DNA from: Endomicrobiia bacterium
GTDB lineage: Bacteria; Elusimicrobiota; Endomicrobiia; Endomicrobiales; Endomicrobiaceae
Direction of reading: 5' to 3'
Length of the DNA: 64,000 nucleotides
NCBI GenBank assembly: GCA_009776745.1
Contig: WRNH01000001.1
Location: 1-64,000 of the forward strand
Shown here: piece by piece, positions 1 through 64,000 of the stretch
Layout: every line of letters begins with the position of its first letter
Numbering within the stretch: position 1 is the stretch's first letter
Notes under the pieces: model-generated
Told to the model about the DNA's origin: nothing
The model's input: only the letters and a program-made list of their open reading frames with translations
Database searches by the model: none
Translations under genes and position numbers: made by a program

Positions 1-97
1 TTATCGCTGCCGTCAATGTCGTTTTGCCGTGGTCCACGTGCCCTATTGTTCCTATGTTTACATGCGGCTTGCTTCTGTCAAACTTTTCTTTTGCCAT
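1..97 (-). CDS. tuf: Elongation factor Tu, N-terminal fragment
   Basis: Only the first 32 codons are in the window; the gene continues beyond base 1. The translation begins [20 protein letters not shown] and continues into VDHGKTT, the G1 (P-loop) motif of EF-Tu, the GTPase that delivers aminoacyl-tRNA to the ribosome. The ATG (complement of 95-97) follows a G-rich Shine-Dalgarno (GGGGGAAA). It is preceded on the same strand by tRNA-Thr, tRNA-Gly and tRNA-Tyr, the conserved tufB operon order, so it is probably co-transcribed with them and depends on tRNA processing for its 5' end. Identification is certain; whether a second tuf copy exists cannot be seen. Confidence 0.97.
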
Positions 98-150
98 TTT
101 ATTTCCCCCAAATTTTATTGGTTTATATATTTTGCTGCCGTATAAATATT

Positions 151-222
151 AGCCGAGGATGGGAATTGAACCCACGACCACCTCCTTACCAAGGAGGTGC
201 TCTACCACTGAGCCACCTCGGC
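151..222 (-). tRNA. tRNA-Thr (GGU anticodon)
   Basis: The minus strand folds into a 72-nt cloverleaf: 7-bp acceptor GCCGAGG/CCTCGGC, a CCTCC/GGAGG anticodon stem around loop TTGGTAA (anticodon GGT) and a T-arm with TTCAATT. The 3' CCA is not encoded. It lies between tRNA-Gly and tuf and is probably excised from the same transcript. Confidence 0.96.
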
Positions 223-327
223 AAAGCACTTACAACTACAGGGTTTAATAGAGCAGTTAACGTGTGCGGGCTTTAACAAAACTTATTGCGAAACGATATC
301 TAAATTCTACTCTCTCTGCCGTTAATA

Positions 328-398
328 AGCGGGAGACGGGAATCGAACCCGCGTGGCCAGCTTGGAAGGCTGGAGCACTACCATTGTGCTACTCCCGC
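328..398 (-). tRNA. tRNA-Gly (UCC anticodon)
   Basis: Minus-strand cloverleaf of 71 nt with acceptor GCGGGAG/CTCCCGC, anticodon stem CCAGC/GCTGG around loop CTTCCAA (anticodon TCC) and T-loop TTCGATT. CCA is not encoded. It is the middle tRNA of the Tyr-Gly-Thr-tuf transcript. Confidence 0.96.
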
Positions 399-400
399 AC

Positions 401-461
401 AACGACAGGAAATAGATAAAAGATGTTGTGTTTATTTATCTATTACCTTTTACCTGCCGTT
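401..461. repeat. Family 1 hairpin element between tRNA-Tyr and tRNA-Gly
   Basis: Left arm starts AACGACAGG and contains AAATAGATAAA; the right arm contains TTTATCTATT and ends CCTGCCGTT. The arms pair with one small gap in the left arm. This is the smallest complete copy and shows that the elements also occur between tRNA genes, not only between coding genes. Confidence 0.75.
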
Positions 462-465
462 AGAT

Positions 466-548
466 TGGGGGCGGATGGATTTGAACCACCGAAGGGCAAG
501 CCCGCCAGATTTACAGTCTGGTGCATTAGACCACTCTGCCACACCCCC
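466..548 (-). tRNA. tRNA-Tyr (GUA anticodon)
   Basis: Minus-strand 83-nt class II tRNA with acceptor GGGGGTG/CGCCCCC (one T-G pair), anticodon loop CTGTAAA (GTA), a long variable arm (GGGC...GCCC) as expected for bacterial tRNA-Tyr, and T-loop TTCAAAT. Discriminator base A; CCA is not encoded. First gene of the tRNA-tuf transcript. Confidence 0.96.
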
Positions 549-603
549 GTCAACAATTTTTTATTGAAAAGGAAAAAAGAACCTTTGTATCAGTAATCTG
601 TTG

Positions 604-633
604 ATTATACAACAAAAATCTTTTAGATGTCAA
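604..633 (-). promoter_or_regulatory. Sigma-70 promoter of the tRNA-Tyr/Gly/Thr-tuf operon
   Basis: On the minus strand TTGACA (628-633) and TATAAT (604-609) are separated by 18 bases, both perfect consensus hexamers. The predicted start lies about 50 nt upstream of tRNA-Tyr, as expected for a strong stable-RNA promoter. Confidence 0.85.
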
Positions 634-656
634 ATTTTTTGAAAAGGACTCATCTT

Positions 657-1271
657 CTACTTAAACAGATATTTAACCGCAGCAAAACCCAAAACCAAAA
701 GAACAAAGAATATTACGGAAAGGATGTTAAAATATTTCTCTATCACATATTGTATTTTGGGACCGAACAGCCTTAATGCCGCGGCTACTATAAAAAACCT
801 TCCGCCTCTTCCAAGCGCTGATGCGGCAAATAAAATCAGCAGAGAAATTTTACTGAAACCCGCAAGTATTGTCATCAGTTTGTACGGTATCGGAGTAAAT
901 GCTCCCGCTAATATGGTTATAAAAGCATTATCCGCATACATTTTATTCAAAGTAGCCGCGGAATCATGCAAATTATAAAAATTTATGATGGCTATTCCTA
1001 TTGTTTCATAAAAAAGAACGCCTATAAAATATCCAAGGAACGCTCCGCTGACAGAACCCGCCGTGCATATCAAGGCTTTCCTCCACCAGCTTTTGGGATT
1101 AGCCGCCACCAAAGGGATCAATAAAACGTCCGGCGGAACAGGGAAAAAAGAACTTTCAATGAAAGCTATGCCGAACAGCGCGTATCCGGAACTTTTTTTA
1201 TGCGACCAACTCACAGTCCAGTCATACATTCTGCGCAGCAATGCAAAAGGATAGCTGATTATTTTTTTCAT
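657..1271 (-). CDS. DedA / VTT-domain membrane protein (YqaA-like)
   Basis: 204 residues with the DedA (SNARE-associated, VTT) family pattern: an N-terminal re-entrant hydrophobic segment with FIESSFFPVPPDVLL, a glycine-rich helix (GSVSGAFLGYFIG), the middle motif AGAFTPIPYKLMTILAG and a C-terminal hydrophobic helix. The family acts in membrane lipid (polyprenyl-phosphate or phospholipid) translocation; the short YqaA subgroup is little studied. I chose the ATG at 1269-1271 over an upstream TTG because a TTGACA-17-TAGAAT promoter ends about 10 nt before it. There is no Shine-Dalgarno, so the message would be nearly leaderless. Confidence 0.85.
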   Translation of the reverse strand: MKKIISYPFALLRRMYDWTVSWSHKKSSGYALFGIAFIESSFFPVPPDVLLIPLVAANPKSWWRKALICTAGSVSGAFLGYFIGVLFYETIGIAIINFYNLHDSAATLNKMYADNAFITILAGAFTPIPYKLMTILAGFSKISLLILFAASALGRGGRFFIVAAALRLFGPKIQYVIEKYFNILSVIFFVLLVLGFAAVKYLFK

Positions 1272-1281
1272 ATAGTTTGTT

Positions 1282-1310
1282 ATTCTAGTATTTGCCGGTA
1301 TTATTGTCAA
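1282..1310 (-). promoter_or_regulatory. Promoter of the DedA-like gene, nearly leaderless
   Basis: Minus strand TTGACA (1305-1310), 17-base spacer, TAGAAT (1282-1287). The predicted transcription start is about 4 nt before the ATG, leaving no room for a ribosome-binding site. Confidence 0.75.
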
Positions 1311-1358
1311 ATGGAAACGGATTTAGCAATCATGACTGTTCTGCATTATTAAATTATG

Positions 1359-1364
1359 TATAAT
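1359..1364 (+). promoter_or_regulatory. Candidate -10 box for rsmE-mtaB-comEC
   Basis: A perfect TATAAT lies 31 nt before the rsmE ATG, but no good -35 hexamer is visible at 17-18 bases. Start of the message would be near 1371, leaving AGGAG as the Shine-Dalgarno of rsmE. Confidence 0.4.
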
Positions 1365-1395
1365 ATGGATACATCATTTATAGGAGTTAACAATA

Positions 1396-2124
1396 ATGCA
1401 TTTTTATGTAAAACCTGAAAATATTAAAAACAATTTATTCTCAATGGATAATGAACTGGCGCATTATGTCGCAAATGTCAGGCGTTTTGCGCAAGACGAT
1501 GAAATAATGATTTTCGACGGGCTTGGAAACTCTTATAAAGCCAAAATAACCGCCGTCTCAAAAAAGTTTATTGAAGGAAAAATAATATCATCGTCTTATA
1601 AAATGCCAGATTTCAAAGTAATTCTTTTTACGGCTATCCCAAAAGGAGACAGGTTTGAATGGCTGATAGAAAAAGCCGGAGAGCTCGGCATTTTCGAAAT
1701 AATTCCGATAAATACCAAAAGAAGCGTGAATACGTCTTTTTCCTCCAATAAACTTGAACGTTATGAAAAAATATCGCTTGCCGCAAGTTCTCAGTGCGGA
1801 AGAAATGACATAATGAAAATAAGCAATCCGGCCGATTTCAAAACCGCGTGTAAAAAGGCGGCGGGAAATGCAAATTGCCTTAATGTTCTTCCGTGGGAAA
1901 GCGATAATACTCCTCCGGCAAACATAATCAACGCCGGCAAATTTACCGGCGCGAATATATTTATCGGCCCAGAAGGCGGTTTTGAAAATGAAGAAATTGA
2001 ATTTGCAAGAAATCTCGGAATCAAAACAATAACATTAGGACATAACATATTAAGAGTTGAAACGGCCGCTGTCGCAGCAAGCGTGCTCATATTTAATTCT
2101 TTCGGAATTTACGGATCGAAATGA
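1396..2124 (+). CDS. rsmE: 16S rRNA (uracil-1498-N3)-methyltransferase RsmE
   Basis: 242 residues, the normal length. RsmE methylates U1498 of 16S rRNA in the 30S decoding region using SAM. An N-terminal PUA-like part (HYVANVRRFAQDDEIMIFDG) is followed by the SPOUT domain with its knot motifs: IPKGDRFEWLIEKAGELG near 85-102, FIGPEGGFENEE near 190-201 and LRVETAAVAASV near 219-230. The start follows AGGAG at good spacing. Its stop overlaps the start of mtaB (ATGA), so the two are translationally coupled. Confidence 0.95.
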   Translation: MHFYVKPENIKNNLFSMDNELAHYVANVRRFAQDDEIMIFDGLGNSYKAKITAVSKKFIEGKIISSSYKMPDFKVILFTAIPKGDRFEWLIEKAGELGIFEIIPINTKRSVNTSFSSNKLERYEKISLAASSQCGRNDIMKISNPADFKTACKKAAGNANCLNVLPWESDNTPPANIINAGKFTGANIFIGPEGGFENEEIEFARNLGIKTITLGHNILRVETAAVAASVLIFNSFGIYGSK

Positions 2125-3326
2125 AAACATACTATATACACACCTTCGGCTGCAAAGTAAACCGGTATGAAACGCAGCTGATTTCGGAAAAATTCAAAAA
2201 GGACGGTTTTGAACAGGCTTTAAAGCCCGAGGAAGCCAATATAATCATTTTCAATTCGTGTACCGTTACCGCTGAAGCGGATAAAGAGTGCGAATATTTT
2301 TTGCGTAAAGTATCGAAGTTTGAACGCTCTGAGAAAATATTTATCACCGGATGTCTTGTGAAAAACAAAGCCGAATATATAAAAAATAAATTCCCTGAAA
2401 TTCAAATCATTACGGAAAAATCTGAATTGTTTTCCGAACCGTCAAAACAAATAATACGCGGTTTTGACAAACGTTCAAGGGCATTTGTAAAAATACAGGA
2501 CGGATGCGACAGCTTTTGCAGTTACTGCATAGTGCCTTATGTGCGCAATAAATTGTGGAGCAAACCTGCCGAAACCGTCATTGAAGAAATTAAAAATCTT
2601 GTAAATAACGGATACCCTGAAATAGTCCTGACCGGAATACACGTAGGGAAATGGCGTGGTCAGCAGGACGGAGGCGTGGCCACATCCTTCGTCCCATTGA
2701 CATTGCCAACTCTGATTGGAAAAATAGTAAAAATACCTTCGCAATTCAGGATTAGGATATCGTCTGTTGAGATAAACGAAATTGATAATAATCTGATTGA
2801 AACAATGAAAGAATATCCCGATAAAATATGCAGGCATCTTCATATACCGCTTCAGTCGGGAAGCGATGAAATTCTTAAATCAATGAACAGGCATTATGAT
2901 ACGGCAAGTTTTGAAAAAAAAGTAAAAAGCATAATTACCGAGCTCCCTGAGCTTGCATTGACAAGCGATATTATCACGGGGTTTCCCGGAGAAACGGAAA
3001 AACATCATAAAGAAACCTGCGATTTTATAAAAAAAATGCCTTTTGCAAGATTGCATATTTTCCGGTATTCCGACAGGGAAGGCACAAAGGCTTCCGGATT
3101 TGGGAATAAAGTTCATCCTGATGAAATAAAAAAACGTTCAAACGATCTTTTTGAAATTGACGGATTAAAAAGAAAGAATTTTTTAAACGAAAATACCGGC
3201 AAAAAAAGAAAAGCCGTAAGTATCGGCGATAAAAAAGCCTTGACGGACAATTATATTACCGTTAAAACCGATAAAAAAAGAAAAGGAATTTTTGAAATTA
3301 CGGTTTTGGAAGACAGCGAAGTGTAA
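2121..3326 (+). CDS. mtaB: tRNA t6A37 methylthiotransferase MtaB
   Basis: 401-residue radical-SAM methylthiotransferase that converts t6A37 to ms2t6A37 in tRNAs reading ANN codons. The N-terminal UPF0004 domain has the three cluster cysteines (FGCKVNRYE at Cys11, NSCTVT near 47, TGCLVK near 81). The radical-SAM core has GCDSFCSYCIVPY near 129-141 (CxxxCxxC). The C-terminal part (about 345-401) is Lys-rich and corresponds to the TRAM region. The CTVTAEADKE and GCKVNRYE motifs favour MtaB over MiaB or RimO. Second gene of the rsmE operon. Confidence 0.93.
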   Translation: MKTYYIHTFGCKVNRYETQLISEKFKKDGFEQALKPEEANIIIFNSCTVTAEADKECEYFLRKVSKFERSEKIFITGCLVKNKAEYIKNKFPEIQIITEKSELFSEPSKQIIRGFDKRSRAFVKIQDGCDSFCSYCIVPYVRNKLWSKPAETVIEEIKNLVNNGYPEIVLTGIHVGKWRGQQDGGVATSFVPLTLPTLIGKIVKIPSQFRIRISSVEINEIDNNLIETMKEYPDKICRHLHIPLQSGSDEILKSMNRHYDTASFEKKVKSIITELPELALTSDIITGFPGETEKHHKETCDFIKKMPFARLHIFRYSDREGTKASGFGNKVHPDEIKKRSNDLFEIDGLKRKNFLNENTGKKRKAVSIGDKKALTDNYITVKTDKKRKGIFEITVLEDSEV

Positions 3327-3328
3327 AA

Positions 3329-5236
3329 ATGAATAAACCCGTCAAGACATCTCCAAAAACAAAATTTTTGAAACGGCTAACGCGGATTGCTTCCCGTTCA
3401 ACGAAGTTTATACAGAACAAAACCGCGGGACTCAAAACAAGTTTTATGGCAATGACGGCAAAAACAAAGTTTTTAAAAACGCCCGTTATATTTAAGCGCC
3501 CCGTCATAACTGTTTTTTTGTTTTATGCCGCGTTTTTGATATTTCTTGACTGCATCGGCATATTTGATCCTCAAAAACAAAGTTTTTTGCTGTATTTTAC
3601 GCAGTATAATAAACCGGTTTCCGTCGAAGGCAAAGTTATTTCAAATCCGGAAATTACGGAATACGGACAAAAATTTATACTGCAGGCAAAGCGCATAAAC
3701 GAATTTTCCGTCAATGAAAAAATACTCGTCAACTCTCCCGCCGGATATAAAATATCTTACGGAGACATAATAAACATTGAAGGCGCAATTTCAAAACCTA
3801 AAGAAGCGGATTTCCCTTTGGTTTTCGATTATCGGCAATATTTGGCAAGGCTCGGGATTTATACGCTCTTTAGAGTTTATTCTTTTGAATACATAGAGTC
3901 AAAACCGAACCCCGTTAAAAAATTCGCGCTTTGGCTGCAGCGGGATATAGTAAAAAAAATAGACAATTATTTTAAGAAAGCGTATGCGGATATTTTAAAA
4001 CCCATAATTATCGGCGATAAAACTTCTATAGACCCTCGGACAAAAGAAAATTTTATCGACGCGGGCCTTATGCACGTTCTTGTGGTAAGCGGGCTGCACG
4101 TAGGTTTTGTCGGAGCCATGATTTTGGTTATTTTGAAGCTCTGCGGACTTTCATTGAAAAAAGCCTCTCTTTTAAGCATACCCTTTATTTTTTTATACGC
4201 GCTGGCAACAGGGGCAAATCCGCCCGCGCTTAGAGCGGCAATAATGTTTTCATCAATATTAATAGCGCTGGCTTTGGACAGAGAACCTCTAATTTACAAT
4301 TCTCTGGCTCTTTCGGCTATTCTTATTTTACTTTTTCAGCCTCAGCAGCTTTTTACGGCTTCGTTTCACATGTCTTATGCAGCGACGATAGGGATAATAT
4401 ATTTTTACAAAGATATTTTTGGAATATTTGGAGATATAAAAAACGGCATTTTAAAGTTTTTTTGCGGAGTTTTTTCGGTTACGGTATCGGCGCAGCTTCT
4501 TCTTATTCCGGTTTGCATGTATTATTTCGGGAAAGTTTCATTAATTTCTTTTGCAGCAAATATAATTGTGGTTCCGTTGATAGGAGTAATAACGCCTTTA
4601 GGATTCATATTTTATTTTTTTACTTTTATTTTTTCTTATATTTCGCTGTTTTTGTCGGTTATTATTTCGATAATTCTTCACTTTATTCTTACTGCCGTCA
4701 ATATTTCGGCAGGATTTAGTTTTTCAACGGCGGCTGCCGCAAAGCCGGAAATTTGGCAGCTGACGCTGTTTTTTGTTTTCCTTTTCTTTATTACGCGTTT
4801 CAAAGATAAAAAACGTTTTATTTTTTCCGGAATATGCCTGATAATAAGTTTTTGCGGCATAACCGTTCCGAAATTTATTGCAAAAGACAGAGTTGCGTTC
4901 AACATTTACCGCGGGCAAAACATTACAGCCGTACAGTCAATAAACAATGGTCTAAGCGCTTTTATGCTTTACCAGCAGACGGACAGGTATGACAAATATT
5001 ACATAGATTCATTTCTGCAGTTTTTATCTTTCTCGGGAATAAAGAAAGCTGAAATATCATTCGTAGGATTTAACGAGACAGACGTATCAAACCAAATAAA
5101 AAACAAAAAAATGATTTTTGCCGAGGGCGAAAAACCTGAAGTTATCAAACTTAGCGTTGAAGAAAATAAAATTGATTTTGATATGGCTGGGAACGCCGAG
5201 ATTTTTGATGAAAAACAATCCGTCATTTTATTATAA
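3329..5236 (+). CDS. comEC: ComEC/Rec2-type competence channel, lacking a full C-terminal hydrolase domain
   Basis: 635 residues. The order is an N-terminal membrane pair, a soluble DUF4131-like part (about 85-200), then the polytopic Competence domain with the signature MHVLVVSGLHVGFVGA near 249-264 and the ANPPALRAAIMF motif. ComEC forms the inner-membrane channel for single-stranded DNA in natural transformation. The usual C-terminal metallo-beta-lactamase-like domain (LDVGQGD and HxHxDH motifs) is not there; only about 120 residues follow the last helix and they begin VAFNIYRGQNITAVQS, which looks like a decayed start of that domain. It starts 2 nt after mtaB. Its presence with pilins suggests DNA uptake is at least ancestral. 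Confidence 0.85.
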   Translation: MNKPVKTSPKTKFLKRLTRIASRSTKFIQNKTAGLKTSFMAMTAKTKFLKTPVIFKRPVITVFLFYAAFLIFLDCIGIFDPQKQSFLLYFTQYNKPVSVEGKVISNPEITEYGQKFILQAKRINEFSVNEKILVNSPAGYKISYGDIINIEGAISKPKEADFPLVFDYRQYLARLGIYTLFRVYSFEYIESKPNPVKKFALWLQRDIVKKIDNYFKKAYADILKPIIIGDKTSIDPRTKENFIDAGLMHVLVVSGLHVGFVGAMILVILKLCGLSLKKASLLSIPFIFLYALATGANPPALRAAIMFSSILIALALDREPLIYNSLALSAILILLFQPQQLFTASFHMSYAATIGIIYFYKDIFGIFGDIKNGILKFFCGVFSVTVSAQLLLIPVCMYYFGKVSLISFAANIIVVPLIGVITPLGFIFYFFTFIFSYISLFLSVIISIILHFILTAVNISAGFSFSTAAAAKPEIWQLTLFFVFLFFITRFKDKKRFIFSGICLIISFCGITVPKFIAKDRVAFNIYRGQNITAVQSINNGLSAFMLYQQTDRYDKYYIDSFLQFLSFSGIKKAEISFVGFNETDVSNQIKNKKMIFAEGEKPEVIKLSVEENKIDFDMAGNAEIFDEKQSVILL

Positions 5237-5377
5237 GTACTCCGATAAAAAATTTCATAAAAACGGGAGTATGCGAAGGTAAATAAACTTCCTAGGACAT
5301 TACAGTCGAGATATTTCGGGGGATTTAGCAAAAATATTATGCAATATCGCAATGCAAAAAAAGTCAATATTAAGCCG
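5237..5377. other. Convergent intergenic region
   Basis: Separates comEC from the minus-strand M23-like gene. A weak 7-bp inverted repeat (TACTCC...GGGAGTA, 5241-5274) has a long A-rich loop and no T-run, so it is not a convincing terminator. I see nothing else. Confidence 0.5.
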
Positions 5378-6031
5378 TTAAAGCATATCGTCGAGATACG
5401 GATACAATCCAAAATTATCGTCGCCGTACGTCAGGACCGTGAATTTTAAACTGTAGCCTTTTTTTGTAGGTCTTATGTTTCCTATTTTATCTCCGGTTTT
5501 TACAATATCTCCGACTTTTACGTCGACATCTCTTAAATATCCGTAATAGATATAAAAATTCTGGGCGGGATTAAAAAGCCATACGCAGTTTCCGCTTACG
5601 GAATTTAACGCGCCTCTTTTAGCATAAATGACTATTCCGTTATTGGCGGCGACAACATCAGCCGGAGCTGAGGCGTTTTTTGTTGAAACTTCAATATGAA
5701 TGTATTTCTGTCCTAAAAATTGGTCGCCTTCAAAAAACTTTGTCTCTGACGCCGCTTCAACAAGCGCTTTGTAAAACTTTTTAATGTCGGCAATATCTTT
5801 TCTGGAATAACCTTTTATGGGAAAAGCCCACGTCATATCTTCGATGATATTTTTATCTTCGGTATAATCAACTAAATTCTTCGTCAGCTTTTTTGCGTAA
5901 AACTCCGCTTCAGCCGAGGCAATGTTCCCTTTTCTCAGCTGAGTTTCAAAATCCGCCCAGTCCTGCAGCGCGTCAGCAAACGCAAAAACATAAATAAACA
6001 TTAAACTTAAAATAAAAATAATTTTTTTCAT
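5378..6031 (-). CDS. Exported M23 (LytM)-like protein with lost zinc ligands
   Basis: 217 residues with a signal peptide (MKKIIFILSLMFIYVFAFA). The C-terminal 100 residues follow the M23 endopeptidase fold in order: ANNGIVIYAKRG, VSGNCVWLFNP, FYIYYGYLRDVDVKVGDIVKTGDKIGNI, then a GYSLKFTVLTYG strand. The zinc and catalytic residues are gone: the first HxxxD motif is not recognisable, YAHL is YGYL, and the final HxH is SLK. It probably binds peptidoglycan or regulates another hydrolase rather than cutting. The start follows AAAAGGGG and a family 1 hairpin element lies upstream, between it and the symporter gene. Confidence 0.7.
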   Translation of the reverse strand: MKKIIFILSLMFIYVFAFADALQDWADFETQLRKGNIASAEAEFYAKKLTKNLVDYTEDKNIIEDMTWAFPIKGYSRKDIADIKKFYKALVEAASETKFFEGDQFLGQKYIHIEVSTKNASAPADVVAANNGIVIYAKRGALNSVSGNCVWLFNPAQNFYIYYGYLRDVDVKVGDIVKTGDKIGNIRPTKKGYSLKFTVLTYGDDNFGLYPYLDDML

Positions 6032-6044
6032 TATAACCCCTTTT

Positions 6045-6154
6045 GACGGCAATTACAAATTACGAATTACAAATTACAAATCAACTGCAACGACAGAGCG
6101 GCAATGCTGTTTTGTCGTTGATTTGTAATTTGTAATTCGTAATTTGTAATTGCC
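6045..6154. repeat. Family 1 hairpin element with a perfect 37-bp inverted repeat
   Basis: Arms 6048-6084 and 6118-6154 are exact reverse complements (37 of 37), built from repeated 7-mers of the type AATTACA. The 33-nt loop contains a smaller CGACA/TGTCG pair. It sits exactly between the symporter stop and the Shine-Dalgarno of the M23-like gene. Confidence 0.9.
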
Positions 6155-6158
6155 TTTT

Positions 6159-7616
6159 TTATATTCCCTTAAAAGCCTTCACGATTATTCTCGGATTTGG
6201 CTTTTTTGTAAATAAACTTACCAAAGGCACGACAAAAAACGGAACTATTATGGCGATGCTTGAAGCTAAAGGCGCTTTTGCCGGACCTAATATATAGAAC
6301 AGCGAGATCGCCAAAATTATTCCGCTAAACATACCGGCTTTTGCCCCTATCAGGGTCGTGCGTTTCCAGTAAATGCCGTAAACGTAAGGGGCTAAAAATC
6401 CTCCGGATATGACGCCCCACGATAAAGACATCAAAGTTATTATAAACGAAATTTCATATCTTGCGATAAAATAGGAGATCAGTATAAAAAGTCCGCTTAA
6501 GAAACGCATCATAAAAACGGAATTATTTTTTGAAATATTCGGATTGACATGCCCCTTATACAAATCTATCGCGACGCTGGACGCGGAAACCAAAACCAAA
6601 GCGGAAAGCGTCGACATCGACGCCGACAAAATAAGAAGAAGTATTACAAGCATAATGCCTTCCGGAAGATATTTTATCAGAAGTTCCGGGATCATCGCGT
6701 CAAAATTCGGAGCGCCGCTTGCAAACGTCACCGGAGCTTCGAAAAAAATATGCGCAAGCGCTCCCGTAAAATAAGCGCTGCCGGCAATAATAAGCGCAAA
6801 ACCCAAAGTCGCAAATGCGGCTATCTTAATAACTTTTTCGTCTTTGATCGAATAAAATTTTTGCACCATCTGAGGCAATCCCCATGCGCCGAAAGACGTC
6901 ATAAAAACTAAAGCCGCAAGCATTAAATAATTCGGCGGACTGACCGATGTAATGTGCGTATGGTAATTAAGGGATATCTGCTGGATCGAAGCGACAAGCC
7001 CTCCAGCTTTACCCGTCAAAATAACAACCATAAGAACAGCGCCTATTATCATTACGAAACCCTGAATAAAATCCGTGATCGTTACCGCAAAATATCCGCC
7101 CATAATAAGATAAACGCCTGTTATGGCGACCATTATCAGAAGGGCCGTATTAAACGAAATATTAAAATTCACCTCAAATAAATATCCCAGCCCCTTGAAA
7201 ACAGACGCCGCATAAGGAAGCAAAAATAAAAAAATCACGACGGCAGCTATTATTTTGAAATATTTGCCTCTGTACCTTTCCTGCAAAAACTCCGGCATTG
7301 TGACAACGTCCAGATTTTGAGTCATCCTTCTTGTTCTTCTGCCTAAAACTATCCATGCAAGAAAAGCTCCCAAAAAAGCATTGCCTAATGCGATCCAAAG
7401 CGCATTCAGACCGTAACCCCAGCCGAGCTTTCCTGCAAAACCTATAAAAATAACGGCGGAAAAATACGCTGTTCCGTATGCAAAAGCCGAAACCCACGGC
7501 CCGATACTTCTTGAACCGATAAAAAAATCATTAAGGGTTTTTGTTTTTGTCATTCCCCAAAAACCCGCGGCGATCATAACGATAACAAAAAACGATACTA
7601 CAATAATTGATGCCAT
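6159..7616 (-). CDS. Sodium:solute symporter family protein
   Basis: 485 residues with about 13 hydrophobic segments in the SSS (PutP/PanF/SglT) pattern: N-terminal helix then LNDFFIGSRSIGPWVSAFAYG, AWIVLGRRTRRM, the family motif in GGYFAVTITDFIQGFVM (near 190-206) and SASMSTLSALVLVSAS (near 350-365). It imports an organic solute with Na+; the substrate is not readable, but the next genes upstream handle aryl acids, so an aryl or amino acid is a fair guess. The long frame upstream is translation of a hairpin element; I placed the start at the ATG ending at 7616, after AAAAAGGGG. Confidence 0.88.
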   Translation of the reverse strand: MASIIVVSFFVIVMIAAGFWGMTKTKTLNDFFIGSRSIGPWVSAFAYGTAYFSAVIFIGFAGKLGWGYGLNALWIALGNAFLGAFLAWIVLGRRTRRMTQNLDVVTMPEFLQERYRGKYFKIIAAVVIFLFLLPYAASVFKGLGYLFEVNFNISFNTALLIMVAITGVYLIMGGYFAVTITDFIQGFVMIIGAVLMVVILTGKAGGLVASIQQISLNYHTHITSVSPPNYLMLAALVFMTSFGAWGLPQMVQKFYSIKDEKVIKIAAFATLGFALIIAGSAYFTGALAHIFFEAPVTFASGAPNFDAMIPELLIKYLPEGIMLVILLLILSASMSTLSALVLVSASSVAIDLYKGHVNPNISKNNSVFMMRFLSGLFILISYFIARYEISFIITLMSLSWGVISGGFLAPYVYGIYWKRTTLIGAKAGMFSGIILAISLFYILGPAKAPLASSIAIIVPFFVVPLVSLFTKKPNPRIIVKAFKGI

Positions 7617-7632
7617 TTTTAATCCCCTTTTT

Positions 7633-7789
7633 AACGGCAGATAATAGGTAATAGGTAAAAGGTAATAGGTTTTGGTGTTTTCGCAAAGCGAAAACCTAAA
7701 ATAGGTTTCGGCAATCCTGCGACTACGCGCAGGACAGGCGCCGAAGCACAATACATATTACCTGTTACCTATTACCTTTTACCTATTTA
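7633..7789. repeat. Family 1 hairpin element between the ACT gene and the symporter
   Basis: Arms are repeats of GGTAATA/GGTAAAA (7641-7670) and their complement (7757-7788). The centre holds the small hairpin TTTTCGCAAAGCGAAAA and a diverged TTTCGGC...GCCGAA pair. The right arm reaches into the ACT gene and supplies its TAG stop. Confidence 0.85.
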
Positions 7790-8208
7790 TAAATCTTATC
7801 CTCATCAAGCACGTTTACGCCGATTTCTTTTAAAACGACTTCCGCATCAGGATGATTTTCAATTTCTAAAATCATCGCGGCGGTTTTTCCGTCGTTAAGA
7901 AGAAAACCGTAGCAATCTTCTATATTCATTCCTTTTGCTGAAAGTTTTTGAAGCAAATCATAAAAAGCGCCGGGAACGTTTTCAAGAACGGCGGCGGCTA
8001 TTTTTCTTTCAGTAACGGTAATTTTTTGTTTTTTAAGTTCGTCATAAGCTTTTTGCGGATCATTGACCAAAAGTTTTACTACTCCGAAATTACCGGCGCT
8101 CGCAAGAGACATTGCTCTCAAATTTATCTTATTTTCGGCAAGCACTTTCATTATTTTTTCAAGCCTTCCCGGCTTGTTTTCCAAAAACACCGACAAATGA
8201 AATGGCAT
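7783..8208 (-). CDS. Tandem ACT-domain protein
   Basis: 141 residues forming two ACT domains (about 3-68 and 70-137), for example VFLENKPGRLEKIMKVLAE and then VLENVPGAFYDLLQKLSA. ACT domains bind amino acids and give allosteric control. Small double-ACT proteins are typical partners of phenylacetate-CoA ligase genes in anaerobes and archaea, which is the gene immediately upstream here, so it probably senses an aromatic amino acid in arylacid metabolism. The ATG follows GGAGG. The last codon pair and the stop (TATAAATAG) come from the adjacent hairpin element. Confidence 0.88.
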   Translation of the reverse strand: MPFHLSVFLENKPGRLEKIMKVLAENKINLRAMSLASAGNFGVVKLLVNDPQKAYDELKKQKITVTERKIAAAVLENVPGAFYDLLQKLSAKGMNIEDCYGFLLNDGKTAAMILEIENHPDAEVVLKEIGVNVLDEDKIYK

Positions 8209-8219
8209 AAAACCTCCAT

Positions 8220-8513
8220 TAACGACAGGTAATAGGTAAAAGGTAACAGGTATTGTGTTTCGGCGCCTGTCCTGCGCGCAGTCGCAGGATTGCCGAAACC
8301 TAATTGGGTTTCTCTAAAAACCCCTATTTATCCCGAATGTCTCTATCGGGAATCCACGTTGCTTTTTTCTCGACGACAACGACAAACATGGATTCCCGCT
8401 TCCGCGGGAATGACACGGAGTGGACAGGGTTTTTAGAGACACCTAATTATAGGTTTTCGCAAAGCGAAAACAGCAAAACCTTTTACCTATTACCTTTTAT
8501 CTTTTACCTGTCT
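8220..8513. repeat. Family 1 hairpin element with a second repeat nested inside
   Basis: Outer arms: AACGACAGGTAATAGG... (8221-8251) and its complement (8478-8513). Inside the right arm lies TTTTCGCAAAGCGAAAA. A different inverted repeat (family 2, 8301-8450) sits in the centre. The right arm encodes the last codons and the stop of the paaK gene. Confidence 0.85.
8301..8450. repeat. Family 2 repeat with a dRS3-like core
   Basis: Inverted ends GGGTTTCTCTAAAAACCC (8306-8323) and GGGTTTTTAGAGACACC (8427-8443). The core ATTCCC-N8-GGGAAT at 8392-8411 matches the pattern of the Neisseria dRS3 repeat. The same two parts recur at 44141-44207. It appears to have inserted into the loop of a family 1 element. 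Confidence 0.75.
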
Positions 8514-9788
8514 TAAATCGTATACTCTTTTTGCTTTTCCTTCCGTTACGGGAAGAGTTCCCTGATCCACAAAAGTCACCGTCGGAGAAACGCCCGTTTC
8601 GGCTTTCAGTTCCGCTTCTATTTTGCGTTTTAGGCATTCGAGATCTTCAAGCGTTCCGTCAAAAGTATTTTCGTTTATTTCAATTTTGACCGATAACTTA
8701 TCCATATAATCTTTCTTCATAATTTCAATTATATAGTTTTTGCCGGCTTGCGGAATATTCATAATGGTTTTTTCTATCTGTACCGGAAAAATATTGACGC
8801 CGTTTACAATCATCATATCATCGGTCCTTCCTTTAATGCGAGCAATTTTGCGATGCGTTCTGCCGCAAGGGCAAAGTTCCGGGATGATCCTCGTCAGATC
8901 TCTTGTTCTGTATCTTATCACGGGCATTGCCTGCCGGTTTATCGATGTCAAAACAAATTCGCCTTCCTGTCCGTCCGGCAAAACTTCCAAGGTATCCGGA
9001 TCTATAATTTCGGGAATTACAAAATCTTCCCAAATATGCATACCGTCCTGAACAGGACATTCAAAAGCCATTCCGGGACCGCTTATTTCGGACAAACCGT
9101 AAGAATTGAAAGCTTTTAATCCGTACAAATTTTGTATTTCTCTGCGCAGCTCTTCCGTGTGAGGTTCCGCGCCTATAAAAAATATTTTCAACTTTAAATC
9201 TTTTTTAGGGTCAACCCCATCTTCTTTCATACTGTGGTAAAGTCTAAGGGCATAACTGGGAAGAATATGCACTACGGTAGTCCCGAAATTTTTCATAAAC
9301 CAGAACTGTTTTTTGCTGTTTCCCGGGCCGATAGGTATAGTCATCATTCCAAGTTTTTCCGCTCCGTAGTGAAAACCAAGCCCGCCGGTAAAAAGTCCGT
9401 ATCCCATAGTATTTTGAAAAACATCATTTTTTCTTGCTCCGGCGGTATACATGCATCTTGCCGAAATATTTGCCCAGTTTTGCAAATCCTGAGCCGTGTG
9501 ATAAACTACGGTGGGATTTCCGGTGGTTCCGGAAGAAGAATGCAGCCTTACGACTTCGCTTAAATCCACAGTGAGAAAACCGTAAGGGAACCCGTTTCTT
9601 AAATCTTCTTTTGTCGTAAACGGCAGTTCTCTGAGCTGCTCTATATTTTTAACGATATTTACATTTTCCAGCTGTTTGGAGTAGAACTTGGATTTTTTTG
9701 CTCTCGATATCGTATCATTGAGCATTTGAAGCTGAAATTTTTCGATCTCGGAACGTGACGCAGTTTCAATTTCTTTTTGCCAAAACAT
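8490..9788 (-). CDS. paaK: Phenylacetate-CoA ligase
   Basis: 432 residues, normal for PaaK. It activates phenylacetate (or indoleacetate and related aryl acids) to the CoA thioester with ATP; in anaerobes it can also run backwards to make ATP from aryl-CoA. The AMP-binding motif SSSGTTGNPTVVYHT is near 84-98, followed by SYGLSEISGPGMAFEC and the hinge YRTRDLTRIIPE, then IKGRTDDMMIVNGVNIFP typical of this family. The ATG ends at 9788. Its C-terminus QVKDKR and stop are read from the arm of a hairpin element, so the native end may have been slightly different. Confidence 0.93.
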   Translation of the reverse strand: MFWQKEIETASRSEIEKFQLQMLNDTISRAKKSKFYSKQLENVNIVKNIEQLRELPFTTKEDLRNGFPYGFLTVDLSEVVRLHSSSGTTGNPTVVYHTAQDLQNWANISARCMYTAGARKNDVFQNTMGYGLFTGGLGFHYGAEKLGMMTIPIGPGNSKKQFWFMKNFGTTVVHILPSYALRLYHSMKEDGVDPKKDLKLKIFFIGAEPHTEELRREIQNLYGLKAFNSYGLSEISGPGMAFECPVQDGMHIWEDFVIPEIIDPDTLEVLPDGQEGEFVLTSINRQAMPVIRYRTRDLTRIIPELCPCGRTHRKIARIKGRTDDMMIVNGVNIFPVQIEKTIMNIPQAGKNYIIEIMKKDYMDKLSVKIEINENTFDGTLEDLECLKRKIEAELKAETGVSPTVTFVDQGTLPVTEGKAKRVYDLRQVKDKR

Positions 9789-9847
9789 ATGACCGCCTTT
9801 TATAAATATGCATTTTTATATATAATGTGTTTATTAAAAGTTTTAAA

Positions 9848-9853
9848 ATTATA
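9848..9853 (-). promoter_or_regulatory. Candidate -10 box for paaK
   Basis: TATAAT on the minus strand, about 60 nt before the paaK ATG, in an AT-rich divergent region shared with nadK. No clear -35 is seen. Confidence 0.35.
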
Positions 9854-9882
9854 GCATATTAGTAAGATATTATAAAAAGAAA

Positions 9883-10008
9883 GAAAAGGTAAAAGGTAAG
9901 AGGTAAAAGGTTTTGGTGTTTTCGCAAAGCGAAAACCTGTAAATAGGTTTCGGCAAAGCCGAAACACAATACTTATTACCTTTTACCTATTACCTATTAC
10001 CTGCCGTC
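9883..10008. repeat. Family 1 hairpin element in the nadK leader
   Basis: Arms AAAAGGTAAAAGGTAAGAGG (from 9883) and their complement (9974-10008, ending CTGCCGT). The centre has two small hairpins, GTTTTCGCAAAGCGAAAAC and GTTTCGGCAAAGCCGAAAC, side by side. Unlike most copies it lies between divergent genes. It ends 4 nt before the nadK Shine-Dalgarno. Confidence 0.85.
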
Positions 10009-10020
10009 AAAGGGAAAACA

Positions 10021-10842
10021 ATGAAATACAGCGCCGGAATAATATACAATAAAACAAAACCCAATGCGAAAAGGCTTGCCCAAGACATTGCCGCATGGCT
10101 AAAAAACAACAAATGCAGGGTTTTTGTCTGCGATTCTCATTCGGTAAAAGCAAAAAAAACGGATTTTGTCCTGTCGATCGGCGGCGACGGAACAATGCTT
10201 AAAACGGTGAGGACTTTTTCGCCTTTATCCGTGCCCGTTAAAGGGATCAATCTCGGTTCTTTGGGATTTTTGACCGATACCGACACCGACGAAGCGTACG
10301 CGCTTTTAAAAGACATTTTTAAATACGGGATCAAAATTGAAAAAAGAGTTTTACTTTCCGTCGAGTTTGAACAAAACGGAAAAAGAATTAAAAGAATTGC
10401 CACCAATGACTGCGTAGTACGCTCCGCTTCGGGAAGCAAGCTTATCAATGTGGCGGTAAATATTGATAAAAAATCCACGACAAATTACCAATGCGACGGA
10501 ATAATTTTTGCCACGCCAACGGGCTCCACGGCTTACTCGCTTGCGGCATCAGGCCCTATTGTAATTCCTAATCTTCCCGTGTTCATTCTGACTCCTATAT
10601 GCCCGCATACTTTGACTCAAAGGCCTATGATACTTTCAGATAAAAACGAAGTTGATCTGCAAGCAAACAACAAAAACAAAAGCGGAAAAATTTTGATATC
10701 GATCGACGGACAGGAAAATTTTTCCGTTGCAAACGGCAGCAAAGTAAAACTTTCTCTTTACAGAAAACAATTAAAACTCATAAAAAATTGCAGCAAACCG
10801 TATTTTGAAACATTGAAAAAGAAACTGCATTGGGGAGTTTAA
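10021..10842 (+). CDS. nadK: NAD kinase
   Basis: 273 residues. NadK phosphorylates NAD to NADP, using ATP or polyphosphate. The catalytic GGDGT is at 54-58, followed by NLGSLGFLTD near 80, the NDCVV motif near 125 and TPTGSTAYSLAASGP near 161-175, all family hallmarks. The start follows AAAGGGAAAACA. A hairpin element separates it from recN on the same strand. Confidence 0.95.
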   Translation: MKYSAGIIYNKTKPNAKRLAQDIAAWLKNNKCRVFVCDSHSVKAKKTDFVLSIGGDGTMLKTVRTFSPLSVPVKGINLGSLGFLTDTDTDEAYALLKDIFKYGIKIEKRVLLSVEFEQNGKRIKRIATNDCVVRSASGSKLINVAVNIDKKSTTNYQCDGIIFATPTGSTAYSLAASGPIVIPNLPVFILTPICPHTLTQRPMILSDKNEVDLQANNKNKSGKILISIDGQENFSVANGSKVKLSLYRKQLKLIKNCSKPYFETLKKKLHWGV

Positions 10843-10966
10843 AACGGCAATGAGTAGTTAGTAGTGAGTAATGAGTAGTTGTGGAGTGCGCAAAGCGCAC
10901 ATGATCTATACGCGGGGCTTTGCCCCGCACAATAATTACTCATTATTCACTGCTAATTACTCATTA
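10843..10966. repeat. Family 1 hairpin element between nadK and recN
   Basis: Begins AACGGCA right after the nadK stop. Arms are AATGAGTAGTTAGTAGTGAG-type (10849-10878) and complement (10935-10966), a different sequence from the GGTAATA-type arms elsewhere. The centre holds GTGCGCAAAGCGCAC and GCGGGGCTTTGCCCCGC. Confidence 0.88.
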
Positions 10967-10975
10967 AAATGGGTT

Positions 10976-12643
10976 ATGTTACTAAATCTAAACATTAAAA
11001 ACTATGCATTGATCGAAGATTTAAACATTGAATTCCACGGCGGGTTTACAGTCATTTCAGGCGAAACCGGCGCGGGAAAATCAATACTTGTGAAATCCAT
11101 TGAACTTTTGACCGGAGCCAGAGCGGATTCTTCAAGCATACGTTCCGGCTGTTCCATTTGCACGATTTCGGCGTCTTTTGAATCTAAAAATCCGCAGATA
11201 AGAAAGTATCTGAATTCTTTATCCATTCCTTTTGACGATGAAAATACGATAATATTGCGAAGAACAATTGAAAACACGGGAAAAAGCAAGGCATTTATTA
11301 ATGATTCCCAAGTCAATATATCGTCTTTGGCGTCAATAGGAAGTTTTTTAATAGATTTTCACAATCAAAATGAAAAACACTCGCTTTTAAATATCGACTC
11401 CCAGCTGGAAATTCTTGACGAAGCGGCGCAAATATCTGACTTAAAAGAAAAAGCGGCTGAAATATACTGCAAAGTTAAAGATATAAAAGCAAAAATCGAA
11501 GCCATGAATTTATCCGAAGCAGAAAGAGAAAGAAAAATCGATCTGTACGTTTTTCAGGTTCAGGAAATTGAAGACGCGAAACTTGAAAACGGAGAAGACG
11601 AAAAAATTGAAACGGAACTGCCGAAACTTAAAAATGCCGAAAAAATATCTTCATTATGCGAACAAACCATATCGCTTTTATACTCCGGAGAAAATCCCGC
11701 TTTAAGCAATTTAATAAAAGCAAAGAAAAACATAGAAACTATCAACACCCTCGGAGCCGATGCGTCGGAGGCATTGCCGCTTATTGAGCAGTCTTATTAT
11801 CAGGCGGAAGAATCTTACAGAGAAACGGAAAAAATCCTTTCGCAGACGCAAATTGACCCTCAAAAATTAAATGATGCTCTTGAAAGAACAGAGCTGATAA
11901 AAAAACTTAAAAAAAAGTACGGCTCAACGATTGCGGAAATAATCGAATACAAAGAAAAAACCGACCAGGAATTAAAAGTTCTTCGGGATTATCAGGAAAA
12001 TGCCGATAAACTTGAAAATGAACTGCAGATCTACACCAAACTGCTAAACGATATTTGTGAAAAAATAAGCTGGAAAAGAAAAAAAGCGTCCGCGGATTTT
12101 TGTAAAAACGCGGCTGCCGAGCTTGAAGATTTAGGGATGAAAAACGCGGCGTTTGAAATAAAATTTGAACTCAAGGAACCGTCTTCCGACGGTTACGATG
12201 CAATAGAATTTATGTTCTGCGCGAATAAAGGCGAAAAAATCCTTCCGCTTAAAGATACCGCGTCCGGAGGAGAACTTTCAAGAGTTCTGCTCGCGATCGA
12301 AGTTTCTTCCAAACTCAGAAACGACATGACGGCAATTTTCGACGAAATAGACACGGGAACAGGCGGAAAAGAAGGCGGAAAAATAGGAAAAAAACTCAAG
12401 GAACTTTCAAAAAATAAACAGGTATTTTCAATAACCCATTTGCCGCAGGTAGCGGCTTTCGCAAAAACGCATATAAAAATTTATAAGGAAATTTCAGATT
12501 CAAGAACCCGCACTATGGCTAAAATCCTTACAAATGGCGAGCATATAGAAGAAATCGCCAGAATGATTTCCGGCGAAAAAATAACAAAAACAGCTCTCGA
12601 GCACGCGGGAGAACTTATAAAAACATCAACTACTCTCTTATAA
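10976..12643 (+). CDS. recN: DNA repair ATPase RecN
   Basis: 555 residues, the usual RecN length; an SMC-like protein acting in double-strand-break repair. Walker A GETGAGKS is at 29-36, a coiled coil fills about 150-390, the ABC signature SGGELSRVLLAI is near 431-442 and Walker B TAIFDEIDTG near 452-461, followed by the ITHLPQVAAFA motif. I start at the ATG at 10976; the upstream frame is only translation of the hairpin element. The last 14 nt overlap the convergent pilin-like gene. Confidence 0.94.
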   Translation: MLLNLNIKNYALIEDLNIEFHGGFTVISGETGAGKSILVKSIELLTGARADSSSIRSGCSICTISASFESKNPQIRKYLNSLSIPFDDENTIILRRTIENTGKSKAFINDSQVNISSLASIGSFLIDFHNQNEKHSLLNIDSQLEILDEAAQISDLKEKAAEIYCKVKDIKAKIEAMNLSEAERERKIDLYVFQVQEIEDAKLENGEDEKIETELPKLKNAEKISSLCEQTISLLYSGENPALSNLIKAKKNIETINTLGADASEALPLIEQSYYQAEESYRETEKILSQTQIDPQKLNDALERTELIKKLKKKYGSTIAEIIEYKEKTDQELKVLRDYQENADKLENELQIYTKLLNDICEKISWKRKKASADFCKNAAAELEDLGMKNAAFEIKFELKEPSSDGYDAIEFMFCANKGEKILPLKDTASGGELSRVLLAIEVSSKLRNDMTAIFDEIDTGTGGKEGGKIGKKLKELSKNKQVFSITHLPQVAAFAKTHIKIYKEISDSRTRTMAKILTNGEHIEEIARMISGEKITKTALEHAGELIKTSTTLL

Positions 12644-13151
12644 CGGTATACGAACCTTCCGAAGAACCTATCAATCTCAATGTCAGCTGAACTTTATTGC
12701 TTAGAGCATCATCTTCACTTGCATAACAATACGTTTCTACTACATATCCGTATCCGGCAACATTATATTTAACCCTCTCATCATCTCTCGGATCTCTGAT
12801 TTTAAATCTTTTAAAATATTTATTATGCTGAGGATATACCCTGAAATATCCTAAGTTCTGATCTTTCCTGTTAAACATGACAGTCGAGCTGACAATAACG
12901 TCCTTGTCTGCTACTAAGATGTCGTTTTCATCATAAAATTTAAATATAAAAGGATTCGAATTATCGGAAGCAAAAGACAGAGCCAGATCCTGCTGTTCTT
13001 TAATAAGTTCCAACAAACGCATGCCTTCATTGTATTTTGCATTATCTATATGTTTCTTGTATACGAAAACTCCAATAATGGAAAGCATACTTACAATAAT
13101 TACAGTAATTGCGACTTCAACAAATGTAAACCCTCTATTATTGTTTATCAT
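12630..13151 (-). CDS. Type IV pilin-like / pseudopilin protein
   Basis: 173 residues beginning MINNNRGFTFVEVAITVIIV: a prepilin peptidase site after Gly7, mature N-terminus Phe with Glu at mature position 5, and a hydrophobic helix. The soluble part has no recognised family. It could be a minor pilin or pseudopilin of a type IV pilus or secretion system. It lies downstream of the major-pilin-like gene but after a strong terminator, so it probably has its own promoter (TATACT about 25 nt upstream of the ATG). Confidence 0.8.
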   Translation of the reverse strand: MINNNRGFTFVEVAITVIIVSMLSIIGVFVYKKHIDNAKYNEGMRLLELIKEQQDLALSFASDNSNPFIFKFYDENDILVADKDVIVSSTVMFNRKDQNLGYFRVYPQHNKYFKRFKIRDPRDDERVKYNVAGYGYVVETYCYASEDDALSNKVQLTLRLIGSSEGSYTVIRE

Positions 13152-13190
13152 TTATATAATCCCCATAATATAGTATAGCTCATTTCCCGT

Positions 13191-13225
13191 AATAAAAACA
13201 GCCCTTTGCATTCGCAAAGGGCTGT
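13191..13225 (-). terminator. Rho-independent terminator of the pilA-like gene
   Basis: A perfect 12-bp stem (13198-13209 with 13214-13225) closes a 4-nt loop, followed on the minus strand by TTTTATT. Confidence 0.92.
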
Positions 13226-13241
13226 GGAATACTAATTCTTA

Positions 13242-13652
13242 TTAATCGAGACCTGTTGACAATGTTGTAGTGGTTCCTTCTTCGGATCCAATCATCTGCA
13301 AGGTGATGCCGCTTGCCGCACTAGCATTGTCACCGACTACAATAGCGGTGAAAGTCTTAGTACCGGTGTTATTTGCAGTTGATGAATAGTCAGGAAAATA
13401 TTTATTAGCTCTCGCGTCAATATCAAGTTCTTTAAAGTAACCTATGGTTCCGCCAGTCGGAATAAACATGCCGAATTCTGCATAGTACACCTTTTGAGAC
13501 GTTGCAATTGAACCTAACAGCGTCTTAGCTTCGGTTGCTATGGCTTTCTTTGTGTACCCTCTGTAAATAGGTACTGCTACAATTGATAAAATACCGACAA
13601 TGACGATAACGATGATCAACTCTACAAGTGTAAAACCTTTTGATTTTTTCAT
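13242..13652 (-). CDS. pilA: Type IV pilin (major pilin-like)
   Basis: 136 residues. MKKSKGFTLVELIIVIVIVGIL is a textbook class III signal: cleavage after Gly6, N-methylated Phe, Glu5 of the mature protein, then the polymerisation helix. The C-terminal domain is Thr/Ala-rich with no cysteine pair. Good promoter (TTGCAA-17-TATACT), a strong Shine-Dalgarno and a strong terminator mark it as a single-gene, highly expressed unit, as expected for a major pilin used in adhesion, twitching or DNA uptake. Confidence 0.92.
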   Translation of the reverse strand: MKKSKGFTLVELIIVIVIVGILSIVAVPIYRGYTKKAIATEAKTLLGSIATSQKVYYAEFGMFIPTGGTIGYFKELDIDARANKYFPDYSSTANNTGTKTFTAIVVGDNASAASGITLQMIGSEEGTTTTLSTGLD

Positions 13653-13698
13653 AGCTTTCTCCTTTTTTATTTTTTTTACTTCTTGCCGGATTTAGGAT

Positions 13699-13708
13699 TC
13701 ACCTCCTT
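13699..13708 (-). promoter_or_regulatory. Orphan perfect Shine-Dalgarno in the pilA leader
   Basis: AAGGAGGTGA on the minus strand, fully complementary to the 16S rRNA 3' end, lies about 46 nt before the pilA ATG, while a separate Shine-Dalgarno (AAGGAG, about 8 nt before the ATG) serves the gene. No start codon sits at a suitable distance from the upstream one. Confidence 0.5.
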
Positions 13709-13731
13709 TACCAGCCTATATTCATATAAGC

Positions 13732-13760
13732 AGTATATAATAATGTTAGAAATTTTGCAA
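13732..13760 (-). promoter_or_regulatory. Promoter of the pilA-like gene
   Basis: Minus strand TTGCAA (13755-13760), 17-base spacer, TATACT (13732-13737). Predicted leader of about 75 nt. Confidence 0.7.
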
Positions 13761-13789
13761 TAATTTTTTTTATTTTTTTAATGTTTTGC

Positions 13790-13795
13790 TATAAT
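13790..13795 (+). promoter_or_regulatory. -10 box giving a leaderless guaD-like message
   Basis: Perfect TATAAT whose last base is 7 nt before the A of the ATG at 13802, so transcription should start on or next to the start codon. No -35 at normal spacing. Confidence 0.55.
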
Positions 13796-13801
13796 ATTGA
13801 A

Positions 13802-14278
13802 ATGAACATTAACAAAAATAAGCTTGCGGATAAAACTATAGTCATTGCCGTAAAAAATGTCAAGCACAAAAAAGGCGGACCTTTTTCGGCGATAATCGTT
13901 AAAGACGGAAAAATAATTTCTTCCGCTTATAATTCCGTAATAATAAAGAATGATCCTACGGCGCACGCTGAAATGGAAGCGATAAGAAAAGCCGCTAAAA
14001 AACTTAAAAGTTTTGATTTATCCGGATGCGAAATTTTTTCATCATGCGAACCTTGTTCAATGTGCTTAAGCGCGATTTATTGGGCGAAAATAAAAAAAAT
14101 TTATTGCTGCGCCGGCAAAAAAACCGCCGCGAAATACGGATTTAAAGACGAAATAATTTTTAAAGAGCTGAATAAACCTTCAAACAAAAGAAAAGTCAGA
14201 CAAATATTTATTGAAAATAAAAACAAAAATCTTCCATTTAAAGAATGGAAGATGCTTCCGGATAAGAAAAAATACTGA
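13802..14278 (+). CDS. Guanine deaminase-like nucleoside/nucleobase deaminase
   Basis: 158 residues of the cytidine-deaminase-like superfamily. Zinc motifs are HAEME (55-59) and CEPCSMC (82-88), followed by AIYWAKIKKIYC. The stretch AAKYGFKDEIIFKELNKP is typical of GuaD-type guanine deaminases (guanine to xanthine) rather than of TadA, and the length fits. I chose the ATG at 13802 over one at 13781 because of the -10 box position. A hairpin element follows the stop. Confidence 0.85.
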   Translation: MNINKNKLADKTIVIAVKNVKHKKGGPFSAIIVKDGKIISSAYNSVIIKNDPTAHAEMEAIRKAAKKLKSFDLSGCEIFSSCEPCSMCLSAIYWAKIKKIYCCAGKKTAAKYGFKDEIIFKELNKPSNKRKVRQIFIENKNKNLPFKEWKMLPDKKKY

Positions 14279-14281
14279 TTA

Positions 14282-14363
14282 AAAGAAATATAAATAAAAT
14301 ATAAAATGTAAAAAGTATGTTTTTGACGTTAATATTTTATATTTTACTTTTTATATTTTACCT
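14282..14363. repeat. Family 1 hairpin element between convergent genes
   Basis: Arms of ATATAAA/TAAAAAG type on the left and their complement on the right, ending CCTGCAG. Read on the minus strand, the right arm codes for the C-terminal VKYKK and stop of the deacetylase. No small GCAAAGC hairpin is present in this copy. Confidence 0.75.
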
Positions 14364-15024
14364 GCAGTTCAAGCAGTTCGCTTACCGTCACGATCTCATA
14401 TCCTTCCGCTTTTATCTTATCTATAAAACCGGCAAGAATATTTACGGCTTTAGTGCTTGAATCATGCATGATAAATATTGCGCCGCTCTTTATTGCGCCG
14501 GCGTATTTTTCATACATTTCTTCTTCCGTCAATTTTAAATCCCAATCGCATCCGAATGACCAGTTTATCACAAAATATTTGTGCTTTTTTGCCGTGTCTT
14601 GCGCGTCCTGCCGGGCATATCCGTAAGGATAACGGACTAAATACGGTTTTACTCCGGTCGCTTTCTTTATTGCTTTTTCAGATTTCAAAAGCTCGCTTTC
14701 TATTTTCTCATTTTTATCTTCCTCCGTATACTTATAAAAATTGAAGTGGTCGTAAGTATGGCTTGCTATTTCATGCCCTTCCTGCGCGGCTTTTTTTGCC
14801 GCCGCAGGATTTTCAGCTGCTCTTCTGCCAAGCATAAAAAACGTCGCTTTTACGTCTTTTTCTTTCAGTATTTCAAGGATCCTTTCCGTTGCTTTGCCAG
14901 GCCCGTCGTCAAAAGTCAACGCGACTTTTTTTGAGTCTTTAGACCCGTCGGCGTAAAAAACTTTGATTTCCGCATTGCAAAACGCAAAACAAAATAAGCA
15001 TAATAAAGCTAAAATATATCTCAC
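14344..15024 (-). CDS. Exported polysaccharide deacetylase (NodB domain)
   Basis: 226 residues with a signal peptide (MRYILALLCLFCFAFCNA). NodB/CE4 motifs: TFDDGP (37-42, catalytic Asp and metal ligand), HTYDH (89-93, metal His pair), RYPYG near 128-132 and FIMHDSS near 193-199. The family removes N- or O-acetyl groups from peptidoglycan or other polysaccharides. The start is GTG, overlapping the permease stop by 3 nt, so it is coupled to the ABC exporter and may modify an exported or periplasmic glycan. Confidence 0.9.
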   Translation of the reverse strand: MRYILALLCLFCFAFCNAEIKVFYADGSKDSKKVALTFDDGPGKATERILEILKEKDVKATFFMLGRRAAENPAAAKKAAQEGHEIASHTYDHFNFYKYTEEDKNEKIESELLKSEKAIKKATGVKPYLVRYPYGYARQDAQDTAKKHKYFVINWSFGCDWDLKLTEEEMYEKYAGAIKSGAIFIMHDSSTKAVNILAGFIDKIKAEGYEIVTVSELLELQVKYKK

Positions 15025-16640
15025 TTTTCAATCCTTCTTAATGCATTATATCCCGCGCTAAAGATAATAACAAAGAAAACGGCGTCAAGCAATATCAGAA
15101 CGATCCCATATTCGAAAAACGGCAATGCCGTATAGTTTTTTGAATAAAACATCCTTAAAGGCTGCATGATGATCACAATATTGACTATTATCATCAAAAG
15201 TGAAAAAAGCATAAATACCAGACCGCCGAGGGAAGACTCTATCTGCGGTATGTTTGAATAATTAAATTTTGGAAGAATGGCGCCTATAGAAACCGCCGAA
15301 CAGCTTATAAGCAGCGACATCGCGGCGGTAGCGGCTATTGTTATAATGAAAACCGGCTTTGAAATCCCAAGCATATAATTTGTAACAAACATCAAAATCA
15401 TCGATACGGCAAAAACGGGAATTGCCCCGAACGCTATTTTTTCAATAAAAAGTTTCATACGGCTTAAGGGACTTGTCAATAAAAACCAAAAACTTTCTCC
15501 TTCCAAACTTATAAGCGGAAACGAAAGCCTCAAAGAAACCGCCGTCGCCACAAACCAGACAAGGGCGCAATTTACTATAGACATGGTATTATGCATTTTT
15601 ATCGTTTCAAACGACAGTTTATACATGCTGAATAAATAAACCAGCACTATTGAAGCCAGTATCAAAACCTGCGACCATTGGTTTGAATCCCTGATAAAAA
15701 CTTTTACGTCTTTTTGAAATATTGCAAAAACTGGACTTCTCGGCTTAAAAGATTTCTTTTGTATATTGGACGAAGCAAAAGCCTGCCCTTCGTTAAGGCC
15801 TTCCATATAAAATTTTTTTGCGAGAAATTTTATACCGAACCATAAAACGGCCGCAGCTGCGAAAAGCAGTCCCGCATAAATAAAAATTCTTCCGAAATCT
15901 TTTGCCAATAAACCCGTCACCGCCGAAGTATACCACCATGAAGGCAAAAATTTTGCCGTCGGCGCGTCCAAATACCCCAAATACTGCGACAAAAGTTCAA
16001 AACCTTCGGAGCTCACAAACTTTTCAGGCTGGACCAGCCTTATAAAAACCAATACGAAAGTGAAAAACACCATACCTATTATAAATATTAAGTTTCTTAT
16101 TTTGGCAGCCGGAAAAAATCTCATCACGATAACAGTAAAGCCTATGCCGCTAAAACTTGCGCATGCCAAAAAAGGAAAAACAAAAACGATCGAAAAAACA
16201 TAGAACAGCGAATCGGCGTTTTTTACGATCCCCAAAGCCGCCATAAAAGGAGCCAGCGCGGCAAAAACCATCCATGAAGCGTAAAAAGAAGAGTTCGCCG
16301 CTTTAAATGAAAAAATGTCGCCTAACTTTATCGGAGAAGTTAAAAGCCATTTTATGTCCCTGCCGAAATATATCGTGGAAAAAGACACTATTACCGCGGA
16401 CAATGCCGTCATCATAAACGCCGTGATAAAAATCAAAGCAAGGAGTTTGTTAACTATCAAAGGCCCGGCAACTGCGACGGAATTTATATATTTCAGGAAA
16501 GCGAACGAAGCTCCAAATACGGCAAACACTATATTTATCCCGATAAAAATAAAAACCGCCGCTTTAAAATTATCCTTAAACTTTAAAGAGTTCAGACGGT
16601 TAATAAACGAAAGAATAGATATTTTTATGAGATGATGCAT
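15021..16640 (-). CDS. ABC-2-type exporter permease
   Basis: 539 residues with about 12 hydrophobic segments, in two blocks separated by a soluble loop near 285-320 (FKPRSPVFAIFQKDVKVFIRD). This resembles the large putative ABC-2 exporter permeases. It pairs with the ATPase gene just upstream. The ATG ending at 16640 with AGAGG before it is preferred to a TTG one codon earlier. The substrate is unknown. Confidence 0.85.
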   Translation of the reverse strand: MHHLIKISILSFINRLNSLKFKDNFKAAVFIFIGINIVFAVFGASFAFLKYINSVAVAGPLIVNKLLALIFITAFMMTALSAVIVSFSTIYFGRDIKWLLTSPIKLGDIFSFKAANSSFYASWMVFAALAPFMAALGIVKNADSLFYVFSIVFVFPFLACASFSGIGFTVIVMRFFPAAKIRNLIFIIGMVFFTFVLVFIRLVQPEKFVSSEGFELLSQYLGYLDAPTAKFLPSWWYTSAVTGLLAKDFGRIFIYAGLLFAAAAVLWFGIKFLAKKFYMEGLNEGQAFASSNIQKKSFKPRSPVFAIFQKDVKVFIRDSNQWSQVLILASIVLVYLFSMYKLSFETIKMHNTMSIVNCALVWFVATAVSLRLSFPLISLEGESFWFLLTSPLSRMKLFIEKIAFGAIPVFAVSMILMFVTNYMLGISKPVFIITIAATAAMSLLISCSAVSIGAILPKFNYSNIPQIESSLGGLVFMLFSLLMIIVNIVIIMQPLRMFYSKNYTALPFFEYGIVLILLDAVFFVIIFSAGYNALRRIEK

Positions 16641-16650
16641 CAAACCTCTT

Positions 16651-16720
16651 TTAACGGCAGTGAGCAGTTTTTAAGCGAAGCAAAGCCCTGCACAACAATT
16701 ACCCCCTGCTCCCTGCCGTT
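16651..16720. repeat. Family 1 hairpin element between ABC ATPase and permease
   Basis: Arms AACGGCAGTGAGCAG (16653-16667) and the complement of AACGGCAGGGAGCAG (16706-16720), 14 of 15 matching. The arm on the ATPase side codes for its last six residues (TAGSRG) and the TAA stop. Confidence 0.85.
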
Positions 16721-17451
16721 TCTGTTAGGCGGAGATAAATCGATTCCAAATCCGCGCTGAGGCCGTCTTTTTTGCGCAGGTTTTCAAAAGTATCCAAAGC
16801 GAGAATTTTTCCGTCGTTAATAATGCATATTCTGTCGGCAAGCTTTTGAGCTATCTCCAAAACATGAGTGCACATAAATATCGTCGTGCCGCTCTTTGAA
16901 AGCCCTGTAAAAAGCTCTTTGACGATCCTCGCGCTTTTAGGGTCAAGGCCTACAAGCGGTTCGTCAAGAAACATAACTTCCGGCTTATGAAGCAAAACTC
17001 CTGAAATAACAAGCTTCTGTTTCATCCCATGGGAAAAAGAATCTATTATTTTATCCGACATGTCGACGATCTCAAACATTTCAAAAAGCTCGGGTATGAT
17101 CTTTTTTTGCTGCTCCGCAGGAACTTTATAAATATCTCCGATCGTTCTCATATATTCGAAAGCCGTAAGATACGGATAAACGTAAGGCTGGTCCGGAACA
17201 AAACCGATCTTTCTTTTTATCAAATCCATTTCGGTCAAAACGTTCATACCTAAAATTTCAGCTTCGCCGGAACTCGGCTTTAAAAGTCCCGTCAAAACTT
17301 TAACGGTAGTCGTTTTTCCGGCGCCGTTAGGACCCAAGAAAGCAAAAATTTCGCCTTTTTTTATATCAAAGCTTATATCGTTTACGGCTTTAAAATCGCC
17401 GTATTTTTTTACCAGACTGCGTACTTCTACGGCATTATTTATATTGCCCAT
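16699..17451 (-). CDS. ABC transporter ATP-binding protein
   Basis: 250 residues. Walker A GPNGAGKTT (40-48), signature SFSHGMKQK near 136-144 and Walker B VMFLDEPLVGLDP near 156-168, a pattern typical of ABC-2 exporters. It energises the permease encoded downstream. I start at the ATG ending at 17451 (MGNINNAVEV), which overlaps the upstream gene by 13 nt. Its last six residues come from a hairpin element. Confidence 0.93.
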   Translation of the reverse strand: MGNINNAVEVRSLVKKYGDFKAVNDISFDIKKGEIFAFLGPNGAGKTTTVKVLTGLLKPSSGEAEILGMNVLTEMDLIKRKIGFVPDQPYVYPYLTAFEYMRTIGDIYKVPAEQQKKIIPELFEMFEIVDMSDKIIDSFSHGMKQKLVISGVLLHKPEVMFLDEPLVGLDPKSARIVKELFTGLSKSGTTIFMCTHVLEIAQKLADRICIINDGKILALDTFENLRKKDGLSADLESIYLRLTETAGSRG

Positions 17452-18032
17452 ATAATCACCGTTCCAAGCAGGGTCAATAACCCCGCGTTTAATATCTGCA
17501 TCCAAAAATTATCGTTTATAGGCCAAGGAACGGCTTCCACGACCGTGGCGATCGCCGCGCCGGCCAATGCAAATTTCCAGTTAAACAGAAACAGTCCCGC
17601 CGCTAAACATGCGGCAAAGCAGGCAATGCTGCCTTCAAGACTTTTTCCGGAGAAAATTTTGTGTCTGCCGAAAGTTCTGCCTATCAATGCCGCGGCCGAA
17701 TCCCCGAATGCAAGGTACAAAAAGCTCCCCATGACCATATACTTGTTTGGAAAAATCAAAATCGTTATCAAAGCTCCGGACAATGTGCCGATAAGTCCGC
17801 TGATTTTTTTCGCTTCTTCTTCCCTGTAAAACCCTTTAAAGTTTTTACAAAAAAACTCATTGCAGGCGGAAACATTAAATCTTAATATTTCAAGCAATGC
17901 TACAGCCGTAACAGCTATTGCCAATCCCCAAATAACCGTACTTTTAGCAAGATGCCAATATCCAAACGCATAAATAAGCGACAATAAATGAAACCCTTTT
18001 CTTTTTAATTCGTCTTTAGGAACGCTTACCAT
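17439..18032 (-). CDS. SEC59/DGK1/VTE5-type CTP-dependent lipid kinase-like membrane protein
   Basis: 197 residues with six or seven hydrophobic segments. The motif AFGDSAAALIGRTFGRHKIF followed by GKSLEGSIA (about 106-135) is the hallmark of the dolichol kinase / diacylglycerol kinase (CTP) / phytol kinase family related to CDP-diglyceride synthetase. The bacterial members' substrate is not established. It starts at the ATG ending at 18032 after AAAAAGGGG; the upstream frame is element sequence. Confidence 0.82.
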   Translation of the reverse strand: MVSVPKDELKRKGFHLLSLIYAFGYWHLAKSTVIWGLAIAVTAVALLEILRFNVSACNEFFCKNFKGFYREEEAKKISGLIGTLSGALITILIFPNKYMVMGSFLYLAFGDSAAALIGRTFGRHKIFSGKSLEGSIACFAACLAAGLFLFNWKFALAGAAIATVVEAVPWPINDNFWMQILNAGLLTLLGTVIIWAI

Positions 18033-18044
18033 AAAACCCCTTTT

Positions 18045-18151
18045 TAACGGCAGAGTGAAGAGCGGAGTTGTTGTGTTTCGGTTTTGCCGAAACCTAATTA
18101 ACGCGTTTTCGCTTCGTGAAAACACTTTATTTTCACTTTTCACTCTTTTTT
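18045..18151. repeat. Family 1 hairpin element between the M50-like and lipid kinase-like genes
   Basis: Left AACGGCAGAGTGAAGAGCGG, right TTTTCACTTTTCACTC with partial pairing; the centre has GTTTCGGTTTTGCCGAAAC and a CGTTTTCGC...GTGAAAACA pair. It begins beside the Shine-Dalgarno of the lipid-kinase-like gene and ends at the M50-like stop. Confidence 0.75.
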
Positions 18152-18836
18152 AAGTTTTTTCAAATGCCGTAATTATCTGCATAATTCCTTCATGCAAAAA
18201 CACGTAAAAATCTATGCTGTTGCCGTACATTGCCATAAAAAGATTTTTCAAATCCGCTTCATCCGGAAAAACCAAAGCCATAAGCAAAGAAAAAACAACA
18301 ACGTTTACGGCGATTATCAGCACATATGAAAAGAAAACCCCGTAAACTTTCAAGTCAGGCTGGCCTATGCCTATTATATATACGGTCAAAGCGGCATGAA
18401 AAGCTATCGAAAGGCCGGCAAAAAAAAGAAAATACGGATACAAAGGTTTTATATCCGTAATCCATCCCAAAAACAAATAAATTACTATGATCGCAAAAGT
18501 ATATATCGGGAAAAAGTACGGCGCAAGGGTTATCCATATATTGTCTTTTGTCAAAACAACATGTCCGGACTCGCTTCCTACTTTAAATTTTTTAACTTTC
18601 GCGCCGCTTAATATTCCGGCAAAAGCGTGCGTCAATTCATGTCCGAAAACATATGTGCGCATAGGTTTATAAAAAGCTATCTGAAAAATAACATAACACA
18701 AAATCCCAACCCAAAACGGAATATAATAGTCCGTGCTCTTTCCGGTAAAATCAAGGAAAGTTCTTATTAACGTATACGCCGAAGCGGCAACAATCGGAAT
18801 TGATAAAACCGCGGCAAAATTTCTTATAAACTTCAT
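18150..18836 (-). CDS. M50-like intramembrane metalloprotease homologue
   Basis: 228 residues, at least six hydrophobic segments. HELTH at 66-70 inside FGHELTHAFAGILSGAKV is the zinc HExxH with a following helix as in the M50 (site-2 protease) and related families. The second motif (NPDG or similar) is not seen; a QPDLKVYG stretch near 165 could be its counterpart. Function and substrate are unknown. The start at the ATG ending at 18836 follows AAAAAGG. It lies 60 nt downstream of the large autotransporter gene on the same strand. Confidence 0.7.
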   Translation of the reverse strand: MKFIRNFAAVLSIPIVAASAYTLIRTFLDFTGKSTDYYIPFWVGILCYVIFQIAFYKPMRTYVFGHELTHAFAGILSGAKVKKFKVGSESGHVVLTKDNIWITLAPYFFPIYTFAIIVIYLFLGWITDIKPLYPYFLFFAGLSIAFHAALTVYIIGIGQPDLKVYGVFFSYVLIIAVNVVVFSLLMALVFPDEADLKNLFMAMYGNSIDFYVFLHEGIMQIITAFEKT

Positions 18837-18896
18837 TATAAACCTTTTTGTAAAACCGAAAATCAAAAGATTAGACGCATCAGGAGTCTGCCGTTT

Positions 18897-21800
18897 TTAA
18901 CGTATTTCTATCAATTTTAACTCTACTCTTCTGTTTTCGACTGACAGAGTATTATTTTTATTGATAAAGTTGACCGCTCCCATACCTTTCGGTTCGATTA
19001 TCTCAAAATCTATATCGCTGTCGGCAAGCTCATTGGCAACCGCCGCCGCTCTTTTCAAGGAATACTGTTTGTTTATTTCCTCGCCGCCGCCGGAATCGGT
19101 ATACCCCTCAACAACAACTTTAAATTTTTCATTATGGTTTTTTTCCATGTACTCTTTTATCGCTTCCGCCGCTCTCCAAACTTCTCTCACTCCGTCAGGA
19201 GCTAGATCAAACTGATTGCCGCCGGCAAACAATATAGTCTGCGGGAATACATAGCTTAGTTTTACGGTTTCCGTTTTAGCGGCGCTTGCTGCCGGTTCAG
19301 GGTTTTCCGCGGTCTCAGGCTGTGAAATTTCTTTAACCGAAACATCAACGGCAGTTTCCGGAAGTCCGGCGCTTTCAGACGAAGAAACTTTTTGAACCGG
19401 TTCTTTTGATTCTTTTTCTTTTACAGCCAAATCCGCGGCAGCGGCTTTTTGCGCGGCTTCGTATTCGGCTTTTTCCGCGGCTTCTTTTTTCAATCTTTGC
19501 TTCTCGGCTTTCTCAACAGCTTTCTTTGCCGCAGCATTTTCTTTCTCTTTCTGCCTCTGAACTCTTTCTTCTTCCCTGCGCATTTTTTCTTCGGCAGACT
19601 GCTTCGCCTTCAGTTCCGCGGTTTCTCTCGCTATTCTTGCTTTCTCGGCTTCTTCCGCCTGTTTTCTGGCCGATTTTATTGCTTTTGCTTTCTCATCGGC
19701 TTTTCTTCTGGCTTCTTCGGTCCGCTTTTTAGCTTCGGCTTCTTCTTCGGCTTTTCTCTTTGCCAGAAGCTTTGCCTGAAGCTTAGCTTTTTCCTCTTTT
19801 TTAGCTATTCTTGCTTTTTCATCGGCTTCGGCTTGTTTTTTTGCAAGTTCGGATGCTTTAGCTTCTCTTTTAGCTTTCAAAGCAGTTTGCCTTTCAGCTT
19901 CTTGCATACGCTTTTTAACCAATGCGGCCGCTTCGGCTTCTTCTTCTATTACCTTCCTCGCATTAGTCTTTTCCAATTTTTTCTTCTGTTGCGCATCAAA
20001 CCGCGCTTTTTCAGCTGACGCCTTTTCTTCTTTTATTCTTGCCTTCTCCACAGCTTTTGCCTGGGTTTGAGTTTCGGCATTAAGCTTTTTTTGAATCCGC
20101 TTTGCTTCTCTTTCTGCCTGAAGATTTGATTTTTGAAGCTTAGCTTCCCGAAGCTTCGCTTCATCCCTGATACTTCCGCTTATTATATACCTCACTCCTG
20201 TATTCCCGTATATGTTCCGGTATTTATCCGCGCCATAATAATTTCCGTTCACAAACATCCTCCACTTTTCCGCTATCCTCACGGCTGCTCCCAGCCCGAC
20301 TCCAATTTGTATCGCCCCTTCTTGCGCTCCCCTGCTGTAAAACTCTGCTCCCGTTTTCTCAAACTCGCTCTTTACCTCAGGCTTAGTTCCTGCTATTATA
20401 TATTTTCCTTCCGCATTCGCATGCCATATCCATCTTCCTTTCCCGTATTCCAATCCGGCTCCAATTCTCGCCGCGCTCCTTAAATAACTCCCCGCCTTTA
20501 CGTCCAAATTATATATTCCCGCTTCTTTTTCTTTAAATCCTCCGTACATCGCGTTTTGCGTTTCTATTCCCGCAAACGGCCTGAAATCCGTTGTTTCGCT
20601 TATTCCTATTCTCAACGCCGCTTCAATATCCGCGCTTATCGTCACCGCATTTATTTCAGCTTTTGCCGTATGTCCAATAACCGCTCTTTCCGTGTTAAAT
20701 TTATCATAGCTTCCCAATAACATTGCCTTTAATTCCCAACCGTCTCTTAAATATCCTCCGTACAATCCCAATCCGTTCTTATTCCCGTCCGCTTTGTGTT
20801 TGCCCTGCTCCGCATTATCTTTGTTTATTCTTCCGTATATTCCCCATATCAAATCTCCGCCGTATTCTCTCTGTATAAACCTGTCAAACCCCAACATCAC
20901 TCCCATTGATACGTCTTTGTAATCTTCCAAAGAATTTTCATCTTCCTTAAAACTTTCTATTCCGCCTTTCACCTGCACCCACAATCCGCCGTTTGTATCT
21001 TCTTCTTTGCCTTTGTCGTTGATCTGTAATTGCCGTTTATTATTTCTTATCTTATCATACACTTCATTGTTCGGGCTGTCCGCAGCCATATTTCTTATCA
21101 CATTCGCAAGAAAATATCCCGACGTTCCCGCAAGAAAATCTTTTACTTCCGCTATATCTGTTTCAGTTCCTTTGTTTTGTTTTATCACCATCGCGTTTAA
21201 TACATCATGCCATGCCCCTGAATCTTCCGATATTTTCTTAAACGCTTTTGCCGTCTCGCTCTGATTATATGTCAGCGGTCTTATTGCTCCGAAATTCGTC
21301 GTGCTTATTCCGTCTAATATCAGTTTTACTATCCCGTCTTCATATTCCAGTTTGTAATCTAAATATCCGCCGCCTAACGCGCTGATTATTGAACTGCTTG
21401 AGAATGTTCCGTCCAAATACGCAGTACCGCCCGTTATTATCAATTTATACTCTTGCTGATCATATCTTCCTACTCCCGCAAATATGTCTATACTGCCGTA
21501 TATACTTGCGGTTACGGCTTTTATCTCATCGTTTGTCCCGTCACAAAACACATCCATGCTTAAATTTGTAATGCTTTTAAAATTGCCGACGCTTACGGTA
21601 TTTACCGTTCCGTTGTACATATTTAACGTGCTTGTACCTTTAAGCTCCAAAGCTTTCCCCTCATACGACGCGTCCGCAAGCATTATTATGCCGCCTTCGG
21701 TTATATTAAAATCCCCCCATATCTTGTTTGTTCCGCCTAAATACATTGCCCCGCTGCCGCTTTTGCTTATTTCTATTCCGGTTCCGCTTGTATCGGTTAA

Positions 21801-24800
21801 TATCCCGCCTTCAAATCTTATAGCATTGCTCCCGCTTATGCCTAACTTCGCTCCATTTGTCATGTACGCGTCATTGGCTTGTCCGTTCGCTTTATTTCCC
21901 CTGAAGATAACTTCGCCGCCATCGGTATTAAACAACACTGTGCCGTCGCTTATATACAATGCCCCTCCGTATGCGACGGCTTCATTGTTTATGAAATTTA
22001 TTTCTCCTCCGCTAAAATTCGTATTAGAACCGTATGACGCACATATTGCTCCGCCCGCATCAGCGATATTGTTTATGAAGTTTACTAATGACGATGCAAA
22101 GTTCATTGTGTACCCATTGTATATCGCGCCGCCATCACAGGCCTTATTTTCAACAAACATTACATCGCTGTTTGTAAATGTTATTATTGCATCATTAATA
22201 TTGCATATTGCTCCGCCCCAGCTTGCAGTATTGCCGCCGAATATTATGGCGCTGTCTATTGATGCTATTGTTGAACCGCCGGAATTGCATATCGCGCCGC
22301 CGTAGCCATCCGTGTACAAATATACGCCTGCGGCATTTTCAATAAACTTTACATCAGCGTCTGTGAATATCACCGTTGAAGCATTATCATTGTATATCGC
22401 GCCGCCGTAACCTATATATACGCTATTTCCGTTAAACATTATATTATTGTCTGTAAATGATATGAGTGAGTTCTCATTGTATATTGCGCCGCCGAAATCA
22501 ATTGCCGCATTGCCGCTGAAAATAACGGCGCTTCCGGCAAATGAGATTTTTGAACCGTTGTAATTGTATATCGCCCCTCCCCCTCCGGCGCCGTACATCT
22601 CGTTCGCCGTATTGCTGCTGAATATTATATTGCCGTTTGTGAATGTTATTGAACCGTTTGTGTTCAACAGCGCTCCGCCTACGCCGGCCGTATTACTGCT
22701 GAATATTACGGTATCCCCCGAAGACATTTCAAAATTTATTTGAGCGCCGTTGACTATCGTTCCGTTAATATTTTCGCTAAATATTATATCACCGTTTCTG
22801 AATGTCATTATAGAATTGCTATCATTAAATATCGCTGCCTTATTACTGCTGAATATTACAGTATCTCCCGAAGACATTTCAAAATTTATTCGGCTGTTAT
22901 TTATATTATATATCGCCCCGCCTCCGTAATTTGCCATATTGTTGCTGAATAATACATTCCCGTTTGTAAATGTCATTGTTGAATTCTCATTGTATATCGC
23001 ACCGCCTCCGCCTGCCGTATTACTGCTGAATATTATTGTATTTACCGAAGACATTTCAAAATTTATTCGGCTGTTATTTATATTATATATCGCCCCGCCT
23101 CCGGAATTTGCCATATTGTTGCTGAATAATACATTCCCGTTTGTAAATGTCATTGTTGAATTCTCATTGTATATCGCCCCGCCGGAACGATAAGTATTTC
23201 CGGATGGTTTATTATTTTCAAATTTTACAATGGTGTCGGTAAAATTGATAACTGATCCGGTATTATATATTGCGCCTCCGTCTCCGTACATTCCGGCGAT
23301 ATTGCCGTAAAATGTTACTTCACTGTTTATAAAATCGATAAATCCGCTGTCAAATCCGTAATAATCGCTATTAACTATCGCTCCGCCGTTCGACTGAGCA
23401 TTATTTTCGCTAAAAATTACATTAACGTTAGTAAATATTATTTTTGAACCGTATCCATTGAATATCGCGCCCCCATTAACAGCGCTGCTATTTCCGCTAA
23501 ATATTATATTTCCGTCTATGAATGACACTGTTGAATAAACAATATTGAATATTGCTCCTCCAAAACCGCTTGCAGTGCTATTTCCGCTAAATATTATATC
23601 CGTATTTATAAAGATTGTTTGTCCATTGGTGCTATTGTGTATAGCTCCTCCGTAATTTGCCGTATTCCCGTTAAACGCTATATTGCCGCTTGTGAATGCC
23701 ATTGTTGAATTCTCATTATATATCGCTCCGCCATAACCGTAAATATAGGTATAATTCACAGCGCTGTTTCCGCTAAATATTATATCGGCGTTTGTGAAAG
23801 TCATTGTTGAATTGATATTGGATATCGCTCCGCCTAATCCGTCTCCCATATTTTCAATAAATATTATATCTCCGTTTGTGAATGTCATTGTTGAATTGTC
23901 AGTATTAGATATCGCTCCTCCGTAACGCGCCGTATTGCTGCTGAATATTATTGCGCTTCCCGAAGTTATTTTAAAATCCATCTGACTATTATAATAATTC
24001 TCTATTGCACCGCCTGAATTATTCGTTGTATTATCCTTGAATATTATAGTATCCGCCGAAGACATTTCAAAATTAATTAAACTGTTATGATTGTATATTG
24101 CCCCTCCTCCCGGAGGTCCTGCGATATCATAATAATTCCCTCCTATATTCCCGACAAATTCTATATTCCCGTTTTTGAAAGACATTGTTGAATTGATATT
24201 GGATATCGCTCCGCCCCAGCTTGCAGTATTATTGCCGAATATTACAGTATCCCCGGAAGACATTTCAAAATTTATTAAACTATCTCTATTGTGTATTGCT
24301 CCGCCGCTTCCAGATTGGCCTGTAGACAGGCTTGCCTCATTCCCGTTAAATATTATATTGCCGCTTGTAAATGTCATTGTTGAATTTATATTATATATCG
24401 CTCCGCCGGAACCATATGGATTTGTCGCCTTATTAACGGTAAATATTATATCTCCGCTTATGAATGTCATTATTGAATAATCATTGTATATGGCCCCGCC
24501 GTACGTCGTGCCATTTCCATCCGTGAAATTTATATTGCCTTGAAATAAAACATTCGCGTTTGAAAAATTAAACAGTCTGTAAATGCCTCCTCCGCCAAGC
24601 GTTACGCCATTGCCGTAAAAAACAACCGGATTAGGCTCAGTGCCGTAATTGATCGTATCCAGAGCGCTTGTATAATTTACAGCAGCCGTAGTAAACGTTA
24701 CGCTTGTCGCGCGAACGCTTGGGCTTACGGCATAAGCAAGACCGGTATAACTGGATACATTTACGGCTTGCGCGCATACATTGGCCGCCGCGAAAAAAAA

Positions 24801-24848
24801 TACGGCGGAAACGGACAATAATAATTTGCGGTTTAGTTTTATAAACAT
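18897..24848 (-). CDS. Pmp-type autotransporter fused to a TolA-like helix and an OmpA domain
   Basis: 1983 residues. Order: signal peptide (1-26, ending NVCAQA); a passenger of about 1000 residues made of GGAI-YN and FxxN repeats as in chlamydial Pmp proteins; an autotransporter beta-barrel (about 1284-1553); a long Ala/Lys/Glu/Arg-rich helix (about 1555-1815) resembling the periplasmic arm of TolA; a Pro/Ser/Thr/Glu linker; and an OmpA-type peptidoglycan-binding domain (about 1862-1983, with VVVEGYTDSGG and NRRVEL). Barrels normally end an autotransporter. Here the sequence after the barrel should lie in the periplasm and bind the cell wall. A divergent promoter region separates it from hppA. 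Confidence 0.9.
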   Translation of the reverse strand: MFIKLNRKLLLSVSAVFFFAAANVCAQAVNVSSYTGLAYAVSPSVRATSVTFTTAAVNYTSALDTINYGTEPNPVVFYGNGVTLGGGGIYRLFNFSNANVLFQGNINFTDGNGTTYGGAIYNDYSIMTFISGDIIFTVNKATNPYGSGGAIYNINSTMTFTSGNIIFNGNEASLSTGQSGSGGAIHNRDSLINFEMSSGDTVIFGNNTASWGGAISNINSTMSFKNGNIEFVGNIGGNYYDIAGPPGGGAIYNHNSLINFEMSSADTIIFKDNTTNNSGGAIENYYNSQMDFKITSGSAIIFSSNTARYGGAISNTDNSTMTFTNGDIIFIENMGDGLGGAISNINSTMTFTNADIIFSGNSAVNYTYIYGYGGAIYNENSTMAFTSGNIAFNGNTANYGGAIHNSTNGQTIFINTDIIFSGNSTASGFGGAIFNIVYSTVSFIDGNIIFSGNSSAVNGGAIFNGYGSKIIFTNVNVIFSENNAQSNGGAIVNSDYYGFDSGFIDFINSEVTFYGNIAGMYGDGGAIYNTGSVINFTDTIVKFENNKPSGNTYRSGGAIYNENSTMTFTNGNVLFSNNMANSGGGAIYNINNSRINFEMSSVNTIIFSSNTAGGGGAIYNENSTMTFTNGNVLFSNNMANYGGGAIYNINNSRINFEMSSGDTVIFSSNKAAIFNDSNSIMTFRNGDIIFSENINGTIVNGAQINFEMSSGDTVIFSSNTAGVGGALLNTNGSITFTNGNIIFSSNTANEMYGAGGGGAIYNYNGSKISFAGSAVIFSGNAAIDFGGAIYNENSLISFTDNNIMFNGNSVYIGYGGAIYNDNASTVIFTDADVKFIENAAGVYLYTDGYGGAICNSGGSTIASIDSAIIFGGNTASWGGAICNINDAIITFTNSDVMFVENKACDGGAIYNGYTMNFASSLVNFINNIADAGGAICASYGSNTNFSGGEINFINNEAVAYGGALYISDGTVLFNTDGGEVIFRGNKANGQANDAYMTNGAKLGISGSNAIRFEGGILTDTSGTGIEISKSGSGAMYLGGTNKIWGDFNITEGGIIMLADASYEGKALELKGTSTLNMYNGTVNTVSVGNFKSITNLSMDVFCDGTNDEIKAVTASIYGSIDIFAGVGRYDQQEYKLIITGGTAYLDGTFSSSSIISALGGGYLDYKLEYEDGIVKLILDGISTTNFGAIRPLTYNQSETAKAFKKISEDSGAWHDVLNAMVIKQNKGTETDIAEVKDFLAGTSGYFLANVIRNMAADSPNNEVYDKIRNNKRQLQINDKGKEEDTNGGLWVQVKGGIESFKEDENSLEDYKDVSMGVMLGFDRFIQREYGGDLIWGIYGRINKDNAEQGKHKADGNKNGLGLYGGYLRDGWELKAMLLGSYDKFNTERAVIGHTAKAEINAVTISADIEAALRIGISETTDFRPFAGIETQNAMYGGFKEKEAGIYNLDVKAGSYLRSAARIGAGLEYGKGRWIWHANAEGKYIIAGTKPEVKSEFEKTGAEFYSRGAQEGAIQIGVGLGAAVRIAEKWRMFVNGNYYGADKYRNIYGNTGVRYIISGSIRDEAKLREAKLQKSNLQAEREAKRIQKKLNAETQTQAKAVEKARIKEEKASAEKARFDAQQKKKLEKTNARKVIEEEAEAAALVKKRMQEAERQTALKAKREAKASELAKKQAEADEKARIAKKEEKAKLQAKLLAKRKAEEEAEAKKRTEEARRKADEKAKAIKSARKQAEEAEKARIARETAELKAKQSAEEKMRREEERVQRQKEKENAAAKKAVEKAEKQRLKKEAAEKAEYEAAQKAAAADLAVKEKESKEPVQKVSSSESAGLPETAVDVSVKEISQPETAENPEPAASAAKTETVKLSYVFPQTILFAGGNQFDLAPDGVREVWRAAEAIKEYMEKNHNEKFKVVVEGYTDSGGGEEINKQYSLKRAAAVANELADSDIDFEIIEPKGMGAVNFINKNNTLSVENRRVELKLIEIR
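21880..24600 (-). repeat. Passenger repeat region (GGAI-YN / FxxN units)
   Basis: About 40-60-residue units each contain a GGAIYN, GGAISN or similar turn and an IIFSGN / VIFSSN strand, predicted to stack as a beta-helix. Base-level similarity between units is high, most of all in the 177-base duplication at 22868-23177. Confidence 0.85.
22868..23177. repeat. Recent in-frame tandem duplication in the passenger
   Basis: Bases 22868-23000 and 23045-23177 are direct copies, 132 of 133 identical (the single difference is T at 22927 against G at 23104). The period is 177 bases, 59 codons. Confidence 0.93.
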
Positions 24849-25035
24849 TTTATGCTCTTTAGAAACAATTAAGAATACAACTTAGACGGACAGACGCGTA
24901 AAACCACAGTAAAAACTTCGCGACAATGCATCTGCATGCCTGCATCCCAACTTCCAATCTTCTGATGTTTTTAAATATTTACTGATATTTTATCACAATT
25001 TGCGGGCAAACTACAGTATTTTCGTTAAGTTTCCT
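24849..25035. other. Divergent intergenic region upstream of both autotransporter and hppA
   Basis: The 340-base gap 24849-25188 holds the hppA promoter (25036-25064) and its leader element; this part should also hold the minus-strand autotransporter promoter. I find an AAAGAG Shine-Dalgarno for the autotransporter but no convincing minus-strand -35/-10 pair. Confidence 0.5.
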
Positions 25036-25064
25036 TTGACATAACAAACTATAAATCGTATAAT
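25036..25064 (+). promoter_or_regulatory. Promoter of the pyrophosphatase gene
   Basis: TTGACA (25036-25041), 17-base spacer, TATAAT (25059-25064): full consensus. The predicted leader is about 118 nt and contains a hairpin element. Confidence 0.88.
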
Positions 25065-25085
25065 TCTTACCAATGTTTTAATAAT

Positions 25086-25172
25086 GGCAATTACGAATGT
25101 TTGCGTTTCGGCAAATCTGAAGCAAGTTAATGGGTTTTTGCAAAGCGAAAACAAAGAGATTCGCAATTGTCT
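25086..25172. repeat. Family 1 hairpin element in the hppA leader
   Basis: GGCAATTACGAAT (25086-25098) pairs with ATTCGCAATTGTC (25159-25171) with mismatches; the loop holds a diverged TTTGCGTTTCGGCAAA and TTTTTGCAAAGCGAAAA. An older, decayed copy lying inside the transcript. Confidence 0.65.
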
Positions 25173-25188
25173 CTATAAAGGAGACGGT

Positions 25189-27600
25189 ATGCATTGGTTA
25201 GGCAAAGTTTTTTCTTTAAAGAAGTTGACGGTTATTTTCGCGTTTGTAATTACGGCGGCAAATCAGTCTTTTGCAAGCGAAGCAAATTTAATTCTTCCGG
25301 ATTTGGCGGCAGTCAGTTTCCTAGGCGGAGCAATCAGCGGGAAAGCGCTTTTGACAGCCGGTTTTATTATCTGTATTTTCGGTTTATGCTTCGGACTTTA
25401 TCATTTTCTCGGCATTAAAAACCTCCCCGTGCATAAATCCATGAAAGATATATCCGAACTTATTTATGAAACGTGCAAAACTTATCTCATAACCCAGGGA
25501 AAATTCATTATAATACTTGAGATCCTGCTTGCAGTAATAATAATCGTCTACTTTGGACTGCTGCAGCATTTTGCGGCAATAAAAGTTGTAACCATTATTA
25601 TATGCAGCGTCGTAGGCATTTTGGGAAGCTACGCGGTGGCATGGTTTGGAATGAGGATAAACACTTACGCCAACTCAAGAACTTCTTTCGCGAGTTTAAA
25701 AGGAAAACCTTTTCCGCTCTACGAAATTCCTCTGCGCGCGGGAATGAGCATCGGAATGCTTTTGATAAGCATTGAACTTTTCATAATGCTTATAATTCTT
25801 TTGTTTATACCCAGAGATTTTGCGGGAGCCTGCTTTATCGGTTTTGCGATCGGCGAATCTTTAGGCGCTTCGGTTTTGAGAATCGCGGGCGGAATATTTA
25901 CAAAAATTGCCGATATCGGTTCGGATTTAATGAAAATCGTTTTCAACATTAAAGAAGACGACGCGAGAAACCCTGGAGTCATCGCGGACTGCACCGGCGA
26001 CAATGCCGGAGATTCCGTAGGACCTACGGCGGACGGTTTTGAAACATACGGAGTTACCGGCGTAGCCGTAGTAACTTTCATAGTTCTTGCCGTAAGCAGC
26101 CCCGAGATACAAATTAAACTTCTTGTATGGATATTTGCAATCCGTTTGATGATGCTTATCGCGAGCGCGCTTTCATATGCGATAAACGGTTTTATCGCAA
26201 AAGCGAAATACGCGTTATCGGATAAAATGAACTTTGAAATTCCTTTGACGTCTCTTGTATGGATAACTTCAATAGTTTCAATTCTTCTAACTTTCATAGT
26301 TTCAAGACTTCTCATCGGAGATCTCGGCGACGGAACGCTCTGGTGGAAACTTTCCACAATTATCAGCTGCGGCACGATTGCCGGAGCAATAATACCGGAA
26401 GTCGTTAAAATCTTCACTTCGGTAAAAAGCGCTTTTGTACAGAATGTCGTCACATCTTCAAAACACGGCGGAGCTTCTTTGAATGTTCTGGCGGGCTTAA
26501 CGGCCGGCAATTTCAGCGCATACTGGATGGGGCTTGCGATTATACTGCTCATGTCAATAGCGTACGCAATAAGCACTTTCGGACTGTCGGCTATAATGAT
26601 AGCTCCCGCGGTATTTTCATTCGGGCTTGTCGCTTTCGGCTTTTTGGGAATGGGTCCCGTAACGATTGCCGTCGACTCATACGGACCCGTAACGGATAAT
26701 GCGCAGTCGGTATACGAATTATCCTTAATTGAAAGCATTCCTAATGTTGATAAAGAAATAGAAAAAGATTACGGATTTAAACCGGCTTTTGACAGATCAA
26801 AAATTCTTCTTGAAGAAAATGACGGAGCGGGCAATACGTTTAAAGCAACGGCAAAACCCGTGCTTATCGGAACCGCGGTAGTAGGCGCCACGACAATGAT
26901 TTTCTCGATTATCGTTATACTTACCGAAGGGCTTGTTCCGGGGCTTGTAGCAAAACTTTCAATACTTCACGCTCCTTTCCTTCTCGGATTGATAGCAGGA
27001 GGAGCGGTAATTTACTGGTTTACGGGCGCTTCTAACCACGCGGTAACAAGCGGCGCTTATAAAGCCGTTGAATTTATTAAAAACCACATTAACCTTGACG
27101 GAACAGCCGAAAAAGCTTCTACCGACGATTCAAAAAAAGTCGTGGAAATATGCACAAGATATGCGCAGAAAGGAATGATAAATCTGTTTTTGGTTATTTT
27201 CTTTTCGACTCTTGCGTTTGCGTTTGTCGAACCTTATTTCTTTATAGGCTACCTTATCTCAATAGCGCTGTTCGGGCTTTTTCAGGCAATATTTATGGCG
27301 AATGCCGGCGGAGCGTGGGATAATGCGAAAAAGTATGTCGAAGTGGATTTGCATGAAAAAGGAACGGAACTTCACAAAGCGACGGTCGTAGGAGATACGG
27401 TCGGCGATCCTTTTAAAGACACTTCATCGGTAGCGATGAACCCGATAATCAAATTCACTACGCTTTTCGGACTGCTTGCGCTTGAACTTGCAATAGTATT
27501 GGCCGGAAAAGGTTCTTTAAATACAATTCTTGCGGCAATATTCTTCGGCGTATCAGTAGTGTTTGTGGTAAAATCATTTACGGATATGCGCAACAAATAA
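25189..27600 (+). CDS. hppA: Membrane-bound ion-pumping pyrophosphatase
   Basis: 803 residues with about 16 hydrophobic segments. It hydrolyses cytoplasmic pyrophosphate and pumps H+ and/or Na+. Substrate motifs: DDARNPGVIADCTGDNAGD near 258-276 (usual DDPRNPAxIADNVGDNVGD) with TADGFETYG after it, DSYGPVTDNAQ near 502-512, and TGASNHAVTSGAYKAVEF near 610-627. At the site that sets potassium dependence the sequence is GNTFKATAK, with Lys where K+-dependent enzymes have Ala, suggesting K+ independence. An N-terminal hydrophobic stretch ending FASEA could be a signal-like extra helix. The ATG at 25189 follows AAAGGAG. Confidence 0.93.
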   Translation: MHWLGKVFSLKKLTVIFAFVITAANQSFASEANLILPDLAAVSFLGGAISGKALLTAGFIICIFGLCFGLYHFLGIKNLPVHKSMKDISELIYETCKTYLITQGKFIIILEILLAVIIIVYFGLLQHFAAIKVVTIIICSVVGILGSYAVAWFGMRINTYANSRTSFASLKGKPFPLYEIPLRAGMSIGMLLISIELFIMLIILLFIPRDFAGACFIGFAIGESLGASVLRIAGGIFTKIADIGSDLMKIVFNIKEDDARNPGVIADCTGDNAGDSVGPTADGFETYGVTGVAVVTFIVLAVSSPEIQIKLLVWIFAIRLMMLIASALSYAINGFIAKAKYALSDKMNFEIPLTSLVWITSIVSILLTFIVSRLLIGDLGDGTLWWKLSTIISCGTIAGAIIPEVVKIFTSVKSAFVQNVVTSSKHGGASLNVLAGLTAGNFSAYWMGLAIILLMSIAYAISTFGLSAIMIAPAVFSFGLVAFGFLGMGPVTIAVDSYGPVTDNAQSVYELSLIESIPNVDKEIEKDYGFKPAFDRSKILLEENDGAGNTFKATAKPVLIGTAVVGATTMIFSIIVILTEGLVPGLVAKLSILHAPFLLGLIAGGAVIYWFTGASNHAVTSGAYKAVEFIKNHINLDGTAEKASTDDSKKVVEICTRYAQKGMINLFLVIFFSTLAFAFVEPYFFIGYLISIALFGLFQAIFMANAGGAWDNAKKYVEVDLHEKGTELHKATVVGDTVGDPFKDTSSVAMNPIIKFTTLFGLLALELAIVLAGKGSLNTILAAIFFGVSVVFVVKSFTDMRNK

Positions 27601-27707
27601 CGACAGAGAATAGATAAGAGATAATAGCGTTTAGGTAAAAAGTTTTTCGAAGCAAAAACGTAGAATTTATTTTTTTATCTATTCTCTATTATCTCTTCTC
27701 TGCCGTT
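27599..27707. repeat. Family 1 hairpin element between hppA and the second autotransporter
   Basis: Left AACGACAGAGAATAGATAAG (from 27599), right ending CTTCTCTGCCGTT (27707); arms of 29 bases pair with few mismatches. Centre has TTTTTCGAAGCAAAAA. It lies between convergent genes, touching both stop codons. Confidence 0.85.
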
Positions 27708-27708
27708 A

Positions 27709-30700
27709 TCATCTTTCATAAAAATCCACATATTTGGTCGTAAACTTATAATTAATTCCCATATTGCCGTAAAGGCCTCTCTGAGAACCGAAGAAAAGCC
27801 CGTTAACGTTGACATAAGCGCTCCAGCTCGCGGAAATATCATATAAAACGCCCGCGCCTACTGTAGTCGAAAATAAATCATTTTCTATGCCTATAATGTT
27901 TACAGGCTGGCCGGTATTTTTAAACTCTCCTTCAAATTTTCCGTATCTTTGCGCAAAAAGAAAATTCAACTTCGCTTCAGCGTACCATTTTGCGCGCATA
28001 TCAATACCGTTATTTATCTGAAATCCAAGACTTGAATTTACGCGGTTATAAGATCCGGAATAAACCGTCAAGTCCGCGCTGCCGGCGCCGTCTTCGGTAA
28101 ACTCCTGCGTAGTGATATAAGAATAGTCAAGCCCTAAAAACGGCCTGAAATAAATATCATTTCTGTAAAAGTAATCGTATCCGAGTTCAGCCGCGGTATT
28201 TATACTGTAACCGTCAAAATCAGCATGCGTTTTTCTGTTGATCGCGTCCCCGTAAAATATCTTTCTTGAAGAAGAATAGTTTTGTCTTCCGCCTATAAGC
28301 ATAAGTTTAAGCTCAAAATTATTTTCAAAGAAAAACGCCCCGTAGCCTCCTATATTATATCCCGTAATATCGATCGTATCGCCGTTCTGTTTGGCGCTTG
28401 TATTAACATATCCTACGCTCAAACCAAAAATTTGCATATCGTCTTTCATGGTGTCAAAACCGGCCTGCAGCCCAGAGTTCGATGCGCTAAAATCTCCGGG
28501 AGAATTTTTATCGCCGGTATATTTATTATCCGCGATGTATCCCTGAGCCCAAATATTCCTCTTTATACTGCTGTCGTCGGGAATAAAATAACTTTTCTTA
28601 AGCCTTGAAAGAACGCTGTCTTTGGAAACGTTTAAAGCGGGGATCGTTATGGCATTGGCATATATATGTCCCGAAAGACTGTTGAGAGCTTTTTTCTTGC
28701 CGGCGATATCCGGCATAGTATCAACGCTGTCTATAACTAAAAATAAATCTCCGAGAGCCAGTCCGTACTCTTCATCCAGCGCAAGAGCAACGCTTTTTTG
28801 ATTGTCGGTTAATCCGGCTATGGCATTAAGCTGGTCTATGCTTAAAACAATGTTCACGGATTTCCACTCGGCATAAGCCGTAGTGCTCGCCTCAACCCCG
28901 TCCGAATACGTCAAATATGAATTGACTCTGTGCATCTCGCTGCCTTCGGCATTTGTATTGTCAATACGAAGTACGCCATGTCCGGACGTAGAATTTATTA
29001 TATTGTAATTTTTTTCAGCGGCTTCTACTCCCGCTATGCCGACTTTTATCAAAGTTCCGTCCATGTACGCGTTATAAGAATAAATCGTATCCGACGCGTT
29101 TGAATTGGAATCTATATCATAATAAATTTTTCCGCCGGTCGTAGAAGTTAAAACTCCGGATATATACAATTTATCGGTCAAATCGCTGTTTCTCATATCA
29201 AGCACCGTCGTAGTACCCGTGCTGACACTCGGGTTAGCTCCGATAAGCCGAAAATTTCCGGCTTCAAAAGACGAGCCGGAGCCTAATATCGTTGTTCCTG
29301 AAGTTATGTTCAATGTTTGAAAATCAAAATCTCCGTTTAAATACAGCTCTCCGGAGCCGTATTTGTTTACGACATTTCCGGCAGTGCCGGTTGAATATTT
29401 TATACCGCCGTTAAACGTTATTGCCGCCGACGTCGTAACGGTTAAATTGAGAACTGCGTTTCCGCCCATGTGCACGTCATTCCTAAGTCCGCTTGAAATA
29501 TTATTTGAAAATAAAATATCTCCGGTCAAAGCGTTAAAATCGCTTGTGCCATCATGTATGTAAACCGCTCCGCCTTCCAGTCCGGCGGTATTATTCGTTA
29601 TTTCGGCTCCGTCGCTTATCGTTAAAGTCCTCGAATAAAAAGCCCCTCCGCGGCCTCCGGAGCCGTCATTTGCGGAGTTATTTGACGCTTTAAGATAACC
29701 GCTGAAAGTTATATCTCTTTCGGCAAACAACGCTCCTCCCGAACCGTAACTTGAAAAATTTGAAGAGATCACTGCCGTAGCCGAGGAATTATTGAAGACT
29801 ATGCTGTCTCCAGAATATACGGCTCCGCCGGAAGAATGTTCAACCTTGTTCGACATAATATTGACTGCGCCGGAAAAAGTTACCGTTGATACTGCATATA
29901 TCGCTCCGCCGAAAGTGATAGCGCTGTTTTTTTCTAAATTTATCGTCACATTAGGATTTTCAAAATCTACGGTAGAACCCGCGTATATCGCTCCGCCGGC
30001 GTGAAAGGTAGCTGTGCTTTCATCCGTAAAAGCCATATTTTGGATTAAGTTTGCGCCACCTTTAAAAACAACATTTTGTCCGGCATATATACCGCCGCCG
30101 CTTTCCATTGCCGTGTTTGAAGACATAAATATCTCGACATTCTCGTCGGTAAAATAAACGCCTCCGGCCACCGCATAAATACCGCCGCCTTTTCCCATTC
30201 TGACAGTATTGCTGCTTATATTAGCGCCTCCGCCTACGGTAACGGATCCACTCCCCGCGTAAATACCGCCTCCGCCCAATGACGAATAATTACCTTGGAC
30301 ATTCAGAAAACTTCCGGAACTTAAAACAACGCTTCCTCCTGAAAAAACTGCCCCGCCGTGACCTGTAACGGCAACATTCCTTAAAAAACTTGCTGAACCG
30401 TTTATTGTGACGGTTCCCGACGCAGAGTAAATAGCTCCTCCAAAAAATGTGCTGCTGCTTGCTTCAATGGCAAAGGTGCCGTTTATGGTAAGTCCGGTAC
30501 CGGAGTTATATATTGCTCCTCCGCCGCCAGAAGTATCACCGCCGTATGTCCCTCTCACGAGAATAATATTATCGAGAGTCAGAGTACTTCCGCCGTTAAG
30601 GTTGAAAAATCGGTGAGAGCCTTCTGAAGTAAGAGTTTTCCACGCACCGTCGTTAGATTGAAGAGTTATATTGTTTTGCGTAATATTTTGAGACGATGTA

Positions 30701-30873
30701 AAAACAAAACTTCCGGTAAGCGTGCCGGTGCTTCCGTTGCTATTGCTTAAAACAGCCCAAGCCGCCGGATCATTAATATTAGTCGTACTAAAAATAACGT
30801 CGGCGGCAAAAATAAAAGACGGAAAAATAATAGCAGACAATAAAAAAAAGGCCGATAATTTAATAAATTTCAT
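27709..30873 (-). CDS. Pmp-type autotransporter adhesin
   Basis: 1054 residues of conventional layout: signal peptide (MKFIKLSAFFLLSAIIFPSFIFAA), a passenger with GGAIY / GGGIYAGS / GGAVYSG repeats (about 90-480), a low-similarity stalk, and a C-terminal autotransporter barrel (about 772-1054, starting RNIWAQGYIADN). The last residue is Arg after an aromatic-rich strand (KYVDFYER) instead of the usual terminal Phe. It is probably displayed on the cell surface as an adhesin. The start at the ATG ending at 30873 follows AAAAGGGG; the frame upstream is element sequence. Confidence 0.9.
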   Translation of the reverse strand: MKFIKLSAFFLLSAIIFPSFIFAADVIFSTTNINDPAAWAVLSNSNGSTGTLTGSFVFTSSQNITQNNITLQSNDGAWKTLTSEGSHRFFNLNGGSTLTLDNIILVRGTYGGDTSGGGGAIYNSGTGLTINGTFAIEASSSTFFGGAIYSASGTVTINGSASFLRNVAVTGHGGAVFSGGSVVLSSGSFLNVQGNYSSLGGGGIYAGSGSVTVGGGANISSNTVRMGKGGGIYAVAGGVYFTDENVEIFMSSNTAMESGGGIYAGQNVVFKGGANLIQNMAFTDESTATFHAGGAIYAGSTVDFENPNVTINLEKNSAITFGGAIYAVSTVTFSGAVNIMSNKVEHSSGGAVYSGDSIVFNNSSATAVISSNFSSYGSGGALFAERDITFSGYLKASNNSANDGSGGRGGAFYSRTLTISDGAEITNNTAGLEGGAVYIHDGTSDFNALTGDILFSNNISSGLRNDVHMGGNAVLNLTVTTSAAITFNGGIKYSTGTAGNVVNKYGSGELYLNGDFDFQTLNITSGTTILGSGSSFEAGNFRLIGANPSVSTGTTTVLDMRNSDLTDKLYISGVLTSTTGGKIYYDIDSNSNASDTIYSYNAYMDGTLIKVGIAGVEAAEKNYNIINSTSGHGVLRIDNTNAEGSEMHRVNSYLTYSDGVEASTTAYAEWKSVNIVLSIDQLNAIAGLTDNQKSVALALDEEYGLALGDLFLVIDSVDTMPDIAGKKKALNSLSGHIYANAITIPALNVSKDSVLSRLKKSYFIPDDSSIKRNIWAQGYIADNKYTGDKNSPGDFSASNSGLQAGFDTMKDDMQIFGLSVGYVNTSAKQNGDTIDITGYNIGGYGAFFFENNFELKLMLIGGRQNYSSSRKIFYGDAINRKTHADFDGYSINTAAELGYDYFYRNDIYFRPFLGLDYSYITTQEFTEDGAGSADLTVYSGSYNRVNSSLGFQINNGIDMRAKWYAEAKLNFLFAQRYGKFEGEFKNTGQPVNIIGIENDLFSTTVGAGVLYDISASWSAYVNVNGLFFGSQRGLYGNMGINYKFTTKYVDFYER

Positions 30874-30885
30874 ATTTCCCCTTTT

Positions 30886-30989
30886 AATAACAGAGGATAG
30901 GCAGTAATAAGTAATTGCGGTGTTTTCGCGAAGCGAAAACCCATTATCAATTCCGGCTTTGCCGAAATACTTAAACTGCTCTCTGTCTT
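30886..30989. repeat. Family 1 hairpin element in the leader of the second autotransporter
   Basis: AACAGAGGATAGGCAGTA on the left and CTGCTCTCTGTC on the right; small hairpins TTTTCGCGAAGCGAAAA and TTCCGGCTTTGCCGAA between. Arms are partly decayed. Confidence 0.7.
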
Positions 30990-31096
30990 TTTGATATTTT
31001 ATATAGTTTTTAGATTTTTTGCCAGAAGAATATTGCAGATGCACGGTAACTGCTCAGTAAATCGGAAGTTTATGCCGTTTTATCATAGATCTATCT

Positions 31097-31582
31097 CTAT
31101 GAATCTATACATCTAAAAATTATTTTTGAAAGGTCTATTGCGGTTTTTTTTACATTTTCCGTCATCTCAGCGCCGAACTCCAGATTTTCGGGCTGAATTC
31201 CTATTATCAGGGTTTTTAACGGATTATCATGAGAAATATAGTTAATAAAAACATTCATCGGCATCATGTGGGTTGAAAATGCCGCTCCCTGTATGTCGTC
31301 TGTTGAAATAATGCTTGCTTGGCCAGGCTTTAAACCGCTGTCGGCGGCGTCGCATATTATTAAATGCGTAGGAGCAAATTTCTTTATCTCTCCGGTAAGA
31401 TTTTCGGGCGCGGTATAACCGGACATTACTTTAAAATTTTCCGGCAGATTCTCTTTCAAAAGTTCATCTGCCGCCAAAATACCTGCGGCATCATCGCCTC
31501 TTAATTCAGAACCTATTGCAAGAAAGACGACTCTTTCTTTATCTTTTAAAAATTCGTTAATAATTTTTTCAATTTTTTCCAA
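31097..31582 (-). CDS. [NiFe]-hydrogenase maturation protease (HycI/HyaD family)
   Basis: 161 residues. The motif AIGSELRGDDAAG near 22-34 carries the nickel-probing Glu and Asp, followed by the conserved Asp in ICDAADSG near 75-82 and a His in SFSTHMMPMN-like context (FSTHMMPM) near 101-108. The enzyme removes the C-terminal peptide of the large subunit once nickel is inserted. The start appears to be TTG with AAAAAGG before it. Last gene of the hydrogenase operon, 3 nt after the ferredoxin subunit. Confidence 0.9.
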   Translation of the reverse strand: MEKIEKIINEFLKDKERVVFLAIGSELRGDDAAGILAADELLKENLPENFKVMSGYTAPENLTGEIKKFAPTHLIICDAADSGLKPGQASIISTDDIQGAAFSTHMMPMNVFINYISHDNPLKTLIIGIQPENLEFGAEMTENVKKTAIDLSKIIFRCIDS

Positions 31583-31585
31583 TCT

Positions 31586-31999
31586 TCAGCCTTTTTGCAG
31601 ATCTTTCGAGCCGCCGGCCTGCCGAGCTGCCGGCGCTTCCGGATTTAACTCTTCAAGCTTAACGGTCAGTTTGGATTTATCTATTTGGGCAAGTTCAAAA
31701 TTGTCCGTTGTATGTAAAGCTTTTTTGGGACATGAAAAAACGCATTGAGAACAAAAAATGCAGTTCGCGAGAGACAGCTCGCAGCTGAAAATTTTTTCTT
31801 CAACTTTCGTTATTTTTATGGCGTTTGACGGACAATTTTTTACGCACATATTGCAGCCGATGCATTTTGCCTGTTCAAAAGATATCATTCCGGCGACGCT
31901 GCCGTGAATCGGGCGCCTTTTATGCGGATATTCCGACGTAGCCGGCTTTTTAAAAAGAGTTTGTAAAACTTCAAAAAACATTTTTCCTATTTTTTTCAT
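31586..31999 (-). CDS. Hydrogenase ferredoxin-type subunit (NuoI/EchF-like)
   Basis: 137 residues with two 4Fe-4S motifs: CIGCNMCVKNCP near 46-57 and CIFCSQCVFSCP near 80-91. In group 4 hydrogenases this subunit passes electrons from ferredoxin to the small subunit. The N-terminal RRPIHGSVAG segment matches the NuoI family. The C-terminal 20 residues (PEAPAARQAGG and onward) are low-complexity. The start codon overlaps the NuoH-like stop by one base. Confidence 0.92.
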   Translation of the reverse strand: MKKIGKMFFEVLQTLFKKPATSEYPHKRRPIHGSVAGMISFEQAKCIGCNMCVKNCPSNAIKITKVEEKIFSCELSLANCIFCSQCVFSCPKKALHTTDNFELAQIDKSKLTVKLEELNPEAPAARQAGGSKDLQKG

Positions 32000-32934
32000 T
32001 ATGTGACAGCCTTTATAATAATGTTGATTGTAATCTGAAGCAAAGCCAGAGGTGTAAGTAATTTCCAGCAGAAACGCACCATCTGATCTATTCTTATTCT
32101 CGCGAAAATCGTCCTTATAACCGTTAAAAGCGCAATAATAAAAGTAATTTTCAATAAGTAAATTATAATTCCTAAAATAAAACCGCTCTTGTAACCGAAC
32201 GGCATAAAGGCCGCCGCAAGAAGCGTTGCCGCGGCTATTGCCTGCATATTCATCGCAAGTTTAAAATACGCGTACAAAGGCCCCGTGTATTCGGTAAACG
32301 TTCCGGCGACAATTTCCGTTTCGGCTTCAGGAATGTCAAACGGAACTTTTTCAAGTTTGCCATGAACGGCAATCAATGCCACGCCAAAACCTATAATATT
32401 GACCAAAAACAAAAATCCTTTCGCCCAGTAAAAATCTATTACCGTTGAAAATGTCCATGAACTTGCAAGAATTCCCGGCGCTAAAACAGCCATAAGAAGA
32501 GGCACTTCATATGAAAACAGCTGCGTTAAAACGCGCATTGAACCGATTAAAGAATATAAAGATCTGGAATACCATCCTCCCAAGAAATATGTAAGAGTCG
32601 GGATAGTCATTATATAGATCACGGCAACTATATCGCCTTTAAAACTAAACAGCGATCCCGCTTTCCATATAGGCATAAAAAGAAACGCCGTAACGACCGA
32701 CGCGCATGCCGCAAGCGGTAAAATTCTAAAAATTATTTTGTCGGCTTGTTCCGGAATGATAAGTTCCTTAGCCAAAAGCTTTACAAAATCGGCAAAAGGC
32801 TGAAACCACGGAGGCCCGACTCTGTTTTGCATTCTGGCGTACAGTTTTCTGTCAAAATATTCTCCCGCGAGAGCAAGAATAAATAAAAACAGAAAACCCG
32901 GAAAAATAAAAATTTGCAATAATGCTAAAATCAT
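31999..32934 (-). CDS. Hydrogenase membrane anchor subunit (NuoH/EchB/HycD-like)
   Basis: 311 residues, eight hydrophobic segments. Family motifs include ARMQNRVGPPWFQPFADFVKLL near 33-54, the quinone-site-like loop region EKVPFDIPEAETEIVAGTF near 194-212 with the acidic cluster, and RIRIDQMVRFCWKLLTP near the C-terminus. It anchors the hydrogenase module to the ion-pumping arm. A long hairpin element separates it from the large-subunit gene upstream. Confidence 0.93.
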   Translation of the reverse strand: MILALLQIFIFPGFLFLFILALAGEYFDRKLYARMQNRVGPPWFQPFADFVKLLAKELIIPEQADKIIFRILPLAACASVVTAFLFMPIWKAGSLFSFKGDIVAVIYIMTIPTLTYFLGGWYSRSLYSLIGSMRVLTQLFSYEVPLLMAVLAPGILASSWTFSTVIDFYWAKGFLFLVNIIGFGVALIAVHGKLEKVPFDIPEAETEIVAGTFTEYTGPLYAYFKLAMNMQAIAAATLLAAAFMPFGYKSGFILGIIIYLLKITFIIALLTVIRTIFARIRIDQMVRFCWKLLTPLALLQITINIIIKAVT

Positions 32935-32944
32935 TTAAAACCCT

Positions 32945-33203
32945 TTAACGGCAAATAATAACGACAAGTAACAAGTATTAGTGGCCCCAAAAGACAATTC
33001 CGCTTAAAGTGGGTCATGCTGAACTCGTTTCAGCATCTTGTCGTAAAAAACTAACGGCTGTACTTTCGACGGAGTTACCCTTACGGGAGCCGGATGTTTT
33101 GATAAAAACCCAATAAGCAATAACTGACTGCACAGCATACGGCAAACAACTAATAAGCAAAGTCTTTTATTTATTACCTATTACCTTTTATTTGTTACTT
33201 GCC
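32945..33203. repeat. Family 1 hairpin element with a large insert
   Basis: Outer arms: AACGGCAAATAATAACGACA-type at the left (with AAGTAACAAGTA) and its complement ending TTGTTACTTGCC at 33203. The 200-base centre contains a different hairpin (33016-33036) and other sequence, so this copy looks like a host for another insertion. The right arm codes for the last four residues (ASNK) and stop of the large subunit. Confidence 0.75.
33016..33036. repeat. Family 3 palindrome (ATGCTGAA-N5-TTCAGCAT)
   Basis: Perfect 8-bp stem with a 5-base loop in the context GTCATGCTGAACTCGTTTCAGCATC. Sequences of this type are dispersed repeats in many bacterial genomes; only one copy is present here. Confidence 0.6.
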
Positions 33204-34414
33204 TTTATTTTCACTTTCGTAAAATCAACGCCTCTGTTCTTTTTGTACCAGTCGATGCTCTGTTCCCTGAGCTGTTTCCACGTAATTTCCGAAGAACTCA
33301 TTGAGGATTTATCGTTAAGAGCGACTATCATTCTGTCCGTGCACGAAAAGCAAGGATCGATCGCCGCTATGACGATCGAAACGTCGGCAAGATAACCTTT
33401 TTGAAGCATGGTCGAAACCGATTGGACGTTTGCAAGCGTAGGCGCTCTGAGTTTCACTCTCTCGGGTTTATCCGTACCGTTTGAACGCACATAATGCACG
33501 TCTTCGCCTCTGGGAGCTTCATATCTGCTCAATGCTTCGCCCGCCGGAACTTTTAAAGGCGCCGGGACTTTCAGCGGCGTTGAAGGCATTTTTTTTATAA
33601 GCTGCCTTATAATTGAATACGATTCCATAAGTTCGCCGACGCGCACTAAAGCTCTGCCGTAAACATCGCAATGATCGTCGGAAACGACATTGAACTCAAT
33701 TTCGCCGTAAGCCGCATAAGGATCTTCTTTTCTCACGTCTCTTGTTATTCCGGACGCTCTGCCAGTAGGCCCGACAGCGCCCATTCTTACGGCGTCTTCA
33801 TGCGATAAATAGCCGACTTTAGAAAGCCTTTTTATTAACGTTATCTCTTCTTTGCAGACCTGAATATAATATTTTGTTCTTTCTTCAAGCGCGTCCATTG
33901 CTTTGAGAATTTGTTCTTTTTCGCTTTCCTCAATGTCTTTTCTTACTCCGCCGATAATATTTACCGCGTAATTAACTCTGTTGCCGGTCAGAAGCGAAAG
34001 CAGATCCATTATAATTTCCCTGTCGCGCCACGTATACATAAGCAAAGTATCAAATCCTATTTCGTGAGCCGCGACGCCAAGCCACAAAAGATGGCTGTGT
34101 ATGCGTTCCATTTCGCCTATTATGGAGCGGATATACTTTGCCCTCATTGGTACGTCAAGCCCAATAATCTCTTCAATAGCCTGAATCATACACGTAGAAT
34201 GCGAATGCGAACATATTCCGCACACTCTTTCAATCAAATAGATGTCATGAAGATACGGTTTTGTTTCGCAGGCTTTTTCTATTCCCCTGTGATTGTACCC
34301 GAGCTTCACCATTATATTTTCAACTTTTTCACCCTGCAAAGTCACGTCAAAACTAGCCGGCTCTTTTAACGCCGGATGCTGAGGCCCGATCGGTATTATA
34401 AGTTTTTTTGTCAT
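33188..34414 (-). CDS. [NiFe]-hydrogenase group 4 large (catalytic) subunit
   Basis: 408 residues, NuoD/HycE-like. Both nickel-binding motifs are intact: ERVCGICSHSHS (CxxC near 64-67) and DPCFSCTDR (CxxC near 352-355). Complex I NuoD lacks these cysteines, so this is a hydrogenase that reduces protons with electrons from ferredoxin or the reverse. The protease should cut after DPCFSCTDR, removing a tail of about 50 residues, as in E. coli HycE. The start at the ATG ending at 34414 follows GAGGAA. The extreme C-terminus, in the removed tail, is coded by a hairpin element. Confidence 0.96.
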   Translation of the reverse strand: MTKKLIIPIGPQHPALKEPASFDVTLQGEKVENIMVKLGYNHRGIEKACETKPYLHDIYLIERVCGICSHSHSTCMIQAIEEIIGLDVPMRAKYIRSIIGEMERIHSHLLWLGVAAHEIGFDTLLMYTWRDREIIMDLLSLLTGNRVNYAVNIIGGVRKDIEESEKEQILKAMDALEERTKYYIQVCKEEITLIKRLSKVGYLSHEDAVRMGAVGPTGRASGITRDVRKEDPYAAYGEIEFNVVSDDHCDVYGRALVRVGELMESYSIIRQLIKKMPSTPLKVPAPLKVPAGEALSRYEAPRGEDVHYVRSNGTDKPERVKLRAPTLANVQSVSTMLQKGYLADVSIVIAAIDPCFSCTDRMIVALNDKSSMSSSEITWKQLREQSIDWYKKNRGVDFTKVKIKASNK

Positions 34415-34430
34415 TTGTTCCTCACAAATC

Positions 34431-34556
34431 AGTTTGAAGTGTGAAGAGTGGAGTGTGGAGTTGTTGTGTTTCGGCAAAGCCGAAACCTATTAAACAGGTT
34501 TTCGCAAAGCGAAAACACATTCACTCCACTCTCCAAACTCCAAACTTCACTCTTTC
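34431..34556. repeat. Family 1 hairpin element between NuoC-like and large-subunit genes
   Basis: Arms of AGTTTGAAGTGTGAAGAGTGG type (34431-34460) and complement (34520-34555). Centre: GTTTCGGCAAAGCCGAAAC and GTTTTCGCAAAGCGAAAAC. The right arm supplies the last Glu codon and the TGA stop of the NuoC-like gene. Confidence 0.85.
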
Positions 34557-35014
34557 TTATCCAGTCTGTCCACCGTCCAGTCTTTTCTTAAAGGATATTC
34601 GCCTTCTGGCCAGTCGTCTGGCAAAGGATACCTTTTTCCTTCTTTTAATCCTTCAATTTTTACGCCTAGAAGATCGTAAACTTCTCTTTCCTGCAAATCT
34701 GCCGCCGGATACATATCCGTGATCGTTTTGATCGAAAGTTCGCCGCTTTTCGGAATCGACGTTTCGATATTGAGCATAAGACCGTTAAGGTCAGCCATAT
34801 GATAAATAAAAGAATAATTTTCTTTGTCGTCCATACCCGTAAGCATGCAAAAAATATCGACTTTTAAATCTTTTGCCGCAAACTCCAAAAATCCGCGAAA
34901 CTGCAAATAAGGAATTTTCATCCAAATTCTTTTTTCTCTTTGAACTTTTATATTTTCCGACAATTCCGGATACGCGCTTATAATTTTTTCGGCTATCGGG
35001 TGATTATTTTCCAT
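34547..35014 (-). CDS. Hydrogenase 30-kDa subunit (NuoC/EchD-like)
   Basis: 155 residues. The C-terminal part has the family signature YPAADLQEREVYDLLGV near 107-123 followed by RYPLPDDWPEGEYPLRKDW near 131-149. It contacts the small and large subunits in all complex I-related hydrogenases. It has its own ORF rather than being fused to the large subunit as in HycE. Confidence 0.93.
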   Translation of the reverse strand: MENNHPIAEKIISAYPELSENIKVQREKRIWMKIPYLQFRGFLEFAAKDLKVDIFCMLTGMDDKENYSFIYHMADLNGLMLNIETSIPKSGELSIKTITDMYPAADLQEREVYDLLGVKIEGLKEGKRYPLPDDWPEGEYPLRKDWTVDRLDKKE

Positions 35015-35028
35015 TGAAACCCCTTTTC

Positions 35029-35141
35029 AAATAACAAGTAATAAGTAACAAATAAAAAAGTAAAAAATCAAAGAATTTTTTGTAATTATATTCGTCGTTA
35101 TTTATTACTTATTATTTATTATTTATTATTTATTACTTGCC
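35029..35141. repeat. Family 1 hairpin element between small-subunit and NuoC-like genes
   Basis: Arms of AAGTAATAAGTAACAAATAAA type at the left and TTTATTATTTATTACTTGCC at the right; no GCAAAGC hairpin in the centre. The right arm codes for the C-terminal QVINNK and stop of the small subunit. Confidence 0.82.
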
Positions 35142-35580
35142 TTTCCTTTTCTTCAAAATTTTTTAGAAGTTTTGATATTCCGTCTATAATAGCGTCGGGG
35201 CTTGCGGGACATCCCGGGATATAAGCAGAAACGGGGATGGCCTCGTCAATACCGGAAAGCATATTATAACATCCGTCAAAAACTCCGCCCGAACACGCGC
35301 ACGTGCCTACTGCAACCACGAATTTCGGTTCCGGAAGCTGTTCATATATTCTTATAAGCCTGTCTTTTATCTGCCTTGTGACCGGTCCGGAACACAAAAG
35401 CACGTCAGCGTGCCTCGGCGTCCCTTTAAGCTGTATGCCGAACCTTTCCAAATCATATGTAGGAGTAAGCGCCGCGACAATTTCAATATCGCAGGCATTA
35501 CACGCTCCCGTGTTAAAATGTATTATCCACGGAGATTTCAAACGCGCCCAGTTGACAAGTTTTTGAACCGATTCAATCAT
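35119..35580 (-). CDS. [NiFe]-hydrogenase group 4 small subunit (NuoB/EchC-like)
   Basis: 153 residues. Proximal 4Fe-4S ligands: GACNACDIE near 24-32 (CxxC, where complex I NuoB has adjacent cysteines), GTCACSGG near 92-99 and PGCPASPDAI near 126-135. The CxxC spacing independently supports a hydrogenase. The start overlaps the NuoA-like gene by 8 nt. The last six residues are from a hairpin-element arm. Confidence 0.95.
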   Translation of the reverse strand: MIESVQKLVNWARLKSPWIIHFNTGACNACDIEIVAALTPTYDLERFGIQLKGTPRHADVLLCSGPVTRQIKDRLIRIYEQLPEPKFVVAVGTCACSGGVFDGCYNMLSGIDEAIPVSAYIPGCPASPDAIIDGISKLLKNFEEKERQVINNK

Positions 35581-35929
35581 TTCTTTCTCTCCGGAATATT
35601 ATCAATATGCTTAAAAAAGCCGCCGCAATAAAAAGCAGCGCAACGGCAAGAGAATCCGAAATTTTATCCGGCGAAGTCGCGATCACAAGGGCAATCACGT
35701 GCATTATCGTAAAAAAGAAAGCAAACGGGAAAAACTCGCCGTAATTGAGCCTTATTCTGTGCTCTTTAACATCTTCGCCGCAGGCATAAGCCTTAGTTTT
35801 GCCTTCGGAATTATCAGAGTTCTTGTGCGATATTTTTCCGGTAAAGAACGATAATATCAAAAAGAACGCAAATATCAGCATAAATACCGCAGGAGGCAAA
35901 ACAATAATTAACGCAGCCGGACAATTCAT
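35573..35929 (-). CDS. NuoA-like membrane subunit
   Basis: 118 residues, three hydrophobic segments. A soluble loop with YACGEDVKEHRIRLNYGEFFPFAFFFTIMHV matches the NuoA/ND3 family, where the loop has a Cys-Gly-x-(D/E) motif and is followed by the conserved second helix. NuoA-like subunits are usual in complex I but not in most group 4 hydrogenases. Confidence 0.82.
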   Translation of the reverse strand: MNCPAALIIVLPPAVFMLIFAFFLILSFFTGKISHKNSDNSEGKTKAYACGEDVKEHRIRLNYGEFFPFAFFFTIMHVIALVIATSPDKISDSLAVALLFIAAAFLSILIIFRRERND

Positions 35930-35944
35930 TTTTATTCCCTTTTT

Positions 35945-35996
35945 TAACTAATATAAAACGTATCCTTTACTTTTTATATTTTATATTTTATCTGCC
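35945..35996. repeat. Family 1 hairpin element, short decayed copy
   Basis: AACTAATATAAAACG on the left and TTTTATATTTTATATTTTAT with CTGCC on the right. The right arm codes for the C-terminal ADKI and stop of the NuoK-like gene. Confidence 0.6.
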
Positions 35997-36304
35997 TTTT
36001 TTATATTTTCAATATCCAGAGAATTATGTTTTTTGGCTATATTTATTATATAGCCGGCCGAAATCATTAAAATCACGACTTCGATTACTATCATCGTTAT
36101 GATCAAAGGTTCCATCACCTGCGGTCTTCCGCTGAAAAAACCAGCTGCGGCAAGAAGTATCGTAACTCCTTTTGTCATTATTTCAAGACCTATTATTACC
36201 GAAATAATATTTTTTGTTATTATGATCGCGTATATTCCGATCACAAATAAAATCGGAGCCGTTATCAAATACAATTTAAAAAGCATTAAAACTTCATAGC
36301 CCAT
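35981..36304 (-). CDS. NuoK/MrpC-like membrane subunit
   Basis: 107 residues with three hydrophobic helices. GIYAIIITKNIISVIIGLEIMTKGVTIL carries the conserved Glu of helix 2 (GLEIM), and PLIITMIVIEVVILMI the second conserved acidic residue in helix 3, both part of the ion-translocation path in the NuoK/MrpC family. It sits between the NuoJ-like and NuoA-like genes as in complex I-type operons. Confidence 0.88.
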   Translation of the reverse strand: MGYEVLMLFKLYLITAPILFVIGIYAIIITKNIISVIIGLEIMTKGVTILLAAAGFFSGRPQVMEPLIITMIVIEVVILMISAGYIINIAKKHNSLDIENIKKADKI

Positions 36305-36322
36305 TTTTTATAATCCCTTTTA

Positions 36323-36451
36323 GGCAATTAGTAATTAGTAATGAGTAGTTAGTAATTGTTGTGCGGGGCTTTGCCCCGCTTATTAATAGGTGCGCTTCGC
36401 GCACTCCTTAATTACTCATTACTAATTACTAATTACTCATTACTCATTGCC
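36323..36451. repeat. Family 1 hairpin element between NuoJ- and NuoK-like genes
   Basis: Arms of GGCAATTAGTAATTAGTAAT type (36323-36357) and complement (36410-36451). Centre: GCGGGGCTTTGCCCCGC and GTGCGCTTCGCGCAC. The right end stops 2 nt short of the NuoJ-like TAA codon. Confidence 0.88.
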
Positions 36452-36452
36452 T

Positions 36453-36944
36453 TTATCTTTTGTCTTTAAACAAAACAACAACGCCGAAAACGCCGGTCAA
36501 AATTATTATTATCTGTCCGATTAAATCTATTTGTCTTAAATGCCAGATTTCGTCTCTGTCGAAAATTTCCGCTGCAGCGGCGCCGTCAGGTATAGGTATA
36601 AAATGAATTCCTCTTGTAAGCATATAAAAAGCTGCCGCGCAAATTATTATTATTACAGGAAGAAGCAAAAACTTCTTAAACATATTATCTCTTTCTTTGC
36701 ATCGTTCTTCCTCGGTCAGCGGATTTGTAATGCTTATAACGCTTATAAATATTACCGTGATAAGCCCTGCGCAAACCGAAAGCTCAAATATCGCCGCAAG
36801 CGGAGCCCGCAATACAAAAAGCGCAACCGTTACAAGAATGCTTATGGATGCAAGCATTATTGCGGCTCTTATGACTCTCGTACGCGTTACGGCAAAAGCC
36901 GCGCAGATAATTATTAATGATAATAACAAAATATGAACAGCCAT
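36453..36944 (-). CDS. NuoJ-like membrane subunit
   Basis: 163 residues, five hydrophobic segments. The TM3 region LRAPLAAIFELSVCAGLITVIFISVI matches the NuoJ/ND6 family, including the glycine that forms the pi-bulge. Together with the NuoK-, NuoA- and antiporter-like genes it makes the membrane arm of the complex. Confidence 0.85.
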   Translation of the reverse strand: MAVHILLLSLIIICAAFAVTRTRVIRAAIMLASISILVTVALFVLRAPLAAIFELSVCAGLITVIFISVISITNPLTEEERCKERDNMFKKFLLLPVIIIICAAAFYMLTRGIHFIPIPDGAAAAEIFDRDEIWHLRQIDLIGQIIIILTGVFGVVVLFKDKR

Positions 36945-36958
36945 TTATACCCCGTTTT

Positions 36959-37054
36959 AACGACAATTACGAATAAAAGACAAAAAAACATTAAATCAGT
37001 CATTGACATTGATTCGTAATTGGGACAAAGTCCCCGTAATTCGTAATTGCCGTT
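36959..37054. repeat. Family 1 hairpin element between NuoN- and NuoJ-like genes
   Basis: AACGACAATTACGAAT (36959-36974) and ATTCGTAATTGCCGTT (37039-37054) pair at 15 of 16 positions. The loop has GGGACAAAGTCCC and a second ATTCGTAATT. It touches the TGA of the NuoN-like gene. Confidence 0.85.
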
Positions 37055-38473
37055 TCAAATAATTCCCACCGCCGGAAGCACTAAAGATTTAAGTATGAAA
37101 TAAAACCCTAAACCGGCAAGTATCGTTATCGCGCATAAAATAACCGACGGAATTGTAAACGATAAAGACGCTTCACGCACATTTTCAACATTCGCAGAAC
37201 TCTCTCCGAAAAATACTTTTTTCTGCAAATTAAGAAAATATGCCATAGTCAAAAGACTCGCGAGTATCGCGACAAAAGCAAAACCTTTACAGTTCGCGGA
37301 CCATAAAGCTATTATAATAAAAAGTTTACTCCAAAAACCCGCCAAAGGCGGAATTCCGGATGCAGACAAAAACGCTATTGCCGTAGTGGCCGAAGTCACC
37401 GGCATTTTCGCGCCCAGCCCGCCGAAACTGTCAACGTCAAGCCTGCCGGTCTGTTTTTCGACAGCCGCTGCATTCACGAATAAAAGCGATTTAAATATAG
37501 CATGGTTAAAAATATGGAACACCGCCGCCGCTATACCGAAAGCGGTTCCCGCGCCTAAAGCCAAAACGACGTATCCGACCTGGCTTATGCTGGAATAAGC
37601 TAAAACTTTTTTAAAATCTTTCTGCGTTATTGCCGCAACCGCGCCTATAACTATTGAAAGAGAGCCCGCTATCAAAAGAACCGTTTTCACATTATCGTTA
37701 AATCCGACGGCCGAATAAAAAAATCTTATAAGAGTAAACACGCCGGTTGTTTTAGTTATTATACCGCCCAAAAACACCGACACTCCGGCGGGAGCGCAAG
37801 CATAAGCTTCCGGAAGCCACGCGTGAAAAGGAATCAATCCGCCCTTTATCATCAAACCGCAGACAAAAAGCATTACCGCAAGCAAAACGATCGTGTTTCC
37901 GCCGAAATTTCTAACCGCGGCGGAAATGTCTTCAAAGCCTGTGCCGCCCGCGACAAGAAAAAACAATGCGACTGAAAAAAGCATCATAACGGTCGCTATT
38001 GAAGATATTATCAAATATTTAAAACCGCCTTCAAGAGAAGTTTCGGTTTTATCCAAAACTATCATAATGTATGAAGCCGCGGCAATAACTTCCACAAAAA
38101 CATATATCGTAAAAATATCGCGCGCAAAAACTATTCCGTTTATTCCGGCGACAGCCAAAAGCATAAGGTTTGAAAGAGAGAACAATCTGCCGTCGTATTT
38201 TACAAACTGCCTCGACGTTACAAGAGAAACAAAAGCGACTATCGCCGTTGAAATTACCATTATTTTAGATATGCCGTCGGCGGAAACATCCAGGCGGAAA
38301 AAATCTCCTATAACTTTTGCAAGCTGAGCGGAACCGGCTTCGGGAAGAAAAACAGCTATAAGCTGATAAGCAAAAAACGCCAAAGCCGTATAATAGGCCG
38401 CCCTGCCCGAAAGCCGCGGGATATTAAGCAGAATTACCAAAAGAATAGGAATAAAAATTAATGATACTGTCAT
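37055..38473 (-). CDS. Antiporter-like membrane subunit 3 (NuoN/MrpD-like)
   Basis: 472 residues with about 14 hydrophobic helices. Ion-channel residues are present: Glu in YVFVEVIAAASY (helix 5) and the Lys/His helix 7-8 region MIKGGLIPFHAWLPEAYACAP, followed by KDFKKVLAYSSISQVGY. One of three antiporter-type pumps in this complex. A 93-nt gap without an element precedes it. Confidence 0.92.
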   Translation of the reverse strand: MTVSLIFIPILLVILLNIPRLSGRAAYYTALAFFAYQLIAVFLPEAGSAQLAKVIGDFFRLDVSADGISKIMVISTAIVAFVSLVTSRQFVKYDGRLFSLSNLMLLAVAGINGIVFARDIFTIYVFVEVIAAASYIMIVLDKTETSLEGGFKYLIISSIATVMMLFSVALFFLVAGGTGFEDISAAVRNFGGNTIVLLAVMLFVCGLMIKGGLIPFHAWLPEAYACAPAGVSVFLGGIITKTTGVFTLIRFFYSAVGFNDNVKTVLLIAGSLSIVIGAVAAITQKDFKKVLAYSSISQVGYVVLALGAGTAFGIAAAVFHIFNHAIFKSLLFVNAAAVEKQTGRLDVDSFGGLGAKMPVTSATTAIAFLSASGIPPLAGFWSKLFIIIALWSANCKGFAFVAILASLLTMAYFLNLQKKVFFGESSANVENVREASLSFTIPSVILCAITILAGLGFYFILKSLVLPAVGII

Positions 38474-38566
38474 TTTTTTATTTTATGCCGCCCCTGCTGT
38501 TCGTCGTTACCATGCATCTATGCATCGCCGCCATTGCAGTTAATTTCACTTTGTCTTTAACTTCCA

Positions 38567-40330
38567 TTATACGAAAAATAAAACTATTACCGCTATCCCG
38601 CACAAAACCCAAATTATGTACATGGACATATTTCCATTATGCGCTTTTTTCAGCATTTGCGAACAAAATAAAACGGACTTAACAAAAGCAATGTCGTAAA
38701 CCCAGTTCAAAACTTTATCAAAACTAAATGAAGCTTCGGCAAAACGGTTATAAACGCTCAAAACCATATTGTAAGGATCTGCGCTTTCATTTTCATCAAG
38801 TTTATTGATTTTCAAACCCGAAATAATAGGTTTAACAAAGCCCAGTCCGTTATTATATTTTTTAAAACCTACGACAAAATTAATAAGAACGGCAACAAGA
38901 GCGGAAACCGAAACTATCATAAGCAAAAGATTTATGTTCTCTTCGGCCGGCAAAACAAATTCGCTCCCGATCACCGCAAGCGGTATATTTTTAAATATCC
39001 CGAACAGCAGGCACAGCAGCGCGGCGGTTACCGCGGGGATCATCGACGTTACCGGATATTCAAAAAACTTATCGTCATTTTTGAAAAATATTTCTCCAAG
39101 CCAGTTTAAGACCGCGCTGGAACAGAAAAAAGTCACAAGGATCATAATTACATACCAAACAATGCCCGCGTGTAAAGCGCCTTCATAAATCAGTTCTTTT
39201 GAATAAAACGCAGCAAACATCGGCACGCCTATGAACGAAGCTATAGATAAAACAAAACACATAAATATGTACGGATTCTTTTTACATGAAACGCTTTCGA
39301 CTTTGCTGTCGTCAATTATACCGGCGCCGAAAAATAAAGTTGATTTATATATCGTATGCGCCAATAAATGCAAAACCGCGCCGGCAAGCGCCGCCGGAAG
39401 AGCAATCAGCGCCGCAATCATCATAAAACTGCCCTGGCTAACGCTTGTATAAACCAGCGTCTTTTTAAAACTTTTCTGCGTATTTGACAAAAGCGCCGAA
39501 AGCAGAGCGCTGGCCGCGGCAATGCCCATCAATGTATACGTTACGCAGTTTCCGCCTTCAACGCCGAACATTTTCAAAGCAATAAACAAAATATATATCC
39601 CCAAAACTTTTTCGGCGGCAGTCGCCATAAAAACCATAAAGGGAACGGAAGTTTTTTCCGAAGCCTCGGGCATCCAGCTGTGAAAAGGCATAACTCCGAG
39701 CTTGCCTGCAGCGCCTACGGCTATAAAAACAAAAGCCGTTACGGGCAGCAATCCTTCAACAGTCAGAGAGACTTCCGAAATATTCATCGTTTTTGACAAA
39801 GCATAAACAAGACCTATCCCCATCATCAAAAACAAGTCGGCGACCGCCGTAATAGTAAAGGCTTTAATGGCGAGCTTTTTATTGTCGTTTGCCGAAGACA
39901 AAATCATCATTACAAAAGGAATTGCCAAAGCTTCGGCAAAAATTAAAAGAAAGATAAGGCTGTCCGTAATCAAAGCTCCGTTTACGCAGGCAAGGGCAAA
40001 AAGCATTCCCGCTTTAAACAAAGATGCTTTCGGATTATCTTTCATATTGCTTATTGTAAATATTGACGCCAGCAGCGCGAAAAAAGCGACGATTACAAGC
40101 AAGAACTCTATAAACGTCGTCATTATTACCGAAAAAGAAAAGTTAAACGCGGCCCATGCCGAGTATGTAAAAATATCTTTGGCAAAATAATAGCAAGCCG
40201 CCCAAAGATTAAACAAAACGGCGACTATAAAAAACACTTCTTTAAATTTTTTATATTTTTCCGGCACACAAAAAACCGCTATCGAACATATTGCCGGAAT
40301 GATGATAAGAAACAGCGTTAATATACTCAT
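38567..40330 (-). CDS. Antiporter-like membrane subunit 2 (NuoL/M-like)
   Basis: 587 residues, about 16 hydrophobic helices. Core motif KLGVMPFHSWMPEASEKTSVP near 213-233 and a preceding Glu in the LLIFAEALAIPFVMM helix. The extra 100 residues at the C-terminus include an amphipathic segment (IISGLKINKLDENESADPYN) and a final helix, recalling the lateral arm of NuoL in shorter form. Its start overlaps the stop of the upstream antiporter gene (ATGA). Confidence 0.92.
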   Translation of the reverse strand: MSILTLFLIIIPAICSIAVFCVPEKYKKFKEVFFIVAVLFNLWAACYYFAKDIFTYSAWAAFNFSFSVIMTTFIEFLLVIVAFFALLASIFTISNMKDNPKASLFKAGMLFALACVNGALITDSLIFLLIFAEALAIPFVMMILSSANDNKKLAIKAFTITAVADLFLMMGIGLVYALSKTMNISEVSLTVEGLLPVTAFVFIAVGAAGKLGVMPFHSWMPEASEKTSVPFMVFMATAAEKVLGIYILFIALKMFGVEGGNCVTYTLMGIAAASALLSALLSNTQKSFKKTLVYTSVSQGSFMMIAALIALPAALAGAVLHLLAHTIYKSTLFFGAGIIDDSKVESVSCKKNPYIFMCFVLSIASFIGVPMFAAFYSKELIYEGALHAGIVWYVIMILVTFFCSSAVLNWLGEIFFKNDDKFFEYPVTSMIPAVTAALLCLLFGIFKNIPLAVIGSEFVLPAEENINLLLMIVSVSALVAVLINFVVGFKKYNNGLGFVKPIISGLKINKLDENESADPYNMVLSVYNRFAEASFSFDKVLNWVYDIAFVKSVLFCSQMLKKAHNGNMSMYIIWVLCGIAVIVLFFV

Positions 40331-41781
40331 TTAACCATCCCGAACATTTGATTTGCCGCGAGTTCCGCTATAAAAGTAAGTTTGCTGAAAACCAAACCAC
40401 ATATTAACGATATTGCGGCAAGCAATGTTACGCTTAAATTCATGGGAGACCAAACGCTTGATTTATGCGCTTCAAAATTACCCGCGGGCTGCGCGAAAAA
40501 TACTTTGTAGAAAACTCTCAGCATATAAAGTATGGTAAGCGTAGCGGCAGCAACAAAAGCTATCGCTGAGCCAGCATAACCGGCATCGGCGGCTCCCGTG
40601 ATAACTAAAAACTTGCTGAAAAAACCGCCCGTCGGAGGCACCCCTATAATAGACATCATGCATAAAAGGAAAGCAATGCATGTTATCGGCATAATTTTTG
40701 CAAGGCCGCCCATCTTTGTTATGTCTTTTGTATGCGTTTCATGTTCAATTATGCCCGCGCTTAAGAAAAGCCCCGCTTTAGCGGCCGAATGCATTAGGAT
40801 AAAAAGCATGGAGCCCGCAAACGCAAGACGCGTCCCTGCCGCGAAACCCAAAAAAATGAAAGCAAGCTGGCTTACCGTCGAAAAAGCGATAATTCTTTTT
40901 ATATCTTTCTCGACAAGCGCGGCTCCGCCCGATATTAAAGCGCTTAATGCTATTATTATAAATACCGCCGTTTTTATTGTTTCGGAAGGAATTATCACGC
41001 CGTTAAAAAGCCTGGCATAAACGTAAACGCCTATTTTTACAAGAACAGCGGCGTGAAGCAAAGCCGTAACCGGCGACGGAGCAATACCCGCATCCGCAAG
41101 CCACGTATGAAAAGGAAATGTCGCGGATTTGGCAAAAATACCGCATAAAATTAAAAGAACCGTCATATTTTTGACAGTTCCCGGAGCTATGGCGTAATGT
41201 ATCGCGGCAAAATCAAATGATCCCGCCTGTTCGGCAAGCATAATAAAACCGGCCAGCATTAAAAGAGCGCCGCCGGCCGTAACCATAAAAGCTTTATTTG
41301 CGCGCCTTACATGATCCTCTTTTCTGAAAAAACCTATCAAACGCCATGAAGCGATCGCAGTCATTTCCCAGAACATAAAAAGGAAGATGAGGTTTGCGGA
41401 AAAAATTATTCCCATCATCGAGCCCAAAAATAAAAGCACTATAAAATAGTACTCATTTTGGTTTTTATATGAATCGATATATTCAAAAGAATAAAAAACT
41501 ATAATCGCGCTTATCAAAGAAGAAACCAACGCGCAAAACAAAGCAAACGCGTCGGCTCTAAGTATAAAGTTAAGCCCTAAAGGCAAATCATAATAAAATG
41601 AAACTATATCGCCCGCAAAAACCGAAGGAGCAAGCAAAAGTCCCAATATAAACGTAATAAAAGCAAGAGCTAAAGCAGAAATATTTCTTGCTTTTACGGA
41701 AAACCGTCCGATTATCGGAAGCAGAGATGAAAAAAGCACGGGAACCGCGACGATAAGTATTAATAATACTTCATTTGGCAT
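40327..41781 (-). CDS. Antiporter-like membrane subunit 1 (NuoM/MrpD/HyfB-like)
   Basis: 484 residues, about 14 hydrophobic helices; first gene of the hydrogenase operon. Channel residues: Glu in LIFLFMFWEMTAIASW near 125-140, and FAKSATFPFHTWLADAGIAPSP near 217-238 with the Lys and His, then VEKDIKRIIAFSTVSQLAF. It pumps H+ or Na+ coupled to H2 evolution. A full-consensus promoter lies 90 nt upstream. Confidence 0.93.
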   Translation of the reverse strand: MPNEVLLILIVAVPVLFSSLLPIIGRFSVKARNISALALAFITFILGLLLAPSVFAGDIVSFYYDLPLGLNFILRADAFALFCALVSSLISAIIVFYSFEYIDSYKNQNEYYFIVLLFLGSMMGIIFSANLIFLFMFWEMTAIASWRLIGFFRKEDHVRRANKAFMVTAGGALLMLAGFIMLAEQAGSFDFAAIHYAIAPGTVKNMTVLLILCGIFAKSATFPFHTWLADAGIAPSPVTALLHAAVLVKIGVYVYARLFNGVIIPSETIKTAVFIIIALSALISGGAALVEKDIKRIIAFSTVSQLAFIFLGFAAGTRLAFAGSMLFILMHSAAKAGLFLSAGIIEHETHTKDITKMGGLAKIMPITCIAFLLCMMSIIGVPPTGGFFSKFLVITGAADAGYAGSAIAFVAAATLTILYMLRVFYKVFFAQPAGNFEAHKSSVWSPMNLSVTLLAAISLICGLVFSKLTFIAELAANQMFGMVK

Positions 41782-41870
41782 AAATTATTATTCCACTATT
41801 AAATTAGAAACCGCTCATATGAATAATTTAAACCCATATGCGCGGATTTTTACTGTTTTTAACTGTATTT

Positions 41871-41899
41871 ATTATATCCTTAAAATATTTTATTGTCAA
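41871..41899 (-). promoter_or_regulatory. Promoter of the hydrogenase operon
   Basis: Minus strand TTGACA (41894-41899), 17-base spacer, TATAAT (41871-41876): perfect consensus. Predicted leader about 83 nt. It is the only strong promoter seen before the 10.7-kb, twelve-gene operon. Confidence 0.88.
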
Positions 41900-41974
41900 T
41901 GCGCGGCAACAGCCATGACAAAAAAATGCGGTATTAAAACTTTAACGAACACAGCTGCTTCCATTGTATCCTAC

Positions 41975-44002
41975 TCATCCTTGCGCAGCCAGAGAAGTCA
42001 AAATATAATCTATTGCGGACGTATCGAATTCTTTTGTCATCAGTTCAGACTCTGCAAAATCTTTCATAAAAAGTTTATTGTTTAAATCTTCAATAAACCC
42101 GGGATCGGATATGGCTAAATTCATTTCCCCGTTAACATAAAGGCTGAACTTGTCAAAGTTGGCTGAACCGACGCACGCCCACCCGTCATAAATCGCAGCT
42201 TTTATGTGAGTCATCCTAGGATAAAAATAAACTTTTATGCCGTTGGCAAACATTATATTGGCCTTTACGATATTGTTGCTGTTCATTATGCCGTAATCAT
42301 TTTCCAAAGGGAGAATAACCCTCACATCCACGCCCCTCGCCCTGGCATTGATCAGCTCCTGAATAATTCTCACGTCGGCAAAATAAGAATTTTGAATGTA
42401 AATTCTTTTTTTTGTTCTTTTAATCGCGGCGATCTGCGCATTGAAAATCTCCGCCGAAGACGGCTTTGTATACAATACTCTTATGCCGTACATATCCGGC
42501 TCAATGCCTTTCTCATAATCCGTTTTTGGTTTAAAGACCGCCCTTGCCGCTGCGGAAAAATCTCCGCCTGCGCCCGCAAAAGTCCATACCTGATTGAAAT
42601 CATCTTTAAGCTTCGCGACTATCGGGCCTTCAAGCGCGAACATCATATCATGCCAAAAATATCTGTATTCTTCGCCAAAATTCATTCCTCCGGTATAAGC
42701 AAGTTTATCGTCAATAATAATCACCTTGCTGTGATCGGTGTTGGCCCATGTATTCAGTTTAGTGCGTACTTTTATTTTTGAACCTTCTTTCAAATATTTC
42801 TTTACATTAGGCATCACGTAATCTTTTGAATACAGCTGTTCCGGAGATTTTGTCCAGTTAAGCACGGTATTGATCTCGTCAAGCAAAACTCTGACTTTTA
42901 CGCCTTCGTTAGACCGGGCTTTCAATTGATCGGCAACGGTAATAGCGTAAGGATCCGTTTTAAAAATATACATCCTGATGTCAATTTTTTCTTTTGCCTT
43001 GGCAAACTGCTCTATCATGTCCGGAAAAAAAGCGCTGCCGTCTATAAATATTCTTGACCTGCCCATATACTTTTCTTCGCTTATATTAAAATCGAGATAC
43101 TTGTCAAAAGCTTTTATATCCATTGTTTCATCGCCGTCATACAGAGGCGGGATTTTACCTTTGATGTTCTCTATGCTGGGAGAAATGCTTGTATACAGCG
43201 TATACATTGCAGTCGAGAAAAGCCTGTGAAACGAAGTAAAAGGCGATTTAATTAACGCAAAAACATGGCTTTTGATTAAAAAAGAATAAACTAAATCAAC
43301 GGAAAAGCCCAAAGGAGAGGTTTCTTTTTGAACTTCGTAATAATCAGGAAGCTTTACCGCCGCGGCGATATTTTTTTTCATATCCACATAAATATACGGA
43401 ACAAGAGGAATCGTATCTATCGGCAGGACAAATCTTTCTTCGGCGGGATAACGCGTTTTAAGTATTTCGATTATTTTAGAATATATTTTTTTTCTTATTT
43501 GTTTTTTGTCGATTTTGTCATCTACGTCAATATTTTCAGGAAGGCGCGACGGATCGCATACTTTAATCTGCGAATCCGAGTCCCTGTATAAAATGACGTC
43601 TTTAAAGCCGGTGAGCAGCATTTTGCCTTTATTATTATCTTTCGGCGCGATTTCAGCTATAATCTCTTCGGATGCCTGCCGTAAAATATTTTTCACAAGC
43701 AAAACTTTTTCAGCGCCGCCGCCGTTTACGCCTTCGGGAATTTCCTGCATTATTTCGGCTTCAATAACGGCGTTTCTTTTGCTTTTTCTGCTTCCTTCTT
43801 TCGGAAGTTTGGCAAAAAGAAAAAACGTTTCGTTTTCATGGCTGTAAAGAAGGTAAAGGTTTCCCTGATATATAAAAACTTCTTTCGGATCAAATGCCGA
43901 ATCGTCTATATCCTGAAGAACCTGATGTTTCTTATAAATGTTGTGGCATGCCGTAAAACCGAAGAAAAGTATGGCTGCAATAATAATTATTTTAACTTTC
44001 AT
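41975..44002 (-). CDS. Phospholipase D-superfamily lipoprotein
   Basis: 675 residues. The N-terminus MKVKIIIIAAILFFGFTACHN has a lipobox (FTAC), so it should be lipid-anchored. Two HKD motifs in the C-terminal half, HSKVIIIDDKLAYTGGMNFG near 423-442 and HIKAAIYDGWACVGSANFD near 597-615, form one PLD active site as in cardiolipin synthases and related phosphatidyltransferases or nucleases. The first 330 residues match nothing I recognise. A short promoter-proximal leader precedes it. Confidence 0.88.
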   Translation of the reverse strand: MKVKIIIIAAILFFGFTACHNIYKKHQVLQDIDDSAFDPKEVFIYQGNLYLLYSHENETFFLFAKLPKEGSRKSKRNAVIEAEIMQEIPEGVNGGGAEKVLLVKNILRQASEEIIAEIAPKDNNKGKMLLTGFKDVILYRDSDSQIKVCDPSRLPENIDVDDKIDKKQIRKKIYSKIIEILKTRYPAEERFVLPIDTIPLVPYIYVDMKKNIAAAVKLPDYYEVQKETSPLGFSVDLVYSFLIKSHVFALIKSPFTSFHRLFSTAMYTLYTSISPSIENIKGKIPPLYDGDETMDIKAFDKYLDFNISEEKYMGRSRIFIDGSAFFPDMIEQFAKAKEKIDIRMYIFKTDPYAITVADQLKARSNEGVKVRVLLDEINTVLNWTKSPEQLYSKDYVMPNVKKYLKEGSKIKVRTKLNTWANTDHSKVIIIDDKLAYTGGMNFGEEYRYFWHDMMFALEGPIVAKLKDDFNQVWTFAGAGGDFSAAARAVFKPKTDYEKGIEPDMYGIRVLYTKPSSAEIFNAQIAAIKRTKKRIYIQNSYFADVRIIQELINARARGVDVRVILPLENDYGIMNSNNIVKANIMFANGIKVYFYPRMTHIKAAIYDGWACVGSANFDKFSLYVNGEMNLAISDPGFIEDLNNKLFMKDFAESELMTKEFDTSAIDYILTSLAAQG

Positions 44003-44026
44003 TAATTTCCCAAAATTTTATTTTTT

Positions 44027-44055
44027 ATTATATATAAAAGAATTTCGGGCTGCAA
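44027..44055 (-). promoter_or_regulatory. Promoter of the PLD-like gene
   Basis: Minus strand TTGCAG (44050-44055), 17-base spacer, TATAAT (44027-44032). Predicted leader of about 18 nt. Confidence 0.75.
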
Positions 44056-44140
44056 CCGTAAAAAAGCAGTTATAGCAATAATGAACCTCCGCGCAGCAAG
44101 ACTGCGCAGTATCAGTTGTCATTGCAGCCTCCGAGCCTTT

Positions 44141-44207
44141 AACTTGGATTCCCGTTTTCACAGGAATGACACCATTTTAGATAGGTTTTTAGAGAAACCC
44201 AATTAAT
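44141..44207. repeat. Second copy of the family 2 dRS3-like repeat
   Basis: ATTCCC-N8-AGGAAT at 44148-44167, then GGTTTTTAGAGAAACCCAATT at 44184-44204, both matching 8301-8450. One end only is kept; the rest of this 296-base gap (44003-44298) holds the PLD promoter and the terminator of the giant gene. Confidence 0.65.
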
Positions 44208-44230
44208 AACGGAAGCGGAAAATAAATAGC

Positions 44231-44265
44231 AGTTAAAAAATCCCGCTTTATAAAAAGCGGGATTT
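44231..44265 (-). terminator. Rho-independent terminator of the giant gene
   Basis: Perfect 12-bp stem (44238-44249 with 44254-44265) around a 4-nt loop, followed on the minus strand by a run of T (44232-44240 side). It lies 33 nt after the stop of the 3667-codon gene. Confidence 0.9.
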
Positions 44266-44298
44266 CTATACTGTGCTTCTTTATTATCCATTCTGCCG

Positions 44299-47200
44299 TT
44301 AAGCTGCCGTCATCATGCTCTTTATGGCTGCCATCGACGACATCTGCGCAGATTTTCTTATCTGTTCTCTTGTGGCAACTTTATCTGCAAGTATGTCAAG
44401 CATATAAACCGTAAGCTGCGTATAAACGGCTGCCGCTCTATTTGCTTTTTCTTTATTTTCTACGGCTTCGCTTTCCCTGAACATTTCATAAGTAAACCCG
44501 CTTTTTTGCACAGGCACGGACAAGTTCAGCAGCAGAGGTTCTATTTCAGCTGCAGCCTGCGCCACTGTCTTTTTATTGAGAATATCTTCAATCTTGGCAA
44601 GCAACGCTTCGGACGGAACAAGATTCTCTTCCGCATACGACGACGGATAATATCCGGCCGCAAACAATGACATTTCAGCCATAAGATTTGCGTATACTTT
44701 AGCGATCGCGCTTGACGTAAATTTGCCGTCAACTCCGCTTATTATGATCTTTTCGTTTAATCCCTGCAGGAAACCTGCAATTTTTGCGGCATTGATTTCT
44801 TTTTGTTTATCTTCGGAAGAATTATAATCCGACAAAAGCTTATCCAAATGCTGCCTTGCAGCTCCTAAAGAACGTTTGGGATCAAGCGCGTTCATTAATG
44901 AAATTATGACAGTTTCGAAATTATTAATTTCGGAAAGCCTGTTCTGTTTTGCAAGACTTCCGATCAAAACAGCAGCGTATGCAGACGGCAGCGATTTACC
45001 TTTAACTTCAACTCTTCCCGCAGTTTCAACATCAAAAGAAACCGCGGAAACATCCATGGCCGATCCTATTTCTACGGCATTTAAATAACTTCCCGCATAA
45101 CTTTCCTCAAATGTTTTCTGCCCTGCTCTAAACAATCCGAAGTTAAAACCTTTGAAACGCGTTGAGCCTCTTGAGGGAATCCTGTAATTTTCAGCAGCGC
45201 TGTCGTCGACAACTTCTCCCCACAGCAAGCCCATGGGATAATCTACGGACTGCGCCCCCGACAAAGCGGAGTTTTTCAAAAGGTCAGACATGCTTGAACC
45301 CGTTTTGACAAATGTTTCGCCGTTTATTTCAGTCTTATATCCCGACACGTTTGCGTATGACTGCAAATCCTGAAATAAGACGACCGGAGTATATCCGAAT
45401 TTAGCGATAAGATTTGCCGCGTCAGGAGTCATGTTAGGAGATTTTACGGCGACATTTATAAAGAAACCCGTTTCGGCTGCCGCCGCCGCAATATTGTTCA
45501 ATATATTTTCATCCGCAATATCCGTTTCCACGGTAAAAGAAGTCACGCCGGCGGCAATCCATTTTGAAATTATCGCTTTGGCATTACCTGCATTTATATC
45601 CTTAATGTACATGGATATATCCATATCCGCCATCTGAAGCATGACCTGCTTAAGCTGCCTTTCAAAAAACATCTGCTGCATTGCCATTATTCTGACAAAA
45701 ATATTTTGTTCAATATCTATATTATATTTTTCCCTTTCGGAAACGGCGAAAGAATCAAGCCATGACGAATTTGCAGCATAGTAAGCGTCAACTTCCGCTC
45801 TTTGCTCCGCGGTAAGTTTCCGGTAAACTTTAACCGCAGCCAAAGTTTTTCTTTTTGCGACAAGCTCTCTATTAACGATTTCTCTTTCGGAATCCGCTGC
45901 AGTTAATTCGCTGCCTGTTATAATGCCTTGGGCTTCCGGAACGGCCATCCAATCAAGAAGCATATAGTTTGCCGCCAAAGGATTACCGTCAGCAAAAAGA
46001 TCATGCATTGTAAAACCGTTCACTTCCGCATTTTTCAAAACGGTTTCGGCATAACTTTGAAGAGACGTTATTTCTCCAATACCCGTATCTCCGCTGCTTC
46101 TAAGCATAGCCGCAACGGTAAGTTTTTCATTATACGCGCCTTTTTTTGCGGTTTGTCTTTCAACTTTTCGAATTTCGCCGGTAAGTCCGGCCGATACCGC
46201 GATTCTTTCCGATACGGCTTCAACGGTCGTAAGAGATTTATCCTGCGGCAAACTTTCAACAAAAAGCCTGTCTGCCGAGTTTGAAAGGTCCAAAAAACCG
46301 GCTCTTTTAAGTTTTATCTTTACTTCTGCATTATCAAACACGGCAGCGAGCAGTTGCTCTTTCGCTTCTTTGCTTATGATATCGGCAGGAATTTCATAAA
46401 TAAACGGCACGGAATACTGAAGTTCATAATAACTACCGTGTTCGGTCTGTACGCGCTTTACGGCAGCTTTAACGTCGATATCCCTTACTCCCGTATTAAT
46501 TTTGAAATTAAATAAAACATCGTCCGGATTGATATATCTTCTTTGCGTAACCGAAAAAGCTTTTGCGCCGTAAGAACCCATATAAGAAATCAAACCGGCG
46601 CTCGACGCGGCATTTTCAATATCAAAAATAAAAACCCTTTCTTTTGATTTCAGATAATCTGGCGCATTTGCTCTTCTTGTTCTTTTAACGGCTTCTTCAT
46701 GGATCGCAAGAGGAACTTTACTCAGCAGCCTTGCGTCCCTGAAAGCCCTTTCCGCGGATTTTTTATATTTGGCAGCCTTTTCAGTATCGGCATAAACAAA
46801 GTCCAAAAACATTTTCATGGTTTCAAACTGATAGGAGTCCTGCGGCACCCTTAACGAAAGAGCTTCAATAATACTTTCTTTTGTGGGAAAGAAAGGCTTT
46901 TTATTTAAACCTTTTGCTTTTTTAACTTCGCCGAGCAGCTGTTTTCTTACGGCAGACTTATTTTCCGAATTTTCAAGCAATGCGGTAATCATTATCCAAA
47001 TATCGGAGTCTAAAACGCCGGCAAATATCATGGAGTCTTTATTTAAAGAAGGTATTGTGTCGCCTTTAAGCGAATAAATAATAAGCTTCAAAAGTTCGCT
47101 GGCCGCCTGCTCCGCGATCTCCTGCACGGTCATGGTTTTATAAAAATCGGAATTCGTAATGCTTATGCCTTCGATTTTGCCGTTGATAATCCTATCCAAA

Positions 47201-50200
47201 AATACTGCATTGAAAGTCGCTTCAGTTCTCAACTGCTGTATCGGCTTCTGTATAAAAACAAATCTGGCCGGTTTTCCGCCGTTTTCGGCTCTTATCTCTT
47301 CGATCCTGTTTTTTACCACATCATTATCAAAATTTTCTTTGGTATTGCTTGATTTTTCTTCAAGCGTAAATTTCAACTTGTCAATATCTATGCCTTTTTG
47401 GCGCGCCAGATACAAAATAATCGATCGTATTATCATAGCTTCATTGGTAGCGGTAACTATTTCTTTTACTTTGTCGATTTCATCCTCATCCGTATACTTT
47501 TGAAGGTCAGCGCATTCTTCAGGCTTACTTATCACCCTGTTTTCATTTACTCTGACTGTCATTCCCAATTCAGCCGCCTTTCTTATCAAGGGAGCGGTAA
47601 GCCTTCCGACTCCTCCGGAAATAATAATCTCATTTGCCGTTCCCGAAACATACAGGTCCAAAGCTTTTTCAAATGTCGCAATATCATCATTTCCCAGTAT
47701 AACAATAGCGTCGGCTGCCTTTAATTCGCCTGAAGCCATAAGCCTTGAAGCAACTTCGTCAGCCAGCTGCCGGCCGCTTCTTCTTTCCATTTCATCTCTT
47801 GCGGCTTTTGCCGCAAACTCCATAAGTTTTGCCTGATCGGGGTTAGAGTAAATAGACTTATGAAACTCTTCATAACTTCCGGTTTCTCTTTTAAGCAGGG
47901 AGACATACTCCGCAGCCTCGTGTATTGCAAGCTGGTTAAGATAAAAAACTCTTTCCGCATCATCCATATTTTCCATGGCTCTGAGGAAAACTTCATTTAC
48001 GTACAATATGACTTTCCCGCGCTGCTTCAATTCTTTCAAACCGTCTTTTTCTTCAGCAATTTCATCCGTAACTTTAAGAGTCGCCATGGCGTAAATATTT
48101 TTTGAAAATATGAGGTCTTTATTATCGGAGACAATAAATTCATAATCATAAGTTTTATATTTGGGATCGCTTTCGGCCAAAGAGTTTTTAACTGTGTCCA
48201 GCGCGTCCTGCGCTTCATTTTTAAGAATAAGCTGATTGCCGTCAAGAAACAATCCTTCGATAATCCCGCTTTCAAAAAGATCAAACAAAGCATTTGCCGT
48301 CGTAACGGGATATTCCTGAATAAGCGAAATAAGTTCTTTGACATTCTTTCCCAAAGCCTGCATCACCTTCAGATAAACAGACCGGCTTTTTGGTCCTTTT
48401 AACTCATCGTTTTTAGACGAAACGAAATATGACATTTTCAATTCTTTCTGGTCTTCAATAAGTTTTTCAACAGCCGCGTCGATCTCTTCTTTCTTTCCGC
48501 TGAAAATCATCATAACGGATAAAGAATCATAATCGCTTACAGCGTTTATTATTTTCACTCCGGAATCTTCGCCGAGCTCGCTAAGAAGAAAATTTTCGGC
48601 ATAGGCGATCCAATTGTCAAAATCCGCTCCGCTATAACCCGTAAGTTTGAACTGATACATTACTTCGCTTTTATCCATATAAAACTCAATAATATCTTCG
48701 ATGTTTACGCCGTATCTTTCCGAAATAGCCCTGTCGCCCAATACATAATAAAGTTCCTGAAGATTTTTTAACCCGACGGAATGCGCGTAAATCAAGAGTA
48801 TGCCGTCTTCAGCTTTTTCAAGTTCAGCGGGTTTCTGCGCCATATTGATTATATCCTCTTCCGTTGCCGCATCCATCCCTCCTGCCCTGAGTTTTGCCAG
48901 CATTCTGGCTCTTAAAGTATTCACGGCTTGTCCGGTATAATCAACGCCTTGCCAAACAGGATCGGAGGTTTCAACAATTTCATACGCAACTCCGGGTTCC
49001 AAAGATTCGGAAAGGTCGCTGATAAGTACGCCTGACCCGTCTTTAAGAGTAACATTTCCTTCAATCTGCAGACCGGAAGACGCGACAAGATCATATCCGT
49101 TTGCGTTTAAAGATAATGCGAGTATATGGGTCATTCCGTCTTTCAATACCGTAATTCTTTTATTTTCTGAAATTTTTTCACGGATTTTTTCAAAATTTTC
49201 GCTGAAATTACCGTCAAGAACTACGTTGTCCGAGAGCAGGAAAAACGATTTATCGTCAGCATAATCGCTGCCGGCATATTCATTGCCGAAAAGATGGCTG
49301 ATTGAAATCTTAATTTCGAAAATTCCGTCCGGGTATTTCGGGTCTTTAACGCTTCCGTCATCGTTCACGTACGTAAAATCTTCACCTACTTTATATATCC
49401 AGTGAGGCTTCGAAAATGATACCGCGGAATCCGTTATAAGTCCGTGATGTTCTTTTTCATATTCTTCTTTCGTATATAACACAAGCTCGCCTATTTTTTT
49501 GTCGTTGTATTTAAACGACATTTTATTCCTTGCGAACCCCCTCCATATCGCGGGATCAAAACCTTCGCTTGCCAATCTAAAGATAGGAGATTCTTCGAAG
49601 AAATTCTTAATAATTTTCAACACTTTATCTCTTTCCGCGGCATCTACGACTATATGCCCTCCCAAAATATCGGCAACGTCTTTAATATTAATAGCTTCTC
49701 CCTTACTGCGCCGCGGCGAATTTACTTTTTCAAAAATGCTGTAAAGCGTCTTGCGCCTTGCATGTACTTCAACGCTTTCCGCTTTGGATTCGGATAATGC
49801 TTTGATCAGCTGTGCTTCCAAAAGCTCTAAAACGTCTAAAAGCGTATGATGGGGCTGGCCCAGCAGCTTCTCAATATCCCTGAGATTTTTATTAAACTCC
49901 CTTTTCTGCGTTTCGGCAAAAACGTCATTTCTCATTTCCTCAAATATAAAATTCGCGTTCAGTCTTCTTGCCAGCGGAATATAAACGGCATAGATTGTGG
50001 CTTTTAAATCATAAGATTCATCTTTGTCATCTTTATAGGCATTTAAAAGTTCATGAAGTTTATCTGCGAATATCGCCGTCATATGATCCGAATTTCCCGC
50101 GATACGTATAATCTCTTCCATATAATTCTGCAAAGTAAAATCGCCGTCCAGCATTTTGTACTGGGGCAAAGCGCGCACTTTTTTAATTTTTTCAATTACC

Positions 50201-53200
50201 TCAAGCACTCCTTTTGAGGGATAGCCCGATTCCTCTTCAAATTCTTTAACCAAATCCTCGCAATTTTCAATATCGGAAAACATCAGCGCGATGGCCGTAT
50301 CCGTTGAAAACGCGCCGTCATTATTGACCCAAAAATCATATTTCTCCAGTTTTTCAATTATACGCCTGTATTGGGAACGGTATCTGTAATTGATAAACGT
50401 TTCGGCGGCTTGAAGAGTTTTATTTTCGGGTTTAATATCGGCAATACCGTGATATTTATCTTTTACGCTCTCAGAAAAATTACTTATTATGTCTATGCTC
50501 TTTTTTTCTTCGTCAGTCATCGGAGTCCACTTATAATTATTCCCTGCCGCGTCTTTTTCCTGTCTTGCAAGGCTAATTATTTTCCACGCCTCTTTCAACA
50601 ATCTCACGTCTCCCTTTCCATACTTTTCCGGCAAATAACCTCTGTCGTATAAGTGCTGGATTAAGTCATCCGTTTTTTTCGGCAAAGCCGCAATCTCAAC
50701 ATTTTTATCGGTTATTCTCTGGATAATAACTTCTTTCAAAGCCAATTCCAACGCCCTTAAAACCCAGCGGTAATCATATTGTCTTCCTGTGCCTTCGTCA
50801 AACTCAAAAGAAGAAGCATAGTAATTGTCAAAAAACGTTATCATATTTTTATGCTCCGGATCGCTCTCTATTGAGAAGTGGCCATTCTTCAATATCGAAT
50901 GGTAAACTCCAAATACATCATGAATCCCGGGTATAAGAGCCGTAAATTTACTCTTTCCCGACTCTTTTTTTAGCATATAATTTATATACTGGACATATTT
51001 TTCAAAAACAGTGTAAATTTCATCGGCTTGAGGTTCGCGGCCTCTTATCTGTTCAAAATCAAAAATCGCCACAACGCCTCTTTCATCCCCCTCTCTTATA
51101 TTAATTTGCGTGTAGGTTGAGCTTGCGCCGTCGTCTCCGATATAGCTAAGATTATAACCGTTCAACAGGTAAGGGGTTATTCCGGTAAGCGACAAAGCAT
51201 ATTGATAAGCCGGCACAAGAACATCTTTTAAATTATCCCTTATATCCCTGTCACTGAAGATAAAGTCATAATAAATATCGGATTTGCTCGTTACGCTGCC
51301 CTTCACAAGAGATCCGCCTATAACTATTGAATAATCGTTCGAATTAACGTCATACCCTTTTTTGCTTTTTAAAAATTCTCTCACAAGGGAATCAACTTCA
51401 TTCATTATTGCTTTTATATCGTTTTTATAGTCTTCCGCGGCTTCAGCTTTTCTAGCCATCACGGCTTTATCAAATTTATCTCTGGCTTCACTGACGGATT
51501 CGTCAATACGTTTATCTTTAATTATCTCATCAATATTTATCTTATCAGCTTCCGTAAGAGCACTTAAATCAAAACCGGAATCAAAACTTGTCGCCAGACA
51601 GCTTATGTTTAAAGCTCTACACGCCTCTCTAAGCAGTTCCATCTGATCTCTCATAACTGACTGACCGTCGCTGTGCGAAAGATTTACTTCAATTTTCGTG
51701 TAGCCGTTGAAATACGCGTAAAGGGCGATAAGCCACGGCTGGTCCCATTTTTTATATTCGTCTTCTTTAAGGTCATATACCGTTCTGTCTCCTATAGGCT
51801 TGTACTTCTTAAGTTCACCGCACATGACGGAAACCGACTCGTATAAATTATCGTCTTTAGGATTAACGGTATGTACGGCATAGATCAGAGGAACAAACAA
51901 ACTTGCCAATTCGGGATATTTCGCCTGTATTTCGATAAGTCTTTCAATAAAAATTTCTTTCGCTCCTTTGTCGTTATTGAACGCTTTTACAAGTTCCTTA
52001 AAAAGTTCGTATTCTTTATCATTGATGAGACCCATTAAGGCATTGTAAACATACTTTGAAAACGTTCCGCTGTTAATGGTGCCGACAATAAGTTTTCCGA
52101 TTTCTTCCGGATTAGAGGCAATATAATCTCTCATGTATCCGTTAAGACTAAAATCAGCGTCTACCGTGTCTTGACCGTCTTCGGATAATTTTGCGTTCTC
52201 TATGTCAAAAATGGCAATAGGCATAACCTTTGCGGCATTTGCGTCGTTAAAAAGCCGCGCGTAAGCCGCGAACAGCGTGCCTGTTTTCCGCGTATCTTCA
52301 ATAGGAATTATATATTTTCCGGGAATGCCTTCCGCGCCGACAACAGACAGTTTCGGATCGCGCGCATCATCATCGCGGTAAGGTTCAATTTCAAATTTAT
52401 TTTTTAAATCAACCGCGGGTTTTTCCTTCAAAAATACTCCGGTATCCATATACGCGTCTTGTCTGACATATACAATTTTTATTCCGAGATCTCTTGCAAC
52501 TGACTCCGCGATCGTCTGGGTTATGTGGCGAGGAAATGTCTGCCTGAGAGCTATCACAAAATCATCTTTTGACAACTCTCCTTTTTCAATCTTATCCCCG
52601 ATTATCTCGTCCTCTATTTTCTTTTTTATTCTCTCGGCGTACTTTTTAAGAACTTCGACGTCGCCGATTCTGATTCTAAAAAAATCATCCATTAACGGCG
52701 AATCCATATCCTGAAAAGAAGTAATGTTTTCAAGATCAATCGCTTTTTCATAACGCCCTGAATATTCAAGATATGTGTCTTTGGCAAATGTCAAAAGCTT
52801 TCTTTGCGAATCAACCTGATTTTGCCTGCCTGTTTGCGACAAGTATGTAATAAAATGCTGCGATTCAAGATATTCATGGAAATGGCTCGTGATTCTGGAC
52901 TCTCCGGTAAGATTTTTACTTCTTAGATATTCTCCGAAACTTTCATAAATGGGAGCGCCTTTTTCATATAATGCCGCAGTTTCAAAATTTTCATGCTGAA
53001 TAAGAGCATTTATATAAGCCGTTACCCTCTGTTCATTGCCAATTGAAAGAAGTTTATCCATAAGGGCGGTATGGATATAAAAAACCGCCCTGTCATCCGG
53101 CGTTTTATTCAAAGCCGCAAAACACCAGCCGTCGTCATTAATCAAAAGAGGGGAGTCGCTTACCATTACATACACTTCAGTCTCAAGCAAATTTCCCGAA

Positions 53201-55302
53201 ACCGCATTTTTCAGTTTTTTTATCAATGCGTTATATTTAGACGTATCGGAAATTATACTGCCTCCGAATAAACTTAAAATCAGATTTTGCATTTGCAAAG
53301 GATTGGTCAAAAAAAAGTTTGCAAAATCAAACTTCCCCGACATAAGACTTTTTCTCAGAGCATCCTTTTTTTCAAAGGTATCATATTCTCCGGTTCCCAA
53401 AAGCATTTTGAGAACCTGAATATAAACCGCATTCGTAAGATCTTCGTAATTTAACATTATTGACTTTCTTATGGCTTTCGCTACGGTTTCTGCGGAAAAA
53501 TCGCCAAGAGCGGTAAATGTTCCGTCATTTCCGCTCCGTAAAACCGAATCGGCTTTGAGTTTCACAACATTAATCTGCCCGCCTGCTTTATACGACAGAG
53601 ACATCTCATTAGTATTCCCGTCGTACGAATAATTAATTTCCGACATTCCCCGCTTCGGAGATAAAAATGCTTCAACATCAGCCTTAACGGCCTGCAAAGA
53701 CAAATCAAATCCGCTCACGGCCAAAGTTTCTAAAACTCTTTGCGCAAGAGCTGCCGGCAAAAGTTCGTTGAAAACCGGTTCTGGTATCGCGGAGCTTTCG
53801 GCAGCCGACAAGAGTTTTGCGTATTCGACATATTTAAAGGAGTAGTCTTTTCCGGATGACGCGATCTTCGGCATGAAAGTTACGCTGTTTACGCGTTTCT
53901 TGTTTAATATGCTGTTAATGCCGTCGGTATGAAAGCCTCCGGCAACTATAACTTTAACTTTTGTTTTGGAAGAATTCTCAAAAATCGCTTTAGCGTTCGC
54001 CGTAACGCCGAAATATAAATCCGGATATACTCCTTCATGAAGCTTTACATTTCCGAACATTTTATCGATGAATATCTCATTTCTCTGCAAGTTGGTATCA
54101 TTAAAACCTTCGGCTTTAACTTCAAATGAAGAAGGCGCGGCAAGAGCGTTTTCGGAAACGTATTGCGATACTAAATTCTTAAATTTTGAAAGATTGTCTT
54201 TATAATATATGTATTCGTAAGCGGTTGCTGAAGCCGTTAAAACATTTTTATATACGTCAAAAAAACGGGACATAAAAATTATATTTTTCGAATTTCCGTC
54301 GGCAGAAAGTTTTGAATACAAATCGTCTAAGAGGTATCCCTCTTCATTGATGAATTCAAGACGGTTAAGCCTGTCCGACAAAGATATGGATGTGACAAAT
54401 TTGTCGAGTTCAGGGTATTTATTTAACTGCACTTCATCCCTGTTTTGGTAAAGATAAGATATGAGAGCCTGCCTGTCTTTCATATTATTTGACAGCGTCA
54501 TAAGCTCTGAGTACTTCTTATAACTTAAATTGTTTTTCAAACCTGAAAAAAGCTCGCTCATCTGCAACTGAAGCCTCTTCTGGCTTACGCTCATGACAGA
54601 ACCGCTGGAAAGCATATACAGGGCGATATTCGGGTAATCGTTCACGTCTATGCCGTTTTTGGAACTTTCTTTTTTCAGAAAATCAAAATAATCGGAATCC
54701 GGCATCGAACCGCCGCGGTATCTTTGATACGCAGTGAACAATCTTTTCTGTTCAGATGAAAAATATCTGTTTCTTAATACGGAAAGTCTTTCTTCAAGAG
54801 GAAGAAGGCTGTTTGATATCTCGTCTCTTTTCTCTATTAATTCGGCAAAAAGGATCAGATTTTTTGTATAGATCTGCTTGTCTTCGACGGAATTTATTCT
54901 CCTGCCGTATTTTGCGGCAAAATATTCCGCGCCGCCTATATTGCCGCTGTTAAACAATGCTTCTAAAAACACATCTCCGCTCTTCTTTCCCAAACTTGAA
55001 TAGACCCATTCAAAGTCGCTGTTTTCAGAAGAACCTTCGATATAAAGTTCAAAATTCGGATAGCTTGCGTTTAGTTTTTCCAGAAGTGAAAAGATTTTGT
55101 TTTGAGTTTCCGCGTGAAAGTGAAGGTCCTGAATATTAAAAACCGATACCGCGCTGTTTTTAAATGAGGCGTCCGTAACCGAAGCAAAAGAATTTACCGT
55201 ATCTGCGGAAAATGCCGCGGGAGCCGAGGCAAAAACGTGTGAAGGAAACGATGAAACCGCCAGCGCAACAGCGATTGTTAATGAAAATAATTTTTTCAGC
55301 AT
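44299..55302 (-). CDS. Giant exported multidomain protein with a degenerate RelA/SpoT-like module
   Basis: 3667 residues with a signal peptide (cut near 25, SHVFA-SAP). Modules in order: an N-terminal 480-residue part with QDLHFHAETQ (59-67) and VAGGFHTDGI (near 450), reminiscent of the ChaN/TraB fold; a GlnD/DUF294-like nucleotidyltransferase module (GGSLVKGS...SD near 1326-1340); a RelA/SpoT-like module (HD-like near 1664-1790, synthetase-like near 1846-1975, TGS-like near 2046-2140, ACT-like near 2216-2290); a DUF218 module (2528-2760); then long helical regions and a C-terminal tail SAQMSSMAAIKSMMTAA. Key catalytic residues of the Rel module are missing. Function is unknown. The ATG ending at 55302 follows GGGAT. 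Confidence 0.85.
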   Translation of the reverse strand: MLKKLFSLTIAVALAVSSFPSHVFASAPAAFSADTVNSFASVTDASFKNSAVSVFNIQDLHFHAETQNKIFSLLEKLNASYPNFELYIEGSSENSDFEWVYSSLGKKSGDVFLEALFNSGNIGGAEYFAAKYGRRINSVEDKQIYTKNLILFAELIEKRDEISNSLLPLEERLSVLRNRYFSSEQKRLFTAYQRYRGGSMPDSDYFDFLKKESSKNGIDVNDYPNIALYMLSSGSVMSVSQKRLQLQMSELFSGLKNNLSYKKYSELMTLSNNMKDRQALISYLYQNRDEVQLNKYPELDKFVTSISLSDRLNRLEFINEEGYLLDDLYSKLSADGNSKNIIFMSRFFDVYKNVLTASATAYEYIYYKDNLSKFKNLVSQYVSENALAAPSSFEVKAEGFNDTNLQRNEIFIDKMFGNVKLHEGVYPDLYFGVTANAKAIFENSSKTKVKVIVAGGFHTDGINSILNKKRVNSVTFMPKIASSGKDYSFKYVEYAKLLSAAESSAIPEPVFNELLPAALAQRVLETLAVSGFDLSLQAVKADVEAFLSPKRGMSEINYSYDGNTNEMSLSYKAGGQINVVKLKADSVLRSGNDGTFTALGDFSAETVAKAIRKSIMLNYEDLTNAVYIQVLKMLLGTGEYDTFEKKDALRKSLMSGKFDFANFFLTNPLQMQNLILSLFGGSIISDTSKYNALIKKLKNAVSGNLLETEVYVMVSDSPLLINDDGWCFAALNKTPDDRAVFYIHTALMDKLLSIGNEQRVTAYINALIQHENFETAALYEKGAPIYESFGEYLRSKNLTGESRITSHFHEYLESQHFITYLSQTGRQNQVDSQRKLLTFAKDTYLEYSGRYEKAIDLENITSFQDMDSPLMDDFFRIRIGDVEVLKKYAERIKKKIEDEIIGDKIEKGELSKDDFVIALRQTFPRHITQTIAESVARDLGIKIVYVRQDAYMDTGVFLKEKPAVDLKNKFEIEPYRDDDARDPKLSVVGAEGIPGKYIIPIEDTRKTGTLFAAYARLFNDANAAKVMPIAIFDIENAKLSEDGQDTVDADFSLNGYMRDYIASNPEEIGKLIVGTINSGTFSKYVYNALMGLINDKEYELFKELVKAFNNDKGAKEIFIERLIEIQAKYPELASLFVPLIYAVHTVNPKDDNLYESVSVMCGELKKYKPIGDRTVYDLKEDEYKKWDQPWLIALYAYFNGYTKIEVNLSHSDGQSVMRDQMELLREACRALNISCLATSFDSGFDLSALTEADKINIDEIIKDKRIDESVSEARDKFDKAVMARKAEAAEDYKNDIKAIMNEVDSLVREFLKSKKGYDVNSNDYSIVIGGSLVKGSVTSKSDIYYDFIFSDRDIRDNLKDVLVPAYQYALSLTGITPYLLNGYNLSYIGDDGASSTYTQINIREGDERGVVAIFDFEQIRGREPQADEIYTVFEKYVQYINYMLKKESGKSKFTALIPGIHDVFGVYHSILKNGHFSIESDPEHKNMITFFDNYYASSFEFDEGTGRQYDYRWVLRALELALKEVIIQRITDKNVEIAALPKKTDDLIQHLYDRGYLPEKYGKGDVRLLKEAWKIISLARQEKDAAGNNYKWTPMTDEEKKSIDIISNFSESVKDKYHGIADIKPENKTLQAAETFINYRYRSQYRRIIEKLEKYDFWVNNDGAFSTDTAIALMFSDIENCEDLVKEFEEESGYPSKGVLEVIEKIKKVRALPQYKMLDGDFTLQNYMEEIIRIAGNSDHMTAIFADKLHELLNAYKDDKDESYDLKATIYAVYIPLARRLNANFIFEEMRNDVFAETQKREFNKNLRDIEKLLGQPHHTLLDVLELLEAQLIKALSESKAESVEVHARRKTLYSIFEKVNSPRRSKGEAINIKDVADILGGHIVVDAAERDKVLKIIKNFFEESPIFRLASEGFDPAIWRGFARNKMSFKYNDKKIGELVLYTKEEYEKEHHGLITDSAVSFSKPHWIYKVGEDFTYVNDDGSVKDPKYPDGIFEIKISISHLFGNEYAGSDYADDKSFFLLSDNVVLDGNFSENFEKIREKISENKRITVLKDGMTHILALSLNANGYDLVASSGLQIEGNVTLKDGSGVLISDLSESLEPGVAYEIVETSDPVWQGVDYTGQAVNTLRARMLAKLRAGGMDAATEEDIINMAQKPAELEKAEDGILLIYAHSVGLKNLQELYYVLGDRAISERYGVNIEDIIEFYMDKSEVMYQFKLTGYSGADFDNWIAYAENFLLSELGEDSGVKIINAVSDYDSLSVMMIFSGKKEEIDAAVEKLIEDQKELKMSYFVSSKNDELKGPKSRSVYLKVMQALGKNVKELISLIQEYPVTTANALFDLFESGIIEGLFLDGNQLILKNEAQDALDTVKNSLAESDPKYKTYDYEFIVSDNKDLIFSKNIYAMATLKVTDEIAEEKDGLKELKQRGKVILYVNEVFLRAMENMDDAERVFYLNQLAIHEAAEYVSLLKRETGSYEEFHKSIYSNPDQAKLMEFAAKAARDEMERRSGRQLADEVASRLMASGELKAADAIVILGNDDIATFEKALDLYVSGTANEIIISGGVGRLTAPLIRKAAELGMTVRVNENRVISKPEECADLQKYTDEDEIDKVKEIVTATNEAMIIRSIILYLARQKGIDIDKLKFTLEEKSSNTKENFDNDVVKNRIEEIRAENGGKPARFVFIQKPIQQLRTEATFNAVFLDRIINGKIEGISITNSDFYKTMTVQEIAEQAASELLKLIIYSLKGDTIPSLNKDSMIFAGVLDSDIWIMITALLENSENKSAVRKQLLGEVKKAKGLNKKPFFPTKESIIEALSLRVPQDSYQFETMKMFLDFVYADTEKAAKYKKSAERAFRDARLLSKVPLAIHEEAVKRTRRANAPDYLKSKERVFIFDIENAASSAGLISYMGSYGAKAFSVTQRRYINPDDVLFNFKINTGVRDIDVKAAVKRVQTEHGSYYELQYSVPFIYEIPADIISKEAKEQLLAAVFDNAEVKIKLKRAGFLDLSNSADRLFVESLPQDKSLTTVEAVSERIAVSAGLTGEIRKVERQTAKKGAYNEKLTVAAMLRSSGDTGIGEITSLQSYAETVLKNAEVNGFTMHDLFADGNPLAANYMLLDWMAVPEAQGIITGSELTAADSEREIVNRELVAKRKTLAAVKVYRKLTAEQRAEVDAYYAANSSWLDSFAVSEREKYNIDIEQNIFVRIMAMQQMFFERQLKQVMLQMADMDISMYIKDINAGNAKAIISKWIAAGVTSFTVETDIADENILNNIAAAAAETGFFINVAVKSPNMTPDAANLIAKFGYTPVVLFQDLQSYANVSGYKTEINGETFVKTGSSMSDLLKNSALSGAQSVDYPMGLLWGEVVDDSAAENYRIPSRGSTRFKGFNFGLFRAGQKTFEESYAGSYLNAVEIGSAMDVSAVSFDVETAGRVEVKGKSLPSAYAAVLIGSLAKQNRLSEINNFETVIISLMNALDPKRSLGAARQHLDKLLSDYNSSEDKQKEINAAKIAGFLQGLNEKIIISGVDGKFTSSAIAKVYANLMAEMSLFAAGYYPSSYAEENLVPSEALLAKIEDILNKKTVAQAAAEIEPLLLNLSVPVQKSGFTYEMFRESEAVENKEKANRAAAVYTQLTVYMLDILADKVATREQIRKSAQMSSMAAIKSMMTAA

Positions 55303-55352
55303 TTTTTTATCCCATGAAACAGAATAAAATAAAGTTGTGAACATCTGACTTA

Positions 55353-55430
55353 AATTGCCGCCCGTTCGGCTTCGCTTAGGTCGGGTTTTGCCGCAACGGC
55401 AAACAATTCCGTTTATTTGTAATTACCGTT
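55353..55430. repeat. Decayed family 1 element between the lipoprotein and giant genes
   Basis: Contains AATTGCCG at 55354 and AATTACCGTT near 55421-55430, with GGCTTCGC and TTGCCGCAACGGCAA small inverted repeats, but the arms no longer pair well. Confidence 0.45.
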
Positions 55431-55440
55431 ATAGCTCCGG

Positions 55441-56196
55441 TCATAGTTTTATATCAAAGACAATATCTCCGTTTAAATCGGTTATATGCACGCTTTCGAA
55501 TTCAAATTCGTATTTTTTCGCATACTCTTTGGTTTCGTCGACTATCATATTTTGAACAAAATCTTTAACCTTTTCATCCATCGTTCCGGAAGACGTCATA
55601 TACAAAACATCGTCTTTTACGTCGTAATATCTCAGCTGCATCATTGAAATCAAAGCGCCCAGAAAAGGATTTGAACGCGCCGCCATATTGATTTGTGAAA
55701 CTATCATCCTTCCCACATATTCGCCGTCGGTTATATCGTGTTTATCTTCAAGGATCGCCGCGGTAACTTCCGGGCCTTCTATTTCAAAAAGACTTCTGCT
55801 TTGGTAATCGCCCCTTGATATGCGCATGTACAAATAGCTTTTCACGTCTTCTATATTTTGCAATATCCTAAAAGAAACGCTTTTTTCAGGGCTGAACGCG
55901 TTTACCACCATAAATTTAATATCCGCGTCGGTGCTGAGCGTGACCCTTGTGATCGCCATTACCGCGGTCTGCATCTTTTTTATCGCGTCATTGACCCTGT
56001 CCTGATCTTTTGACGTAAGCCCCTCAAGAGGCATATCCAAATAAATAGTTCTGCCGGTAATGACCGCTTCGCATTCGGCGTCGCACTCTTTTTTTATGAG
56101 CGCTTTCAAAGAATCCATAATGTTTTCTTTGGGATAACTTACGTTTCCGCAGGCGCATAATAAAAGAAATAATGCAAAGGCAATAAGTTTTCGCAT
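55441..56196 (-). CDS. Lipoprotein of unknown function
   Basis: 251 residues. MRKLIAFALFLLLCACGN is a lipoprotein signal with lipobox LCAC. The mature part is a mixed alpha/beta sequence with no motif I recognise; it includes a repeated charged pattern and ends DLNGDIVFDIKL. It lies 5 nt after the FtsH-like gene and upstream of the giant gene, so the three are probably one operon and it may be a partner of either at the envelope. Confidence 0.75.
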   Translation of the reverse strand: MRKLIAFALFLLLCACGNVSYPKENIMDSLKALIKKECDAECEAVITGRTIYLDMPLEGLTSKDQDRVNDAIKKMQTAVMAITRVTLSTDADIKFMVVNAFSPEKSVSFRILQNIEDVKSYLYMRISRGDYQSRSLFEIEGPEVTAAILEDKHDITDGEYVGRMIVSQINMAARSNPFLGALISMMQLRYYDVKDDVLYMTSSGTMDEKVKDFVQNMIVDETKEYAKKYEFEFESVHITDLNGDIVFDIKL

Positions 56197-56201
56197 AGGA
56201 T

Positions 56202-57887
56202 TCAGTCTTGTTCCCTGTCCATAGTCTGCGGAACGAGATCGCCGAAATCATTTACTACTGGTTCATTCAATGCCTCGGGCTGCGGATATTTTCTTTTTTT
56301 TCCGAGTTTATCCAATGTTTCTTCCAGATCGTCAAAATCCATTTCCTTATCGACCAGCAGTCTTTTCACGATAGCGTCGACAACGTCCCAGTTGGCTTTT
56401 AAAAGTTCTTCGGCTTTGGAATAACAGGAATTTAATATGGCCATTGTTTCATTATTGAGTTTTTCTTTCAGATTTTCCGACATAAGCTCAGCAGGTATAG
56501 CGGAAAAATCTCCTATATACCCGCTATTTCCCATGCCGAAGCGCCAGACCATAAAAGTCGCCCTCTGCATGGCGTTTCTAAAATCTGACGAAACTCCGTC
56601 TGAAGTGGTGCCGTATTTCATTTTTTCCGCGACATGGCTTGCAAGCGAAACTATGATATCGGCAATATATTTTTCTTTATTTGCAGTATGAAGCTCCTCT
56701 TTCGGATAATGAGAAACAAGCCCCAAAGCCGAACCGTGCGATTTCACGGTAATTTTAAAAACGTCGTCTGTAGGATGAAGCATATACAAAGCCACGGCAT
56801 GTCCCGCTTCGTGATAGGCGACCATTTCAAGCTCCTGCGGAGTCATTTCAAGATGCGTTTCCAAACCGAGCTCTATTCTTTCCATCGCGTCCACAATATC
56901 GTCCATTTCTATGGCCTCTTTTTTCTTCCTTGTGGCGATAAGAGCGGCTTCTTTAACTATATTTTCGATATCGGCCGGAGATTTGCGGACCGCTTTTTTT
57001 GCAAGCCTGCTTACGTTCAACTCCGGAGAAACATTAACTTTCTTCATATAAAATTCAAAAATCTGTTCCCTTTCCTTCAAATTCGGAAGCGTAATGGTTA
57101 TCTGCCTGTCAAATCTGCCGGGCCTTAAAAGAGCTTTATCCAAAACGCTCAGATCCGCGTTTGTCGCGGCAATAACTATGATATTGCTCTTTTTGCCTTC
57201 CAAACCGTCCATCTCGACAAGAAGCTGGTTCTGCGTACTGTTTGTTTCCTCGCCTCCGCCAAACGACGTAAAAGTTCTCCCTCTTCCTATAACTTCGATC
57301 TCGTCTATAAAAATTATGCACGCTCCGTCGGTATAAGCGTATTCTCTGGCTTTTTTAAACAGATTTCTGACTCTTGAAGCGCCGACTCCGACAAATACCT
57401 CGACGAATTCGCTGCCGGCCATATTGATAAAAGGGATCCCGCATTCGGTGGCTATCGCTTTTGCAAGCAAAGTTTTTCCGGTTCCGGGAGGCCCCATAAG
57501 AAGAAGCCCTTTTATGATCTTACCGCCCATTTTCTGAAGCTGTTTTCTGTCTTTGATCAGCTGCACGACTTCCATAGCTTCTCTTTTAGCGCCTTCAAGC
57601 CCTATAACTTCTTTAAAAGTTACTTTTACGTCGTCAATTTTTATCTTTGCTTTCTTATTCTGCCCAAACCCTCTTCGCATAAAAAAGTGCAGATATAAAG
57701 CAACAAATATCAAAGCGTGAATCGCGGCCATCACAAACTGCACCGGCATGGTCGCAAGCGTCATAGTTCTATAAAATGATTCAAGCTTGCTCAAACCGTA
57801 AATAGAAAGAAGTATCATTGCCACGGTTATAAAGCCGGCAAGGACCCAACCCCAATAACTTTTAATAAACATCTTAAATTTACGCAT
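56202..57887 (-). CDS. FtsH-like membrane AAA+ metalloprotease with a very short periplasmic loop
   Basis: 561 residues. Two N-terminal helices (about 11-32 and 47-69) are separated by only about 15 residues, where FtsH normally has a domain of about 75. Then Walker A GPPGTGKT (132-139), Walker B CIIFIDEIEVIGR near 189-201, the SRH region LLRPGRFDRQI near 253-263, the zinc motif HEAGH near 360-364 and the third-ligand region TTSDGVSSDFRNA near 440-452. It should be an active ATP-dependent protease. A canonical FtsH is probably encoded elsewhere; this looks like a specialised paralogue serving the giant-protein locus. Confidence 0.9.
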   Translation of the reverse strand: MRKFKMFIKSYWGWVLAGFITVAMILLSIYGLSKLESFYRTMTLATMPVQFVMAAIHALIFVALYLHFFMRRGFGQNKKAKIKIDDVKVTFKEVIGLEGAKREAMEVVQLIKDRKQLQKMGGKIIKGLLLMGPPGTGKTLLAKAIATECGIPFINMAGSEFVEVFVGVGASRVRNLFKKAREYAYTDGACIIFIDEIEVIGRGRTFTSFGGGEETNSTQNQLLVEMDGLEGKKSNIIVIAATNADLSVLDKALLRPGRFDRQITITLPNLKEREQIFEFYMKKVNVSPELNVSRLAKKAVRKSPADIENIVKEAALIATRKKKEAIEMDDIVDAMERIELGLETHLEMTPQELEMVAYHEAGHAVALYMLHPTDDVFKITVKSHGSALGLVSHYPKEELHTANKEKYIADIIVSLASHVAEKMKYGTTSDGVSSDFRNAMQRATFMVWRFGMGNSGYIGDFSAIPAELMSENLKEKLNNETMAILNSCYSKAEELLKANWDVVDAIVKRLLVDKEMDFDDLEETLDKLGKKRKYPQPEALNEPVVNDFGDLVPQTMDREQD

Positions 57888-57925
57888 TTTACACCTCTTT
57901 ATCCTTTAGACTTTCGATCTTTTTA

Positions 57926-57954
57926 ATTATACCTTTAAAAAGACGGGTTTTCAA
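57926..57954 (-). promoter_or_regulatory. Promoter of the ftsH-like / lipoprotein / giant-gene operon
   Basis: Minus strand TTGAAA (57949-57954), 17-base spacer, TATAAT (57926-57931). The Shine-Dalgarno AAAGAGGTG follows before the ATG at 57887. Confidence 0.8.
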
Positions 57955-58076
57955 GGATAAACCATCAATTTCACATTGATTTTTCATAAGATTTTCAATA
58001 AACATCTTTCTTGACCGAAAATGAACTTCAAAATCTGATTTTTCTAAAAACCAAATAAAAGCCGGCCAGAGCAGTA

Positions 58077-61000
58077 TTATGCCGCGCTTAAAAGTTGTCT
58101 TATAGTTGCCGCAGAAGTTAATGCCGATTGTCTTGCCATCTCCTTAGCGTCAACTCTGTTCATCGCAGCGGCTATGAAGACAGTTGCCGCAGCAACAGCT
58201 CTTTCATCTCTTACTTTTGCAACGGTACGCTCATTTTTATTGACAACTTCATCAAAAGAATCTTCCATTAATTTTGCTATATCGGTTACGGTATAGGCGC
58301 CAAATTCAGCTTCAGCCAACCGGTTAAGATTTTCTACAAAACGGTTCATGCTTTCTTGATTGCCGATAAATTCATGCCAGCCCAATAAAGCTTCCCCTAT
58401 ATATTCCTTGACCCTGATATTTTCATCATTATTTTTATCATTCATAACCTGGATATATTTTTCTAACGATATTCCGAGAGCGTTAAGATAGAGTCTCTCC
58501 ATGTGATTGACAACAGCTCCCTTTATAAAACCTCTGGCTTCAGCCATAATTAAAGATTCTGCCTCTTCGTCTAGTAAAGGTTTCGGAGAGTCTGAGAATA
58601 TTTTCTTAAGAACTACTTTTTTCAGTACTTCATTAGCTCCGGAATCATTTAAAAACTTGATCAAATCCGATCTGGAAGATTTATCGTCAAGAATGAACCC
58701 GAGACCGTCTATATCTATATTACCAAAAGTAAATCCCGTTATCTGTTTGCTTTCGACTGCCATGCGATAACCCTTTCTGAAAGACTTAAGATGTTTAGTT
58801 GCTTTCGGAGATATTTTTCCGGATTTTACGATCTTGCCGCTTGCGTCTTTTTCATAACTGTCTTCGTCTATAAGCATTGTGCCGACCGCAAGATTTTCAC
58901 TTTTAATTAAATCTTCTTGCGCGTCATTGATTTTTATCGTATTATTTCTTACGGATATCGTATGTTCCTTTGAAAGTTTAGACAAAGCCGTCAAAGCGGA
59001 TCTTACGCCGGCATCATTAAGTTTGGAAACATCCAGGCTGACTCCGTCAAAACCGAGATCAAAAAGTTTTTTGATTATAGCCTCAAAATTAACATCGGAA
59101 GCGTCAACGGCAACCGTAACTTTAATACGCTGGGAGTTGCTGAGATAATGCGCAGCCGACGTAAAATTATCATCCACGGCTACTATTCCTTTAGAGTCGA
59201 CCGTAATTTTTTTACCTGCGTCAATTATAAGCGCCGTCGCTTTGTTGTTCTTTACAACATGATCCATTGCCGTTATAATTCTGCCTAAATCTTTCATCCT
59301 TGCCGTAATCCTTAAATCGCTCCATTGTTCAGGCTTGACTCCGTTATATATTCTTTCGGTATTAACGGCTTCGTTGATAGTTTCAATATCGCTCGCTGCG
59401 GTAATCTTCGACTCAACAGTATCTACATATTTTGTAAAATCAACGATACCTTCAAAACCCGGAATGGACGCAGTGTCAATATTGTTTTTATTGAGAGTAT
59501 CGACCATGGCAATTTTTCCTATTCCAAAACCTCTTTGATCGCCCTGCAGAATAGGATTAGCGTTTATATTGCCCGCTAAAGCATAGAACGCGGCCATGAT
59601 AAAACTGTCGTCCGAAATATCTGCAGCCCATTGCGTATCCTGAAATTTTTCTCCTCTTAAAAACAATTGTATGTCATATGTGCCGTCATTTACATTTCTT
59701 ACAAGATACTGTTCGGCTACAATATTTTTTCCCGCATATTTAAAAGTCGCATTAGGCATAATTCTGACGTTTTTATATTCGGCGCCAGCGCCGGTCTTAG
59801 GTCTTTTATAGGCTCTGGTTACAACCATAGCGGAATAACCTGCCTTTCTTTGAGCTTCCGCCTTTGAGACAGCCCTGTCTTTTTCTGCCGCGGCTTTTTC
59901 AGCTTCGGTTCCTCCTAAAAACAATCTCGCTTCATTTCCTTTAAAAGTATCTTGGGAATAGATATACTCATAACCGCCAAAACTCATAGCAATACCTATG
60001 GACGCTTCCTGAGAGACGCTTCCGGTAACATGTTCTTTTGAAATATTAACCGCTTTGCGGCCTGCCGCTTTTGACGCAATTCCAATATTGAGCGCATTAA
60101 AGGTTCTTGTTCTCAAATTGTCAATATCTTTTTCATAGCTCATGCCGCTGAGCCGCTTTATTCTTAGCTCAAGCGTACGGGCAGACATTCTCTGAATAAA
60201 TGCCGGAAGATCGTCATAAACCGCATCTCCGCTTATATAACCGCTATCCGCCAGCAGCTCAATTTTTTTAGCTCTGACCGTATTTTCTCTATACGTTTTT
60301 TTAGTTTTGTCTATTTCATTTTTCACCGTTTCATATTTACTTTCGCCGACAATAAAGATTATTGCCGTTCTTCCGGCATCCTCGGAATATGTTATGCCAA
60401 ATTCGCTTGCTATTCTTTGCATATCCTCACCAGACATATCGGAATACTTAACTCTTATAGTTTTTGTTTTTTCTTTTTCAGAATCTTCTGGTTTAACAGT
60501 TAAAGAAGGATCCCTTTGCATTTCTAAAGCAGAAGAAGAAGGCTTTTTTTCCTCGGGTTTGGAGGGTTCTTCCTCAATCGGCGCCAACGGTTCAGCCGTT
60601 TCTTCAGCCGCAGTCCCGTATATTAAATCAATAAAATTAACTATTGCATCAAACTGCGCAGAATCTGAAACAAAAGATCCCAATTTTTCAATTAACTTGT
60701 CTTTTGATGCAAAAAGTTCATTGCCGTCATCATCCAGCGTCGCTTTAATTAATGAAAGCAAACCAACCTGAATTTGCGCTTTATTACCGGATTTTTTTAT
60801 AAGGTCTGATATCTGAGTCCAAACGGAAACCGGTATATTTTCAAAAACATTATCTTTATTAATCGACGGCAAAATATCGCCTTTTAAAGAATAAATTATA
60901 ATCCTCGCCAGCTCACTCGCGATTATATCCAGTATCTGTTCAGAATCCATATTTTCAAATAACGGCTCCGCTGTTACGCTTATGCCTTCGACATCATCCT

Positions 61001-64000
61001 TTGTTATCTTTCCTTCTTTTATCATATCTTCAATGAATTTGTTAAACGTCGCCTGCGCCCTTAACTGTTGAAGAGGCGTTTGTATATATGCAAATCTTAT
61101 AGGTTTTTTTGAGTTCTCTATGAGCTCTCTTACGGTTTTATTTGTAAAATTTCCTGGCGTATTGGTTGCCGTCAATTCAAATATCAAATCAACTTGATTT
61201 ACATTAATATTTTCCCGTTTGGCAATCTCTTGCATTATAAGCCCTATTATTTCAGCTTCACTTATTTTTATGCGCTTTTCTCTCTTACTGTTATCTATCT
61301 TTGTATTATCTTTGTCATCTTTTAAGCTTTCTATAAGTTTTTCATAATCTTGCATATTTTTGATTGTTTCTGTTTGAGATATCGGTATTTCTATGCCAAG
61401 CTTAACCGCCTCTTCAAGCACCGGTATAGTAAGCCTGCCGAATCCGCCTGAAATAATTATCTTTTTTACAAGCCCTCTTTTATAAAGATCCAACACTTTT
61501 CTAAATGTGTTTACATTATCATTACCGCAAATTAGGATAAAATCAGCAGGCTTATCTGCGCTCAAGCGCGACTCTTCTGATTTGCTTAATATACTTACAC
61601 TTTCTTTTAAATCAACAGGTATGTCAACGGTTTTTTCATCGGCAGATTCGGATTTGTCATCGCCGGTCTTCTGAACCGCAGTTTCTTCGGGTACGGCTTT
61701 AGCCGTATTTGCAAGATCTTTTAAAGATTCGTAGTAATTCTTTTTTATCTCTGCCGCTCTTTTTTTCGTATAAGAAGCTTCTATAAGCGAATCCAGTTCC
61801 GCTTTCATGTCTTTTATTTTGCCGTCAGCTTCGTCCATTGTTGCGGAATTCTTAACTTCATTTTCTATTTTATCTCTCAAATCGTTCATCATTTTCGCAT
61901 TCGCTCTGTTTGTACGAACCTGTCTGAAAAATCCAAAAGCCGTCCCTCCCAATACGGGCAAACCTATTGCCGCAAGCAATCCGTAAGGAATTGATATTCC
62001 TAAAAAAGGCAGAAGAAAGAGAGGATTCGCAACCCCGAAAATGGTATTTCTTCCGATGCCGTTAAGCCATATGGCAAGCTTTTTTCCAAGCCAATTCCCA
62101 AGCGCAAGCAATCCTATTAAACCCGCAATGGCCAAAACTCCCGTAAATCCTCCGGCAATCATTGCCAAGATAAAAACTACTCCCGGCACGGCATATTGCA
62201 AATAAGTTTTAACCGATTCCCCTATCCATTTTTTCACCCATCCTCTTTCGGAACTGTCTACCGCTCTGTTAGCTTTAACATATGAAACCAACCCTGCAAG
62301 CATAAGAACCGGCGTCAGCCACCACCATGTGGCGCCTAAAATCGCAGAAGCCGCTATACCGGCAATAACAGGAAGAATCATTCCCACTACAAAACCGTGT
62401 ATTACAGCTTTGAGCGACTCTCTGCTCATTGAATTTTCTTTGTTTATCATGTTTTGCCGGGAAGTCGCTCCCGCTTCGTTTAATGCTTCAATAAGAGCCG
62501 ATAAGTTCACTCTTGCCTGAGGATTATTGGAAGCCTTTTTAATATTGTATATGGTTGACGTTACACGGCTTACGGGCAAAGAGAAAATCCAAGTCGGGAA
62601 ATCTTCCGCGGGAACGTCTATGTTTATATTATATTCAAACGCCCCTGCAAAAGTGGTAATATCTACCGCCGGAATATTTCTTAAAACCTTTTTATCAAGC
62701 TTGGGAATTCTTCTGACAAAATCTTCTCTGCTTCTTTCATTTGTATTGATCGAAGGATCTTGTTTTGCATATTCATCGATTACAAGAGCGTCTATATTTT
62801 CCTGCGTCCCGTCATAAGGATAAACTCTTCCGCCTTTTAATCCGAAAAAGAGCGATAAAGCTCCCAGAGCAAGCAAAAATACAGCTATCGGAACGCCCAT
62901 AAAATAAGCGGCTACTGCGCCAAATACAATCCCGACAACTCCCAGACCAAAAATTTTTCTTCCCAAAGAACTGTCAGAGCGTATGCCGCTTTTCTTATCG
63001 GAATTCATCTTAACTATCCCTAAAATAACGCCTATTGCCGCGGCAATTATTAGAGGCCATGCAAAAACAGTGCCCGCTATTATGCTTGTTATGAGAAAAT
63101 ATCCTCCTAAGGCAGTCAATATTGTTCCGATTGCGCCGCTTATAACTTGCTGCGAAGTATTGGTTTTTTTCGAGAAGAGGAATGCTATAAGATTAAATAC
63201 AAACGCATATGTATACAGAAATATTCCGGAGGCTAAAGCCGTTATAGGCTCGACATTTCTTGCTTTTTCATGATAAATGACTCCGCCTTGTTTGATTACT
63301 TTATTCCATTCTCCAATATCTTCTTTATACTTCCTGTATACCATTCTGATATCTGCTTTTGTTACGGAGCCTCCGGGATTATAGAACAATACGGCGCCTA
63401 TTACCGCAAAAGGTATTATCATATAAGGAAGCGCCATTATCAGAGTCGGGCTTTGTATAAGGTATAAACCTATCAATGCGACTATGCCGGTTCTTATATT
63501 TGTGTCTAAATGGGAATCCATCAAGTTGGCGTACTGGCCTTTTTCGCCGACATCTCCTCCTGCGGCAAAAATCAGCGTGTAAACAAGTCTTGCAACTCTT
63601 CCGGTAGCTATGTAGACGGCTTTTAAAATACCTCCCAAAAAGCTGTCGGCATGAGTATACATATGAGACATATTATAAGGAGCAAGTTTTATAAGGAATT
63701 CGGCACCCGTAAAATTGTTCTCGCCATAACTGCGGTTCATCTTTAAAAAACCGGTCAAAGACGAAGTCTGCGACATAAATAAACCGAATATTCCGAGCAA
63801 TACGGCAAGTGAGGCGGCAGCAGAAAAAAAGCTCACGCCTATCAAAGCTATTACATAGTTCACGTATTTGACTATTTTTACCGAATCAGTATCTTTTTCA
63901 TAGAATCCGGGACCTGCAGTATAATGTACTACCTGATCAGCAAAGCTGGCATATTTAATATAATCGACAAACTCATAGCTTAGAAAGGATTGCCCTGCGC
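58077..64000 (-). CDS. Giant multi-pass membrane protein with DUF218 module (5' end outside the window)
   Basis: The frame is open from the window edge to the stop at 58077: at least 1973 residues. A GTG at 63861-63863 could be read as a start, but the 45 residues before it (for example YEFVDYIKYASFADQ, HYTAGPGFYEKD) look like protein, so the real start is upstream of the window. The N-terminal 700 residues visible hold a dozen or more hydrophobic helices. A DUF218 module (FILICGNDN near 813 counted from the edge, then ISGGFGR and LQQLRAQATF) follows. The C-terminal third is soluble and helical and ends SALTSAATIRQLLSAA, like the tail of the 3667-residue protein. Function is unknown. Confidence 0.8.
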   Translation of the reverse strand, partial: AGQSFLSYEFVDYIKYASFADQVVHYTAGPGFYEKDTDSVKIVKYVNYVIALIGVSFFSAAASLAVLLGIFGLFMSQTSSLTGFLKMNRSYGENNFTGAEFLIKLAPYNMSHMYTHADSFLGGILKAVYIATGRVARLVYTLIFAAGGDVGEKGQYANLMDSHLDTNIRTGIVALIGLYLIQSPTLIMALPYMIIPFAVIGAVLFYNPGGSVTKADIRMVYRKYKEDIGEWNKVIKQGGVIYHEKARNVEPITALASGIFLYTYAFVFNLIAFLFSKKTNTSQQVISGAIGTILTALGGYFLITSIIAGTVFAWPLIIAAAIGVILGIVKMNSDKKSGIRSDSSLGRKIFGLGVVGIVFGAVAAYFMGVPIAVFLLALGALSLFFGLKGGRVYPYDGTQENIDALVIDEYAKQDPSINTNERSREDFVRRIPKLDKKVLRNIPAVDITTFAGAFEYNINIDVPAEDFPTWIFSLPVSRVTSTIYNIKKASNNPQARVNLSALIEALNEAGATSRQNMINKENSMSRESLKAVIHGFVVGMILPVIAGIAASAILGATWWWLTPVLMLAGLVSYVKANRAVDSSERGWVKKWIGESVKTYLQYAVPGVVFILAMIAGGFTGVLAIAGLIGLLALGNWLGKKLAIWLNGIGRNTIFGVANPLFLLPFLGISIPYGLLAAIGLPVLGGTAFGFFRQVRTNRANAKMMNDLRDKIENEVKNSATMDEADGKIKDMKAELDSLIEASYTKKRAAEIKKNYYESLKDLANTAKAVPEETAVQKTGDDKSESADEKTVDIPVDLKESVSILSKSEESRLSADKPADFILICGNDNVNTFRKVLDLYKRGLVKKIIISGGFGRLTIPVLEEAVKLGIEIPISQTETIKNMQDYEKLIESLKDDKDNTKIDNSKREKRIKISEAEIIGLIMQEIAKRENINVNQVDLIFELTATNTPGNFTNKTVRELIENSKKPIRFAYIQTPLQQLRAQATFNKFIEDMIKEGKITKDDVEGISVTAEPLFENMDSEQILDIIASELARIIIYSLKGDILPSINKDNVFENIPVSVWTQISDLIKKSGNKAQIQVGLLSLIKATLDDDGNELFASKDKLIEKLGSFVSDSAQFDAIVNFIDLIYGTAAEETAEPLAPIEEEPSKPEEKKPSSSALEMQRDPSLTVKPEDSEKEKTKTIRVKYSDMSGEDMQRIASEFGITYSEDAGRTAIIFIVGESKYETVKNEIDKTKKTYRENTVRAKKIELLADSGYISGDAVYDDLPAFIQRMSARTLELRIKRLSGMSYEKDIDNLRTRTFNALNIGIASKAAGRKAVNISKEHVTGSVSQEASIGIAMSFGGYEYIYSQDTFKGNEARLFLGGTEAEKAAAEKDRAVSKAEAQRKAGYSAMVVTRAYKRPKTGAGAEYKNVRIMPNATFKYAGKNIVAEQYLVRNVNDGTYDIQLFLRGEKFQDTQWAADISDDSFIMAAFYALAGNINANPILQGDQRGFGIGKIAMVDTLNKNNIDTASIPGFEGIVDFTKYVDTVESKITAASDIETINEAVNTERIYNGVKPEQWSDLRITARMKDLGRIITAMDHVVKNNKATALIIDAGKKITVDSKGIVAVDDNFTSAAHYLSNSQRIKVTVAVDASDVNFEAIIKKLFDLGFDGVSLDVSKLNDAGVRSALTALSKLSKEHTISVRNNTIKINDAQEDLIKSENLAVGTMLIDEDSYEKDASGKIVKSGKISPKATKHLKSFRKGYRMAVESKQITGFTFGNIDIDGLGFILDDKSSRSDLIKFLNDSGANEVLKKVVLKKIFSDSPKPLLDEEAESLIMAEARGFIKGAVVNHMERLYLNALGISLEKYIQVMNDKNNDENIRVKEYIGEALLGWHEFIGNQESMNRFVENLNRLAEAEFGAYTVTDIAKLMEDSFDEVVNKNERTVAKVRDERAVAAATVFIAAAMNRVDAKEMARQSALTSAATIRQLLSAA

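What the first reader, a model, noticed from the sequence alone, without database searches (positions are those of the whole stretch)
44299..55302. Exported giant protein carries a complete but degenerate RelA/SpoT architecture
Seen: a 3667-residue protein with a signal peptide has, in the right order, counterparts of Rel hydrolase (TDTAIALMFSDIENC; ADKLHELL like ADRLHNM; PLARRLNANFIFEEMRND like PLA.RLG...ELEDL), synthetase (KTLYSIFEKV like KHIYSIWRKM; PHWIYK like AHWxYK), TGS (VLKDGMTHILALSLNANG; SLEPGVAYEIVETSDP; NTLRARMLAKLR like AKARAKIRHW) and an ACT-like part. The HD is SD and the YQSLH of the synthetase is absent. Established: Rel proteins are cytoplasmic ppGpp enzymes. Inference: a cytoplasmic alarmone enzyme was captured, lost catalysis and was built into an exported scaffold, or it still binds a nucleotide. 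With a nucleotidyltransferase-like module just before it, this looks like a nucleotide-handling island in an envelope protein.
Basis: partly seen in the sequence, partly recalled or inferred. Interest (0 to 1): 0.85.

Follow-up and report, generated by a model that had tools for sequence, protein, structure and literature searches.

The report
RelA/SpoT-like module inside exported giant
A secreted giant protein of gut Endomicrobia bacteria carries a real but altered copy of the stringent-response enzyme Rel: its alarmone-destroying site is gone, but the metal- and ATP-binding residues of its alarmone-making site are kept almost without exception, and other giants of the same kind are also built from housekeeping-enzyme parts.

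Summary
Residues 1645-2165 are homologous to long RSH proteins in the order HD - SYNTH - TGS: profile-profile E 4e-26 against 30 Rels (shuffled and reversed controls E >= 0.02), PDB profile hits RelA/SpoT (1.7e-8), and an AlphaFold model (pLDDT 88) whose best structural matches are SpoT, Rel and RelA (1.8e-12). The ACT part is not supported. The module descends from a single old capture (giants monophyletic, 100%) and occurs in exported giants of 21 of 341 Elusimicrobiota genomes. 'Degenerate' is only half right. The HD metal site is lost in all members and the G-loop YQSLH is remodelled. The SYNTH Mg2+ pair (D264 19/19, E323 18/19) and R241/K243/HWxYK are kept, with dN/dS about 0.08-0.19 in the closer pairs. 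Best reading: pseudo-hydrolase plus a nucleotide-binding or altered-acceptor pyrophosphotransfer site, exported. Upstream lie a phosphoribosyltransferase-like and a GlnE/DrrA-fold nucleotidyltransferase-like module. Other giants with the same N-terminal 'head' carry SecA-, Dus-, Maf- or cytidylate-kinase-like modules, so housekeeping enzymes were captured repeatedly. Export and activity are untested.

The parts
44299..55344 (-). Giant exported protein gene (3681 aa from first ATG; 3667 aa from preferred ATG at 55302)
55222..55302 (-). Signal peptide, residues 15-41 (MLKKLFSLTIAVALAVSSFPSHVFASA); every complete relative also starts with K/R + hydrophobic stretch + small residues
   Evidence: sequence, (no other clear TM segment)
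53770..55182 (-). N-terminal 'head' domain (residues 55-525, NIQDLHxHxExQ ... GGFHT) shared by a large family of Elusimicrobiota giants; no PDB relative found
52165..52587 (-). Type-I phosphoribosyltransferase-like module (residues ~920-1060; PRPP-loop-like IEDTRKTGT)
51025..51357 (-). Nucleotidyltransferase-fold module (residues ~1330-1440; GGS..KG......SDIYYD), second Asp of DxD replaced by invariant Tyr
49780..50412 (-). HD(hydrolase)-like region plus linker of RSH (residues 1645-1855), Mn2+ site lost (HD -> SD at 1690-1691)
49375..49779 (-). SYNTH-like domain (residues 1856-1990): R1863, K1865, D1892 (=D264), E1953 (=E323), H1981/Y1984/K1985 kept; YQSLH replaced by FARNK
48850..49182 (-). 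TGS-like remnant (residues 2055-2165), poorly conserved
48655..48792 (-). Possible RSH helical (HEL) segment (residues ~2185-2230), weak
   Evidence: E 0.015 alone
47185..47715 (-). DUF218/YdcF-like module (residues 2544-2720), also in the neighbouring giant but absent from the closest orthologue
44302..44343 (-). Conserved C-terminal tail (SSMAAIKSMMTAA; family I/L-L/M-x-A-A-COOH)
56202..57887 (-). FtsH-type AAA+ M41 metalloprotease gene, upstream of the giant in most relatives

Best explanation
A long RSH protein (HD-SYNTH-TGS) was captured once, long ago, in an ancestor of the Endomicrobia order, into an exported giant protein, and has since been inherited vertically (shown: homology, domain order, single origin; inferred: exact time). 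The hydrolase half lost its Mn2+ site in every member and is a pseudo-hydrolase, as in RelA (shown at sequence level). The synthetase half kept the ATP-side arginine/lysine, both Mg2+ carboxylates and the HWxYK motif, while the guanosine-holding G-loop was rebuilt in a conserved new way (Y308 -> F/Q/L, H312 -> K/R, R269 -> H) (shown). The pocket therefore most likely still binds ATP-Mg or another phosphorylated ligand, and possibly transfers pyrophosphate to an acceptor other than GDP/GTP, outside the cytoplasm or in a target cell (inference). It sits in a string of nucleotide-enzyme folds (phosphoribosyltransferase-like, GlnE/DrrA-like nucleotidyltransferase, Rel) behind a common exported head domain.
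For: Homology and order; fold. Site table: (R241, K243, D264 19/19, E323 18/19, H/Y/K of HWxYK 19/19; HD H77 0/18). 22 of 40 highly conserved columns carry the same residue as invariant Rel, against 54 of 384 others, p 2e-8. None of the 20 conserved SYNTH columns is aliphatic/hydrophobic, against 44 of 109 others, p 1.6e-4, and SYNTH is more conserved than HD+TGS, p 0.002: a pattern of a binding or catalytic site rather than of a fold core. dN/dS 0.075-0.19 in the closer pairs where computable. Single origin, giants monophyletic at 100%. Signal peptide in all complete relatives. Upstream modules.
Against: No activity or localisation data. The Tyr that stacks on guanine is lost to a non-aromatic residue in 9 of 19, and R269, which stacks on adenine in Rel, is His in 17 of 19. 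HD residues and the NT module's second Asp are lost, so at least two neighbouring modules look like pseudo-enzymes. The E323 equivalent is Gln in the most divergent member. ATP is scarce outside cells. The deep branch (2.6 substitutions per site) makes the true root of the module among Rels uncertain.
Confidence: 0.55

Rival explanations
1. Pure exapted scaffold: the Rel fold is only a structural brick of a long exported protein; conserved residues keep the fold or contacts with neighbouring modules, with no ligand.
For: HD site dead, TGS almost unconserved (3 of 94 columns), NT and rumen-clade PRT motifs eroded. Precedent of pseudo-HD in RelA and pseudo-SYNTH in Acinetobacter SpoT kept as regulatory or structural parts (PMC9974481).
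Against: The conserved SYNTH columns are polar and match the Rel catalytic residues; the pseudo-SYNTH of Acinetobacter SpoT is reported to have lost residues critical for synthesis.
Confidence: 0.25
2. Active exported alarmone synthetase with changed specificity, working like the Sec-exported synthetases (EAS) or type VI effector Tas1, possibly delivered into a neighbour or host cell.
For: Exported RSH synthetases exist and are active (PMC12691689). Mg2+ dyad kept. Other head-bearing giants keep Walker A/DEAH or P-loop motifs, which would only be useful where ATP is present. Hosts are termite-gut and rumen bacteria.
Against: G-loop tyrosine and YQSLH lost; the module lies mid-protein in a 3700-aa chain with no known delivery domain; no immunity-like partner identified; EAS are small SYNTH-only proteins.
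Confidence: 0.18
3. Chance or compositional similarity, or an assembly chimera.
For: Single-sequence matches are weak.
Against: Profile and fold matches with clean controls; the module lies in giants of 20 other genomes.
Confidence: 0.01

Closest known systems
Long RSH proteins (RelA, SpoT, Rel; Pfam HD_4 - RelA_SpoT - TGS; TIGR00691)
   Same: Domain order HD-SYNTH-TGS, fold match over 541 alignment columns to SpoT, R/K, D264, E323, HWxYK residues
   Different: HD metal site lost, YQSLH lost, R269->H, TGS vestigial, ACT not found, embedded mid-way in a 3700-aa protein with signal peptide
Exported alarmone synthetases (SaEAS, VpEAS/RelV; mBio 2025, PMC12691689) and Tas1/Apk1
   Same: SYNTH domain made with a signal peptide or export domain
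   Different: Those are short SYNTH-only proteins closer to SAS; here a long-RSH module with HD and TGS in a multi-module giant; that survey stopped its search before long RSHs were included and does not mention Elusimicrobia
Pseudo-domains of RSH: RelA pseudo-HD, Moraxellaceae SpoT pseudo-SYNTH (PMC9974481)
   Same: One catalytic half lost while the fold is kept
   Different: Cytoplasmic regulators; here exported and detached from the ribosome pathway
Giant/huge proteins of Elusimicrobiota and Omnitrophota (PMC11573180, PMC10066038)
   Same: Huge ORFs in small-genome, host-associated bacteria, mostly unannotated
   Different: Reported Omnitrophota domains are adhesin-like; here modules are housekeeping-enzyme folds behind a shared head domain
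Resident cytoplasmic Rel of the same genome (L037, 499 aa)
   Same: HD-SYNTH-TGS order
   Different: Intact catalytic motifs (HDxxED, YQSLH); all sampled Elusimicrobiota Rels form their own clade apart from the giants

Membership tests
RSH superfamily (long RSH fold and order) | Homology to HD, SYNTH and TGS in that order | tested here: met
RSH superfamily (long RSH fold and order) | C-terminal HEL / CC / ACT regulatory domains | tested here: not met
   HEL weak (E 0.015), ACT not significant (0.34); resident Elusimicrobiota Rels also stop after TGS or lack ACT
(p)ppGpp hydrolase (HD active) | Mn2+ ligands H53, H77, D78, D144 and ED motif | tested here: not met
   H77 0/18; H53 unaligned; D144 6/19
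(p)ppGpp synthetase | Mg2+ carboxylates D264 and E323, ATP-side R241 | tested here: met
   19/19, 18/19, 19/19; D1892, E1953, R1863 in the window (roles from PMC7983052)
(p)ppGpp synthetase | Guanosine G-loop Y308 (YQSLH) and adenine-stacking R269 | tested here: not met
   Y308 -> F in window, aromatic in 10/19; H312 -> K/R 19/19; R269 -> H 17/19
(p)ppGpp synthetase | Pyrophosphate transfer activity | not testable with these tools
   needs purified protein
Exported alarmone synthetase (EAS) | Sec signal peptide or secretion domain | tested here: met
   by sequence inspection only, in all complete relatives; no signal-peptide predictor was available
Exported alarmone synthetase (EAS) | SAS-type single SYNTH domain | tested here: not met
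   long-RSH matches rank first, SaEAS and Tas1 far below
Nucleotidyltransferase (GlnE/DrrA type) | GS-x(n)-D-x-D motif | tested here: not met
   fold match 2.7e-6 but invariant Y1358 at the second Asp
Type I phosphoribosyltransferase | PRPP loop [DE]Dxxx[ST]G | tested here: inconclusive
   EDTRKTG in window; DDISKQS in rumen clade; HPRT profile and fold hits

The most novel reading that the evidence does not exclude
Endomicrobia and relatives make a large family of exported giant proteins with one common head and bodies assembled from captured cytoplasmic enzymes (Rel, phosphoribosyltransferase, nucleotidyltransferase, SecA, Dus, Maf, cytidylate kinase), some still active. They would be a new class of delivered multi-enzyme effector or extracellular nucleotide-processing machine, in which the Rel module is a pyrophosphotransferase with a new acceptor.
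Probability: 0.15. Interest if true: 0.9.

Novelty: new variant of a known kind. Interest (0 to 1): 0.72.

Why it matters
Rel is among the most universal cytoplasmic regulators. Finding it as one brick in an exported giant, with its metal and ATP residues guarded by selection but its guanosine loop rebuilt, gives a testable case of an alarmone enzyme turned to a new job outside its normal compartment. It also gives a first handle on what the unannotated giant proteins of Elusimicrobiota are made of: modules of housekeeping enzymes behind a shared head domain.

Tried and rejected
A single-sequence scan of genome contigs found nothing; the 15-member alignment was too divergent for that tool; a closer six-member alignment worked. 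The ACT domain was looked for and not found. A genome-wide C-terminal 'LLxAA' tag was tested and rejected as a general tag: 65 matches against 66 in the reversed control. Origin from the resident Rel: the tree places the giants outside all Elusimicrobiota Rels, but on a branch of 2.6 substitutions per site, so the nearest source is undecided. The first fold job for the PRT+NT stretch failed and was rerun. TraB/ChaN-like identity of the head domain was my recollection only; no PDB or Pfam match supports it.

Full report
Where it is. Only one other weakly hydrophobic stretch exists and there are six cysteines. The genome is a 2.29-Mb, 130-contig assembly. Its relatives are Endomicrobiaceae of termite gut and rumen: a same-genus genome has a contig of exactly the length of Ca. 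Endomicrobium neocapritermitis WRJZ01000021, and others match E. labiotermitis, E. macrotermitis and Ruminimicrobiellum.

Is the Rel architecture real? A single-sequence Pfam scan gives only sub-threshold hits (HD_4 E 0.02; RelA_SpoT E 0.005 on the module alone). With relatives it becomes secure. Sixteen of 60 near genomes match the region. The 15-sequence profile finds, in the PDB, 13 RelA/SpoT sequences at E 1.7e-8 to 7e-6 and nothing else below E 0.8. Thirteen of 15 members hit Pfam RelA_SpoT (best 7e-6) and three giants hit TIGR00691 spoT_relA (best 7.7e-10). hhalign against the genomes' own Rels gives E 9e-15, and against 30 Rels 3.7e-26; 20 column-shuffled profiles give 0.024 or worse, the reversed profile 0.13, an unrelated head profile 0.10. 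By part: HD plus linker 5e-11, SYNTH 5e-13, TGS 2e-5. The AlphaFold2 model built without any cytoplasmic Rel sequence in the alignment has pLDDT 88 and pTM 0.90. Its 27 best PDB matches are all long RSH (SpoT 7qpr E 1.8e-12 over 541 columns), followed by small alarmone synthetases; SaEAS and Tas1 come lower. Overall TM-scores are moderate (0.3-0.46 by query length), as expected if domains are arranged differently. The ACT-like part is not supported (E 0.34) and a helical segment only weakly so (E 0.015).

What is kept and what is lost (residue roles from PMC7983052, and general knowledge of Rel_Seq for the HD ligands). Hydrolase: H77 is absent in all members, H53 cannot be aligned, D144 is present in 6 of 19. 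The window has SD for HD. Synthetase: R241, K243, D264 and the H, Y and K of HWxYK are present in 19 of 19, E323 in 18 of 19 (Gln in the most distant). YQSLH is not simply missing; it is rebuilt as G-[FY]-x-[RS]-x-[KR] in the termite clade (L024 still reads GYSSMRY) and KQARxK in much of the rumen clade. R269 is His in 17 of 19. Among 424 aligned columns, 22 of 40 highly conserved ones carry the invariant Rel residue against 54 of 384 others (p 2e-8). In SYNTH none of the 20 conserved columns is aliphatic or otherwise hydrophobic against 44 of 109 others (p 1.6e-4), and SYNTH is more conserved than HD and TGS together (p 0.002). dN/dS of the module is 0.075-0.19 in the pairs at 62-78% identity and 0.31-0.38 in the more distant ones; one pair could not be computed (dS is near saturation, so these are rough). 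This is not a decaying enzyme remnant. It is a pseudo-hydrolase joined to a guarded SYNTH pocket.

Distribution and origin. In 341 Elusimicrobiota genomes the giant-embedded form (over 90 bits) occurs in 21, counting the window's own, all in the same order (19 in Endomicrobiaceae plus one genome each in two other families). The other listed matches score under 65 bits, mostly in frames of about 300-770 aa, i.e. ordinary Rel; a few longer frames (1101 and 1288 aa) were not opened. Hits outside the phylum that I opened are normal Rels with HDxxED. The tree makes the giants monophyletic with 100% support and puts Elusimicrobiota cytoplasmic Rels in a separate clade, which argues for one old capture; the long branch prevents naming the donor.

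The rest of the protein. A phosphoribosyltransferase-like module (residues ~920-1060) is supported by HPRT/PyrR profile hits, Pfam Pribosyltran in 3 of 14 members (best 2.6e-7), TIGR01203 HGPRTase and fold. The module before Rel (1330-1440) has the nucleotidyltransferase fold (DrrA 2.7e-6, GlnE 3.1e-5), with an invariant Tyr in place of the second Asp. A DUF218-like module at 2544-2720 is present here and, by sequence comparison by eye, in the neighbouring giant, but absent from the closest orthologue.

A wider pattern. The N-terminal head (residues 55-525) is found in 69 of 341 genomes, with about 25 first-look candidates in a typical Endomicrobiaceae genome (only four scored per genome), at the front of frames up to 12,656 aa. 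It has no PDB relative. Other head-bearing giants contain a SecA-like ATPase part (G000:C26, with intact Walker A and DEAH, and G004:C40). Giants that also carry the Rel module contain cytidylate kinase with an intact P-loop and a metallophosphatase (G038), or Dus with its GCP cysteine, Maf, a methyltransferase and an amylase (G040). Capture of housekeeping enzymes thus looks like a habit of these giants, though I examined only a handful of them.

How it most likely works. Shown: homology, domain order, loss of the hydrolase site, conservation of the synthetase metal/ATP side, purifying selection, signal peptide, single origin. Inferred: export in vivo, ligand binding, altered acceptor. I favour a nucleotide-binding or altered pyrophosphotransfer site (0.55) over a bare scaffold (0.25) and over a classical exported alarmone synthetase (0.18). 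Precedents: exported alarmone synthetases (PMC12691689) and pseudo-HD/pseudo-SYNTH long RSHs (PMC9974481). What differs is a long RSH inside a multi-module exported giant; I found no report of it in the papers searched, and Elusimicrobiota huge proteins are described as poorly characterised (PMC11573180).

Noticed in passing
window 55182-53770 (-) and G000:C26, C33, C10: About 470-aa head domain (NIQDLHxH...GGFHT) fronts a large paralogous family of giants in Elusimicrobiota (69 of 341 genomes, up to 12,656 aa); no solved-structure relative found.
   Followed up: partly
L036:3-17819:- and L147:639-7736:-: Rel-carrying giants of two other families also hold Dus, Maf, methyltransferase and amylase modules, or cytidylate kinase and metallophosphatase modules, with several catalytic motifs that look intact.
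   Followed up: partly
L143 (G000:C26) and L148 (G004:C40): Head-bearing giants with a SecA/DEAD-like ATPase part; in L143 Walker A GTGAGKT and DEAH are intact.
   Followed up: partly
window 44302-44343 and 58077-58110: Giants share a C-terminal tail ending [ILM][LM]xAA-COOH, also in the distant G038 protein (SMSAAA); the genome's tmRNA tag, read by hand from L103, seems to end in MPIAA. It could be a processing or degradation signal.
   Followed up: partly
window 56202-57887 (-): FtsH-type AAA+ M41 protease gene lies upstream of the giant in most relatives, suggesting a functional link (quality control or processing).
   Followed up: partly
window 58077-63863 (-), continuing in L041: Second giant (at least 4985 aa) next door shares the DUF218-like module and the LLSAA tail.
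   Followed up: no
window 41975-44002 (-): Phospholipase-D-like lipoprotein gene downstream of the giant, also next to it in two same-genus relatives (L022, L026).
   Followed up: no
G296:C20: Head domain match with five internal stop codons in a genus with mostly small genomes (g8), suggesting decay of giants during genome reduction.
   Followed up: no
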